A program made the translations under genes and the position numbers. The notes beneath the pieces were generated by a model, which saw only the letters and a list, made by a program, of their open reading frames with translations, was not told where the DNA came from and ran no database searches. A stretch of DNA of 64,000 nt, from positions 27,095,188-27,159,187 of the forward strand of contig OZ025255.1 in the NCBI GenBank assembly GCA_964019135.1. Direction: 5' to 3'. Every line of letters starts with the position of its first letter. Position 1 is the first letter of the stretch. This document shows, piece after piece, positions 1-64,000 of this stretch. Origin of the DNA: Arenicola marina. Taxonomy: Eukaryota; Annelida; Polychaeta; Arenicolidae.

Positions 1-777
1 ATCTAAGTGATAATCTGGAAAGAGAACAGATCGAGAAGTGTACTTGTGTGTAGTGAAACGACTAAGCGAGTAAACATTACCATATAGGTGTGTAGAACAG
101 GCACTACCAGATGGCTGCATTTTTGAATTCGACAAATCAGATATAAATTTTACTTAGTAATACTGATTCTAAATATATGAACCGCTTACAGACAAATCAT
201 GTATCATTTTTTTTTTTATTCAATGCAAACTATGAAATAACTTGAATATTCGCAAGTTTTCTCCTACAACTAATGCTATTGAGATATCCAATCCTCGACT
301 ACAGACCAGTTAGTCGGGCCCATGACGGCGATCTGGGATTTGGGATGGCCTTCATACCATCCAATGAAGCAGGAACCTTCCTCAACAGGCCCGCTGTGGA
401 CTGATCTTAACTGGAATGTAATAACTGGACCCCCTTGGCCTTAACCAGGAAGTCTCATGTGTTGCATTTTCATTGTCTTGCAGCACAAACCATCTTCTCC
501 GAAGTCGAAGTCGGAGTGATCGTTGGAATATAATGCGGAGTTTCCCTCTCGTGGACGCCTTGTGGGTGAAAAACTATTCCCCGCCTTACTCGCGTTGATT
601 GGTTTGTCTTGTGATTGGTTTGTCTTCTGATTGGTTTGTCTTCTGATTGGCTTGTGTTGCTGAATAAAGGAGTACTACACGCCTGGCTTCCATGTGGTGA
701 AAGTTTATGCGCAAGAACAAAACGATTAATGCATTTTGGGATCAGAAACTTATATCCCCCATCTCCTGTCTTGTTTG
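1..777. other. upstream stretch with a four-copy inverted CCAAT repeat
   Basis: No coding exon is visible. At 595-655 a 16-bp unit built on TGATTGGTTTGTCTT recurs four times, so ATTGG (CCAAT on the minus strand) appears at 598, 614, 630 and 646. CCAAT pentamers can bind NF-Y, but the nearest recognised start codon is 1.5 kb away, so a promoter role is only a possibility. Confidence 0.4.
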
Positions 778-790
778 CTTATCTATAATG

Positions 791-1017
791 GAGACCGGCC
801 CGGTAGCTCAGTGGGCTAAAGCGCTCGCCTTGAGTGTTCTGGCCAGCGGAGAGCCCTACGGCACGTGAATCGATGGTTCGAGCCCCGCTGTGGCCATGTC
901 CTTCTTCGCAAAGAGTAGGGGGTTACCCCCGGGAACATGGCTCCACTCTCCCTTCCTTCTCCCATTGACGCGATATGACTAAAAGTGGTTAGTGTCCTGA
1001 ATATGCAACCAAACAAT
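791..1017 (+). mobile_element. tRNA-derived SINE with 13-bp target-site duplications
   Basis: The head carries a tRNA-like box A (TAGCTCAGTGGG) and box B (GGTTCGAGCCC). A shared body follows (GCAAAGAGTAGGGGGTTACC, ATGGCTCCACTCTCCC, GACGCGATATGAC) and it ends in CCTGAATATGCAACCAA. The 13-mer CTTATCTATAATG flanks it exactly at 778-790 and 1018-1030, which shows insertion by target-primed reverse transcription, and recently enough for the duplication to remain perfect. Related copies lie near 3478, 6322, 10640, 13859, 21855, 24675, 32145 and 37261. The clade is unassigned. Confidence 0.85.
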
Positions 1018-1030
1018 CTTATCTATAATG

Positions 1031-2137
1031 AGCTTGAGCATGTAGACTATATGATGCTTGTTTAAAGCTTGTCATCTTGCCTTAAGAAAGAACTTCAGCT
1101 GGACGGATTGTCCAGAATTTGACCCAGAAACGTTAACAAGAAGGCCCAATAAAACGCATAAATACACGGTTTGGCCTCGCGACTCCTTAAGTAGGTCGCA
1201 ATCTAGTCTACCGCGGAAATATTCAATTGCCGCGGAAATATTCAATTGCCTTCCTGTGCCTCACGTGACCGCCCACCTCACGATTGACCTCTACTGGTAC
1301 GGTACCAGTGCGGTAAATTCTAAACAGGGGTGTATTTGATGCCAAATCTATTTTCGAGTAGATTGGTTTTACGTTTTCGCGTATGAAAGATAAATAAGTC
1401 TGTTGGTTAGATTTGAGTTGCAGAAGATTGACTCTAGCGTAAGCTGAACGCCCTCTGCCAGGAGAACGCAAACCTCATAAACGGACGCAAGGAAGCTACA
1501 GGGCATGCGCTAAACAAGGGTGGGGTAGGGTAGAGTAGGGGGTGGGAGGTAATGACGGTAAGTTGCCAGACCTCCTCCTCAAAAGTGAGTGAGAAAACTG
1601 GACCAACTTCACGTATTACTTGTTACTAGTATGAAACGCAACTGATTTTATTGGTAATAATAAAGTATTTTGTCGATGACTAAGCCAGTTTTGTACTAAA
1701 TAATTATTATTTTCTTATTATTACCGCAACCGGGCGTTGGACTTGTAACCATAACAACGTGACTCAGAGTGGGGCCGACACAATGACAAATACATGTCGC
1801 TTGGCACCCACTCCATGTCCGCTCCTGACCCGCGGGGCATATACCCCCGCCCCCCCCCCCCGCCTCCCCATCTCCCCCCTGCCTTCCGGTCCTCTCCATT
1901 ACCTGACAGACCTTCCCAGATCCCTTCAGGGGATCAGGTGGAGGAGGGTGGGGGGGGGGGGTGGAGCTTCCATGCTCTCTGCATCTCCAAGGTGTCCATT
2001 GTGGTGATCTTTTCACACCGAGCCGTCGCCCCTGAAGAAGTAACCGGTTAGAGAGAGCGCGATTTCCAGTCTCAGTGCTTCCTCGAGACAGCTGAACGTT
2101 CAGACGAGAGCTACTGATTCGGGATACCTTGCTTAGC
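1031..2137. other. region upstream of the Amt gene, with C- and G-runs
   Basis: No recognised gene. It contains G-rich DNA at 1520-1555, a C-run at 1850-1862 and a G-run at 1950-1962. The 5' untranslated region and promoter of the Amt gene probably lie in its right part, but no TATA box or initiator can be chosen with confidence. Confidence 0.3.
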
Positions 2138-5100
2138 ATGGATACCAATATTCTGCGCAACGACCAGGAGCCGGAGGCTGGTTCCTATGACACCGGCCTC
2201 AGCAACATGAACCTGGCCGTAACCTTCCTTAACCTGGCTGCCGTGGTGTCTGCAGCCATAGGTGAGGTCCATGTGGTTATATGCAACGTGCTGTGTCGAA
2301 TCATCACCAATTGCAGAAATTCAGGGAAATCTGCAACACTTGGCACCGGTTGCATAGATCTACTCTATATTCCAAATAAAATGTCTTTGATTACTTAAAT
2401 AAAGTATGTAATAGTGATAACACTTCTTACTTATTTAATTCACTATTAATTCACGAAATTATAATTGTTGTCATATGGCAGCAGTTAATAACTGTACCCA
2501 AACCTTGGGGCAGTATCGTATTCCACCGGAGTGAATTCCACATCACGAAAAAGGCAGAAACAGTTTTAAAAAAAAGTAAAAGCTATAGTCGACATAAAAC
2601 TATATTATATATACAGCAATCTATTATTCAAATGAATTATATCCAAGCATATACGGCGTATATGCTTTGATATAATTCATCGTGCACGGTGTACATTATA
2701 CACCGTGCACGATTTCCCGGCTTTATTTCTTGAACATTTTCGTTTTTCAGGATGTGTTTCCATGGAGACTCCCACATCCCACGGCGGCCATCTTGTGGCG
2801 CGTCACATGATCCACATGACCATGGCCCTCACCGCCTATTGGCTGTACGGCCAGGCGCTGGCGTACGGCGTCACCCAACAAGGGAACCCGTTCCTGGGCT
2901 GGGGCGGCTTCCTCTCGCTGGGGCCTTCCGAGGGTGGTGGGGAGGGTGGCCGTGAGGGTGGCGGGGGGCAGGGTGGCTTGTTCCAGGCCGATACCAGCTT
3001 GGTCACCTTGTCTGTCGCTCTGGCTTCCACTGGTAAGACGTCAGGCCAACAAAAAACGTTCTTCTAATTGATCAGTCAAAATATCAAATATTCTTCCATC
3101 ACCTGATCATAAATAATAGTTTGCACTTTGTGAACTGGGAGGGAGTCACAGTGGTCTTGGTAACGTAATTGACTATAATTAAACAGGGCCGTTTCATCCT
3201 TTCACATAGTCTTAAGCTGCTCGTGTCGAAGGGTTTCTCCGCCAGACTACCCCATGTAGGCGTAAATCTCAATCTAGTCTTGCACTATATTTAACATGGT
3301 ATTTAGTTATTTCCAAATTTAATCGTGGCCAAGGAACAATGCGAACGGCAAATAAAATAATTCATGGATAAAGAAAAATAAATAAGTAAATAAAATTCGT
3401 CGGCAACCTCTAATGCAAACAAATGCTGCAGTAAGACGCGACAAATAATACACTGTCGTCGCTTATAGTTACTTGCGGGGCCGGCTCGCTAGCTCAGTGG
3501 GTTAGAGCGCTCGCCTTGAGTGCTCTGGCCCCCTGAGAGCCTAACGACACGTGGATCGGTGTTTCGAGCCCTGCTGTGGTCATGTTTGTGTGGTCGGAAG
3601 ATAAAAATCCCATGCATGTCCTTCGCAAAGAGTAGGGGTTACCCCACGGACATGGCTCCACTCTTTCTTCCTTCTCCCATTTTACGCGATATGACCAAAA
3701 AAGGTTAAAGCGTCCTGAATATACAACCAACCATACTTATTTTCAGGGTACGTGACTCACAGCAGCAGACTGGCGGTAGCTGTGCTCTGGCCCAACGTGG
3801 CGGTGGTGGTTCTCTGCCTGCCCATCCACTGGGTCCTCAGTGACGGCGGGTGGCTGCGAACCCTGGGCGTGGTCGACCTGGGAGGGGCGGGGCCTTGCCA
3901 CGTGGTGGGCGGGATATCAGCCCTGGTCATCTACACCTACCTCAGTCTGGGTTCCAGCGAGCTCCGTCTGAGTGGGACCCCTGCTCGGGATGTCATCGGG
4001 GGCAGTTCTGCAAGGGCTGAGTTTACCTCTCTGTGCGCCTTCTGGTATGTATATGTCTCAGGTTTGTCACCCTACGCGCTCTGGTATGTATGCCTCAGGT
4101 TTGTCACCCTCCACGCTCTGGTATGTATGCCTCAGGTTTGTCACCCTCCACGCGCTGGTATGTATGTCTCAGGTTTGTCACCCTTCTTGCTTTGGTATGT
4201 ATGCCTCAGGTGTGTGCCCCTCCACGCGCTCTGGTATGTAGGCCTCAGGTTTGTCACCCTCCACGCTCTGGTTTGTGTGCCTCCGGTTTGTGCCCCTCCA
4301 CGCGCTCTGCTATGTATGTCTCCGGTTTGTCACCCTCCACGCTCTGGTTTTTATGCCTCAGGTTTGTGCCCCTCCGCGCTCTGGTATGTCTGCCTAAGGT
4401 TTGTCACCCTCCGCGCTCTGGTATGTATGCCTCAGGTTTGTCACCCTCCGCGCTCTGGCGTTATACCTCGGGTTTGTCACCCTCCACGCTCTGGTATGTA
4501 TGCCTCAGGTTTGTCACCCTCCGCGCTCTGGTATGTATGCCTCAGGTTTGTCACCCTCCGCGCTCTGGTATGTATGCCTCAGGTTTGTCACCCTCCGCGC
4601 TCTGGTATGTATGTCCCAGGTTTTTTCACCCTCCACGCTCTGGTATGTCTGCCTCAGGTTTGTCACCCTCCGCGCTCTGGTATGTATGCCTCAGGTCTGT
4701 CACCCTCCACGCTCTGGTATGTATGCCTCAGGTTTGTCACCCTCCGCGCTCTGGTATGTATGCCTCAGGTTTGTGCCCCTCCGCGCTCTGATATGTAAGA
4801 AGCAAGTACCATAAGGAACTGTTTTAATATATATTTAACCTGTGGTGCATTTGTACTGCCATCCTCTGAACATTGCTCGCTTGCTCCATGAGATGGTCGT
4901 GGCTGTCGCCCTGATAAATGGTGCTGGCCAGCACAGCATGCATATAGTCTCGCCATCTGGTGGCCATTTGGGTAGTAACAATATTGTTACTCGACGAGAG
5001 GGAGTGTCGTCTGGGGCCGTACTCATAATCGCCACTTAGGTTACGCCACCAGACTTAGCGCTAAGTGGAAGATTTGTCAAGCGATTATCGGGTTTAAAAT

Positions 5101-8100
5101 ACATAAGTAGTCACCCAAAAAGTGGATTTTCTGAATTAAAAAAATGCTAACATTATATTGAAGACGATTTCATTAATCATGAACACCACCACAACGAGCT
5201 GGTGAGACTAAGACGAAAACGCACTTTTCGTGCGTAAGTCACGAGGGAATTATAAATACGGCCCCTGGTGCATCAAGTCAGTCAAAAACGCCGTAGTGTC
5301 AGCATAAAGAAATTTTGTTTGTGTCTTAAAAAGGGATAACATCGCAGTATACAAGTAAGTTTGGTATCATTAAAATTGCTCCATGTTGCTTTCACACGTC
5401 AATGATTTTCAGAGCAATCGCGGCAAATTCGAGGAAAATATGGGCCGAAACGTGAGTCTACGGCATTTATGACTTTGACTTTCGAGTCTATGCCATGTTA
5501 ACATGTTAGTTTCACATTTTCCTCTGTTCTAACGCGGAAGTAATGTCGATTTCTACTCAGGTGCAGTTCGTTGTGTGTGGCTTGCACGAGAACCCTGTCC
5601 ACAGCCTGGTACTCTGGCAACCACCTTGACGGGTAAGTCAGCAGACAGCTCTCGGAATGCCTTCGTTACCAGATCTTAAAGTTGCATATCGAGCTCTTTC
5701 CCGTCGAAGCTTAAGAGGTCAAAATACAAATAACAATCAGTCGTCTCATCATCCAATATTTCTTTTGTTATGCCACGCATACCGGAGTGCCAAGTCGTTG
5801 CCTTGCCCGTGATAACAATTTACCACAGTTCAACTTAGTGGTAATTGAATCACTTTAGGGATTTATTCTGATTATGTCCAATGTTTTTCTATCAAGGGAT
5901 TTCTTTTGTTTAAGCAATTATGCTGATGTTTTTGTGTTACTAAAAGTGTCAATTTTAGAATCGACATAAATATGGATTTCTTTCTCAATGTTGAATTAAT
6001 GAACTAATGTGTGGACGAATATATATTGTCTATTTTCGGTCATTTCTTGTTTCATGTTAATGTGTCAGTACAGCTCACCTGTTACTCCAAATACTTTTGT
6101 ATTTAAAACAATAATCGCTCTATATCCTATCATGGCAGATGAACAACTCATCTGGAGACGCATGGGAAATTAATGAACCAATATCTGATAGAGCATTTCA
6201 CATAGAACCTGTTTCCGACCTTCGCAGCGTGGTAAGCGGCGTGCTGTGTGCAGCGGGTGCCGGGAGCATCTTGAGTGTGACCACCAGGTAATCCACGATT
6301 AGCAATCCATCATCATAGATGGGACGATGATTCGATCCCAGCTGTGGCCATGTCTGTGTGGTCGCAGGATAAAGATCCCATGTCCGTCTTCGCAAAGAGT
6401 AGGGGGTTTTCCCCGTGGACATGGCTCCACTCTCCCTTCCATATCCCATTGACGCGGTATGACCAACAGTGGTTAAAGCGTCCTGAATAACCAATCAACT
6501 GATTATAGATGAGTCGTAATTGGCTTCACTGGGATGCTTTAACCTCTAGGTCATATCGACACAATGGAAATGGTCAAGGTAGAGTGGAGCCATATCTTCT
6601 ACATATTCTTCCACGCTGTTATCTGCTCCCTCGCTTATTGCACTCCTCTTATAAATTCTATTCGTAGTTAAATAAGCATATCGAGACCGTGCATGTGTCT
6701 TGTGTCTTGAGACAGACATCTTTCATTTATTGCGTAGAACCAGTTTAGATATCTAGAATGACACGAGGGTGTTAGTAGCATGAACGTTGTAACTAAAATG
6801 GAAGTAGTGGATGTAAAGTAGTAAGTCTGCTCTTAAGTTCAGTTGAAAAGAAGGCTGAGCTGTAGACAAACAGGTCATGGCGATGGAGGTCCCTACACAT
6901 ATACCTGGCGCATGCCTCATCTAAACCTGTTCATTGTCCCGGTATATTGTGTGACCCAATGTGGCTTTCATATTCGCAAAACCGAGCAAAAATACAACGC
7001 CATATTATGTTTCAATGCAAGCGAATTATAATGTTATAATTTAATAAATAAAATGAAATAATAAATAATGTTTTAAAATTGTTTAAATGTCGGATGTTAT
7101 AAAATTATGATGTGAAATTCAAATGTTATAAAATGCTAATGTTATGAAATGCTAAATTTATAAAATTCAAACGTTATAAATTTCTATTGTTATAAAAATT
7201 ATAATGCTGTAAGATTCTAATGTTAAAAAATGCTAATATTATAAAAGCATAATGTTATTAATTTCCAGTATAAAAACCAGACTTTTTTGTTGGCAGATGG
7301 ATCCTTGGGGGCGACTTGGGAATGGCGCATATCATGTTAGGAGTGTTGTCTGCCACTGTGTCCACCAGCGGTGCGCTTCTGTTCTTGTTAGAAGATCTTG
7401 CATGGACAATTCAATGGATAACTGCCAGTTAAAAATCGTTGTTATAATATCTGCCATCATTAATCAATAGTCTGTGCCATGACACAATATTTATCTACGA
7501 TAATAATAATGTAAATATATCCATGTCGTGCAAACACGTGTCTCTTTGAAATGCTTAGTATCGTTTCATCTTTTTCCTTCACGGTGTATGCAGCATCGTG
7601 TCGGTATGGCAAGCCGTATGCATTAATAAGTATTTATTGGCTATTTGCTGCTTCATTAGAAATGTGCAGGCTCGTCTCGGGATGGCAAGCCGTATGTTTT
7701 GATAAGTATTTAATGGTTATTTGCTGCTTCGAAGTTATTAGATGTGACACTTTGATTAATATTACATATGTAGCCAACCAAGAATCTTGTTTACATTTAT
7801 ATTGCGTGTAGCTATCGTTATTTGAGTATGGGTTTTTCTGAAATTTTTGTGTAAAGAATATGTAGAAACGCACCTTGCCTAACGACATAGTTTCAGCTGC
7901 TTAAATAAAATTTTTGCTGGTCTGGCACATTTCAGATCGTGTCGGTATGGAAAGCTGTTTGTCTTGATAAGTATTTAATGGCTATTTGCTGCTTCATTAG
8001 GAATGTGCGGCCTCGTGTCGGCATGGCAAGCGGTATCTCTTGACAAGTATTTAACGGCCATATTTTCCCCTTCATTCGGAGTGTTCAGCCTCGCATTGGT

Positions 8101-10526
8101 ATGGCAAGCCCTATGCCTTGACAAGTATTTAATGGTTATTTGCTACTTCATTAGGAATGTGCGGCCTCGTGTCGGTATGGCAAGCCGGTTGTCTTTATCA
8201 GTATTTAATGGCTATATTTTAACCTTCATTAAGAATGTGCGGCCTCGTGTCGGTATGGCAAGCAGTATGTCTTGATAAGTATTTAATGGTTATTGCTGCT
8301 TCATTAAGAATGTGCGGCCTCGTGTCGGTATGGCAAGCCGGTTGTCTTTATCAGTATTTAATGGCTATATTTTAACCTTCATTAAGAATGTGCGGCCTCG
8401 TGTCGGTATGGCAAGCAGTATGTCTTGATAAGTATTTATTGGCTATTTGCTGCTTCATTAGGAATGTGCGGCCTCGTGTCGGTATGGCAAGCCGTATGTC
8501 TTGATAACTGTTTTATGGCTATATTTGCTACTTCATTAGAAATGTGCGACCTCGAGTCGGTATGGCAAGCCGTATGTCTTAATAAGTATATAATGGCTAC
8601 ATTTTCTCTTTCATTAGGGTTCGGCCTTGCTTCGGTATGGCAAGCTGTATCTCTTGATAAGTATTTAAGGGCTAGTTGCTGCTTCATTAGGAATGTGCGG
8701 CCTCGTGTCGGTATGGCAAGCCCTTTGTCTTGATAAGTATTTAATGGCTATATCTTCTCCTTCACTAGGCGTGGACGGCCTCGTGTCGGTATGGCAAGCC
8801 GTATGTCTTGATAACTATTCAATGGATCTGTTCTCTCCTTCATCAGGCGTGTGCGGCCTCGTGTCGGTATGGCAAGCCGTATGTCTGGGCTTGGCTTCCA
8901 CCAGCGTCGCATTGATCTTCAATAGCTTGTTAGCGCATGTGAAGAATAAGGCACTCCGTGGTGAGCTTACGCTCCACCGCAGCCTCCCCCCCCCCCGCCC
9001 CACCCCAACCCCATAATATTCCAATTTCGCTTTTCTTCATGATGCTTGAATATAACACCGTTTCACCGTCCTCTATAATGTTCGAGAAATGACCCAGTTT
9101 CACTGTCCGCCATAATTTTCTGGAAGTGACCCAGTTTTGCTGTCCTCGATAATGTTCGGGAAATGGCCTAGTTTTAATGTCCTCTATAATGTTCGAGAAA
9201 TGACCCAGTTTCACTGCCCTATATGACGCTCGAGAAATGACCTAGTTACTCTGTCGTGCAATGACCTGGTTTCTCTGTGCCACAGTGCTTCTGGCAGTGG
9301 AGGTTGGCGCCGGCTTGTTGGGTGTATTAGCCGTGGGGGTGGTTTGGCCGCTGATCCCACGACGACAGTACCCTCTGGGCCTCATCTCCACAACTCAGGT
9401 ACATATCTGCCATTGATTATATCATTATTTGCACATGGTACAGCGCTTCATGCAGTTCGACGGGCGTTTATTCTCCTAAATATAACAAATAGTTCAGCAG
9501 CCGAAGCTATCGGTCTAAACAGAAACAATGGAGACAGATAATTAGGGCCAATTCCGTTTGAGGACTCGTGTTCACTTTATGAAATAAAGCTACGTGAGTA
9601 GCATGTAAAGGAATGGTTTGCGAAAAAAAAAACATAATTAGGGAAATATGTATCTTACTAATAAACCCTGGATAGGTAGTTTAATATATAAATGCTATTC
9701 GGTGGGCATTATGGGTGACTTTAACTGATTTCCGCCTCCCTCCTAGAGTCACGTGTGGCAACAGATGGGTCTGCAGACACTCGAGCTCATCACCTTGGGT
9801 GCCTGGGCAGCGGTGACGTCATTTCTCTTCCTGCTCACGCTGGACGCCTGTGTAGGAGTGGCGCCCTCTATGCGAGGAGTGGCCTCTGTGACGCCGAGCG
9901 CCCCTGGGTGGTCAAGACGTCGCCTCTGCTGCCTGCCGCTAGGTCACGGCTCGAGACAGGCGGAGGATTCGGCCCACATACTTCTGTCGGCGGCCCCATC
10001 CACCGCCTCCACCGGGGCCTCGGCCTACCCAGGAGATGCCTTCGGGAGTTACCCGCACCCGGGGAGGGATTCGTCCCCCCAGTGGCCGCGGTTGGAGGGT
10101 GGGCCGAGCACGTCCCCCCCATCGCCCAGCCTCCTGTCGCAGCTGACCTGTTGTTCTTCTTTACCTTGTCTCCAGGCTCCGAGGCCACCTGGTGACGTCA
10201 CAGGTGTGCGTTACGTCATCAACGACGCGGCCGACCCGGGGACCGGACATGCAGGTGACGTCATCTTCCTGTCCGACGACAATGACCTGGCGCTGGCCGA
10301 GCTCTGCGACCAGCTGCAGCGGTCGGCCGGGTCGCCGCTGTCGGGGAGTAGGAACTGGGACCCGGTCGCCAGGGAGCGTGAACGTGGCGACGCCTCGCTG
10401 GCTGAGTCACCCACCCTGGCGGTGAGGGGCACTGAGGGGTCCGGGGCCACCCCTCCCGGCTCCACGTGGCCCCTAGATGGGGCGTCTTCACGGGAAGTGA
10501 TAGTGGATGTACATCCGCACTACTGA
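2138..10526 (+). CDS. Amt: Amt-type ammonium transporter, nine exons, divergent
   Basis: Proposed exons: 2138-2261, 2751-3032, 3747-4044, 5561-5632, 6228-6287, 7297-7370, 8847-8960, 9286-9398, 9747-10526. Every intron is GT-AG, every phase matches, and the total of 1917 nt gives 638 residues plus stop. The family is recognised by AYWLYGQALAYG (residues 70-81), the signature HWVLSDGGWLRTLGVVDLGG (163-182) running on to GPCHVVGG, LGMAHIMLGVLSATVSTSG, and QQMGLQTLELITLGAWAAV in the last membrane segment. Family members conduct ammonium across membranes as trimers. D179 and H187 align with AmtB D160 and H168. The site of the second pore histidine (AmtB H318) reads AVEVGAGLLG, so E347 stands there. 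The N-terminus is short. The tail after residue about 415 is long (about 220 residues) and low in complexity; a pyrimidine tract and AG near 10176 could mark a further intron there. The start ATG has A at -3 and G at +4. ATTAAA at about 10640 may be the poly(A) signal. The family call is firm; transport activity is not shown. Confidence 0.85.
2632..2711. repeat. two abutting palindromes in Amt intron 1
   Basis: The first palindrome (2632-2680) has 24-nt arms, ATGAATTATATC at the outside and CATATACG at the centre, with one mismatch and a single-base centre at 2656. The second (2681-2711) has perfect 13-nt arms CGTGCACGGTGTA and TACACCGTGCACG with a 5-nt centre. They touch at 2680/2681 and end 40 bp before the exon 2 splice site. 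Either could form a cruciform in DNA or a hairpin in pre-mRNA. Confidence 0.85.
3478..3733 (+). mobile_element. tRNA-derived SINE at the end of Amt intron 2
   Basis: Same family as the copy at 791: head CTAGCTCAGTGGGTTAGAGC, box B-like GTTTCGAGCCC, and tail CCTGAATATACAACCAACC. The tail ends about 13 bp before the exon 3 acceptor AG (3745-3746), so the usual branch-point zone of that splice site lies in SINE sequence. Confidence 0.8.
4045..4796 (+). repeat. 37-39-bp minisatellite in Amt intron 3
   Basis: About 20 copies of a unit that can be written GTATGTATGCCTCAG followed by GTTTGTCACCCTCC and CGCTCTG. The array starts right at the exon 3 donor (TTCTG before GTATGT). Every unit restates that donor (CTCTG then GTATGT) and also carries an acceptor-like CCTCAG. 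The unit is not a multiple of 3 yet is free of stops in all three + frames, which explains the long open frames here; they are not taken as coding. Confidence 0.85.
6322..6501 (+). mobile_element. 5'-truncated SINE in Amt intron 5
   Basis: Begins at the box B region (GATTCGATCCCAGCTGTGG) and keeps the full body and tail of the SINE family. Near-identical 10-mers (ATCATAGATG at 6312-6321, ATTATAGATG at 6502-6511) look like target-site duplications. It lies only 34 bp after the exon 5 donor. Confidence 0.7.
7020..7262 (+). repeat. AT-rich short tandem repeat in Amt intron 5
   Basis: Degenerate repeats of about 20 bp based on AATGTTATAAAATTCTAATG run up to about 35 bp before the exon 6 acceptor. 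There is no coding potential. Confidence 0.6.
7562..8846 (+). repeat. 78-bp array copied from the intron 6/exon 7 junction
   Basis: About 14 copies of a 78-bp unit precede Amt exon 7, with an interruption near 7735-7915. Each unit holds the exon 7 acceptor with its pyrimidine tract (CTCCTTCATTAG), then the first about 35 nt of exon 7 (TGCGGCCTCGTGTCGGTATG), then GTATGTCTTGATAAGTATTT in place of the rest of the exon. Because 78 is a multiple of 3, the exon frame stays open through many units (26-residue repeat CGLVSVWQAVCLDKYLMAIF and so on). The true exon is the last copy, the only one running on into GGGCTTGGCTTCC and a GTGAGC donor. Confidence 0.85.
9030..9275 (+). repeat. degenerate 40-45-bp array before Amt exon 8
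   Basis: Five or six degenerate units built on TTCGAGAAATGACCCAGTTT followed by CACTGTCCTCTATAATG run up to the exon 8 acceptor, whose own tract reads ATGACCTGGTTTCTCTGTGC. The last unit therefore grades into the splice site. Confidence 0.65.
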
Positions 10527-10639
10527 ACCTCTTAGCCCCCCCCCCCCCCTCTTAGACATCACAAACCTGGCCGCAGGTCCCGCTCACATTTTATAACTAA
10601 GGGCGGTACTTTAAAAAAAAGTGTCCAATATCACACCTA

Positions 10640-10868
10640 ATTAAAGCGCTCGCTTTGGGTGCTCTGGCCACGTGAGAGCCAAACGGCACGTGGATCGGTG
10701 ATTCGCGCCCCGCTGTGACCATGTTTGTGTGGTCGCAGGGTAAAGATCTCTTGTCCTTTTTTGCAAAGAGTATGGGTTAACCCGAGGATATGGATCTACT
10801 CTCCCTTCCTTCTCTCATGGACGCGATATGACGAAAAGTGGTCAAAGCGTCCTTAATGTACAACCAAT
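10640..10868 (+). mobile_element. 5'-truncated SINE at the left edge of copy A
   Basis: Starts at TAAAGCGCTCGCTTTGGGTG, just after box A, and continues through the family body and tail CAACCAATCA. It is the counterpart of the SINE at 21855 and marks the left limit of homology between the two duplicated blocks. Its first bases include an ATTAAA that could end the Amt transcript. Confidence 0.75.
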
Positions 10869-10879
10869 CATTTCCATTA

Positions 10880-11500
10880 ATAAGTATTCTAGAAGGACAA
10901 ACGCGACTCCTTTTTGCGAAGGCAGACGAAGTTCTAATGGAAACCTCGTTCAACAACAGCAAATGGTCTACAACAATTAATTAATTAATTAATTATTTAA
11001 CGACGAAAGTGCATGAGCAAATTTTAAGTGTAAATTAAATATCATTGTTGTATTGACGCGGATATATGTAAAGGAATGAGCAATATTAAAATATAGTAAG
11101 ACGAAAATGTGTTTGACTCTTCGTACATTCCATGAATATAAAGATGTTATGTGGAAGAGTTAAAGTCTGGTTCTGTCATAGGACTTATATTACTAGTTAT
11201 ACTGCGTCCTACACTGTCACCATGTTCTAACGCGGATGTGAGTAGGTTGAGGGGCTAGAGCGAGTTAAGCAAAAGGTTTACAACAAACCCTACTTTCTAT
11301 AATGATTACAGTCAAATCGAGTTCGTTTATCCGCGACACGAAACCGGAAATTGCGCAATCGCGTCCTGCGCAGGACCAACGGGGATGTAGGCCAAAGGTC
11401 ATAAGTGGTTTCTGCGCCCAGTTAGAATGCATGCAATTGATTTCAAATACTGCGAATCCATTTCTAATTTCACTGGCGACCTGGATCTGTATTTACAATC
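10880..11500. other. non-coding spacer
   Basis: AT-rich DNA with a short TTAATTAATTAA run at 10977. No exon or RNA gene is visible. The part up to about 11200 has a counterpart in copy B (from about 22070); 11200-11690 does not. Confidence 0.4.
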
Positions 11501-11503
11501 CAA

Positions 11504-11692
11504 GGGCGGATCCATGGGAGGAAAAACGCTGAGGCGGCGTGCACCCCCCCCCCCCAGTCGCAAGTCTTAAGTGGACCCCTCCCTCCAGTCGTCGTTTTGT
11601 CTAGAGGCGCCCGCCACCCCCCCCCCCCCCCACCCCCCCACCCGGGTCGCAAATTTGGACCTCTCCTTTTTGAAATTCCTGGATCCGCCCGT
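11504..11692. mobile_element. small TIR element (GGGCGGATCCA ends)
   Basis: Inverted ends AGGGCGGATCCATGG (11503) and CCTGGATCCGCCC (11680-11692) enclose about 160 bp with two C-rich runs. The matching site in copy B (about 22370) keeps only a right-end-like CCTGGAGCCGCCCG. It is short and has no open frame, so it is probably a non-autonomous DNA transposon; superfamily unknown. A related left end (TGGCGGATCCAGGAATTT) lies at about 32911. Confidence 0.55.
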
Positions 11693-12359
11693 ACAATCTG
11701 TGGTTATGCACGGCTTATGTATGAAAACTCCACCCTCTAAATGCCTTTTTAGATGGGATGAACCTGCTTGGGATGATTGTACCATGTAACTTGGTGGCTA
11801 TGACCATGATACACTTTTTTAATGCGCAAGTTACGTAATAATTATAATTGCGTGACTAGACAATCATTTTGCTGAGGTACGAACTCCTGACCCTATCTGT
11901 AAATCTCATTTTACGACTGGTTGGAATTTTACAATCAACAGAAAAAAGCCTTCAAGGGATATTAGACAGTGTACATCCATCTTCGTTCAATTTAATTACC
12001 AGTCAATATTATTGAAATAAATTATGGCAAATATATTACAGATAAAGTCAACATTTTACGCTTCCCTTATGCCTGGTAATGCAAATGTAAAATTTGTCGG
12101 ACAAAGGTTATTATAGCTTAGTGAACTGAACCCATGTTAGATATCTTACTTAAACCGAAAACATTTTCCATTAAGCCCAACAGACTCTTATTACACAATG
12201 GGTTGAAGTAAGTTGCATTCACACCTGTGCTACATAACAGTGGAGATAAACGTTTAAAGCATCTGCACTATAGCCAACTGGAGCTATAATATATCATAAC
12301 TGCGTATTTATTCATAAGAACGATCGAATATACAGACTATTATGAATGATTTGGCCGTG

Positions 12360-15300
12360 TCACACCACAACGCGTTGCCATACCAAGGACGCGACGAGCG
12401 AGTACAACATTGTCACCACACCACGTGGCCCTACCACGTGGTATACCCCTGTCGCCCTAGCAGTGGTCACGTGATCGCCTAACGTGACTCCCGTATTCTG
12501 TTCTAGTGTTGTGATTTGAGTCGCTGTCGCCATGGAGACAGTTGCCCTGGCGGCTGATGGCTTCAGGGAGCAGTTGGTCTGTACTGTGGGCTGTTCGCAC
12601 GGCAGGGAATCGACCCTGGCCACCCAGCGGCCGGGGTGGCAGGCGTTGCTGGTCTCGGTGACTCGCCTGATGGCCGGTGTCCGGGCGTCAGGGTGGGAGC
12701 AGACTTTGATTTTGCTAGGCAACACCAGACCCACCTTTAAAAGACAACCACATCAACTCCTGTATGACTATAGTTTTGGTAAGTGAATATACATAACTAT
12801 CATTAATGGAAAGTGTTCACGTTCGACCGGTGTGGTATGCGGGATTGTCCCCTATGCGGAGATGTTCCCCCTGTATCTAACATAATATTGGCACCGTGCG
12901 AACACATGGAGCGGAGAGGGTCTCAATATTATGTATTTTATATAAGGGGGACAGCTGCGCATGGGGGGACACTTCCGCATGTCACACCGGCCGTAAGGAT
13001 AACGTGAAACATGATTTCACCAATTACAAAAATAATTAGTTTCGTCGTTTTTAAATTTCTCTCCAACGTACATAGGCATCTGTAAGGTTTGTTCCTCTCG
13101 GTTTGGTCCACATGATCTGGTCGAAGTTGAGCATGATGAAGGTTCTGTTGCCGTCGCTGGTTACGACTCCTTGCATCGTGTTTGGCTGGAACCCCAAGTA
13201 TATATATGTGAGGATGGGTGAGGCAGGCCAAGCGATGTGGTCGTAACCCGCATCACAGTCACACCCAATATCGCACGACCCTTCCCTTCACGTCATCCAA
13301 TAAACCAATGAAATATATGTCATCAAATTGGATGGCCATGAAAACGGGCAAACAAACACGTCATAATTACGAATATTATCATTGTACAAAAGTTAATATT
13401 AATTATTACAAATTTGTCAGAAAAAACGATGTGGTGCATCCAAATGCTATACTAGTGAGAACATGGCAAAATGCCATAGCAGTGACCCGGCCTATTTACA
13501 CCTCGCGCAGTCTTGTTTCTACGGAGAATTGTCATTAGTAGTAACGGGAGCTTGGCTGTAATATTACCGGAGTGTGCCTCGTGCCGCCGACGTAGGTCAC
13601 GAGGTGGAACGTGACAACGAAGACCCACGTAGCACGGAAGTCCTGGTGGAGTGGCCAGAAGGCGTCTGTGACGTCACGCGTGGCCCTCGTGACGTCACGC
13701 TCTGCATGCCCATTGCGGAAAAACACTTGACTGCGGCCCATGATGGAAGCATCAGCGAAGGTCCAGACCGCCAGTACGCTATACCCCGGAGCCCCGCTCT
13801 CAAAGACAACTCGACCAGATGCGCTGATCTAACACAGAGAATATTACTATGTAAATATCGCAAAGAGTAGGGGGGTACCCCCGGGGACATGGCTCCACTC
13901 TCCCTTCCTTGTAACACTGACGCGATATGACCAAAATTGATTAATAAAGCGTCCTGAAAATACAACCAATCAACCAACTATGTAAATATGCACGGATATA
14001 TGTTATATCAAGTATATATATGCACCAATACTAAACACAATATCTATGGTTCGATTCTGCAAAGGTAGGTTGTTACATGTAGACAGTTTATAGGCAATAA
14101 TACGACAATAGCGCCAGTTTGCGGGGCGTTAGGCAATTATATTGCCCCGCCATCAAGCTGTAGCAGCCCACCAATTTTCATTATCGGCCCGAGGCCGCTA
14201 GGCCGAGGGCGGATAATGAAAATGACAAGAAAATGCCTAACATCATGCAAAACTCGCGCTATTACTATTATTAGGAGTTGAATCTAAATTTAAGGTGTTG
14301 ACTTCTTTTTTTCTTTCTTCTTCTCCTTTGGTTTAATTTCAGCATGCAACGACCAAAGTAAAGCATTTTGGCACTGATTGTCCACAAATCGCAAGCCTTT
14401 CCACATAGGCCTAGTTGGCCAGTTGCCTTTTCATACCATGTAGATCGTTGCCAAGAAACATGGCACGTGCAACGAGGCAACTGGGCATGCAAGCGGGCTA
14501 TTTAAAGCTATAACTACAATTCTTTGGTGCGTGACGTCATGTTTCATTTTTCTATGCAGTGTCGCTATGGCAACGATTGTCGTTTGCATGGGCAGCAGGG
14601 CGGTTCGGGTCAGAATACAGCATTTTAGCAGCCTTCAGGTTTTAATGCTGTACTAGTTAATTAACATAGATCTAACCACCAACTCGTAATAATAGAGTGT
14701 TTGCACATATGTTCAAATATTTGCACATGTGGTTCAATTCTGCACATATGTCCAAATCTTTTGCACATTTGTACAATTCATTTGAACATGTGTACAATTA
14801 TTTAAACATATTTGAACAAAGGTGAAATTAAATTACATATAAGTAGAATTTATTTGGACATACGTTTATTCTAATTAGACATATTTATTTGCACCCATGT
14901 TCAATTCTGCACATATGTTCAATTCATTTGCGCATATGTGCAATTGAATTAAACATGTCTCTAATTCTGTTGAGCGCGCATTAACGTTATCATCAATTCA
15001 AGTGTGGCGAATGGTATGATCCAGATGTTGCATTTATACCGCTCTTTTCATTGGTTTATGCAAATGTCTTTAAATACATGTTTAAATACATGGAGTCCGA
15101 CAGACACATGGGGTCTGGCAGACACCTTTAGGTCCGACAGATACATGGCGTCCGACAGATACATGGGGTCCGACAAATACATGGGGTCTGACAGACACCT
15201 TTGGGTCCGACAGATACATGGGGCCCGACAGATACATGGGGTCTGACAGACACCTTTGGGTCCGACAGACACCCATGGGTCCGACAGATACATGGGGTCC

Positions 15301-16487
15301 GACAGATACAGGGGGTCTGACATACACCTATGGGTCCGACAGATACATGGGGTCCGACAGACACCTATAGATTCCGACAGATATATGGGGTCCGACAGAC
15401 CCCAACATGTCAAATATGTTGGACATACGTACCATTTCAAAATTAAAAGGCATCAATAATTTAACCGTGAGTAGGACGACGGATGTGAGGCATTTCCTGT
15501 CAAAATGGAGGCTGCTGCTGGCTTGTATTAAGCACCACGAACATCAATAGGTGATATATATAACGATTAAAACTTAACTATTCGTGAGACCATGCCCTTG
15601 CGGAGAGAATATTAACATGATCCGACTTCACATCCCGGAGTTTTCTTCAGACCCTTGAGTGTCTTTCACAGAATTAGACACATATGTGCAAATGATTTGG
15701 AAGTATGTGCAAATATTTGGACATTTCCTAATACGTGTGCACCGCTGGCTCAGTATTGTGCGGTCAGAGGCAGGTGCAACCTGCAGGTTCCAACGTGACC
15801 CGGTCAACATGACGCCCTGGGTAGCCCAGTCGGCCTGAGCATCGCACCTCTGATGGTAAATACATCGCAAAGTGATATTTTGTAGATGCAACCCAGTGGC
15901 GGATCTAAGAGAGCGGGTAGGCAAAACTCACCCTTCTCAAGCAAAGGGATCTTAGGGTCCGTTGAAGTCGAAATTTAGTCAATGACCCTCATTGAGGAAG
16001 AAGTCAACATCAGGGCCATCTTAGGCGTAGACCAACCACCCCCGGCACCGGCTGTCACGCCCCCCCCCCACCCCACTGGTCGTAACGTTTTAGAGATCAA
16101 AAAGCCCCCGACCCCCTACCGGTCACAATCCCCCTCCTTTCCAAAATTCTTAGATCTTTGATCCTAGGTAGGGTCCTAAAAGCGAAAAACCACGTGGTTG
16201 AGACTGGCTGTGAAGGCACCGAACGCGCTACCTTCTTGGACCAGATTACACCCAGCAACTGAACGACTTTTCTCTGTGATGCTTACATGTGCTTTAATCG
16301 CTGTTATGTTCATGAAGGGAATATTCCTTGTTAATTTCATGGCGCTAAGTTGTTCTCTGGGTTGATTTAGACGAACGCGATCACCTACGTCAGTCCCATG
16401 AGGCCAGAGCAACCAGTCCTCCTCAGTGTCACCAGACAATATGCAGCTCATATGCAGCACTGTAGCAAAGAAATAGTGACTTCTCAT
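12360..16487 (-). CDS. secreted NIDO-domain (alpha-tectorin-like) protein, copy A
   Basis: Proposed exons on the minus strand: 16487-16287, optional 15849-15781, 13798-13568, 13185-13072, 12734-12360. All junctions are phase 0, giving 329 residues (306 without the optional exon). Exon 1 has a signal-peptide-like start (MRSHYFFATVLHMSCILSG) and WPHGTDVGD, the usual YPYG..GD opening of NIDO domains. Exon 2 gives VWTFADAS (usual APFWADVD), RATRDVTDAF and FRATWVFVVTFHLVTYVGGT. Exon 3 gives PNTMQGVVTSDGNRTFIMLN and FDQIMWT. Exon 4 gives RTPAIRRVTETSNACHPGRW, matching the end of the alpha-tectorin NIDO domain, then two more cysteines and a hydrophobic C-terminus (GVVTMLYSLVASLVW) that might be a membrane or GPI signal. 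NIDO domains occur in extracellular-matrix and gel proteins (nidogen, tectorin, mucin-4). This protein is hardly more than one such domain. AATAAA on this strand lies at 12312-12307, about 50 bp past the stop. Confidence 0.78.
13859..13976 (+). mobile_element. 3' fragment of the SINE with perfect 13-bp duplications
   Basis: Holds only the SINE's 3' half (GCAAAGAGTAGGGGGGTACC to CAACCAATCAACC). The 13-mer ACTATGTAAATAT flanks it exactly at 13846-13858 and 13977-13989. It lies in the intron upstream of... rather just outside NIDO exon 2 (13798), inside intron DNA. The same insertion is present at 24675, so it predates the block duplication. Confidence 0.8.
14098..14278. mobile_element. fold-back element with nested hairpins
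   Basis: Outer arms AATAGCGCCAGTTTGC and GTTAGGCAATT on the left pair imperfectly with GTTAGGCATTT and AATAGCGCGAGTTTTGC read on the other strand from the right. Inside, ATTTTCATTATCGGCCC and GGGCGGATAATGAAAAT form a second stem around a GC-rich centre. A third short stem (GGCGGGGCAATA) lies on the left. It is found only in copy A, within the extra DNA of that block, and looks like a small non-autonomous DNA element. Confidence 0.55.
14695..14960 (+). repeat. degenerate CACATATG array
   Basis: Variants of TTTGCACATATGTTCAAAT recur roughly every 20-25 bp. Related sequence lies at 15670-15720 and, in copy B, at 24905-25030, so the array has been partly lost in copy B or expanded in copy A. CATATG is an E-box, but the array is intronic and AT-rich. 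Confidence 0.6.
15085..15405 (+). repeat. minisatellite with a GGGTCCGACAGATACAT unit
   Basis: About 18 units of 17-18 bp, in variants GGGTCCGACAGATACAT and GGGTCTGACAGACACC, lie within the NIDO copy A intron. They are absent from copy B. The open frames on both strands here come from the repeat. Confidence 0.8.
15890..16175. mobile_element. probable degraded TIR element (TGGCGGATCTAAG end)
   Basis: Starts with CAGTGGCGGATCTAAG and ends with a partly complementary TTAGATCTTTGATCC. It contains a C-run and a second C-rich stretch (CCCCCGACCCCCTACCGG). The counterpart in copy B is at 25190-25490, where a 25-bp stretch (CCGTTTTTCTCGTCAACACC region) differs. It resembles in outline the element at 11504. 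It lies in NIDO intron 1. Confidence 0.4.
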
Positions 16488-16540
16488 AACCGGATTGTTC
16501 AATATCACTTTTCACAACGACGAATTAGATCTGCACCAAT

Positions 16541-16660
16541 GTTGTCCTGGTGCAGCTGTTGTCCTGGTGCAGCTGTTGTCCTGGTGCAGCTGTTGTCCTG
16601 GCGCAGCTGTTGTGCTGGTGCAGCTGTTTTCCTGGCGCAGCTGTTGCCCTGGTGCAGTAG
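16541..16660 (-). promoter_or_regulatory. CAGCTG E-box array upstream of NIDO copy A
   Basis: Six CAGCTG hexamers spaced 17 bp apart, in the unit GCAGCTGTTGTCCTGGT, begin 54 bp before the start codon at 16487. CAGCTG is an E-box bound by several bHLH factors. The same array with six hexamers stands at the same place before copy B (25853-25962). It could be promoter or 5' untranslated DNA; binding is not shown. Confidence 0.5.
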
Positions 16661-16699
16661 GATCCAAGTCGCTCCGTTGCTTGTGGCTTTAGTCAGTGG

Positions 16700-17780
16700 C
16701 GATGTGGGTGTCGTATGCCAAGTGACAAAATGCAGGCGATGGATGACGTAGGATGATCAGCAATAGTTGTCTTGACGGACCTTGTTGGAGCAGTGACCGC
16801 TGTGATTTGATGAAGTCATCAATAACACATCAAGGGATTGTGTTTGACTAATCCATTGCTCCTATGTTCATATCCTGATTATATTGACAGGTAGAACTAC
16901 CCAGTTTCACCGCCAGTAACTATGGTTTACCACCGGCTAATTCAATTCGTAAGCTACGAATACCCTGTTAATACCTTCCCAAACCTGTCAGCTGGATTCA
17001 TTATACGTATTTACCAGATCCTCTACAGGAGGCCGCAAAATCGTAAATAGTCGGCATTGCTAATGACGTGACACATCTTTCTATATCTATAAATACATCT
17101 ATAGATGTGTACAGCTGTCAAAGGTATACAGCCTGCAAGTCATAGAACAATGGATATGATCTGCCACAATCCACGCAGCACAAAAGACAGATGTAACGTG
17201 ATTTACCATGACACCAAGGACGTCTCTTTGTTGACATGAAAGGAATGGGAATGATATGTGAGTGTATTAAACCAGTATTGTCCGCAGAAACAAAGGCTAA
17301 TCTTGGGCATTGAAAACGTTCGATGAAAAAACGAAAACGGTTGACGCGCAGGACCAGAATGACTCGCAAAGCTCTCCCTATAACAAAAGTGTATTAATTA
17401 AAGCATTATAGCGGCCTACAGGGAGTAAATGTCATCATTCACCTGACGGGCACATCTGCTCTGTATCCCTTTAATCAGTCACCAAGGCTAAAACACCCGC
17501 CGGGGTGTGTCGGTCGGTACACGGCCATTGCCAGTGTCACCTCTGTGTGCTGCTGGGCGGTCTGAGCCCCGTAGAATGCCCACGGGACGCCCCAGCCAAC
17601 AGGTTAACGTCATGACAACGTCGACACAACGTTATTTTTTGTTGCGATAACCTTTTTTATTGAAGTTTTCCGAACGTTTTCAGATAACGTTGTCAGACAT
17701 TCAGCCCAGTATTAAAATTGTGCCTTATGTGAAAAACAAATGCGTATATGATGAATTAATTACAAGCATGACTGTCAAAG
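16700..17780. other. region upstream of NIDO copy A, no gene seen
   Basis: Moderately conserved with copy B (26010-27080). It contains a GC-rich patch at 17490-17600 with the palindrome ACACCCGCCGGGGTGT. No exon is recognised on either strand; it may include distal promoter DNA of the NIDO gene. Confidence 0.35.
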
Positions 17781-17859
17781 ACAGATGTTGAATGGCCATC
17801 GTCAGGCTAAGTTCGTGGATGGACCATGTAGGTCAATGGCAATCACGATGCCAATTAGT

Positions 17860-18790
17860 TTACGTATTGGGCCTACATGTGCATTGTATAGGGCTATGCA
17901 GTTCTCGCGATCGGGCCGCAAGACTTCAGTTTTGGGGACAAACAAACACACGTGCTCCATGTTGTAGTGTAGGCAGCTACACGTCAATTTCTTTCCAGGT
18001 TTATTCTAAAGCCTATAAGTACCATTTCAATAAACATGGCTATGAGAGGTTTACGTTAAAATATTTAGAGGCGATGAAGCGCAGAACTTTGGGAATATAC
18101 AAGGAAAAATCCGTCTTCAAAACACTCGAAAGCTAAAAATAGCGTTCTAAATTTAGCCCTGCAACCACACTTTCGCGAGTTCCATAAAACAGCGTGTGAC
18201 GTCACAGAGTTTCACGTGCCTCCGCGGTAACAAAAATGGCGAGAGCAAGTAACAACACACTGATGCGTCATTAAACCACATGGTAAAGGTAACATAAGAC
18301 GGGTTGGATGTTTTGGTATCACTTTTGGATCACGAAATTTTTTTCATTCTTTGTAAGTTGTCTGTTGGAAGCGTTGCGCCAACGTTGTCACCGGGGAGAA
18401 TCCGTGTGACGTCATAATGTCTCGTTTTCGTAGGAAATGCAAAAAAAACGTTAGTTTCTCAGCCGTGTTGTCCCGTCGTAACAAATATTCGTCATTGTGA
18501 GGGCGCAAATGAATGAAATATATGTCATCTATCCGTTTTGTGCAGCTATATTTCTTAAATATTCTTAATCATATAGCTAGGCCTTCCGCGATGGACCCAC
18601 CCCTCGGCGCCTGGCTCTTGCGCAGGTAGTTTGGTTCCCTGTCTCCGTCTTTGCGTAACATATACGTCACGACTACGTCACAGATAATCAGGATACCAGT
18701 GTGCGCAGAGATTCTAAACTCGTTCCGAACACGTGCTTCGTGTGCTTGTCCCCAAAATAACCAAACCGGAAATTATGGCGAACGAGACTT
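17860..18790. repeat. imperfect inverted repeat of about 90 bp arms
   Basis: The left arm (about 17885-17960) has ATAGGGCTATGCAGTTCTCG and then TTTTGGGGACAAACAAACAC. The right arm (about 18720-18815), read on the minus strand, has ATAGGGCTATAAAGTCTCG and then TTTTGGGGACAAGCACACGA in the same order. This suggests either the ends of one old element or two copies in opposite orientation. It is repeated in copy B (27180-29490), where a TIR element has landed between the arms. Confidence 0.45.
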
Positions 18791-18929
18791 TATAGCCCTA
18801 TATTGTGTTTGAATTTGGCTAATCGCCTGAATAGTTTTTATGCAAAAAAATTTCCCCCTAAAGGGGACAAGTCAGACAAACCACATCTTGCTTGAAACAT
18901 AACATTAGTATTTGGGGGCGGGGACTATA

Positions 18930-19105
18930 TTGATCAAGGTCACACATTTAAGGTCAAGGTCCTGCGTTCAAGGTCAAGGTCACGCGTTCAATGTCAAGGT
19001 CACGCATTCAAGGTTATAGTCGCGCATTCAAGGTCAAGGTCACCCGTTCAAGGGAATGGTCACGCATTCAAGGGCAATGTCACAGCAGGTCAAGGTCACG
19101 CATAA
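18930..19105 (+). repeat. 20-bp array of TCAAGGTCA motifs, copy A
   Basis: Units of about 20 bp (TCAAGGTCACGCATTCAAGG) contain five exact TCAAGGTCA nonamers and several variants. TCAAGGTCA is the extended half-site bound by monomeric nuclear receptors of the ERR and NR5A types. The array is kept in copy B. No role is shown. Confidence 0.65.
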
Positions 19106-20160
19106 CTCCGTTAATATTGCGTTTAGAGATCCGCTGTTTAGGAGTATTCTTCAGATCGAGGCAAAAACGAGTTATTGGCTCAAACTTGCGGATACTGAAA
19201 GTTTTTCGGGTAATCGGCCAATCAAAATTTAGCTTACGTTAACCTCTTGTCAAGTGGGGTTTTGAACTTTGGAGGTTAATATTTGAGCTTAGTTTGGCGG
19301 CTAGAGCGCTCGCAAGAGGTAAACCATTCCCTGCTGACGCTCCCATTATAAGTCAACGGTGATATCGACCGGCACTCCTTCGGGTTGCGATGGCCGCCGT
19401 TCGCTTAATGGCGACGCAAGAGAGTCGAAACTGGTTGCAAAAGACGGGCCAACATCAACTTGGGCTAGGAATTCGCATTCGCTTTTCCGCTATAAGGCTC
19501 CATAATTTAGCAATGATAAGTCTGAGAAAAGGGATTAGGGCGTGACCAAGCACACATAGAAAGTCGGAATTTTATCGTATTCGCTCGCAATGGCGCTCTC
19601 TATCTGGAAAAATAGCCCACGTTGAACAGCAGCATCCGGATCCTAGGGATCCAATAAGGGCTAAATTGCGCATTCAGCGAGCAATTTGTTACTGATAAGC
19701 TTTCAGTGGGCAATTTGGGCTGGAACGCCTTCAGATATCGACTTCAAAATTCAACAAGAGTTGCGGAGTGGTCCTCGTCAGGCCTAGTTTCGTAGATAGG
19801 CGATGTAGATCAGGGGTTATGGTCACAGGATTTTTGTTGTTGAAAAACAGCCCACAGAGCTCTATGTCGCATCGATACGCCGAACAACGAATGAGCGACG
19901 TTTCGGGTCTACAACTGGTAGAGAGTGGCGATGGGTTTTAACATGGTCGAAGTAGGCCCAAAACAAAACCCCGATTTTCGTCTTTCCTCTCAAGCTACGC
20001 TTGACGGATCTCCTTTGCATATCCTTTATGTCATTATATCAGTGTTCCTGTGTTCGTTTAGCCTGTACATCCATTAAAACACAATTTAATTTTCATGATC
20101 ATCATCACCATTATCATAATTATCGTCTTATACTAGAGACCGGGCTACAGCATCAAATAT
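19106..20160. other. non-coding part of the duplicated block
   Basis: No host exon is visible. The segment 19750-19990 (TAGATAGGCGATGTAGATCA to AGGCCCAAAACAAAACCCCG) directly precedes LINE coding sequence in both copies and may be the LINE's own 5' part or an older repeat. It resembles DNA at 17795-17840 (ATCGTCAGGCTAAGTTCGT). Confidence 0.35.
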
Positions 20161-20167
20161 TCGGGGC

Positions 20168-21290
20168 TTGTTGTGCCAGATGGCGATATTCGGGGTGTTA
20201 AGAAACCAGGATACATTTATGTTTTACGTAACATGTCAATGTCGAAAATATGTCCACCGCCTCGTAAACAGCCGGAGGAAAGAAACAGACCGGACTGGTG
20301 GGATAGCGACTGCGACGCTGCTAAAAGACAAAAACTCTCGTCTGTATCTTGTCACAGGGACACTTGCTCCAACCCAGATCTTGAGAGATACCAACGCGTT
20401 GTGCATGGCTTTAAAAATGTATGTGCTAACAAGAAAGCATCGCGAGAGAGGGAACTTTGCAATGAACTATCTCGTGTGGGAAGTGAATTTTCTTGTGGAA
20501 ATTCTTTAAAACTTTTCAACATAAAGATAATGTGTCTCGATGTATATGACCTTCGGAATGGTACGAATACTATTACTAAATAACGCACCAGACACTGCAT
20601 CTGAATTCTTTGCTAATGAAGCTGCACACAAACTAGAAAGCCACAGTACTGTCTGTCGCGATTGTACACAGAACGGCCCAAATATATTAAATGATGACCT
20701 TGAACCGGAGGAGATAGAGCAGGTTGTTAGCAGCCTTCCAAATGGAAAAAAGGCGGGGTCTGATGGTCTTCTCTTTGAAATGATTAAATGCTCGTTCGAT
20801 GTACTACTGGATCATTTGTGCAACCTCTTCAATGTAAATATGACCACGGGTGAATTTCCAGACAACTGGTGTAAGGCGTTAATCAGTCCGATCCCGAAGG
20901 CTGGAGCAAAAACTGATGTTAATAATTATTGAGGGATATCGCTCCTGTCTGTCTTAGGAAAATTATTTACCAAAATTCATTTCTAATAGATCATGTGAAT
21001 GGCCAGAAATTAATAACAATATTAACGAAAGTCAAGGTGCTTACTGCAAAGGCAGGTCAACGTGTGATAATATATTTACTCTATACGCTATAGCGCAGAA
21101 ATACCTCAGTAAGAAGGAAGGACGCTTTGATTGCGCTTTCATCGACTTTAGTAAAGCCTTCGATTCGGTACCTCACGCAAAGCTGTTTCATATTCTCATT
21201 ACACAAGGTGTTCATGGAAAAATTTCTGTCTCGCTGCAGGAATTCAAACCATTGAGGACGAACATCACTTCATCTGTATCTGTCCCCATA
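20168..21290 (+). mobile_element. decayed LINE with reverse-transcriptase pieces
   Basis: Translated pieces in order: RPDWWDSDCDAAKRQKLSS (linker before the RT), then VSSLPNGKKAGSDGLLFEMI, FPDNWCKALISPIPKAG and NNY-stop-GISLLSVLGKLFTKI (usual NYRGISLL, the R codon now TGA), then FIDFSKAFDSVPHAKLFHIL (RT motif A). The YxDD part is missing; the sequence jumps to GIQTIEDEHHFICICPH, a C-terminal LINE motif. It is therefore 5'-truncated, frameshifted and internally deleted. Clade is not resolved beyond the Jockey/I/CR1-like group. Confidence 0.8.
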
Positions 21291-21614
21291 TGCATATGTC
21301 TTGATAAGTATTTAATGGCTATATTTTCTCTTTCATTAGGAATGTGCGACCTCGTGACAGTATGGTAAGCCGTATGTCTTGATAAATATTTAATGGCTAT
21401 ATTTTCTGTTTCATTAGGAATGTGCGACCTCGTGTCAGTATGGTAAGCCGTATGTCTTGATAAGTATTTAATGGCTACATTTTCTCCTTCATTAGGCGTG
21501 TGCTGCCTCGTGTCGGCATTGGCAAGCCGTATGTCTTGATAAATATTTAATAGCTATATTTTCTCCTTCATTAGAAATGTGCTACCTCGTGTCAGTATGG
21601 CAAGCCGTATGTCA
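21291..21614 (+). repeat. displaced copy of the Amt exon 7 junction array
   Basis: About four 78-bp units of the array seen at 7562-8846 (TTCATTAGGAATGTGCGACC, TATGTCTTGATAAGTATTTA). They lie 12 kb from the gene, between the LINE and copy B. The units vary (CGACCTCGTGTCAGTATGGT). The 25-mer region AATATTAACGAAAGTCAAGG is present on both sides (about 21020 and 21715), as if DNA had been inserted between two copies of it. Confidence 0.8.
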
Positions 21615-21854
21615 ATCAGAAACATGCTGTAGAAATTGTAGTTTGTTTTGGTGGCTGTGAATGTCTGATTGTAATGGGTGGTAGATAAAGAAGCAGTTTT
21701 ACGTATAATAATAATATTAACGAAAGTCAAGGTGCTTGAGGCAAGTCGTTCAGATTACAAAAACGCTTTTCAGATTAAGATCTGTCCTTGCTAGCGCCAG
21801 CATCTTAAATAATACTGATTACCGCCGCTGTAGTGGACTTCCTTCCCATAACTA

Positions 21855-22050
21855 GGGCCGGCCCTGTAGCTCAGTGGGTTAAAGCGCTCGCCTTGGGTGC
21901 TCTGGCCACGTAAGTGCCTAACGATCCCATGTCCTTTTTCGCAAAGAGTATGGGTTAACCCGAGGATATGGATCTACACTCCCTTCCTTCTCCCATAGAC
22001 GCGATGTGACCAAAAGTGGTCAAAGCGTCCTGAATATACAACTAATCATT
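21855..22050 (+). mobile_element. SINE with internal deletion at the left edge of copy B
   Basis: Has a complete head (GGGCCGGCCCTGTAGCTCAG) that copy A's SINE lacks. It is missing the box B part: CCTAACG runs straight into ATCCCATGTCC. The body matches copy A, including the shared variant GGGTTAACCCGAGGATATGG. Confidence 0.75.
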
Positions 22051-23089
22051 TCCATAAATAACTATTCTAGAAGTACAAACGGGACTCCTTTTGGAAAAAG
22101 CAGATGAAGTTCAACTAGAAGCCTCACTCAACAACAGCAAATGGTCGGCAACAAATAATTAATTATTGAATTACATAAGTGCATGAGCAAATGTTAAGTG
22201 TAAGTTAAATATCACTGTTGTATTAACGCGGATATATGTAATGGAATGAGCAATATCAAAATATTGTAAGAAGAAAACGTGTTCGACTCTTCGTGCATTC
22301 CATGAATATGAAGATGTCAAGTGGAAGAATTAGAGTCTGTGTCATAGAACTTATACTATACTTATCCTGGAGCCGCCCGTACAATCTGTGGTAATGCACG
22401 GCTTATGCCTGGAAACTCGTCCTTCCCGGCAAAAAAACACAAAATATCCACCCTATAAATGTCTCTTTAGATGGGATGAATTGTACCTGATTGGGATGAT
22501 TGCACCATGTAACCTGGGGGCTATGACTATGATACACGTTTTAATGCGCAAGTTACGTATTAATTATAATTACGTGACTAGAGGATCAGTTTACTAAGAT
22601 ACGAACTCGTAAGCCTATCTGTAAATCTCATTTTACGACTGATCTGCATTTCACAATCAACAGAAAAAAAAACTTCAGAGGATATTAGTGTAAATCCATC
22701 TTCGTTCAATTTAATTACAGTCTATATTATTGAAATAAATTATTGCATTAATTATTGCATTAATGTATTAAAGATAAAGTCAACATTTTACGCTTCCCTT
22801 AAGCCTGGTAGGGCAAAAATAAAATTTGTCGAACAAAGGTTATCATAGCTAAGTGAACTGAACCCCAGGCAGATATCTTACTTAAACCGATGAAACATTG
22901 CATTAAGCCCAACAGATTCGTATTACAGAATGGGTTGAAGAAAGTTGCATTCACACCTGTGCTACATAACAGTGAAGATAAACGTTTAAAGCATCTGTAC
23001 TATAGCTAACTTGAACTATAATATATTCTAACTGCGTATATAATCATAAGAACGATCGTATATAGACCATTATGAATGATTTGGCCGTG

Positions 23090-25800
23090 TCACACCACAA
23101 CGCGTTGCCATAGCAAGGACGCAAGGATGGAATACAACATTGTCACCACACCACGTGGCTCTGCCACGTGATATACCCCTGCCGCTTTAGAAGTGGTCAC
23201 GCGATCGCCTAACGGGATTCCCGTAGACTGTTCTAGTGTTGTGATTTGAGTCGCTGTCGCCATGGAGACCGTTGCCCTGGCGGCTGATGGCTTCAGGGAG
23301 CAGTTGGTCTGTACTGTGGGCTGTTCGCACGGCAGGGAATCGACCCTGGCCATCCAGCGGCCGGGGTGGCAGGCGTTGCTGGTCTCGGTGACTCGCCTGA
23401 TGGCCGGTGTCCGGGCGTCAGGGTGGGAGCAGAGATTGATGTTGCCAGGCAACACCAGACCCACCTTTAAAAGACAACCACATAAACTCCTGTATGACTA
23501 TATGTCTTGATAAGTGAATATACATACGTATCATTAATGGAGATGTTCCCCCTGTATCTATCATAATATTGACAGCGTACGAACACATGGAGCCGAGAGG
23601 GTCTCAATATCATGTATTTTATATAAGGGAGACAGCTGCGCATGGGGGGACATTTCTGCATGTCACACCGGCCGTGCCGATAACGGGATTTCACCAATTG
23701 CACAAATAATTAGTTTTGTCGTTTTGCCAGCAATTAAGCCAATAGCAATTCGCACTTCATCCAAATCGCCCGTTGTTGGTTCCAGCAACTAAGTATTTAT
23801 ACTAAATATCCGATTAAAACTAGGGCACCGATATAGGCATTTATCACATTAGCCAGGTATACTCCGCTGGCGAAGTGATAAATTTCTCTCCAACGTACAT
23901 AAGCATCTGTAAGGTTTGTTCCTCTCGGTTTGGTCCACATTATCTTGTCGAAGTTGAGCATGATGAAGGTTCTGTTGCCGTCACTGGTTACGACCCCTTG
24001 CATCGTGTTTGGCTGGAACCCCAAGTATATATATGTGAGGATGGGTGAGGCAGGCCAAGCGATGTTGTCGTAACTCGCATCACTGTCACACCTAATACTG
24101 CATGACCCCTCCCCGCTGTTCATCCAAAAAAACAATCAAATATGTCATCAAATTGGATGGCCATGTAAACGGGCAAAAACAAACACGTAATAATAACGAA
24201 TATTATCATGGTACAAAAGTTAATATTAATTATTACAAATTTGTCAGAAAAAACGATGTGGTGCATCCAAATGCTATACAAGTGAGAACATGGCAAAATG
24301 CCATAGCAGTGACCCGGCCTATGTATACCTCGCGCAGTCTTTTTACTTCATTAGTAGTAACGGGAACTTGGCTGTAATAATACCGGAGTTTGCCTCGTGC
24401 CGCCGAAGTAGGTCACGAGGTGGAACGTGACAACGAAGACCCACGTAGCACGGAAGTCCTGGTGGAGTGGCCAGAAGGCGTCTGTGACTTCACGCGTGGC
24501 CCTCGTGACGTCACGCTCCGCATGCCCATTGCGGAAAAACGTTTGACTGCGGCCCTTGATGGAAGCATCAGCGAAGGTCCAGACCGCCAATATTCTCCGA
24601 ACCCAAGCCCCGCTCTCAAAGAAAACTGAACCAAATGGGCTGATCTGACACAGAGAATATTACTATGTAAATATCGCAAAGAGTAGGGGGTTATCCTCGG
24701 GGACATGGCTCCACTCTAACTTCCTTCTCCCATTGACGCGATATGACCAAAAGAGGTTAAAGCGACCTTTACAAAAAATACAACCAATCAAACAACTATG
24801 TAAACATGCACGGATATATGTGATATCAAATCTATATATACACTAATACTTAACACAAATCTATATGGTTCGATTCTGCAAAGGTAGGTTGTTACATGTA
24901 GATGCACTTACGTCCAAATAATTGGAGACCTGTTCAAATTTATTGCATACATATGTACAAATTGTACATATGTGCAAATGATTTGAACGTATGTGCAAAT
25001 GATTTGGACATGTGTGCAAATATTTGGACATTTCGTAATACGTGTGCACCGCTGGCTCAGTATCGTGCGGTCAGAGGCAGGTGATTTCCAACGTGACCGG
25101 TCAACATGACGCCCGGGTGGCCCAGTCGGCCTGAGCATCGCACCTCTGATGGTAAATACATCGCAAAGTGATATTTTGTACATGCAACCCAGTGGCGGGT
25201 CTAAGGGGGCGGGTATGCTAAACTCACCCTTCTCAAGCAAAGGGATCTTAGGGTCCGTTAAAGTCGAAATTTAGTCAATGACCCTCATTGAGGAAGAAAG
25301 GAAGAATTCCGTTTTTCTCGTCAACACCAGGGCCATCTTAGGCGTAGACCAACCACCCCACGGCACCGGCGGTCACGCCCACCCCCCCCCCCCCCCCAAC
25401 CGGTCGCAACTTTTTAGAGATCAAAAAGCCCCCCACCCCGTATCGGTCACAACCGTCCTTCCTTTCTTTCAAAAAATCTTAGATTCTTAGATCTAAGCGA
25501 AAAAACAGGTGGTTGGGACTAACTGTGAAGGCACCGAACGCGCTGACTACTTGGACCAGATTACACCCAGCAACTAACTGAAAGACTTTTCTCCGTGGTG
25601 CTTACTCGTGTATAAATTGCCGTTATGTTCATGAAGGGAATATTCCTTGTTAATGTCATGGCTGCAATGTGTCTGGATTTTGGAAGAACGCGATCACCTA
25701 CGTCAGTCCCATAAGGCCAGAGCAACCCGTCCTCCTCAGTGTCACCGGACAATATGCAGCTCATCTGGAGCACTGTCGCAAACAAATAGTGGCTTCTCAT
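23090..25800 (-). CDS. secreted NIDO-domain protein, copy B
   Basis: Exons on the minus strand: 25800-25606, 24614-24384, 24012-23899, 23464-23090, all phase 0, total 915 nt (304 residues plus stop). It has the same plan as copy A: signal-peptide-like MRSHYLFATVLQMSCILSG, WPYGTDVGD, VWTFADAS, RATREVTDAF, VTYFGGT, NTMQGVVTSDGNRTFIMLNF, DKIMWT, RTPAIRRVTETSNACHPGRW and C-terminal GVVTMLYSILASLLW. The optional exon of copy A survives only as a relic (about 25145-25088) with two single-base losses and no donor, but its removal keeps the frame. The AATAAA seen after copy A's stop is not present here. The coding frame is intact, so this may be an active paralogue or a young pseudogene. Confidence 0.7.
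24675..24794 (+). mobile_element. 3' SINE fragment, copy B counterpart
   Basis: Same insertion as at 13859, with target duplications ACTATGTAAATAT (24662-24674) and ACTATGTAAACAT (24795-24807). One of the two has since changed by one base. Confidence 0.75.
25190..25490. mobile_element. probable degraded TIR element, copy B
   Basis: Counterpart of 15890-16175, beginning CAGTGGCGGGTCTAAGGG and ending TTCTTAGATCTAAGC. It includes a C-run of about 15. Confidence 0.4.
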
Positions 25801-25852
25801 AACCGGATTGTTCAATATCGCTTTTCACAACGACGAATTAGATCTGCACCAA

Positions 25853-25962
25853 TGGTGCAGCTGTTGTCTTGTTGCAGCTGTTGTCCTGTTGCAGCTGTTG
25901 TCCTGGTGCAGCTGTTGCCCTGGCGCAGCTGTTGCCCTGGTGCAGCTGTTGCCCTGGAGCAG
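25853..25962 (-). promoter_or_regulatory. CAGCTG E-box array upstream of NIDO copy B
   Basis: Six CAGCTG hexamers 17 bp apart begin 53 bp before the copy B start codon. The spacer bases differ from copy A (GTTGTCTTGTT, GTTGCCCTGGC) while the hexamers are all intact. Confidence 0.5.
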
Positions 25963-25999
25963 TAGGATCCAAGCTACGCAGCTGGTTGTGGCTTTAGTC

Positions 26000-27540
26000 A
26001 GTGGCAATGTGCGTGCTACACGTATGCCAAGTGACAAAATGCAGGCGACGGGTGGCGTAGGGTGATCAGCAATAGTTGTCTTGACGGACCTTGCTGGAGC
26101 AGTGATCGCTGTGACTTGATGAAATTGTCATCAATAAGACATCAAGGGACTGTGTTTGACTAATCCCTTGCGCCTATGTTCACATCCCGATTATATTGAC
26201 AGGTAGAACTACCCAGTTTTAGTGCCAGTAACTATGGTTTACCACCGGCTAATGCAATTCGTAAGCTACGAACACCCTCTTAAAACCTTCCCAAACCTTT
26301 AAGCTGGATTATTTTTAAATATTTACCAGATCCTCTACAGGAGGCCGCGAAATCGTAAATAGTCGGCATTGCTAATGACGTGACACCTCTTTTTTTATAT
26401 CTATGAATACATCTATAGATGTGTACAGCTGTCAAAGGTATACAGCCTGCAAGTCATAGAACAATGGATATGATGCCACAATCCACGTAACACAAAAGAA
26501 AGATGCAACGTGGCATACCATGACACCAAGGACGTCTCTTTGTTGACATGAAAGGAATGAGAATGATATGTGAGTGCATTAAACCACTATTGTCCGCAGA
26601 AACAAAGGCTAATCTGGGACTAACTCTTTGTTGAAGAAGCTAAAATTGAACGAATTCGGTGAAATAACGAAAACGGTTGACGCGCAGGACCAAAATGACT
26701 AGCAAAGCTCTCCCTATAACAAAAATGTATTAATTAAAGCATTATAGCGGCCTACAGGGAGTAAATGTCCTCATTCACCTGAGGGGCACATCTGCTCTGG
26801 ATCCCTTTAATCAGTCACCAAGGCTAAAACACCCGCCGGGGTGTGTCGGTCGGTACACGGTCATTGCCAGGGTCACATCGGTGTGCTGCTGTGCAATCTG
26901 AACCCCGCAGAATGCCCACGGGACGCCCCAGCCAACAGGTTAACGTCATGACAACGTCGACACAACGTTATTTTTTTTTTGCGATAACCTTGTGACGACA
27001 TTCAGTCCAGTATTAAAATTGTGCCATCTGTGAAAAACAAATGCGTATATGTTGAATTAATTACAAGCATGACTGTCAAAGACAGATGCGGATTGGCCAT
27101 CGCCAGGTTAAGTTCGTGGATGGACCATGTAGGTCAATCGCAATCACGATGCCAATTAGTGTACGTTTTGGGCCTACATGTGCCTTGCATAGGGCTATAC
27201 AGTTCTCGCGATCGGGCCGCAAAACTTCAGTTTTGGGGATAATCAAACACACGTGCACCATGTTGTAGTATAGGCAGCTACAAGTCAATTTCTTTCCAGG
27301 TTTATTCTAAAGCCTATAAGTACCATTTCACTAAACATGGCTATGGGAGGTGTACGTTGAAATATTTAGAGGCGATGAAGCGCAGAACATTGAGAATATA
27401 CAAGGAAATATTCGTCTTCAAAGCACTCGAAAGCTAAAAATAGCGTTCTAAATATAGCCCTGAAACCGCGCTTTCGCGAGTTCCCCAAAACAGCGTGTTA
27501 TGTCACAGAGTTGCACGTGCCTCCGCGGTAACAAAAATGG
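26000..27540. other. region upstream of NIDO copy B, no gene seen
   Basis: Counterpart of about 16690-18235 in copy A. Only short, unconserved open frames are present. Confidence 0.35.
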
Positions 27541-27547
27541 GGAAGAG

Positions 27548-28898
27548 CTTGGGTGCGTTCGATTGAGCGCCATATCTGGTTCTAGAACTAGAACAGTCAG
27601 TTCTGCGCGTTCGATTTGACACCTGCACCAGTTCCAGAATCTCGGAACCGGTTCTCATTTTTCGCCAGATATGGTTCGCAAAGCGCATGCGCGAAGACCA
27701 AATTAAGATGGCAGTAAGTTAGGTCTTGTACGCTTGACAATTTTAAAGTCCCATGTTGTTCGTAAACCAGCTCAAATGTAATTGTGAAGTGTAATATTCG
27801 CTACGTGATACCGATTTGAGACAAAATCTAAACAAACAAACCGGCGGAGTCGCGGGAACACTTAGTTCCGACATCAAAATCACGAACAAAGTGGTTGCCT
27901 TTGATGTCGGAGATTGGAAGGGGAGGCGGGGGGCAAGGGGGGGGGGGGGGGAGTGGTCGCGTTCCCAAATCACGAAGAATAAATTTCTTTATTCTCGGGT
28001 CACGACGAATTAAATGGAGTAATCACCGCATACAAAGGAAGGGCGGATGCATCATTCCCAATTAACGGTTGTTTAGTATTAAAATTCTCAGTTCATTATT
28101 AATGAAAATCATTGATCACGACGGTCGACTAATATCTCATTCCCAGCTCACGAAGAATTAGTTTGCTCATTCCCAACTCACGGTGAAATGGAAAGCTTGT
28201 TCCCGACTAACGGCAATACCCCCTTGCCCCCCCCCCCCCCCCGCCCCCCCTCCCGCCAACCCCCCTTGGAAGGGTCCCATAACAAGAAAAGTAGGCCCAG
28301 TAAGAGTTTTCAACTGCAAGAAAGAGTTATTATACAAATCTGGTGGAGGGGAACCGCGGTGCCTTGATGCCTGAGAGAGCGCATATGTGCGATGAAAAAT
28401 ACTCCTATAGAGCGGATATTTAAAAACTTGCGACCCGGGGTGGGGGGGGGGTGCTCTGAAAGTGTGCGTTCATTCATTTCGTGTGCGGATTTGGGCGGTA
28501 AAACTCCCTGAGCAAGCGGATTTGGGGCACGAAAAAGGGGTGGAGGCGTTACTGCGGAACCCCCACCCCAAACCCAGCAATGTATAAAGTACCCCCCCCC
28601 CCCGATGCAGATATGAAAATGGAGCTACAATGTTTTTATTTCCAGAATGAAACAGCTACTGATGTCCATCTTCAATACCAGTTTTATCCGACGCTCAAAG
28701 CATCTGTAACTGAACAGCATGAGCACAAAGCTCCACACAGTCTAATGTAAACCCGCCAAGACTACAACATACATGTCGACCTTGACCCTCGTACCAGTTT
28801 TAGTATCGTTAGATTCGTACCGCATATTCCAGAACCAGAACCCACTGCGCAGCCTGCAATTCTGGTTCTAGAACCGAGTCAATCGAACGCACCCCAAG
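27548..28898. mobile_element. TIR DNA transposon (non-autonomous), 1.35 kb
   Basis: Terminal inverted repeats CTTGGGTGCGTTCGATTGA (left) and TCAATCGAACGCACCCCAAG (right) differ by one G. Both subterminal regions hold the palindrome GGTTCTAGAAC. No transposase frame is seen. Copy A has no such element at the matching site (18231-18245), so insertion followed the duplication. Target duplication is unclear because flanking bases also differ. A second small element (27929-28232) sits inside it. Confidence 0.75.
27929..28232. mobile_element. GGGGGCAAGGGG-ended small element, nested copy
   Basis: Ends in GGGGGCAAGGGG and CCCCTTGCCCCC. Inside, several near copies of ATTCCCAGCTCACGAAGAATT and AATCACGAAGAATAAATTTC recur. 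Related copies lie at 46011-46267 and 62038-62361. It has no coding capacity. Confidence 0.7.
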
Positions 28899-29614
28899 TG
28901 ATCGACTTAATCATTCCGCTGTCAAAATGTGCAGTGCATGGAGTAACAACACACTGATGCGTCATTAAACCACATGGTAAAGGTAAAATAAGACCGGTTG
29001 GATGTTTTTGGATCACTTTTGGATCACGAAAAGAAAAAGTTTTTTCATTCTTTGTAAGTTGTCTGTTCGAAGCGTTGCGCCAACGTTGTCACCGGGGAGA
29101 ATCCGTGTGACGTCATAATGCATCGTTTTTGTAGGAAATGCAAAAAAACGTTAGTTTCTCAGCTGTGTTGTCCCGTCCTAAGAAATATTCGTCATTGTGA
29201 TGGCGCAAATGAATGAAAAATATGTCATCTATCGGTTTTATGCAGCTATTTTTTTTAAATATTATTAATCATATTGCTAGGCCTTCCGCAGTGGACCCAC
29301 CCCTCGGCGCCTGGCTCTTGCGCAGGTAACCTGGTTCCCTGTCTCGGTCTTTGCGTAACATATACGTCACGACTACGTCACAGATAATCAGGATACCAGT
29401 GTGGGCAGTTCCGAACACGTGCTTCGTTTGTTTGTCCCCAAAATAAGTAAACCGGAAATCTTGGCGAACGAGACTTTATAGCCCTATACGGTGTTTGAAT
29501 TTGGCTAATCGCCCGAATATTTTTACTGCAAAAACATTTCCCCCTGAAGGGGATAAGTGAGACAAACGCCATCTTGCTTCAAACATGACATTAGTATTTG
29601 GGCGCGGGGACTAT

Positions 29615-29733
29615 ATTGATCAAGGTCACGCATTTAATGTCAAGGTCACGCATTTAAGGTCAAGGTCACGCACTCAAGGTCAATGTCACGCGCTCAAGGT
29701 CAGGGTCACGCGTTTAATGTCAAGGTCACACAT
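29615..29733 (+). repeat. 20-bp array of TCAAGGTCA motifs, copy B
   Basis: Six exact TCAAGGTCA nonamers in six units. It is shorter than in copy A, with different linkers. Confidence 0.65.
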
Positions 29734-30684
29734 AACTCAATTAATATTGCGTTTAGAGATCAGCTGTTTAAGAGTATTCTTCAGATCAAGGCAAAAACGA
29801 CTTATTGGCTCAAATTTGTTTGCGGATATTGACAGTTTTTCGGGTATCGGCCAATCAAAATTTAGCGTACGTTAACCTCTTGTCAAGTGCGGTTTTGAAC
29901 TTTGGAGGGCCAGAACTCGGTTAATATTTGAGTTAGGGAGCTTAGTTTGGCGGCTAGAGCGCTCGCAAAAGGTGCACTCCTCCCAGCTGACGCTCCTATT
30001 ATGAGTCAACGGCGATATCGACCGGCAATCCTTCGGGTTGCGATGGCCACCGTTCGCTTAATAGCTACGCTAGATAGTCGAAACTGGTTGCCAAAGACGG
30101 TCCAACATCGACTTGGATGCGGTATCCGCATTTGCTTTTCGCCTAGCACGCTTAGTTTCGCCGCTATAAGGCTCCATAATTTAGCAATGATAAGTTTGAG
30201 AAAAGGGATTAGGGCGTGACCAAGCACACGTAGAAAGTCGGAATTTGATCGTATTCGCTCGCAATGGCGCTTTCTATCTGGAAAAATAGCCCACATTGAA
30301 CAGCACCCGTTAGATTGTGTTCATCCAGCATCCGGATCCTAGGGGTCCAAATTGGGCAAAATTGCGCTTTCAGCGAGCAATTTGTTACTGATAAGCTTTC
30401 AGTGGGCAGTGGGCACTTCAAAATTCATCAAGAGTTGCGGAGTGGTCATCGTCAGGCTAAGTTCGTAGATAGGCGATGTAGATCAGGGGTTATGGTCACA
30501 GGATTTTTGTTGTTGAAAAACAGCCCACAGAGCTCTATGTCGCATCGATACGCCGAACAACGAATGAGCGACGTTTCGGGTCTACAACTCGTAGAGAGTG
30601 GCGATGGGTTTTGGCATGGTCGAAGTAATCTCAAAACAAAACCTCGATTTTCGTCTTTCCTCTCAAGGTACGCTTGACAATATT

Positions 30685-31437
30685 CGGGGTGTTAAGAAAT
30701 CAGGATACATTCATGCTTTACGTAACATGTCCATGTCGAAAATATGTCCACCACCTCGCAAATGTCCAGGAACTTTCGAATGCCAATCACGGAGATCAAA
30801 AAAAGTACCCCCCTCCCCCCTTCCTTATGTTATGAACACAAGTTCTTTGTTAGTCGTGTTTTATCGACGTAAATGGAGGGTTCGGGACCTCGCTCATCAT
30901 AACGCACTGAGTTAAGGTCATCTTCATCGTAATTCATGCAGCAAAACCGCCGACCGCGAGGAGAATAAATATAAATCAATGAGCAGTCTTATACGGTATG
31001 CTACTTATACCTGCATTGAATAAATATATGACCTGGGTCTGTAAACAGCCAGATGAAAGAAACAGTCCGGTCTGGTGGGATAGCGACTGCGATGCTGCTA
31101 AAAGGTAAAAGCTCTCGTCTTTATCTTGTTACAGGGACACTCGCTCCAACACAGATCTTGCGAGATACCAACGCGTTAAGCGTGACTTTAAAAATGTATG
31201 TGCTAACAAGAAAGCATCGCGAGTGAGGGAGCTTTGCAATAAACTATGTCGTGTGGGAAGTGACACAAGTTTCTTATGGAAATTTGTTAAAACTTTTAAA
31301 CATAAAGATAATGTATCTCGATGTATATCACCTTCGGAATGGTACGAATACTTTAGAGCTATTACTAAATAACGCACCAGACACTGCATCTGAATTCTTC
31401 GATAATGAATTTGCACAAAAACTAGAAAGCCACTGAA
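30685..31437 (+). mobile_element. decayed LINE fragment, copy B
   Basis: Same LINE as 20168: RSGLVG/WDSDCDAAKR-like linker, then RYQRVKRDFKNVCANKKASR. It is interrupted by an insertion of about 300 bp (30765-31040) relative to copy A, and homology ends at AGAAAGCCACTGAAC. Confidence 0.7.
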
Positions 31438-31439
31438 CA

Positions 31440-31965
31440 ACACAGTCCTGTTGAAAAACGCATTTCTAATATGATCATAATGGGGACAGATACAGATGAA
31501 ATGATATTCGTCTTCAATGGCTTGTATTCCTGCAGCGAGACAGAAACTGAAGAATCTAAGGTTTCAGTCTACTATTCCCCTCTGACTCGCGATCGCTAGC
31601 TAATGCGAAGAGCATCGTAATTTTGACAGCGCGATTCTATAATTATAAATTTTGACACAAGATAGATAGTTTTCAAGTACCAACGAGGTTTGGAAACTGC
31701 GGTAACTGTCCAACTAGAGTTGTATTCCACTCCTGGGTAGAAATGTGTTTAAATGTACTAAGAAACATATCGACATGTCCGACTTCCTGTGCGATCCACA
31801 CATGATCGAAACCATATCTAAACAGCACTTTTCTTATTCCGGTCGCCCACGTGACTTTGCCGGCTAAATCCAGATTATATGACACTGTATACGGGCTTCT
31901 GCTTAATCTATTCTCGTGGTGCAAAATGTTTAGCCAGAATTTTAGACATATATAATACATATAGT
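31440..31965 (-). mobile_element. inverted LINE 3' coding fragment
   Basis: Reads on the minus strand. It includes VTWATGIRKVLFRYGFDHVW followed by IAQEVGHVDMFLSTFKHIST, the usual C-terminal LINE block (Leu-rich, GF..VW..Q.V), and further on EDEYHFICICPHYDH, matching the C-terminal motif at about 21260. It directly abuts copy B's LINE piece in the opposite direction. Confidence 0.7.
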
Positions 31966-32144
31966 GCCTTCCTGCCGCATTCTCCCAAAAAAGCTATGTC
32001 GCGGGGTCTAGTTGGCAAACACAGAATTTATTTCAAAAACCTACTATCAAAGATACTTGGTCAATGAAGGGTTTATTTACCCTTGCAATAAGTTATTCAG
32101 ATAAATGATATTAATTATGATCCTTCCTCGGTCTTTGGGACATC

Positions 32145-32408
32145 CGGGCCGGCCCGACAGCTCAGTGGGTTAAAGCGCTCGCATTGAGTGCTCTGGCCAC
32201 CTGAGAGCCTAACGGCACGTGGATCGGTGATTCGCGCCCCGCTGTGGTCATGTCTGTGTGGTCGCAGGATAAAGATCCCATGTCTTTCTACGCAAGGAGT
32301 AGGGGGTTACCCCCGGAGACATGGCTCCACTATCCCTTTCTTCCCCCGTTGACGCGGTATGACCAAAAGTGGTTAAAGCGTCCTGAATAACCATCCAATC
32401 CAATCCTC
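32145..32408 (+). mobile_element. near full-length SINE with 8-bp duplications
   Basis: Complete head (GGGCCGGCCCGACAGCTCAG), box B-like GATTCGCGCCCC, body and tail. GGGACATC flanks it at 32137-32144 and 32409-32416. Confidence 0.8.
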
Positions 32409-32550
32409 GGGACATCATGACGTATGCATGCTGGTCGTCACTGCCTCAAACTTGCCAAATAATGATGATTAATACTTTTGTGTTACGACTTTTCTACATA
32501 GCATTAAGAAGGTTTTGTTTTGGTGGCTAGTGTGTTGGGGTCGGTCGAGG

Positions 32551-32750
32551 GGACTTGGCCAGGCCCACCACTGTGCCGCAGTCCTCAGGCTCATGCTATA
32601 CTCCATACACCGTTACACCAGTTCATTGGGACGAGTCCTTCAGTAATGGGACTTGGCCAGGCCCACCACTGTGCCGCAGTCCTCAGGCTCATGCCATACT
32701 CCATGCACCGTTACACCAGTTCATTGGGACGAGTCCTTCAGTAATGGGAA
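32551..32750 (+). repeat. two-copy 99-bp tandem duplication
   Basis: ACTTGGCCAGGCCCACCACT recurs at 32551 and 32650 with nearly identical following sequence. No recognised coding content. Confidence 0.8.
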
Positions 32751-32879
32751 TAAAACGTCGTGTCAGGCTCAGACCGGACGATCCAAACATTGAGACATTG
32801 ATCCGGATTGCTCCGCTCAATTTGGGCAAAACAGTAACAGATACTTGTGTTAATCTTGGGTAAGAGTACATTGGCCACT

Positions 32880-33590
32880 GATGAAAGTAAAGTCAATGAC
32901 ACATGCAGTGGCGGATCCAGGAATTTACGAAAAGTGAGAAACTCCAGTGAGAAACTTACGATCGACGGGGTGGGAAGGGGTGCTGAGGTACAGAAGTATT
33001 AGTGACCGTGCCTCGTGTCCCCCCTTCTTCGGAGAAAGGGGGGAACGTGCCTTTTTACGCCAATTTTTCAGCGAAAGGGGGGGGGGGGCAGGTGCCCACG
33101 TAGAGTTATTGATGAAATAATAGGTTGGTGCAGTTAGACTGCGAACTATTTATCTTCCATATTTATTGCCACATCTTTGCAATGGCTTGACAGAAACACA
33201 AGTTTGTGCGTCATCTTTACATCACGGGAAGGCATCACGTTGACTAATATAAGGCGCGATGGGCTCAGTACTTCACTCGGAAGTGGTCTTGTACCGAAAT
33301 CAGCCGACGCTGAGTCACCCTCGCGGTCGATACACGCGACTTAGGCTGTCTATCACCTAAGGAACTCTGGAGGACGTGTCGGTTTAACACCGCCACCTTC
33401 CTATAACGACCCTCATGCTAGGCCATAGGTGTCAGACACACACATCATGGGTACAATTGATTTATTAATGAGGGCAATAACCATTCAGTACGTGTCTGCG
33501 ACCGCCAGACGGCGCTGGATGGGTGGATTGCAGCGCCTCTGGTGGACAAGCCAGTCGTCCCCTGATGGTCAATTATAACTAATGGCTAGC
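32880..33590. other. non-coding stretch with an element end and CTCF-like motifs
   Basis: TGGCGGATCCAGGAATTT at about 32911 resembles the element at 11504, and a G-run lies at 33078. At 33500-33545 two motifs of the CTCF type face different ways: CCGCCAGACGGCGCTGG on the + strand and CCACCAGAGGCGCTG on the minus strand. No exon is seen. Confidence 0.35.
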
Positions 33591-33596
33591 GCTGTC

Positions 33597-34612
33597 CATC
33601 CGGGACATGATCCGCGCAGGGGGTCCCGGATGTAAGATGAACATCCGGAACAGGATCCGCGCAGGGGGTCCCGGATGTAAGATGAACATCCGGGACATGA
33701 TCCGCGCTAGGGGTCCCGGATGTAAGATGAACATCCGGGACATGATCCGCGCAGGGGGTCCCGGATGTAAGATGAACATCCGGGATATGATCTGCGTAGG
33801 GGGTCCCGGATGTAAGATGAACATCTGGGACATGATCCGCGCAGGGGGTCCCGGATGTAAGATGAACATCCGGGACATGATCTGCGCAGGGGGTCCCGGA
33901 TGTAAGATGAACATCCGGGACATGATCTGCGTAGGGGCTCCCGGATGAAAGATGTACATCCGGAACATGATCCGCGCAGTGGGTCCCGGATGTAAGATGA
34001 ACATCCGGGACATGATCCGCGCAGGGGGTCCCGGATGTAAGATGAACATCCGGGACATGATCCGCGCAGGGGGCCCTGGATGTAAGATGAACATCCGGGA
34101 CATGATCTGCGTAGGGGGTCCCGGATGTAAGATGTGCATCCGGGACATGATCTGCGTAGGGGCTCCCGGATGAAAGATGTACATCCGGAACATGATCCGC
34201 GCAGGGGGCCCCGGATGTAAGATGAACATCCGGGACATGATCTGCGTAGGGGGTCCCGGATGTAAGATGTGCATCCGGGACATGATCTGCGTAGGGGCTC
34301 CCGGATGAAAGATGTACATCCGGAACATGATCCGCGCAGGGGGTCCCGGATGTAAGATGAACATCCGGGACATGATCCGCGCAGGGGGTCCCGGATGTAA
34401 GATGTACATCCGGGACATGATCTGCGTAGGGGCTCCCGGATGAAAGATGTACATCCGGAACATGATCCGCGCAGTGGGTCCCGGATGTAAGATGAACATC
34501 CGGGACATGATCCGCGTAGGGGGTCCCGGATGTAAGATGAACATCCGGAACATGATCCGCGCAGGGGGTCCCGGATGTAAGATGAACATCCGGGACATGA
34601 TCCGCGCAGGGG
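33597..34612. repeat. 45-bp minisatellite, about 22 copies, with a stem in every unit
   Basis: The unit reads GGGTCCCGGATGTAAGATGA, then ACATCCGGGACATGATCCGC, then GCAGG. CCCGGATGT and ACATCCGGG form a perfect 9-bp inverted repeat around a 7-nt loop in each unit. As 45 is a multiple of 3, frames of up to about 350 codons stay open on both strands; they are repeat translations, not genes. Confidence 0.9.
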
Positions 34613-34783
34613 GTGATACATACATGATACATACCATGGGATTGAGAACAACAATTTGCCTAAATTAACTATAATTGGGACTTCCAATTGCGTCGACATC
34701 TTTGATCTCATACTCACGTAACTGGTTGTTGTTTCATTCTTTTATGTTGGGAGGATGTCTTTGGGGGCCCAGGTATCTATCTA

Positions 34784-35657
34784 TCTATACTAATAAAATG
34801 AAGCTGTATGTCCCACTATGCCGCTGCATATGCAAGAGCCCATTGGCACCAGCAGCTTGAAAGTATATCCAACCGAACCACTGGATGCACTGCTTGGTCC
34901 ACCTGGGATGTATCAACTCGCTCTTACATGTCAACGCTATCGTATGTGTCAACACTACCGCTCGGTGCTTATCACCTTATCCCGCGCATACTGGCGGGCT
35001 ACTTGGCTTGGTGCCAACAGTAACAATATTTCTCCCAACGCCTTATCGCCCGAACCGTCATCAAACAAATCCTGTACGGTCTCGCGCCCACAACTTCCCG
35101 TCAGTAGCAAGAGAACGAACTCTGCCCGGGGAACCTTGCCTATTTCAATTGATTTGATCTTTTTGATCTTTGATCCAATTTTACAGTATAGTTAAGCGGT
35201 CTACACGTGAATTCTATAGATCCAACCAGGACGTCAGGCAGATTTTATCCACTGAAGGTAGTAGTACTACGTTAAATGACGAACAACGGACGGGAAACAG
35301 CCCCTTTTTAAACTCAATCAACCTTTTTTTTTTACTCAATCAATGTATGAGCTTGGGCCTTAATTTTACTGGACTGATTTTCTTTTATTTTCGTGCTTTA
35401 GCCGCAATTTGAATATTCTGTACTGGATGCACAATAATTGCACAGGGTTTAAATATCCTTAACATTTATGTCCCGTTATTCCGTAGCTCCCGGTCTCAAT
35501 TTATGCCAATATAATTATCGATATTATTTCTGCCCAATGTCTACCTTCTGCCTGCTACTATTTGACGTATAAAACAAATTACTGTCATACTGTTATTTCT
35601 TTCGCTTATTACTGCAAACGCCAGACGTCCCGCGAGCGGAGCGAGCGGGGCGGCTAG
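34784..35657 (+). mobile_element. Helitron-like non-autonomous element, 874 bp
   Basis: The 5' end TCTATACTAATAAAATG follows an A. The 3' end is a GC-rich hairpin (CCCGCGAGCGGAGCGAGCGGG) followed closely by CTAG and a T. TC...CTRR ends, a subterminal 3' hairpin and insertion between A and T are the marks of Helitrons. No Rep/helicase frame is present. Confidence 0.75.
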
Positions 35658-35689
35658 TATCATTAAAGGTAAGCCATAAGCACAGTCAT

Positions 35690-35960
35690 TACACGTCGGT
35701 TCTTTCACTCGGGTAGCATGCGCGCGCATTTATTCGGCATGCCAATCGTCTCACGTTCAAAACAGTACTGGAAATTCGAGAGAAGATAGCTTTTGAAAAG
35801 TGGCGGACAAGGCTGGTTCCATTGCCCCTAAATGCACCGGACATGAGCGTGAGCACAGTTCAAAGACCAATCACAAGTTGGGTATACCGGGCGGTACACC
35901 CGTCCTGACCCAAAGAAATGCACCCATTTTCACCACCTGGTTGTACCTTTTATGCATGTA
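35690..35960 (+). repeat. dispersed repeat, copy 1
   Basis: Shares an ordered set of motifs with 53715-53930: CGTTCAAAACA, GAGAAGAT, CTGGTTCCATT.CCCCTAAA, ACATGA and GACCCAAAGAAATG followed by CCCATTTTC. Divergence is high, so it is old. Family unknown. Confidence 0.55.
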
Positions 35961-36194
35961 TACAATCAATTGGAAAGGAGACATTGATGTAACATAACAT
36001 AAGATCTTTATTGATCTTTCTTGCATCGCTGTAAGATTTGTGTAACAACATGAACTCAGTGCACCCAATTATCCTTGAGTGAAGAAAGAGTTGGACTAAA
36101 TGGCCAATCTCCTTGACAACAGGGGGCCCCTTTGTTCTCTATAATAGAAGGCGCTGACTCCAGTCAAGAGTCTCGCACGAGGAAAAATACTGTG

Positions 36195-36885
36195 TGGCCC
36201 AGGTACAAAGTAGCTGCGCCCGGCAAATCAGAGCTGTGCCCCGCAAAAGAAAGCTGCTTCCAATAAATCAGAGCTGCGCCCGGCAAATCAGAGCTGCACC
36301 CTGCAAAAGAGAGCTGCTCCCTCTAAATCAGAGCTGCGCCCTGCAAATCAGAGCTGCACCCTGCAAACGAGAGCTGCTCCCTCTAAATCAGAGCTGCGCC
36401 CTGCAAATCAGAGCTGCACCCTGCAAACGAGAGCTGCTCCCTCTAAATCAGAGCTGCGCCCTGCAAATCAGAGCTGCACCCTGCAAACGAGAGCTGCTCC
36501 CTCTAAATCAGAGCTGCGCCCTGCAAATCAGAGCGGCGGCTAAAGCGGCGCAGCCCGGAGTTATCTATAGACGATACACACATTTTTTTGGAGCTGCGCC
36601 GCCCTGCAAAACAGATCTGATCCCTGCAAGTCAGAGCTGCGCCCTGCAAGTCAAAGCTGCGCTCTTTAAGTCAGAGCTGCGCCCTGCAAGTCAAAGCTGC
36701 GCCCTTCAAGTCAGAGCTGCGCCCTGCAAGTCAAAGCTGCGCCCTGCAAATCCGAGCTGCGCCCTGCAAACCAGACCGTGGACTGGACTGGCCCGTACCG
36801 TGGACTGGCTTGTACCATGGACTGGTCGGTACCGTGGACTGGCCTGTACCATGGACTGGTCGGTACCGTGGACTGTCTGTCTCAC
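36195..36885 (+). repeat. compound minisatellite (20/60-bp and 16-bp units)
   Basis: From 36206 to 36540 a 60-bp unit made of three 20-mers of the type CAGAGCTGCGCCCTGCAAAT. From 36590 to 36775 a related 20-mer with GCAAGTCAAAGCTGCGCCCT. From 36776 to 36870 a new unit, GTGGACTGGCCTGTACCAT. The open frame across it is repeat-driven. Confidence 0.8.
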
Positions 36886-37260
36886 ACTACCGCTGGATAT
36901 TGGCATAGAATATTGGGGCCGGGGAGTTTTTAACGGTTTTCAAGTGAGATCTAAGCTTAAGATGTATGCAGAATACGCGTTCGAAAACTTGGATAAAACT
37001 TAGACCAAAACTAAGTTTTGGCCAAAATCTTAGACTTAAGATGCATACAGAATACGGACCCTGGCCTTTAAGGCTGGAGCGCTGAACTGTTCCCCTGTAA
37101 TGATCACGGACAGACCACCATAATACCACTAATTAAGCCTCTTTACTTTCAAATGTGCCTTATTTAAGCACACTTAGCTGGATATATCTAGACTCCGCAT
37201 TATATTGGTCTACTCATCAGTCTGTATTCGCAGTAGCTGTTATTCAGCCGACATGATGGA

Positions 37261-37508
37261 ATCGGCCCGATAGCTCAGTGGGTTAGAGAGCTAGTTTGAG
37301 TGCTCTGGCCATCTGAGAGCCTAACGGCACGTGGATCTATGGTTCGATCCCCGCTGTGGCCATGTCTGTGGTCGCACGATAAAGATCCCATGCCCTTCTT
37401 CGCAAAGAATAGAGTGTTACCCCCGGGGACATGGCTCCACTCTCCCTTCCTTCTCCCATATGACCAAACGTGATCAAAGCGTCCTGAATATACAACCAAC
37501 CAACCAAT
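37261..37508 (+). mobile_element. tRNA-derived SINE
   Basis: Family head (ATCGGCCCGATAGCTCAGTG), box B ATGGTTCGATCCCC, body and a tail with CCAACCAACCAACCAATC. No clear target duplication. Confidence 0.75.
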
Positions 37509-37799
37509 CATCGCGAAATGTGGCTAATCAGTGATTATTCCTTTGTGTTATTACGTTTCTTTCCTGTAACCGTGTAAAGTCCCATCCAATCAGAGTCTCT
37601 CAACGCGGGCGTATTCTTCAATTTTCCTGTTTATTTATCTGCAACTTACATGCAAATACAGGTGCAAGGTATATATTAGTACGTAACATCAACACATCTC
37701 TTTTGCAGTATTAACACCATGTACTTAGTCCAGCTTCAATGGTATGTAGATACCACTAACTCACACTTACATTCAGAATATTTATCTTGCTCATCAGGA

Positions 37800-38560
37800 A
37801 TTTAGAAGGAAGATAACCAATACCTGATGATCAGCATCAAAAATTAAATATGACTGTAATATGAATGACGATCAATATCTGACATGAAAGATGATTAATA
37901 TTTAACAAGACTGACCGCCAATACCTAAAATGAAAGATAACCAATATCTGAAGTTAAATATTACCCTTACCTGACACGATATATACCTCAAATGAAGTAA
38001 TACCAATACCTCAAGTGAAGTATTACCAATACCTCAAATGAAGTATTACCAATACCTAAAATGAAGTATTACCAATACCTCAAATGAAGTATTACCAATA
38101 CCTCAAATGAAGTATTACCAATACCTCAAATAAAGTATTACCAATACCTAAAATGAAGTATTACCAATACCTCAAATAAAGTATTACCAATACCTCAAAT
38201 GAAGTATTACCAATACCTCAAATGAAGTATTACCAATACCTCAAATGAAGTATTACCAATACCTCAAATGAAGTATTACCAATACCTCAAATGAAGTATT
38301 ACCAATACCTCAAATGAAGTATTACCAATACCTAAAATGAAGTATTACCAATACCTAAAATGAAGTATTACCAATACCTAAAATGAAAGATAACCAATAC
38401 CTATAATGAAAGATAACCAACACCTAAAATGAAAGATAACCAATATTTGAAATAAAATATTGCCAATACCTAACATGAAATATTACAAGTACCTGACATG
38501 AAATATTACCAATACCGCAAATGAAATATTACCAATACCTAAAATAAAAGATGATCAGTA
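37800..38560 (+). repeat. 23-bp AT-rich minisatellite
   Basis: The unit AATGAAGTATTACCAATACC followed by TCA repeats about 25 times with few changes between 37990 and 38400, with decayed units on both sides. No open frame. Confidence 0.85.
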
Positions 38561-38907
38561 TCAAGAAAGAAATATGGGTAATACCATAAGATAATATGAA
38601 AGATGATAATTAGAGGAACTTCAAACTCATTGATTATTTGCATCCCTAGGATCATACCATAATCCTTTAATGCCTTTAACATCATATAACCTGCCCAAAG
38701 CAATGCTTAATTACTTCATTAGAACATTACCAAGTTTATAATTAAGACTTGTGAACAAGCTTGATATTTAAACCTATGCACATAATTAACTACGACGTAA
38801 AAATAACACGCATGCATATATATCCAGTTCGCTTTAGTCGGTAGCGGAGTTCACCACACACGATGCAGTGCTGTCACAGTGGCATATGGGGGGGGGTGAT
38901 CCTAAAC

Positions 38908-39006
38908 AATGGCGGCAACTATCGAACCTTCTAGCTTCCGTGCTGTGACAGTGACGGAGACACTCGAGACGAAATCCAATTCTGTATCAATCAGCGCCGT
39001 CTACTG
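38908..39006 (+). CDS. short ORF with a YY1-like start, doubtful
   Basis: AACAATGGCGGCAAC opens a 32-codon frame (MAATIEPSSFRAVTVTETLE...SAVY, then stop). ATGGCGGC at a start codon is a common pattern in animal housekeeping genes and matches the YY1 motif. Nothing else supports translation, and no donor is convincing. Confidence 0.15.
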
Positions 39007-39082
39007 AAGCCCACATATTTCTTTCTGTCTGTCTTTCTCTCATTTTTCTCGCTCTCGCTCGATCTATATATATATATATCCG

Positions 39083-39160
39083 AAAAAACTTATGGCTGTG
39101 CATCATATTATATATATTATTTATATATAAATCCCATGATGTATAGCCATAAGTTTTTTT
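39083..39160 (+). repeat. 24-bp inverted repeat with AT-rich loop
   Basis: Left arm 39083-39106 (AAAAAACTTATGGCTGTGCA then TCAT) pairs with 39137-39160 (ATGATGTATAGCCATAAGTT then TTTT). The only two differences would be G:U pairs in a + strand RNA. The loop is 30 nt. It could be a tiny palindromic element or an RNA hairpin. Confidence 0.6.
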
Positions 39161-39169
39161 GGGGCGCCG

Positions 39170-40460
39170 TTCTAATATCTTAGATTTAATCAATATTATT
39201 AATAAATGTTAGGTCTACAGCATGAAACATCGCTATATCCGCAACACGCAACACCGATGCATCAATCAATGCCACGCCCCCTGCTCACCATCGGCCATCG
39301 ATATTACTCTGAGGCAAATGGTGATGTCAGTCCGACACGTAGACAATGGCAACTGTTGCCTTTGACAACATATACCCCTTGGGGTTGGATGACAGATGCG
39401 TCCGGCGAGCCACATCAACGTTTCGTCACCTCCCGACATGTCGTCGCCATAGAGCCATGTCTCCCATCCCGCATTGATCTGTCCTCTGGTTGCCATGGTC
39501 CCCGGCACACACGGACTGTTATTGATGCGTGCGTCGGTAGAAGCACAGCTTGTGGACCAATAACAAAGCACACTGTCTACACACGTACCCATTACGTTAT
39601 CACCCCCTAAGCGTAAGCTTAACAAGATGAATTATGTCCTCCACAGCATATAACAGGGAGACCGACTGCAGCAGTGGCAAGTGCTGATATACACTCACAT
39701 GTATTAGTATCACAACACAATATCGTTGCTTATAAAATATATCACATTATATATATATATTTCTTGAACCAAAACAGATATCATAATTTATATATATAAG
39801 CTTATATATATATATATATATTGAATCAGATTTATAATTGAATTTATAACGACACTATTTTCTTGATGTCTCAATACATGCAAATGAAGTAGTCCGGCGG
39901 TGCTTTAGCCATTACCAGACTCCCATAACAATGTATTCCCTCGCCTTCAATACAAGCCCGCGTCTATAGCGAGACGGGTTACCATTTAACAATTGTTTGT
40001 CTGCCCCAGACGGTATATTGTCGTCGCATCATTGCGTGTTGTTACCAAACGGTCCACTAGAGGGAGGCACAATGCATCAATGGCGGGCGGCCTACTGGCG
40101 GCAAAAGGAACTGGTTCTGATGGGTACCTGCATGGAATTAATAAGGCCAATGGTACCAGCCTCTGGTGAACAGGGTCGCATAGAGACAGATGCGATGGCG
40201 GCTGTCCAAAACAATGAAGTGCAATCAAGCGACAAGACGCGTGAAATGCATCATGTATTCATGTATATCTGTACCTTATCACAGTAACAGAGCCGTATCC
40301 TGCTTTATTATAGTTACACCTTCGAGCTTCCATACACTGGTGTGACAACCGCCCACTGCGCTGCCAAGATTTACAACAGATCATTAGTCCAAGACTTTTA
40401 TTCAATGACATGTTTTTGAGTCCAAAAGCATCTTTGGGCAATTCTAGGGGATAATTGAGC
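39170..40460. other. stretch without a recognised gene
   Basis: Open frames on both strands at 39206-39625 (134 and 119 codons) and at 39986-40290 show no recognisable family and lack mutual support. TA microsatellites lie at 39745-39830. I would not call a gene. Confidence 0.3.
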
Positions 40461-40689
40461 GCATGTGGAAATCTTGGTTACTGACGAAATATTTCAAGAT
40501 GGCGACCAAGATGGCGTCAGCATTTTATGCAAGTCATTTGCCTCCAGTCAAAAAACGCATTGTCTATATTTGTCTTGGTGAAAACGGACCACAATGCATC
40601 CAAAATGCATTCATACCTCGGGGTAGCACTTGGGTATCGTCAGCCTCTCATACATCTCATCGTCCCAGGTGGTTATATCCACCAGTTAC

Positions 40690-41020
40690 TAGACTCTTTT
40701 TGCTTTACGCCGAGCTTACCGACGGCAAAAGGCAAACTGGATGGCCAAAACTCAGGTTTAAGGATGTTTGCAAGCGTGACATGAAGGCTTTCGGGATCGA
40801 TTCAAATTCTTGGCAGAATCTAGCATCCTAAAAGAGGGGGTGTGCACGAGTCGTGCGCGAAGGAATGGCCCCGCCGTGACGGGCTCTAGTTTAAGAAACT
40901 GGACTTGAAACGCCAATCTAGGCGCCCAGTGAGTACAAACCAAGACCTATCGACAGGTCACCGATGCGACGACCGCGGTAAGATCTGTCGGTCACAATCA
41001 TTAGCGCAAATGTCGCGACG
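40690..41020 (+). mobile_element. LINE 3' coding tail, decayed
   Basis: DGKRQTGWPKLRFKDVCKRD and MKAFGIDSNSWQNLAS match the common LINE C-terminal block (G.R..G.P..R..D..K.D....GI....W...A). After a stop, HRCDDRGKICRSQSLAQMSR resembles the following CxxC...H motif, with one cysteine position changed to arginine. The 5' part is missing. Confidence 0.65.
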
Positions 41021-41129
41021 CAAATCGTATTACCTGAACCAAAAAAAAGCTGCAAATCCATCGTCTTTCGGAGACGGACGGATGCCAGCCAGACTCCGCT
41101 CAGCGCATGGTTTGACAAAGATGGTTTAA

Positions 41130-41600
41130 ACACCAATTCAGTCACTCATCCATCCCCCACGGCCCACTGCACACTGCACAATGAGGCTAATATCACAAGA
41201 TGTGACGGCAGCACAGCCTGGGTGACCCTCACCCCCCGTGACCCCCGCGGAAGCCGGGTTTGAACCCCATGGCGTGTCGTGACGGTCATGTTCCGTGTCA
41301 GTCACTAACGTCCTGAGACGGGTGGCGCCGGCGGCGGCGGCCAGAGGAACCAGGCCACAACCAGGGTGAGCCACCACCGGGCGGATGGACACGTCGGGTG
41401 CCATTGGCTTTTATCGTCGGATACGTGATGCCTGGAGGTGGGGGGTGGGGGTCCCACCCGGTCCCACCCGGTCCCACCCGGTCCCACCATGGCCGTAATC
41501 ACAGGAAGTGCTTTCAGGGCGATGCGTGAGGCACAGCGTGGGGAGGCGTACACCGCCATGGCTCACAGAGATCAACCCTAGTCATTGTGGCGGCCAAAGA
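41130..41600. other. GC-rich stretch, no assignable exon
   Basis: Minus-strand frames at 41138-41404 and 41305-41559 overlap and code for unrelated, low-complexity products. GGTCCCACCC is repeated four times at 41450-41486. Confidence 0.3.
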
Positions 41601-41639
41601 CAACTTAGCGCGCCTTTAGGAACGGTATGGGGAGGGCGG

Positions 41640-41975
41640 GGAGGGCTGGGAGGGTGGTGAGGGTGTGGAGGGCGGGGAGGGTGGGGAGGACGGAGAGGGG
41701 GAAGGGCTGAGAGGGCGGGGAGGGCGGGGAGGATGGGGAGGGGGAAGGGCGGAGAGGGCGGGGAGGGCGGGGAGCACAGTGTGCAGTGGGATGGTGAGGG
41801 TGTGGAGGGCTGGAAGGGAGGGGATAACTCGGAGGGCGGTAAGGAGAGTTGGGAGGGCGGTAAGGACGAGTAGTGTTGGGAGGGCGGTGAGGGCGGGGAG
41901 GGCTGGGAGGGCGGTGAGGACGGCGGGGACGGTGAGGAGTGCGGGGAGGGCGGGGAGGGTGGGGAGGTTTAGGAG
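41640..41975 (+). repeat. G-rich GGGAGGGCGG repeat
   Basis: A string of GGGAGGGCGGGGAGGGCGGT-type units with many runs of three or more G, so G-quadruplexes are possible on the + strand. The Arg/Gly-rich frame through it is composition-driven. Confidence 0.75.
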
Positions 41976-42678
41976 GGCGGCGACGTCATGTTATATTTTA
42001 CTCCTCTTCGGTTCAGCATTGATGGACGATAGATGCTGTCTCCGCCCCACCCCCACTGACCCATATCGCCCTTCCTTCTCCCTCCCCCTTTAGACCTTCT
42101 CCAAGGAGCAGTTAACATGGGTTGGATTGGAGCATTAAGATGAAGGGTTGAGAGAAATGAGGAGGGAGGGAGGTACAAAAAAAGAACACTTTTTCGTTCT
42201 GACCACTACTACGCTGCGAACGGCCGAGCCCAGAGCCAGTCTGCAAACAGACACCCCTTGCATTATTCAAAACCTAGGCTGCCATAACTCATACATTCCA
42301 GCTGCTCATTCCTCGGAAACCTGGCTAATGTCTTCACTGGGTCATATGATGTACTTAGGCTCCTATTGTATGCACAATTGCGTATACGAACAAATATATA
42401 GGGTGAAATAAACAGGCATACCATGTGAACTCGTGACTTCGTTGCATACGACGCCAGAACACGCCATACATCACATTATATGGAGATAGTTATAAAATAT
42501 ACATTCCTTAAAAGCGTATATAGCAAAGGCAGAAAATTTCTATCAGGGCGGTGGTTATGCATAATATTCCGTTACAAGAATCACGTGACATTAACACCCC
42601 CTCCGCTATCACCGTGGTGTTTCGCTGAACAATGAGCAATTGCATATGAACCAGTCGCCGACTGTCACAATGACGACA

Positions 42679-43758
42679 TCATACATCGATGACGTCACTT
42701 TCCCGATCGTCCTCGGTCAATGACGCTGTAGATTCCTCGATGGCACAAAACCCACAGTGGCGCCGTCTGACGACAAAGGCCAGGAACCCGACAGACAACA
42801 GCAACACCACAGTGGACCACGTGACGGCGTTAGTCACATGACTCACGGCGAATTGTCTATGTCTGATGACGTCATCAGGTTGATGAGGGTTGTAGAAACA
42901 CGTGAAGACACTGGATGTGTTCTGGCTGTAGTTCTGGAGCAGGACGGCCAGAGCGAGCTCGTTGTCTTCTGTCGTCCTTTGACACTCCGGCTCCAGGGAA
43001 CACTATGCAGAGGGAAGGAGGGAGTGGGGAGGGGGGGGCCGGAGGGCATAGGTACGTAAAATGAACGATGGCATAGCATTGTTCGCAGGGAACACATCGA
43101 AAGGATATTGCAACTATCAAATAAATCGATCAAAATATTCTGTAAATTCAAAAGCTTAAAATCCATGATAAAATGTTGCAACAAATGTTATACTTCATAA
43201 TTTGCGTTTGCTATGTTATTCGTCACTTAAAACACCCGGCTGACACACATAATTTAGAAAATTTAGAAAATTTAAATATATTTCCATATAATTACCCGAT
43301 AACTAATGAATTAACAGCATCCCTCAATCACCTGAGACACGGTTATAATTATATTTTCATATAATTACTCGATAAATAATGAATTGACAGCATCCCCCAT
43401 TCACCTGGGACAGGGTTCCGTCGTCGTCTCTGAGTACGCCATGGTGGCGTCCCAGGGACAGCGTGGCGTACTCCACGGTGAGCCTCCAGCAGCTGAACGT
43501 CGTCTCACAGCGGTGTCCACACGTACACCGTCCCCGGTACGCCATCTTCTCGGCGCCCACCGTGCTACAGGACGCCACCACAAACTGGCTGCCATGGTGA
43601 TAGGGTTTCACCACCAGAACCAGCACCGTCACCATGGCGACGACACTACCCGTGAGGAAGACGCCCGCCAGAAGAAACAATAAATTGACGCAATGGCAAA
43701 AATTATTACTTTTTCCGGATTTGCCGCTTGCCCGGTGCCTGTCATTGGATTCGCCCAT
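42679..43758 (-). CDS. BK-channel beta/tipE-like two-TM subunit, two exons
   Basis: Exons 43758-43405 and 43002-42679 on the minus strand join in phase 0 (donor CAG then GTGAAT; acceptor CCTCTGCATAG), giving 225 residues. The plan is a short cytosolic N-terminus, TM1 at about 24-50 (VNLLFLLAGVFLTGSVVAMV...), a Cys-rich ectodomain (C64, C78, C80, C84, C90, C119, C125, C153), TM2 at about 177-196 (AVTWSTVVLLLSVGFLAFVV), then RRR and an acidic tail. VFTCFYNPHQPDDVIRHRQF before TM2 matches the FPCYY(D/N)P..N..VI..R stretch of KCNMB and tipE subunits. N142 and N146 are N-glycosylation sites. Members modulate BK (Slo1) or, in insects, Para sodium channels; the partner here is unknown. The start has A at -3 and G at +4. 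The length is normal for the family. Confidence 0.65.
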
Positions 43759-43997
43759 GCTATTGTAAGGGTGAAGTGGGCTGACATTTCCATAAGCTAT
43801 TGGCGCCTTCTATAATGCAGATGTTATGCGTCTCCGGCGAAACCGCTGAAATATATATCACAGCGGTTGTCAAAGTGCCCGGCGACATGACGTGAATCCA
43901 TGTTTTTTTTTATCCTTAGATTGCTTCCATAGCTACAACCAGCAATGCATGCCGCGTAGCCAGACATTGGACTTATCAATAAATAAAGTATATATTA

Positions 43998-44252
43998 TCC
44001 AATGAGGTCACGATGTAGCAATACTTTTTTCTAATCAGATCACGATGTAACAATACTTCTGTCCAATCAGATCACGATGTAACAATACTTCTGTCCAATC
44101 AGATCACGACGTAACAATACTGTTCAAGTCACGATGTAACAACACTTCTGTCCAATCAGGTCACGATGTAACAATGCTTCTATTCAATCAGGTCACGATG
44201 TAACAATGCTTCTATCCAATCGGATCACGATGTAACAATACTTCTGCTCTTA
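43998..44252. promoter_or_regulatory. 32-bp CCAAT-containing array upstream of the channel-subunit gene
   Basis: About eight units of CCAATCAGATCACGATGTAA followed by CAATACTTCTGT. The array lies 240-495 bp before the start codon at 43758. Most units keep CCAATCAG or CCAATCGG, the NF-Y type box. It could drive the minus-strand gene or be a chance minisatellite. Confidence 0.5.
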
Positions 44253-44269
44253 TCATCCCGAGCTCCGAT

Positions 44270-46005
44270 TGGCTGCGAGTGGTGACATCCAGGGCTTCTT
44301 TCTACCGTGGCCAAACGGACACAATCAGCATCGACCAGGGGTGGCTTGAAGGACAAGGTCACGTTCAGTCCATTAAAAACACGTCAATGAACCATCAGAA
44401 ACCCAGCGACGGAAGAGCAAAAGTGAAGACTGTTAACCCGATAGCTTGGTACAATGCTATCAATACCACCTGTCGCACATGAGACGGCCGGCGATAATAT
44501 GTGTTTGTGTTGGTTGTCCACCCGCTGTGGTCGCGAGCAGCCAGTGTCCGGGCACTCGGGTGTTGACTCTTGTGACTGGGGCCGCTTGCTCTTTTCTCCC
44601 CCTCTTGTACCTTGGTGCTTGCTGCTGCGGCTGCTGTTGCTGCGGCTGGTAATGCTGATGCTCAGCCAAGGACTGGAGGCCGCTGGGTCTGTCCGCACGC
44701 CAGCCAGCCGCCCGCTCATCCCACTACCACTGCACCAGTGGCCGCATCACTCCATCACTCCATCACTCACCAGGACAACCGCTCTTTACGCACCGTGCAG
44801 GCCGGCCCGGCATTCGGCGCCGATGGCTTCCACAGGACCGGAAGCAGTCGATGGTAACGGGATGCCCGCCAGAGCTCGTGCGGCGGCACACTAACAGGGG
44901 TGGCACCGGGCCTTGGCCTACGTGCCGGCCTCGTGCCGTCCGCCAGCCAAATCCCTTCTGGAATCTAAGAGGATGTACTGTTTTTTGTGCAGCTGGCTCT
45001 TTTTTTATCAATTTGGTTCTGACGTAATCTGTTGTGAAGAGGCTATAGTCCTCCTGGCAGAGGGAATGAACATGGGCCCCAAGTGGGAACGGCAATAAAC
45101 CAATGAAGGCTTTAATCGGACACGATCAAGTAATCTGTCATGACCTATTCCTGGACATTCCATCCCATTCTCAACGACACTGAATGACAACCATGTTTTT
45201 GAGTGCATAATCCAAATCTGCACTAAATAATACTGATACATCATTGCCTTTACAACAATATGTTAAGGAGAATGCCCATCTTAAAAAAGAACATCTACAT
45301 ATCTTTTTAGGAATAAACTGTTACACGGGTATTCTCCGACCTAAAGTACGGTGAGCCTCACCTATCTTCTCGAACGTGAATACGACTTTTAACATATACA
45401 TTGCATCTCTCGCTTCCGAAAGCAATGAAAAAGCTGTCTGAAGCCGGTCTGTCTTTCCTCTTTAGACCCACGAAATGTCTCATTGTAGCAAATGGTAGGC
45501 TTGAGTCATACGTGAGCTAAGCTAAAACAACGGTTCGCCCAAAGACGGAAGAATCGTCGGACCATGCAGCCACAAGTTTAGTTCATCTACAGATTGCAAG
45601 AATAAAATCGTGTTTCAAATCATGGCACACAGGCTACTTTATATGGATTATGCGTCAGTATACAGACGATCATTGGCATTAGAAGGTGGAATATGATGCA
45701 ATCATACAAATTATTGGATACTAAAAGGATATGATGTGCAGCGATGTTGCGATGGTGTTTGAAACAACAAACACCACGCGTTGCTAATGGCTAGGACACG
45801 CTTTGTAAAATGAGGTTTGTAGGATTCAGAAGAAACACGATTTATATTGTGATTACTGAAGGATATAAGGAAATATCGGTATGTAACTTGCATAGAAATT
45901 ATATATGATCTCAATTTCAGTTTTTAAAATTGGGTTTTGTGATCTGCGCTTGTTTTAAAAAGAAATCTGTTTTGGCCAGAACATTCCATTGGGCGTCATG
46001 CTTGC
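44270..46005. other. stretch without a supported gene
   Basis: A + strand frame at 44454-44894 and minus-strand frames beside it contain a GCTGCTGCGGCTGCTG run and hydrophobic or Gln-rich products, but no family is recognised and no splice partner is evident. The rest (45100-46000) is AT-rich and featureless. Confidence 0.3.
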
Positions 46006-46010
46006 TCACA

Positions 46011-46267
46011 AGGGGGCGGTGGTCGTGTTCCCAGATCACGAAGGATACATTTTGCTATTCCCAGATCACGATGAATTAAATGGAGAACTCCCCGGACACA
46101 AAGGGAGGGAGGAGACATGATATAAATTGATTATTATTTAATATTAAAATTACCAGTTCACGACGGTCGACTAATACCTCATTCCCAGTTCACGAAGAAT
46201 TATTTGCCTCATTCCCAGTTCATGGTAAAGTGAAAAGCCCATAGGAACCGAATACCCCTTGCCCCCT
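46011..46267. mobile_element. GGGGGCAAGGGG-ended small element, second copy
   Basis: Shares with 27929-28232 the internal ATTCCCAGTTCACGAAGAATT repeats, ACGACGGTCGACTAATA and the right end AATACCCCTTGCCCCC. The left end is reduced to CAAGGGGG. Confidence 0.7.
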
Positions 46268-46611
46268 CCACATACCAATCCCCCCATTCATCCATGAACT
46301 ATAGATGTTCCCACGTGTGCCTCTGAGAGTCTTACAGGACATTCCTGACGTAATTGACTTGTCTTCCCATCATTATCATAGAAAACAGTTTCTTGCGTTG
46401 GGGGAAATGGATTTCGATAGTCGATGTTTGTTTCCATCACGGTGGCAAGGAAATTGTTTTATTTCCTGTCGCCTTGTTGCGAGCCCTCTCGTTTTTCATC
46501 GAGGGGTAATCGAGCCCGATTCGCTAACATTCTATTGTTCTCAGGCTTTTGCTTAAAACATTCTAAAGAAGATGCTTCTGATGGGAACGGTCCGTCACCA
46601 ACGCTGTCACT

Positions 46612-46744
46612 TCTGGTTACGTGACTGTCACGTGTGAAAACATCTGGTTACGTGACTGTCACGTGCGGCCACATCTGTTTACGTGGCTGTCACGTGGCTG
46701 TCACGTGACTGTCGCGTGGCTGTCACGTGCGATCACATCTGGTT
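46612..46744 (+). promoter_or_regulatory. CACGTG E-box cluster
   Basis: Five exact CACGTG hexamers in units of the type CTGTCACGTG. GTCACGTGAC at 46700-46709 equals the consensus for TFEB/MITF-class factors. The nearest recognised gene start is 2.9 kb away, so the target is unknown. Confidence 0.35.
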
Positions 46745-47089
46745 CAGTGATTTAGTGTGGAGACCTCGATCCCGTTCGGTAACGCGATTGTCACGTTTAC
46801 TTACGTCAACGTTATGGTTGATTGCGGGAATCTCACGTTTGATTACACGATATACATAATGACGCAGGATGTTGCATTTGGTCAGCAGCGTCGTGCTTCG
46901 TGACGCTGCGGGGCAACGTTGCTATGGCGAGTTATGCACAGGGCGCCTCTCAAACAGCCTGGTGACGACCGACTAGAAACAGAGACCTGTAAATAATGGC
47001 TAATATATTCGGCTTAGACCGTTAATCCTTTCAGCGGTTCGATAAAGCAGGTCGTGAGCAGCCTCGGCCCTTTCTGTGGGTAACAACAA

Positions 47090-47105
47090 CAGCGCCCCCT
47101 GGCGG
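47090..47105 (-). promoter_or_regulatory. CTCF-like motif
   Basis: On the minus strand CCGCCAGGGGGCGCTG fits the bilaterian CTCF core at nearly all positions. It is based on motif reading only. Confidence 0.35.
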
Positions 47106-48140
47106 AGACGCAGGCCTGCATTCCCGAGCCTGCCCCTCGGCACCTCGTTACCATGGGAAACGTGAGCTTGGGTCTGTGGGGCCTGATAACTTGGCTTATG
47201 TCATGAGGCTTTATCCGATAGCAGGGAGGGATACAGCATATAAAATAGCATCATAAGGGTTGTAATCAGGGCGATTTCCAGGTAGTCTTGCAGCAAAACC
47301 TAGCCACTCTATCTCGCTATCGCTCTCTTCAATTCATTCTAACTCCTCGTCTCCTCGCCTCTCCTCCACTCTCGGTGTGCCTATCCTGTCTCAATCGCCC
47401 CTTCTTTACCTCGTCCACTCAACCCTTCACGCTCTATCTTTCTCTTCTTCTCTTCCTCTCTCTCTCCCTCTCTCTTTCCTTCTGGTGGGTTCAATATATC
47501 TCTCTCCCCCAGACTCCTTTTCTCTCTCCCGTCTCAGTCTCCCATGTGCCTCTCTCACCTTCTTTACCTCTCTTCCGCTCAACCCCTCAGACACAATAAG
47601 TCACCATTAGTGCCATGACGTCATTATTCCTTCTCAATAGACAGTCATCAGCGCATTGTTCGATGATCACTGGGCGAGCCACGTGGCTGTGCGGAGAAAC
47701 CTCTTCTTGTCACGCCATGGCCCAGGCCGCTCTGTTAGGGACACGTGTCGCCGTTGGGTAGTAACAGCTAGGATGGGGGAGGGGGAGGGCGATGGCCGGG
47801 AACAGCCACTTGAGATGTGGGAAATGACTGGAGAAAACGCCATTTGGGATGTGGGCAAGTGGTAAAGGTCATGCGGAGGAGGAAGGTGGCAAAACTATCA
47901 GATCGGGGAGTAAGAAATGGTGGGTTAAAGATGAAAAATTAATGACGAGTTGAACGTGGGGGACTAATGCCCCCCCCCCCGCCCCCCCACCACCACCACC
48001 CCTCCCTCCCCTCCCCTGAAGGGTATTCCAACGCTGTACCCTTTTTTAGCTCTATTTCTCTAATTTAAGTAGACTATTCAGTATAATGAGTTCTGCTGCC
48101 CAAGCCCACCGAGGTAGGGCGGCAAATCAATGTATGGGTG
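47106..48140. other. pyrimidine-rich tract and unassigned DNA
   Basis: CTCTC-rich DNA at 47320-47590. At 47640 CTCAATAG could be an acceptor before a 69-codon frame (TVISALFDDHWASHVAVRRN...), but no family or donor supports an exon. A C-run lies at 47970. Confidence 0.3.
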
Positions 48141-48149
48141 GATAGGCGA

Positions 48150-49078
48150 GGTCGGGGGCCTGTGTGGGTCAGTTGGGGATCAGTGGTAGGAGGTGTGTGG
48201 GTCAGTAGGGGATCAGTAGGGTGGGCGGTGGTCTGTGTGGGTCAGTGGGAGATCAGTAGGGTGGGCGGGGGCCTGTGTGGATCAGTCGGGGATCAGTGGC
48301 AGGAGGTGCGTGGGTCAGTCGGGGATCAGTGGTAGGAGGTGTGTGGGTCAGTGGGGGATCAGTAGGGTGGGCGGGGGCCTGTGTGGGTCAGTCGGGGATC
48401 AGTGGTAGCAGGTGTGTGGGTCAGTGGGAGATCAGTAGGGTGGGCGGTAGTCTGCGTGGGTCAGTGGGGGATCAGTAGGGTGGGCGGTGGTCTGTGTGGG
48501 TCAGTGGGGCATCAGTGGTGTGGGCAGTGGCCTGTGTGGGTCAGTGGGGCATCTGTGGAGTGGGCGGTGGTCTGTGTGGGTCAGTGGGGGATTAGTCGGG
48601 TGGGCGGTGGTTTGTGTGGGTCAGTGGGGGATCAGTGGGGTGGACGTTGGCCTGTGTGGGTCAGTGGCGCATATGTGGAGTGGGCGGTGGTCTGTGTGGG
48701 TCAGTGGGGGATCAGTGGGGTGGGCGGTGATCTGTGTGGGTCAGTGGGGGATCAGTGGGGTGGGCGGTTGTCTGCGTGGGTCAGTGGGGGATCAGTGGGG
48801 TGGGCGGTGGTCTGTGTGGGTCATTGGGTGATCAGTGGGGTGGGCGGTGGTCTGTGTGGGTCAGTGGGGGATCAGTGGGGTGGGCGGTGGTCTGTGTAGG
48901 TCACTGGGGATCAGTGGGGTGGGCGGTGGCCTGTGTTCGTCAGTGGGGGATCGGTGGGGTGGGTGGTGGCCTGTGTGGGTCAGTGGGGCATCTGTGGAGT
49001 GGGCGGTGGTCTGTGTGGGTCAGTGCGGGATCAGTGGAGTGGGCGGTGATCTGTGATTCAGTGGGGGATCAGTGGGGT
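48150..49078 (+). repeat. 40-bp G/T-rich minisatellite, about 23 copies
   Basis: Unit TGGGCGGTGGTCTGTGTGGG followed by TCAGTGGGGGATCAGTGGGG. The left third is less regular. Its open frames (Trp/Val/Gly-rich) are artefacts. Confidence 0.9.
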
Positions 49079-49079
49079 T

Positions 49080-50155
49080 TGCGTTGTCCCACAGATCGAT
49101 CTGACCTGTCAGTTGCCCCAATTGTTCAGCGAACGCCATTTCGTTACCACAGCACGTGTTTCTTGTTTGTTTTGTTGCCTGAGCTAACTATTGAGGACGG
49201 CTTTCGCTCAACTGTCAACTGGGGTGACAACATGTAAGGCATAATTTTGCATGCCTTTTACATGATAAGCATATGAGTTTAAAACTCGGAAACTAGCTCA
49301 TATAACTACAAACGGGGACCTCTTGTCAGCTCTTCCGTTGGGTTTAAGTCCATTCACGAAACCTTCGAACTAATGACCCATTTATACATCGCAAATTATC
49401 CGCTATTTAAACTACAATAATTGAAGCGATTACTATTAGATACATTTAATTAACCAATACTTCGGATCGTTTGACTTGATGCGTTCTTCACATTAGCTTG
49501 CACAGCTGTGGTCTGCTTGGTCCATAGATGTGTCGGGCCTTCCCCCGGAGGGCTCGGTACCAGTCACAGCTAGACGCCTCGGCGCAACACCTTCCCCCAC
49601 ACCCGACCCCCCACCCCCGGGGGGTGGAGGGTAATCCCATTAGCGGGTGTCCGTGGGGAGAGTGCAGGGACAAGTGTTCGGCAGGATAGAGATGGAGAGA
49701 GGAAGCCAAGGCTCGGCGCGAGAACCACGTGACGCGAGAACTACGCGACGCGAGAACTACGGGAGGCGAGAATAATGGGACGAGAGAAAAACTGCGACAC
49801 CATGGGGTGAGTTCGGGTATGCTAGCGGTGTAGTCGGACTCCGCGGAGTGCATAACCGGACGCGGAGATTGTGGTCCGATAGGGCGGTCACGTGGTACAT
49901 TTTACTCCCGGACCTTACTCCCCACCCAGAGGAGGATCACGAGAATTTCCCACATGGCGTCCAGGCCCAACAATACGTAAAATATATAGTAGTAGTAGTA
50001 TTTCGACCTGCACAAAATCTGTAAATGATATTATGACAACGAGAATAAAATAATGAACCCAACACGTATCCGTTGATTTATTTTATGGTACTGTTTAACG
50101 ATTTTCATGATTTGTGCAGTTCAGCAAGCGCAACATTCACGCGGATCGCAAAGTT
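49080..50155. other. stretch without a supported gene
   Basis: Contains a CCCCGGGGG palindrome at 49615-49625 and four GCGAGAACTACG-type repeats at 49715-49775. A minus-strand frame (49853-49488, 121 codons) has no recognisable family. Confidence 0.3.
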
Positions 50156-50156
50156 T

Positions 50157-53100
50157 GCCATCGTGCAGTGCCCCACAGTGAGTCAGTGACCCACAGTGAG
50201 CCAGTGACCCACAGTGAGCCAGTGACCCACAGTGAGCCAGTGCCCCACAGTGAGCCAGTGCCCCACAGTGAGTCAGTGCCCCACAGTGAGCCAGTGACCC
50301 ACAGTGAGCCAGTGTCCCACAGTGAGCCAGTGCCCCACAGTGAGCCAGTGACCCACGGTGAGCCAGTGTCCCACAGTGAGCCAGTGCCCCACGGTGAGTC
50401 AGTGACCCACAGTGAGCCAGTGACCCACAGTGAGCCAGTGACCCACAGTGAGTCAGCGCCCCACAGTGAGCCAGTGACCCACAGTAAGTCAGCGCCCCAC
50501 AGTGAGCCAGTGACCCACAGTGAGTCAGCGCCCCACAGTGAGCCAGTGACCCACAGTGAGCCAGTGACCCACAGTGAGCCAGTGACCCACAGTGACCCAG
50601 TGACCCACAGTGAGCCAGTGACCCACAGTGAGCCAGTGACCCACAGTGAGCCAGTGCCACACAGTGAGTCAGTGCCCCAGTGTGGCAGTGCCCCACAGTG
50701 AGTCAGTGCCCCACATTGTGGCAGTGCCCCATATTGTGGCAGTGCGCCACATTGAGCCAGTGCCCCACCCTGAGTCAATGACCCATAGTGAGTCAGTGCC
50801 CCACCGTGAGTCAGGGCCCCACCGTGAGTCAATGACCCATAGTGAGTCAGTGCCCCAGTGTGGCAGTGCCCCACAGTGAGTCAGTGCCCCACAGTGAGCC
50901 AGTGACCCACAGTGAGCCAGTGACCCACAGTGAGCCAGTGACCCACAGTGAGCCAGTGACCCACAGTGAGCCAGTGACCCACAGTGAGCCAGTGACCCAC
51001 AGTGAGTCAGCGCCCCACAGTGAGCCAGTGCCCCACGGTGAGTCAGTGACCCACAGTGAGCCAGTGACCCACAGTGAGCCAGTGACCCACAGTGAGTCAG
51101 CGCCCCACAGTGAGCCAGTGACCCACAGTGAGTCAGCGCCCCACAGTGAGCCAGTGACCCACAGTGAGTCAGCGCCCCACAGTGAGCCAGTGACCCACAG
51201 TGAGCCAGTGACCCACAGTGAGCCAGTGACCCACAGTGAGCCAGTGACCCACAGTGAGCCAGTGACCCACAGTGAGCCAGTGACCCACAGTGAGCCAGTG
51301 CCACACAGTGAGTCAGTGCCCCAGTGTGGCAGTGCCCCACAGTGAGTCAGTGCCCCACATTGTGGCAGTGCCCCATATTGTGGCAGTGCGCCACATTGAG
51401 CCAGTGCCCCACCCTGAGTCAATGACCCATAGTGAGTCAGTGCCCCACCGTGAGTCAGGGCCCCACCGTGAGTCAATGACCCATAGTGAGTCAGTGCCCC
51501 AGTGTGGCAGTGCCCCACAGTGAGTCAGTGCCCCACAGTGAGCCAGTGACCCACAGTGAGCCAGTGACCCACAGTGAGCCAGTGACCCACAGTGAGCCAG
51601 TGACCCACAGTGAGCCAGTGCCACACAGTGAGTCAGTGCCCCAGTGTGGCAGTGCCCCACAGTGAGTCAGTGCCCCACATTGTGGCAGTGCCCCATATTG
51701 TGGCAGTGCGCCACATTGAGCCAGTGCCCCACCCTGAGTCAATGACCCCTAGTGAGTCAGTGCCCCACCGTGAGTCAGGGCCCCACCGTGAGTCAATGAC
51801 CCATAGTGAGTCAGTGCCCCAGTGTGGCAGTGCCCCACAGTGAGTCAGTGCCCCACAGTGAGCCAGTGACCCACAGTGAGCCAGTGCCACACAGTGAGTC
51901 AGTGCCCCACCGTGAGTCAATGACCCATAGTGAGTCAATGACCCATACCGAGTCAGTGCCCCACCGTGAGTCAGGGCCCCACCGTGAGTCAATGACCCAT
52001 AGTGAGTCAATGACCCATAGTGAGTCAGTGCCCCACCGTGAGCCAGTGCCCCTGTGTGGCAGTGCCCCACCGTGAGTCAATGACCCATAGTAGTGAGTCA
52101 GTGCCTCACAGTGAGCCAGTGCCACACAGTGAGTCAATGACCCTTAGTGAGTCAGTGCCCCACAGTGAGCCAGTGCCACACAGTGAGTCAGTGCCCCAGT
52201 GTGGCAGTGCCCCACAGTGAGTCAATGACCCATAGTGAGTCAGTACTCCACAGTGAGCCCGTGCCACACAGTGAATCAGTGCCCCACATTGTGGCAGTGC
52301 CCCACAGTGAGTCAATGACCCATAGTGAGTCAGTACTCCACAGTGAGCCCGTGCCACACAGTGAGTCAGTGCCCCAGTGTGGCAGTGCCCCACAGTGAGT
52401 CAGGGCCTCACCGTGAGTCAATGACCCATAGTGAGTCAGTGCCCCACAGTAAGCCAGTGCCACACAGTGAGTCAGTGCCCCAGTGTGGCAGTGCCCCACA
52501 GTGAGTCAGTGCCCCACCGTGAGTCAGTGACCCATAATGAGTCAATGACCCATAGTGAGTCAGTACCCCACAGTGAGCCAGTGCCACACAGTGAATCAGT
52601 GCCCCAGTGTGGCAGTGCCCCACAGTGAGTCAATGACCCACAGTGAGTCAGTTCCCCACAGCGAGTCAGTGCCCCGCAGTGAGTCAGTGCCCCACCGTGA
52701 GTCAGTGCCCCACAGTGAGCCAGTGTCCCACAGTGAGTCAGTTCCCCACAGCGAGTCAGTGCCCCGCAGTGAGTCAGTGCCCCACAGTGAGTCAATGCCC
52801 CACAGTGAGTCAATGCCCCACAGTGAGTCAGTGCCCCACAGTGAGTCAGTGCCCCACAGTGAGCCAGTGTCCCACAGTGAGTCAGTGCCCCACAGTGAGT
52901 CAGTGCCCCACAGTGAGTCAGTGCCCCACAGTGAGTCAATGCCCCACAGTGAGCCAGTGCCCCACAGTGAGTCAGTGCCCCACAGTGAGTCAGTGCCCCA
53001 CAGTGAGCCAGTGCCCCACAGTGAGTCAGTTCCCCACAGCGAGTCAGTGCCCCACAGTGAGTCAGTGCCCCACAGTGAGTCAATGCCCCACTGTGAGTCA

Positions 53101-53405
53101 ATGCCCCACTGTGAGCCAGTGCCCCACAGCGAGTCAGTGCCCCACAGTGAGTCAATGCCCCACTGTGAGCCAGTGCCCTACAGTGAGTCAGTGCCCCACA
53201 GTGAGTCAGTGTCCCACAGTGAGCCAGTGCCCCACAGTGAGCCAGTGCCAAATAGTGAGTCAGTGCCCCACAGTGCCCCTCAGTGAGCCACAGTGAGCGA
53301 GTGCCCCATAGTGAGTCAGTGCCCCACAGTGAGCGAGTGCCCAACAGTGCCCCATAGTGAGTCAGTGCCCCATAGTGAGTCAGTGCCCCACAGTGAGCCA
53401 GTGCC
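50157..53405. repeat. 18-bp minisatellite with higher-order units, about 180 copies
   Basis: The unit CCACAGTGAGCCAGTGAC and its TGAGTCAGTG variant run for 3.25 kb. A marker block containing CATTGTGGCAGTGCCCCATA occurs at about 50711, 51355 and 51675, showing duplication of larger units (about 644 and 320 bp). As 18 is a multiple of 3, frames of over 200 codons stay open on both strands. Many units contain TGAGTCA, the AP-1 consensus. Confidence 0.9.
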
Positions 53406-53714
53406 CGTGCATCTGTTGGTCGTCCGGGTCGTGCTGGGCCTGTCACTTTAAATAATGCACGTCCGGAAGCAGGAAGGTCAGGTGCTGTCAAGAGATAATG
53501 CGCTATGGGTTCTGGGTAATGTGATCAGCGGCTGGCGTGTAGGAGGACACTTAGCAACTCGACTTAAAAAGCCAGGTGTGGATATCATCAAAATGGCTGA
53601 AACCGACTAATGGAAACAATGAACTAAACTATCGTATGACGGAAGCATGCCATGGTTCCCAGATCTTAGTCTGGCTGTAGAAACAGTACGCTGACTTTGG
53701 GCGCTTCGGTTTAC

Positions 53715-53930
53715 CGCCCGACACTTTTTTCACACGGGTCGGGTGCGCACGCATCCATTAGGTATGTCGATGTGCCCCGTTCAAAACAACACGAGACATT
53801 CGGGAGAAGATGGCGGCTGATTAAAAAGTGACTGGTTCCATTTCCCCTAAAAGAACCAGACATGACCGGTGTGAACATTTCTGTCCTGGCCCAAAGAAAT
53901 GGGCCCATTTTCGTCGAATTGCGATTGGGT
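53715..53930 (+). repeat. dispersed repeat, copy 2
   Basis: Partner of 35690-35960. It ends with GGCCCAAAGAAATGGGCCCA, then TTTTCGTCGAATTGCGA, and directly continues into the 57-bp array. Confidence 0.55.
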
Positions 53931-54717
53931 TGGACCCCCTGGTATCATATCATGACATCTCACGTATATAGAGAAGTGCGGCTGGGTTGGACCCCATGGT
54001 ATCATATCATGACATCTCACGTATATAGAGAAATGCGGCTGGGTTGGACCCCATGGTATCATATCATGACATCTCACGTATATAGAGAAGTGCGGCTGGG
54101 TTGGACCCCTTGGTATCATATCATGACATCTCACGTATATAGAGAAGTGCGGCTGGGTTGGACCCCATGGTATCATATCATGACATCTCACGTATATAGA
54201 GAAGTGCGGCTGGGTTGGACCCCATGGTATCATATCATGACATCTCACGTATATAGAGAAGTGCGACTGGGTTGGACCCCATGGTATCATATCATGACAT
54301 CTCACGTATATAGAGAAGTGCGGCTGGGTTGGACCCCATGGTATCATATCATGACATCTCACGTATATAGAGAAGTGCGGCTGGGTCGGACGCCATGGTA
54401 TCATATCATGACATCTCACGTATATAGAGAAGCGCGGCTGGGTTGGACCCCATGGTATCATATCATGACATCTCACGTATATAGAGAAGTGCGGCTGGGT
54501 TGGACCCCATGGTATCATATCATGACATCTCACGTATATAGAGAAGTGCGGCTGGGTTGGACCCCATGGTATCATATCATGACATCTCACGTATATAGAG
54601 AAGTGCGGCTGGGTTGGACCCCATGGTATCATATCATGACATCTCACGTATATAGAGAAGTGCGGCTGGGTTGGACCCCATGGTATCATATCATGACATC
54701 TCACGTATATAGAGAAG
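53931..54717. repeat. 57-bp minisatellite, about 14 nearly identical copies
   Basis: The unit GTGCGGCTGGGTTGGACCCC, then ATGGTATCATATCATGACAT, then CTCACGTATATAGAGAA varies at only a few sites. The high uniformity points to recent expansion. Frames of about 300 codons on both strands come from the period being a multiple of 3. Confidence 0.9.
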
Positions 54718-54719
54718 TC

Positions 54720-55950
54720 CTTGATCTTCCTACCCTTCAAATAATCAAAGCGAAATGTAATGAAGTGTTATAGATAAATGCAAAGGCGGAGCCCGGCTTT
54801 GGAAGAACGAGGGTGTAACGGAGCTCTATGCACAAAAAGTCGGGTCTCTACGCTTGAAGGCCAGCTTATGGGTACATTAATTCGTATAGCATACCTACAG
54901 AAGAGTAGATATTGAAGCCATTTGTCTGGTTATGTTATGTGGCTCATAGCTTGGTAACTGTCGCACGTATTAGTAGCGAAATCTGTGTAGACTCGGGCAT
55001 CAAGTCTAAACGATCAAAGTCCAAAGTCATAATTTTCCCGCCAAGTGACGTAGACGCGGGTTCCGGTTTAATTACTAAATATAGGCGGATGAAGTAAATA
55101 TTCTGACGAATTGGTATTTATGAGAAAGCAAGATTTCAGCCGACTAAGCCCCGTAGCCTGCTAAACTATGTACGTGAAACAGTCCACTGGAATGAAGGCC
55201 ACTTGCTCAGCTGTCACCGACGGGATGAAGGGTCTTCAATGAGTTGAAGCCGCCGAGCTGGCTTACGTCTTTATAACAGACGTGTAATTCAATTTCGGCT
55301 TCCACTGCTGTGGGAGACGTGTCAGGCATAGAGGTGGAACGTCCTCACTGACTGGCATCTTCTCCGGACGGGTCGCTCTCAGCCAACTAAATGCCGAACT
55401 GCCGCTCTCCAGCCGAAAGGAGATCTCCCAGGTAACGGATCGAAAACTAAATGCCGAACTGCCGACTAAACCGTCATCCGCTTTACCACGACAAACAAAT
55501 GAAGAGTTTTTTTGCAAACATGTTCTGATTTCAAACATGGAACATATGCACGGAGCATATAAGCCTTACTGATGTTGCAGGCTGTTTGCTTGCATACCAA
55601 ACCAGTAACAAGATATATAAATAGCCAGACATTGGCATTAACCAGGCACTAAGCGAGTGTCAAGATACCAAACTACCCAGATAGGCAACCATCGACCATA
55701 TAATGAACTAAGTAACCAAACTAGTAACCAAATATCCACATATCAATTTAATAACCCCATATGAAGCTAACTATAACCATAAGGTTGGTTGGTGAGTTCC
55801 GAGCATTATATGAGGACCCACCGGATGGCGAGAGGCCCTGGACGGTAATTGTATTCATTTCATTCGGTCAGCAGACTAATATATATATATATACTGATGA
55901 AGCCAATATTGGCTACACCGAGCCTGCCCGGTGAGCTCTGCATTGTTTCC
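54720..55950. other. stretch without a supported gene
   Basis: ACTAAATGCCGAACTGCCG occurs twice (55387 and 55446). A minus-strand frame at 55538-55263 has no family match by eye. Confidence 0.3.
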
Positions 55951-55954
55951 CGAC

Positions 55955-58088
55955 TTGACTAGGACTGCAATCCCTCCTGTTGCCTGTAGGCTGAACCCTC
56001 CAGCCAGGTGTCAGGACTGCAATCCCTCCTGTTGATAGACCACACGCTTCACCTAGGACCAGTCTGCAGACTGAACCCTCCAGCCTGGTGTCAGGACTGC
56101 AATCCCTCCTGTTGATAGACCACACGCTTCACCTAGGACCAGTCTGCAGGCTGAACCCTCCAGCCAGGTGTCAGGACTGCAATCCCTCCTGTTGGTAGAT
56201 CACACACTTCACCTAGAACCAGTCTATAGGCTGAACCCTCCAGCCAGGTGTCAGGACTGCAATCCCTCCTGTTGGTAGAACATACGCTTCACCTAGGACC
56301 CGTCTGCAGGCTGAACGCTCCAGCCTGGTGTCAGGACTGCAATCCCTCCTGTTGATAGACCACACACTTCACCTGGGACCAGTCTGCAGGCTGAACCCTC
56401 CAGCCTGGTGTCAGGACTGCAATCCCTCCTGTTGATAGACCACACGCTTCACCTAGGACCAGTCTGCAGACTGAACCCACCAGGCTGGTGTCAGGACTGC
56501 AATCCCTCCTGTTGATAGACCACACGCTTCACCTAGGACCAGTCTGCAGACTGAACCCTCCAGCCTGGTGTCAGGACTGCAATCCCTCCTGTTGATAGAC
56601 CACACGCTTCACCTAGGACCAGTCTGCAGACTGAACCCTCCAGCCTGGTGTCAGGACTGCAATCCCTCCTGTTGATAGACCACACGCTTCACCTAGGACC
56701 AGTCTGCAGACTGAACGCTCCAGCCTGGTGTCAGGACTGCAATCCCTCCTGTTGATAGACCACACACTTCACCTAGGACCAGTCTGCAGGCTGAACCTTC
56801 CAGCCAGGTGTCAGGACTGCAATCCCTCCTGTTGATAGACCACACGCTTCACCTAGAACCAGTCTATAGGCTGAACCCTCCAGCCAGGTGTCAGGACTGC
56901 AATCCCTCCTGTTGGTAGAACATACGCTTCACCTAGGACCAGTCTATAGGCTGAATCCACCAGCCAGGTGTCAGAACTGCAATCCCTCCTGTTGGTAGAC
57001 CACACACTTCACCTAGGACCAGTCTGCAGGCTGAACCCTCCAGCCAGGTGTCAGGACTGCAATCCCTCCTGTTGGTAGATCACACACTTCACCTAGAACC
57101 AGTCTATAGGCTGAACCCTCCAGCCAGGTGTCAGGACTGCAATCCCTCCTGTTGGTAGAACATACGCTTCACCTAGGACCAGTCTGCAGGCTGATCCCAC
57201 CAGCCTGGTGTCAGGACTGCAATCCCTCCTGTTGATAGACCACACGCTTCACCTAGGACCAGTCTATAGGCTGAACGCTCCAGCCTGGTGTCAGGACTGC
57301 AATCCCTCCTGTTGATAGACCACACGCCTCACATAGGACCAGTCTGCAGGCTGAACCTCCAGCCTGGTGTCAGGATTGCAATCTCTCCTGTTGGTAGACC
57401 ACACACTTCACCTAGAACCAGTCTATAGACTGCACGCTCCAGCCTGGTGTCAGGACTGCAATCCCTCCTGTTGATAGACCACACGCTTCACCTAGGACCG
57501 GTCTATAGACTGAACGCTCCAGCCTGGTGTCAAGACTGCAATCCCTCCTGTTGATAGACCACACGCCTCACATAGGACCAGTCTGCAGACTGAACCCTCC
57601 AGCCTGGTGTCAGGACTGCAATCCCTCCTGTTGATAGACCACACGCTTCACCTAGGACCAGTCTGCAGACTGAACCCTCCAGCCTGGTGTCAGGACTGCA
57701 ATCCCTCCTGTTGATAGACCACACGCCTCACCTAGGACCAGTCTGCAGACTGAACCCTCCAGCCTGGTGTCAGGACTGCAATCCCTCCTGTTGATAGACC
57801 ACACGCTTCACCTAGGACCAGTCTGCAGGCTGAACCCTCCAGCCTGGTGTCAGGACTGCAATCCCTCCTGTTGATAGACCACACGCTTCACCTAGGACCA
57901 GTCTGCAGGCTGAACCCTCCAGCCTGGTGTCAGGACTGCAATCCCTCCTGTTGATAGACCACACGCCTCACCTAGGACCAGTCTGCAGACTGAACCCTCC
58001 AGCCTGGTGTCAGGACTGCAATCCCTCCTGTTGATTGACCACACGCCTCACCTAGGACCAGTCTGCAGGCTGAACCCACCAGCCTGGG
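55955..58088. repeat. 80-bp minisatellite, about 27 copies
   Basis: Unit AGGACTGCAATCCCTCCTGT, TGATAGACCACACGCTTCAC, CTAGGACCAGTCTGCAGACT, GAACCCTCCAGCCTGGTGTC. Variant bases (GGTAGAACATACG, CTATAGGCTG) recur in groups, so units have been duplicated in blocks. The right end abuts the CpG-rich promoter-like DNA at 58.09 kb. Confidence 0.9.
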
Positions 58089-58235
58089 GCGTATTTGTAT
58101 TTGCGCGCGGAGTACCTCGATCACGACGTCTTGTAAATCAAACAGTGAAAATCGTGCCCCGAGCGTTGCGTCACGTGATCAATTTCACCGCGCCGCGTGC
58201 TCTCGGTTTCGAGCAGGGGCACAAGGATTTCCAAC
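58089..58235 (+). promoter_or_regulatory. CpG-rich promoter-like DNA with a CACGTG box
   Basis: Several CpG-rich words (TGCGCGCGGAG, ACCGCGCCGCGTGC) and GCGTCACGTGATC at 58169 stand just upstream of the proposed first exon. Surrounding DNA is AT-rich. No TATA box. Confidence 0.35.
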
Positions 58236-58326
58236 ATGGCGTCAAAAGAACAGCCCAAGTGGATCGTTTCACTTGCAGTTACGAGCTCGCAACCGTATCT
58301 TGTACATGCTAGTTTAACGAGAGATC
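58236..58326 (+). CDS. probable first coding exon of an unidentified gene
   Basis: CCAACATGGCGTC opens MASKEQPKWIVSLAVTSSQP, then YLVHASLTRD, and reaches GATC before a textbook donor GTAAGT at 58327 (phase 1). The ATG lies in a YY1-like ATGGCG context with A at -3 and G at +4. The product is not recognised and no second exon is found in the following DNA, so the gene may run past the window or the call may be wrong. Confidence 0.35.
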
Positions 58327-61300
58327 GTAAGTTTACGGGCAACGAAAGTAAGCATCATACTAATATTATTAATATTACTGATAATACACCCCAATATTAT
58401 TGGGGCCGTTATTATTGCCGCCATCTTCGTGCAATTTAATTTCTAGCAATATTATTAAAAAACATGTTTGTCATACATTTATGATAAACATTTTTCGTTT
58501 CTCTTCGGGCAGGCAATTAATTTTTTTTATTTTACGAGCAATAGTTCGAAATCTTAGTGAAATGACATCCACATAACTCCTTCGTCCGCCATGTTGCTGT
58601 CGGACAACGCGGATTTCACGTTTGAATATCAGACACACGGGACTTCAAAAGCGCAGGCCCAAAAAAATCGCGCCGGGCAGGCGAAGTGCATAATCAAATA
58701 CACCCCTGGTGTCAATCTAGAACATCATACTACGCTCATCTGGATCTTTTTAAATTCAGACTTTTTAATTTAAGAACCCTTTTTAAATTGTCTTAGCGGC
58801 AACAATCCTATCCAATTTCTTTGGTCATTATTGTCTCGGGATGTATACACGTCATTGTCATGTTTGGCAGTAGATCATGTATCATGTATTATGTTGTTTT
58901 CAGAGTAGCTCACGATTTGGTTTTGGCCTTATAGTCTGTATCACTATAATAAGGAAGGCGACACTTCGTGTCAGGAGCGATCAATATTTGTTATCAGGAC
59001 GTTAAAATGGATCCGGCAAAGCCCATGTTATCAACCATTGTTATGTACACAAAAAGCACTTCCATAGTTGCAATAGTCTTCCTGCCGTCCAGGCCTATAG
59101 GGAACCAATTACATTGCATTGGATGTGTATTGCTAAATATCACGGCGCCTTAACTTTGGACAGAGCCTGTAATACAGCCTGTAGCAGTGTCTGTGTGCGA
59201 AAGGCTTCATCACAAGGCAACATGAAGACCTTAGTCATGGTAATACATGTATCATTTTGGTCACTTAGAAACCGTTCTACGCTTCAAGTTTTACCCTCAG
59301 TGTCAGAGTATCAAAACATACCTTGTATTTCATGAACTGACGTCACACTACAGTTGACATTTTTTATTATTAACGTAAAACCTATACATGAGCATATCAC
59401 GCAAATCACTATCCGAACACAATACCGACTACAATACCGGGAGGCGGGAGATAGTAGTAATAGTAACAAAGAAAAAGAAAATTGCACGAAGTCAAGATGT
59501 CACGTGACACACAACCAGTGTTGTGTGTCGCAACGGCAAATATTGCCGCGTGAAAAAAAATCTCGTTCGTGTGACTGCAGATGCTAGCAAGATATATTCG
59601 TCACAGGTAGATGAGTACATATGCAGGTGAACGTCGTGACATATTGTTAAATACTACTTAAAAAACGAGTTGGGGTACATTTGCCAAAATAAAGCACTAG
59701 ACACGATAGCGACGCGTTGAAAAACGAAAAGTCAATATGAGCAAAGATATTTGTAAACCAATGGTGTTACTAATATCTTTAATATTAGGTTTACGATTAA
59801 ACAGAATAGACCATTCCAGATACCCCTGGCACCATCTATCGTCAAAAATAGACACTGCGTGTTTCGGGTTGGAAAACCGACTCCCGCATGCGTTTGCCAT
59901 GCATGCCTATGGAGTGGGTTCAGGTGCCCGGCTTTAATGTTCTTTTGTCATATGGCATCGTTATTCACAAAACAAACACACAAGATGCCGCTATGCTACG
60001 CAACAAGGCCCAATTCACTTCTGTCAGTGCACTCAAGATTCGCATTGAAAAGACAGTGCATACCGGTCCATATCATCGCTTTATATCAAGGGATAATGGG
60101 TACATATCGGGTACCAAATAGATGCCAGATAGATCATTATTTCCGCACTGAAAAACATCTGCCAAATGGGAATATGACCGCTTTCCTGCTATACACAGTG
60201 TTGTGAAAGTCATTACATTCGCCGGTTGGCATTTATATGAGCTGTTTGCTCGGTTTATATATGCTTCCATCTCATTCCTAAAATGGTATCTTTTGATAGT
60301 CAATTTATCAGTACAAAGTGGGATTCTGTTCTCAGAAAATACCTTATTAGCCGTTGATAATCATGATAAACTGTTGAAAATTATGCCGATATAAGTCCGT
60401 ATTCGCCTATTGCGTGCTATGCATCTCAGAGCGAGCGAGAGTTGAGCAAAACACGCCTCTGTCAGAATTTCCCCAGGAACGGTCTATTGTTCTAAATACC
60501 GAAAGATAATTCTTTTCCAGGAAACTTATATGTAAATATTGGAGTATATTTATCAAAATATTGTTAATATTATACGGTATTCAGATTAAGAATGTGCTAT
60601 TAAGAAATGTGATTATAATAAAGGTTTTAAACACGACAGCAATCATTTTGCAACCGTCATGCAAGACACGACGGCATGAAGCTCTACCAATCTAGCACAT
60701 TACCCCCTGCTGTTCATGCATCCCATTACAGCCGCTGGAGGTTCACTTGAGTACTTCCCATCATTTTATATACGCCATATTTAGTTCAACTACACCGATG
60801 ATTGGTGTTTCTAGTGTGAATATAAATAAAAGTCACACTATTTTTTCTGTATCTAGGGGGCCTGAAGGCCGGAAGCGATATTCATATATGGGTAAAACAC
60901 GACGAAAGAGAGGAACCGAAAGAAACTTCCACTTAGACAAAATTAATATGATTCTCATGGCATAATCCGGGATGAGCATGTTGTGGAGGTTCCTGTGGCC
61001 CGAGGCACCAGTGTGGGTGGGTGGCTGGCCAACATATGTACATAACTGCACGCCGCTGCCCCCGCGGTATGTAGATTTGTGCCACGGCTGGGGACTGCGG
61101 GAGCACCGTGACGCCTGGTCAAGCTCCCTTGGCCCTGGTAATCCCGGGCCTCTATAGTCCAATCATTTGCATCAAATCGATTTTATTGCCCTCCAGAGGA
61201 AATTGCTTACGCTAGAGATATCTCATCGATCACATGGGACATGGGAGATCGTGAAAAGGTGAGTGGGGGGGTTTGTGTCGGGGTGGAGACGGGGGGGGTG

Positions 61301-62030
61301 TATGTGTAGGGGGTGGAGAAGGGGGTGGCTGGGAGTGGGTGTATATAGTGTATGTAAAGGGATAAAGGGTCAGGCAGTGCCCTAGCTGAGGGAAGACTGA
61401 CAAGGGTGAGCATTAATTGGCTTCGTCATCTAGCTGGTAAGATGGACACTGCACGCCACTCCTGCGCCGTGGAGCATAGACGTTGGCGGTGACGCCCCCC
61501 CCCCCCCACACACACACACACCCAAGATGCTCTATGCTAGATTTATGGACCATCATTGCCATATTTGTAACGATGGTGTTCTGTTCCAGGCCACCTTTTC
61601 GCGCACCCATGGACCGGTGCACGGAGCCTCCGGTAGGATTCATGAATCTGAAATGTAATGCATAATAAATCCCCTGGCAGCCCCAGCCACCCGCCTCGGG
61701 GAGACAGATAGCCGATGTATCTACTGGTAACACCATGTCGAGCTGATAGACGTGGATTATGCGCGCGTATTTTCGTTCATATTTAGCCCTTGAATTCACA
61801 GGATCTCGCCACTGGTTGTTATGACGTAATCAAGATGACGTCATTCTGAGAGCGCGACGACGTCATTCTCGGACCGCATAACGAGTGGCGAGACCTCGTG
61901 GTTGAATTGACACAATTGTGATAGCATTCGATGTGGTGAAATATGTATTTGATATGTCATAGCAATATTGGGAAAATCAATCATGACTTCATTGTGCGTC
62001 CGGTGTGGCCTCTTTGGTAGGAGGGTGGGG
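58327..62030. other. long stretch without a recognised gene
   Basis: Mostly AT-rich. Open frames are below 130 codons, overlap each other and match no family by eye. A short palindromic patch TGTCACGTGACACACA lies at 59499. CpG-richer DNA at 61000-61150 and G-rich DNA at 61260-61330 hold no convincing exon. CA repeats lie at 61508. Confidence 0.3.
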
Positions 62031-62037
62031 GGGGGGG

Positions 62038-62361
62038 GGGGGCAAGGGGGGGGGGATGTCGTGTTCTCAATTCACGAAAAACAAGTTTCTTCCTAGATCA
62101 CGATGAATTAAATGGAGAACTCCCGCCTACAATGGAAGGGGCGGATACATGATATACATTGGCGATTTTCCAATTCACGGCTACTTACTATTCAAATTCT
62201 CAGTTCACGATTGATAGAAAATCCTTGATCACATATCCCATTCCCAGTTCACGAAGAATTGTTTTCCTCATTCCCAGTTCACGAAGAATTGCTTTCCTCA
62301 TTCCCAGTTCACGCTTAAATGAACAGCTCATTCCCGAGGAACGGAAATACCCCTTGCTCCC
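62038..62361. mobile_element. GGGGGCAAGGGG-ended small element, third copy
   Basis: Left end GGGGGCAAGGGGG, right end CCCCTTGCTCCC. Inside are two adjacent copies of CATTCCCAGTTCACGAAGAA with TTG, plus the family words GATCACGATGAATTAAATGG and AGAACTCCC. Confidence 0.75.
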
Positions 62362-63140
62362 GCCATGGTAGGCCGGTAGCGGCGTAAACCTCCGTTCGGC
62401 AACGAGAATGTACCACCGGCGAACCTACCTACATGACACGGAATCCCAGGAGGCTCAGCAAGATCTTATATTTATTTCTGGAGAGAAATGTAATAGATAT
62501 ATGAAGAGTTGAATTTACCAATGTGACAAACTGAAGCATAAGGAAACAGGGATTCATTATCATATAATTAACAACAGGAAGGGATGACAAGGAATCTAAC
62601 AGCAGTAATTGCTTCAGTATTGCTATATTATTCGTGCTCGCAGCGCTATTTTTCTGATTGTCGAGAGCGTCGGGTCCTTGGGGGGGATCTAACCTGTCAT
62701 TACCGGCTCATGGATCAGGGGAGAGGAGGAGGAATTACCGCCCCATTTGTCACACTCGACCTCAACTTAATAGTTGATTGGAAGATGGATGGACGTTTTA
62801 CCAAGCTAACCTTGTCTGCTTAACATCGGGCAAATCACATTAAATTGGAAAGTCATTTGTCGTGCCACGGGCTGAAGGGGCGACAGCATGCGCTTCTTTG
62901 TGGTGTCCTCTCAGCATTAGGCACTCTGGGCACCACCTGCCCCGTTAGAGCCTCCCTCCGTTTCGCTTCAACATGCCCCCCCTATGTGTTCAAGGGAGGC
63001 AGTCCTGTGTCCGTCCATACCTCCCCGCAGTGCACTATATCACTGTCAGAGCCTTCCTCCGCACAGTTTCAACTCCCCACGGTGTCCAAGGGATGACTCA
63101 CGGGTTACTGTGCGGAAGCAGATTAGTTCTCAAGTGCAAT
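62362..63140. other. stretch without a recognised gene
   Basis: Frames of 70-100 codons on the + strand at 62584-63272 lack family features. No splice pattern emerges. Confidence 0.3.
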
Positions 63141-63144
63141 ATCG

Positions 63145-63500
63145 GAGAATTAGGGAAAGAAAGAGAGAGAGTGAGAAAGGCAACAAGAGGAGAGAAAGAA
63201 ACAAGCAAACTCAGACATAGGGGGAGAGAAAATAAGGGGAAAAACCCGAAGAAAATTGGAGAAAGACAGTAAGGAGACAAGCAAAAAAAAGGGGGGGACA
63301 AGCAAAAAAGACAGCAATAGAGGCAGAGAGAGAAAAATGCAAAGGAGAGAGAAAAACAGACGGGGGGGGTGGGAACAAGAGGGACGAGGGAAACATGGTG
63401 GTAAAACAGTCATACAGGCAGAGAGGGGCGGCCAGAGGAAAGTGGAATTGAGGAAACGAAAAAAAATTAGGCCAAACAAGAGAGGAGTAAAGTCGGGACG
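63145..63500 (+). repeat. purine-rich low-complexity tract
   Basis: GAGAAAGGCAACAAGAGGAG-type sequence continues for about 350 bp with A/G strand bias. Open frames on both strands (Arg/Lys-rich or Ser/Leu/Phe-rich) follow from composition. Confidence 0.7.
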
Positions 63501-63764
63501 AGGCAGACCGAAAATGAATGAGCTTTTTATTGGCCCGATAGTAGACGTCCTAAACACTCCCATCCCCCCCCCCCCCACCAACCTCACCAAACCCACCCAC
63601 CGACCTATACCCCACCCCACCGCCCCAAGCGATTTGCGTCTGTCTCGCCTGATAACATCTGCCTTTAAACCGTGGACAATTAGTAGGCGGAGACCGTCAA
63701 GGAACATTTCCCTGTGGGAAGAGCTGAGCCAGAGACAGAACAAAAAAAGTATTAGGGGTCTAGA

Positions 63765-63945
63765 AGGGTGGTGTCCAGTGTCGATTTTTCGAAATTCTCA
63801 GTGTCGAATTGTCCGTGTCACACGATGTTCCGTGTCGCCTTGGGGCTAGGTTCAGTGTCGTTTTTTCGCGTTTTCAGATCCTCAGTCCCGGAATTTGGGG
63901 GTTAATGTCGAATGTCGAATTTTCAAATATGCCCGTGTCGTCATT
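63765..63945 (+). repeat. degenerate CAGTGTCGA repeat
   Basis: GTGTCGATTTTTCG, GTGTCGAATTGTCCGTGTC, GTGTCGTTTTTTCG and GTCGAATGTCGAATTTTC recur irregularly. Origin unknown. Confidence 0.5.
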
Positions 63946-64000
63946 TACCCTTCCCAGACCCCTAGTATTCCGACATCGGTGTATAGACAAATATGTTAAC

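Follow-up and report, generated by a model that had tools for sequence, protein, structure and literature searches.

Tandem duplications in this genome are probably seeded preferentially at splice junctions, mainly at donors, and sheltered in introns, so that the resulting arrays can be regarded as junction-born minisatellites. The window, the whole 64,000-nucleotide stretch of DNA analysed here (C8:27095188-27159187 in an 867 Mb assembly of 762 contigs, whose introns mark it as eukaryotic), holds an ammonium transporter (Amt) gene with three tandem arrays in its introns. These had been reported in a preliminary description of the window and are confirmed at that place by TRF and a nine-exon gene model. 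They had been presented as a trait of one Amt gene alone, which they are not: arrays also lie at exon borders of other genes in the same genome. The features discussed below are as follows.

2138-10526, plus strand: divergent Amt-like ammonium transporter gene (hand-built model of nine exons with consistent phases, an intact frame and a 638-aa product)
2138-2261, 2751-3032, 3747-4044, 5561-5632, 6228-6287, 7297-7370, 8847-8960, 9286-9398 and 9747-10526, plus strand: Amt exons 1-9
4041-4797, plus strand: intron 3 array (TRF; period 37, 20 copies), beginning at the exon 3 donor, with (GC)TCTG|GTATGT in the unit (the bar marks the exon-intron border)
7094-7265, plus strand: AT-rich period-16 array (TRF), ending 31 nt before exon 6
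7584-7737, plus strand: two units of older appearance, outlying from the rest of the intron 6 array (TRF and unit alignment)
7925-8846, plus strand: main intron 6 array, 12 units of 75-78 nt (TRF and unit alignment)
8847-8960, plus strand: exon 7, source of the intron 6 units (best-scoring acceptor; residues homologous in the C5 paralogue, with intron position and phase shared)
9060-9255, plus strand: intron 7 array (TRF; period 37, 5 copies), its end 30 nt short of exon 8
21295-21613, plus strand: four further intron 6 units, where the second copy of a segmental duplication has its left end

The gene product is a member of the ammonium transporter family (PF00909): it matches the profile at E 4.2e-19 and 69 bits (curated cut-off 23.2), and the match spans residues 36-416 and profile positions 10-377 of 399, which is most of the domain. 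A PDB sequence search gave no match at E 0.001. Exon 8 encodes AVEVGAG where the paralogues have PVHAVCG, and the second of two conserved pore histidines thus seems to be a glutamate in this protein, while the first is retained (GPCHVVGG, exon 3); these segments of exons 3 and 8 are what we take to be the pore-histidine motifs. Transport by this protein may be altered by the glutamate.

The clearest case of an array built from an exon border is intron 6, where TRF reports arrays at 7589-7730 and 7937-8886 with period 76-78. Fourteen units (two outlying and 12 in the main array) were cut out and aligned; they are 75, 76 or 78 nt long, and 76- and 78-nt units alternate, giving a higher-order period of 154 nt. 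A typical unit consists of 36-39 nt of intron with an acceptor-like TTCATTAG at its end, followed by nucleotides 1-39 of exon 7 and then a jump back. Over these 39 exon positions the unit consensus is identical to exon 7 at 37, and it repeats the acceptor region too, which bears out the claim that these units restate the exon 7 acceptor and its first coding bases. The real acceptor scores 8.35 on the splice-site matrix, the intron 6 decoys at most 6.1. Residue, phase and intron position at the start of this exon are the same in the C5 paralogue (AICTLVKPWEAF versus GVCGLVSVWQAV); in the C8 and C19 paralogues, too, the alignment begins from these residues. Since this exon start is common to the paralogues, the exon is older and the copying went from exon to array. 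For the same reason we rejected intron 6 as an intron born from a tandem array. Duplication seeded at the splice junction is well supported for this intron.

The other two arrays carry less exon sequence. The edge of the intron 3 array lies 4 nt within exon 3, and only about 4-10 exon bases are restated. The motif TCTG|GTATGT occurs 13 times across about 20 copies, and 14 of the 16 decoy donors listed score equal to the real exon 3 donor. Beyond TCTG, the match between exon 3 and the unit is not significant (36 of 1701 other positions of the coding sequence score as high). Of the statement that these units restate the exon 3 donor, the donor part therefore stands, whereas the exon tail is unremarkable overall. 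With units that begin at the border and each carry a donor, the array has the structure of a splice-donor minisatellite of the IFI6 type, and seeding at the junction is moderately supported. Intron 6, the strongest case in the window, is an array at an acceptor. The intron 7 array had been said to grade into the exon 8 acceptor. By eye, a degenerate last partial unit does extend into the exon 8 pyrimidine tract, but this tract is all that the two have in common and no exon 8 bases were seen in the array; here seeding is weakly supported. No exon sequence was seen in the AT-rich period-16 array before exon 6. Seeding at splice sites, as originally suggested, is thus carried by intron 6 and by the array starts at donors of other genes, to a moderate degree by intron 3 and weakly by intron 7.

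Exon borders of other genes were surveyed, with exons picked by profile score alone: 29 PF00909 hits (Amt and Rh-like; three of 32 rows were dropped, namely the window's own and two on the small contig C292) and 45 of 77 myosin hits, 183 kb in all. PF00209 hits were left out. By a fixed rule these 74 exons yielded 63 donors and 60 acceptors, defined by HMM hits and hand-entered splice-site matrices rather than by RNA; the score or distance rule excluded 11 donors and 14 acceptors. For donors, the last 15 exon bases were searched for in the next 1.5 kb of intron with at most two mismatches, and for acceptors the first 15 bases were searched for upstream. Expected counts of 15-mer recurrences were based on array density and unit lengths, with a GC-matched intron hazard giving a second expectation for these and for array starts. 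A kinesin set (27 of 133 hits, in six genes chosen for compactness) was taken afterwards.

At 12 of the 63 Amt/Rh and myosin donors, against 1.4 expected, the exon-terminal 15-mer turns up again in the adjacent intron (Poisson P 3e-8, a value that, like the other Poisson values of the survey, ignores the relatedness of paralogues). Upstream of acceptors such 15-mers recur at 3/60, with 1.3 expected. Control 15-mers from mid-exon recur in 0.4% of 1499 tests and those from introns in 28% of 1478. For two of these 12 donors the rule picked the second donor copy, and both still count when the first is used; another (C12:34187954) has a single recurrence, and counting a paralogue pair on C8 once leaves 11/62. 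Array starts give a similar picture, with 19/63 donors having one (4.7 expected). Their density is 3.2-3.7 per kb in the stretch that begins in the exon, 60 nt before the donor, and ends 30 nt beyond it, and 0.5-0.7 deeper in the intron. The hazard of a first array is likewise raised near donors (19/63 within a 90-nt span versus 29/386 beyond, Fisher P 2e-6), with a ratio of about 4 when array-occupied sequence is allowed for. When 19 gene clusters are bootstrapped, the edge ratio at donors is 5.1 (3.3-8.6).

At acceptors, arrays are less strongly in excess and mostly lack exon sequence. Array edges were found at 11/60 (4.6 expected, P 0.008), most of them in the intron: the peak is in its last 30 nt (4.4 per kb), and density inside the exon is low (0.6-1.1). 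The bootstrap over 18 gene clusters gives an edge ratio of 2.2 (0.5-4.8). First arrays nevertheless come early at acceptors as well (13/60 versus 31/401 beyond), which blurs the statement that donors are mainly concerned. The kinesin set agreed in direction with the main survey, although its donors were not significant, either for array edges (3/18, 1.35 expected; none of the three with exon content) or for exon 15-mers (1/18, 0.4 expected). At kinesin acceptors, array starts number 2/15 (P 0.32) and exon 15-mers 3/15 (P 0.005). When kinesin is pooled with the main survey, exon-containing arrays are present at 13/81 donors (1.8 expected) and 6/75 acceptors (1.7 expected), and the difference between donors and acceptors is no longer clear (P 0.15).

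These counts have to be weighed against a reading without any hot spot, in which tandem duplications arise everywhere, more so in GC-rich DNA, and those that span a junction can hold exon sequence harmlessly. Array coverage is indeed very high, at 34% of the surveyed bases, and arrays are GC-richer (53%) than other non-exon sequence (44%) and close to the exons in GC content (57%). GC matching cuts the donor-edge ratio from about 4 to 2.5, so GC accounts for part of the junction preference, and the non-significance of the kinesin donors alone points the same way. What makes this reading rather unlikely in our estimate is that donors keep an excess after GC matching, both in array starts (19 against 7.6, P 4e-4) and in exon-containing arrays (12 against 2.6, P 2e-5), and that edge density falls so sharply 30 nt past the donor. 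We infer that splice junctions, above all donors, are favoured for array birth in this genome.

Preferential seeding at junctions probably proceeds as follows. A short tandem duplication would straddle the splice junction, with one breakpoint in the exon and one in the intron, and the array would expand by unequal exchange or slippage. The real exon copy would be held by selection, while the extra copies would land in the intron and be spliced out. On the donor side, the first copy adjoins the exon and would stay in use, the remaining copies being silent. On the acceptor side the copies precede the real site and would be encountered before it, so that fewer exon-containing arrays would survive or their acceptors would decay. 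As to the cause of the preference, transcription- or splicing-linked breakage is our guess. A bolder version, possible but put forward only tentatively, makes 5' splice sites mutational hot spots for minisatellite birth through a process tied to transcription or splicing, with about one donor in five carrying an array of its own exon-donor border and first-donor choice by the spliceosome keeping tens of perfect decoys silent.

Individual donor arrays show the arrangement in detail. Read by eye, the C5 Amt paralogue has arrays at five of six donors; in four of these the unit includes exon sequence or the border of exon and donor, and the fifth array (period 49) begins about 11 nt downstream. 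In this gene a first repeat of 40 nt is followed by units of 33 nt, which fits outward growth from the exon. A myosin donor array (GDPIGGHINNYLLEK|GTAGGC) has 25 copies and a kinesin one (TTGLRLK|GTCAGT) 37, and in Amt on C8 a TIVSG|GTACGT donor array is present in two paralogues. The arrays in myosin, kinesin and Amt on C5 and C8 have, like that of intron 3, the structure of splice-donor minisatellites of the IFI6 type. In the four donor arrays printed out, the order is exon tail, donor, short intron and exon tail again, which is what a tandem duplication with breakpoints on either side of the junction would be expected to leave. Two Rh-like donors whose exons end similarly have units with unlike intron parts and periods of 50 and 36, which suggests separate births. 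At a myosin locus (L078 1-1551, C2, minus strand), an array of about 100/203 bp includes the exon end and donor, and this exon end recurs 14 times within the next 1.5 kb. Two kinesin donor arrays recognised by eye (L084 2038-3308 and L085 4559-4800) do not satisfy the mechanical rule and were left uncounted.

Such arrays might instead function as decoy splice sites, for example as tandem U1-binding sites that protect or delay the intron. Dozens of tandem donors are intact, and in 14 donor arrays (four of them, namely C5 exons b and f, kinesin L084 and intron 3 of the window, included by eye, and a 15th case of three units left out) mean consensus at the GT columns is 95.5%. For the exon-derived part of the units the figure is 95.9%, however, so GT is kept no better and selection on decoy donors was not seen over these 14 arrays, with no sign of it either way; we consider a decoy function quite improbable.

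Equally, the units could be spliced in alternatively to give a transporter of variable length, as had been proposed for this gene together with the claim that the intron 6 units keep the reading frame. Precedent exists in human IFI6, where, according to an excerpt of PMC4526556, downstream repeat units act as splice donors. Among seven upstream intron 6 acceptors tested, the two nearest (8691 and 8769) retain AG and reach exon 7 in frame and stop-free, and would add 52 and 26 residues, respectively. The other five are out of frame or run into stops, and AG is missing from the aligned acceptor position in six of the 14 units, two of which open their blocks. For codon positions 1, 2 and 3, variation is 0.09, 0.12 and 0.13 over the 14 units and 0.05, 0.11 and 0.08 when only the 11 better-preserved units are taken, with no clear third-position excess in either set; in the latter set variability is somewhat lower in the half derived from the exon than in the intron half (0.08 vs 0.14). 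Judging by homology, an insert would sit in a membrane segment. Donor-array periods are divisible by three in 5/15 cases, the chance level (the list was compiled by hand), and the idea that tolerated periods follow a frame-preserving rule was dropped. With units of 75, 76 or 78 nt and stops among them, the claim of a kept frame fails, the array was rejected as a coding tandem repeat, and a source of length-variable protein appears highly improbable.

The preliminary description had named the same arrays at many unrelated loci as an observation that would speak against it. None were found in the 867 Mb assembly, where counts of matches are lower bounds: the intron 3 and intron 7 units matched no other locus, and the intron 6 unit matched its own locus and one four-copy array 12 kb away. 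A tandem segmental duplication of about 10 kb (window 10741-20644 versus 21919-31433, with main pieces 84-93% identical by self-comparison) has this second array (21295-21613) at the left edge of its second copy. From this position we read it as a duplication relic, not a second birth; exons 7-9 were not seen beside it and were presumably lost. A reverse-transcriptase fragment adjoins the relic, and transposition of the array by a retrotransposon was considered and rejected, as no empty site with joined flanks was found among the 40 of 86 first-look candidates scored: pieces of the left flank match many places, none past base 129 of 132, and the right flank matches only itself. That a dispersed satellite or mobile element landed at splice sites by chance is hardly credible, the retrotransposon fragment notwithstanding, given the lower-bound count of one locus and one nearby relic, the segmental-duplication edge and the fact that the exon-containing arrays of the survey have units built from their own exon.

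The window contains other repeats. One has nine copies (785-1016, 3478-3734, 6325-6499, 10641-10871, 13858-13977, 21855-22049, 24674-24795, 32146-32415 and 37253-37519) with a tRNA-like stretch near the start (GCTCAGTGGGTTAGAGCGCTCGCCTTGAG) and is probably a SINE family. A 45-bp array of 22.6 copies at 33597-34614 leaves three minus-strand frames open for 344-361 codons. Two large and very uniform arrays, at 55984-58087 (80 bp, 26 copies, 93% match) and 53926-54718 (57 bp, 14 copies, 98%), suggest recent expansion. Separately, very long open frames had been reported with some myosin hits; the C7, C11 and C20 stretches analysed contain no such literal stop-free frames, the longest being 246 codons.

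In the titles and abstract starts of the open-licence literature, with few subscription papers covered, we found no report of a genome-wide donor excess of arrays, and in a Daphnia tandem-repeat survey (PMC3152781) the words 'splice' and 'donor' are absent. Single splice-junction minisatellites are already known; their prevalence appears new in the literature searched. If arrays are born at junctions genome-wide, they offer natural experiments on how the spliceosome chooses among tens of near-identical sites, and a test of whether transcription or splicing makes DNA breakpoints non-random. The birth of a minisatellite could then be traced to a known ancestral sequence, the exon, which is usually hard for intronic repeats, and the arrays would be raw material for intron lengthening and intron gain.

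A minisatellite with multiple splice donor sites was reportedly described in human IFI6 (6-16) by Turri et al. 1995. Its unit is reportedly 12 bp, and what is reported of that system matches the present arrays in having tandem units at an exon-intron border, each with a usable donor. It differs in concerning one gene and a short unit whose extra donors are used, whereas here the units are about 30-100 bp, many genes are involved and the donors are putative. Human introns from tandem arrays are said to have been reported by Zhuo et al. 2007. Intron gain by tandem duplication is also the subject of PMC4974935, as far as an excerpt of it goes. Both resemble the present case in that tandem duplication copies splice signals, but in those studies, to the extent of that excerpt, introns were created, whereas here intron 6 predates its array. 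Finally, the excerpted part of PMC2812944 deals with human genes in segmental duplications that carry internal tandem repeats at exon-intron boundaries. These too are minisatellite units that span exon-intron boundaries, of about 30 bp in that excerpt, where they are tied to recent primate paralogues and novel intron formation; the arrays analysed here lie in introns of conserved genes and show an excess of starts at donors.
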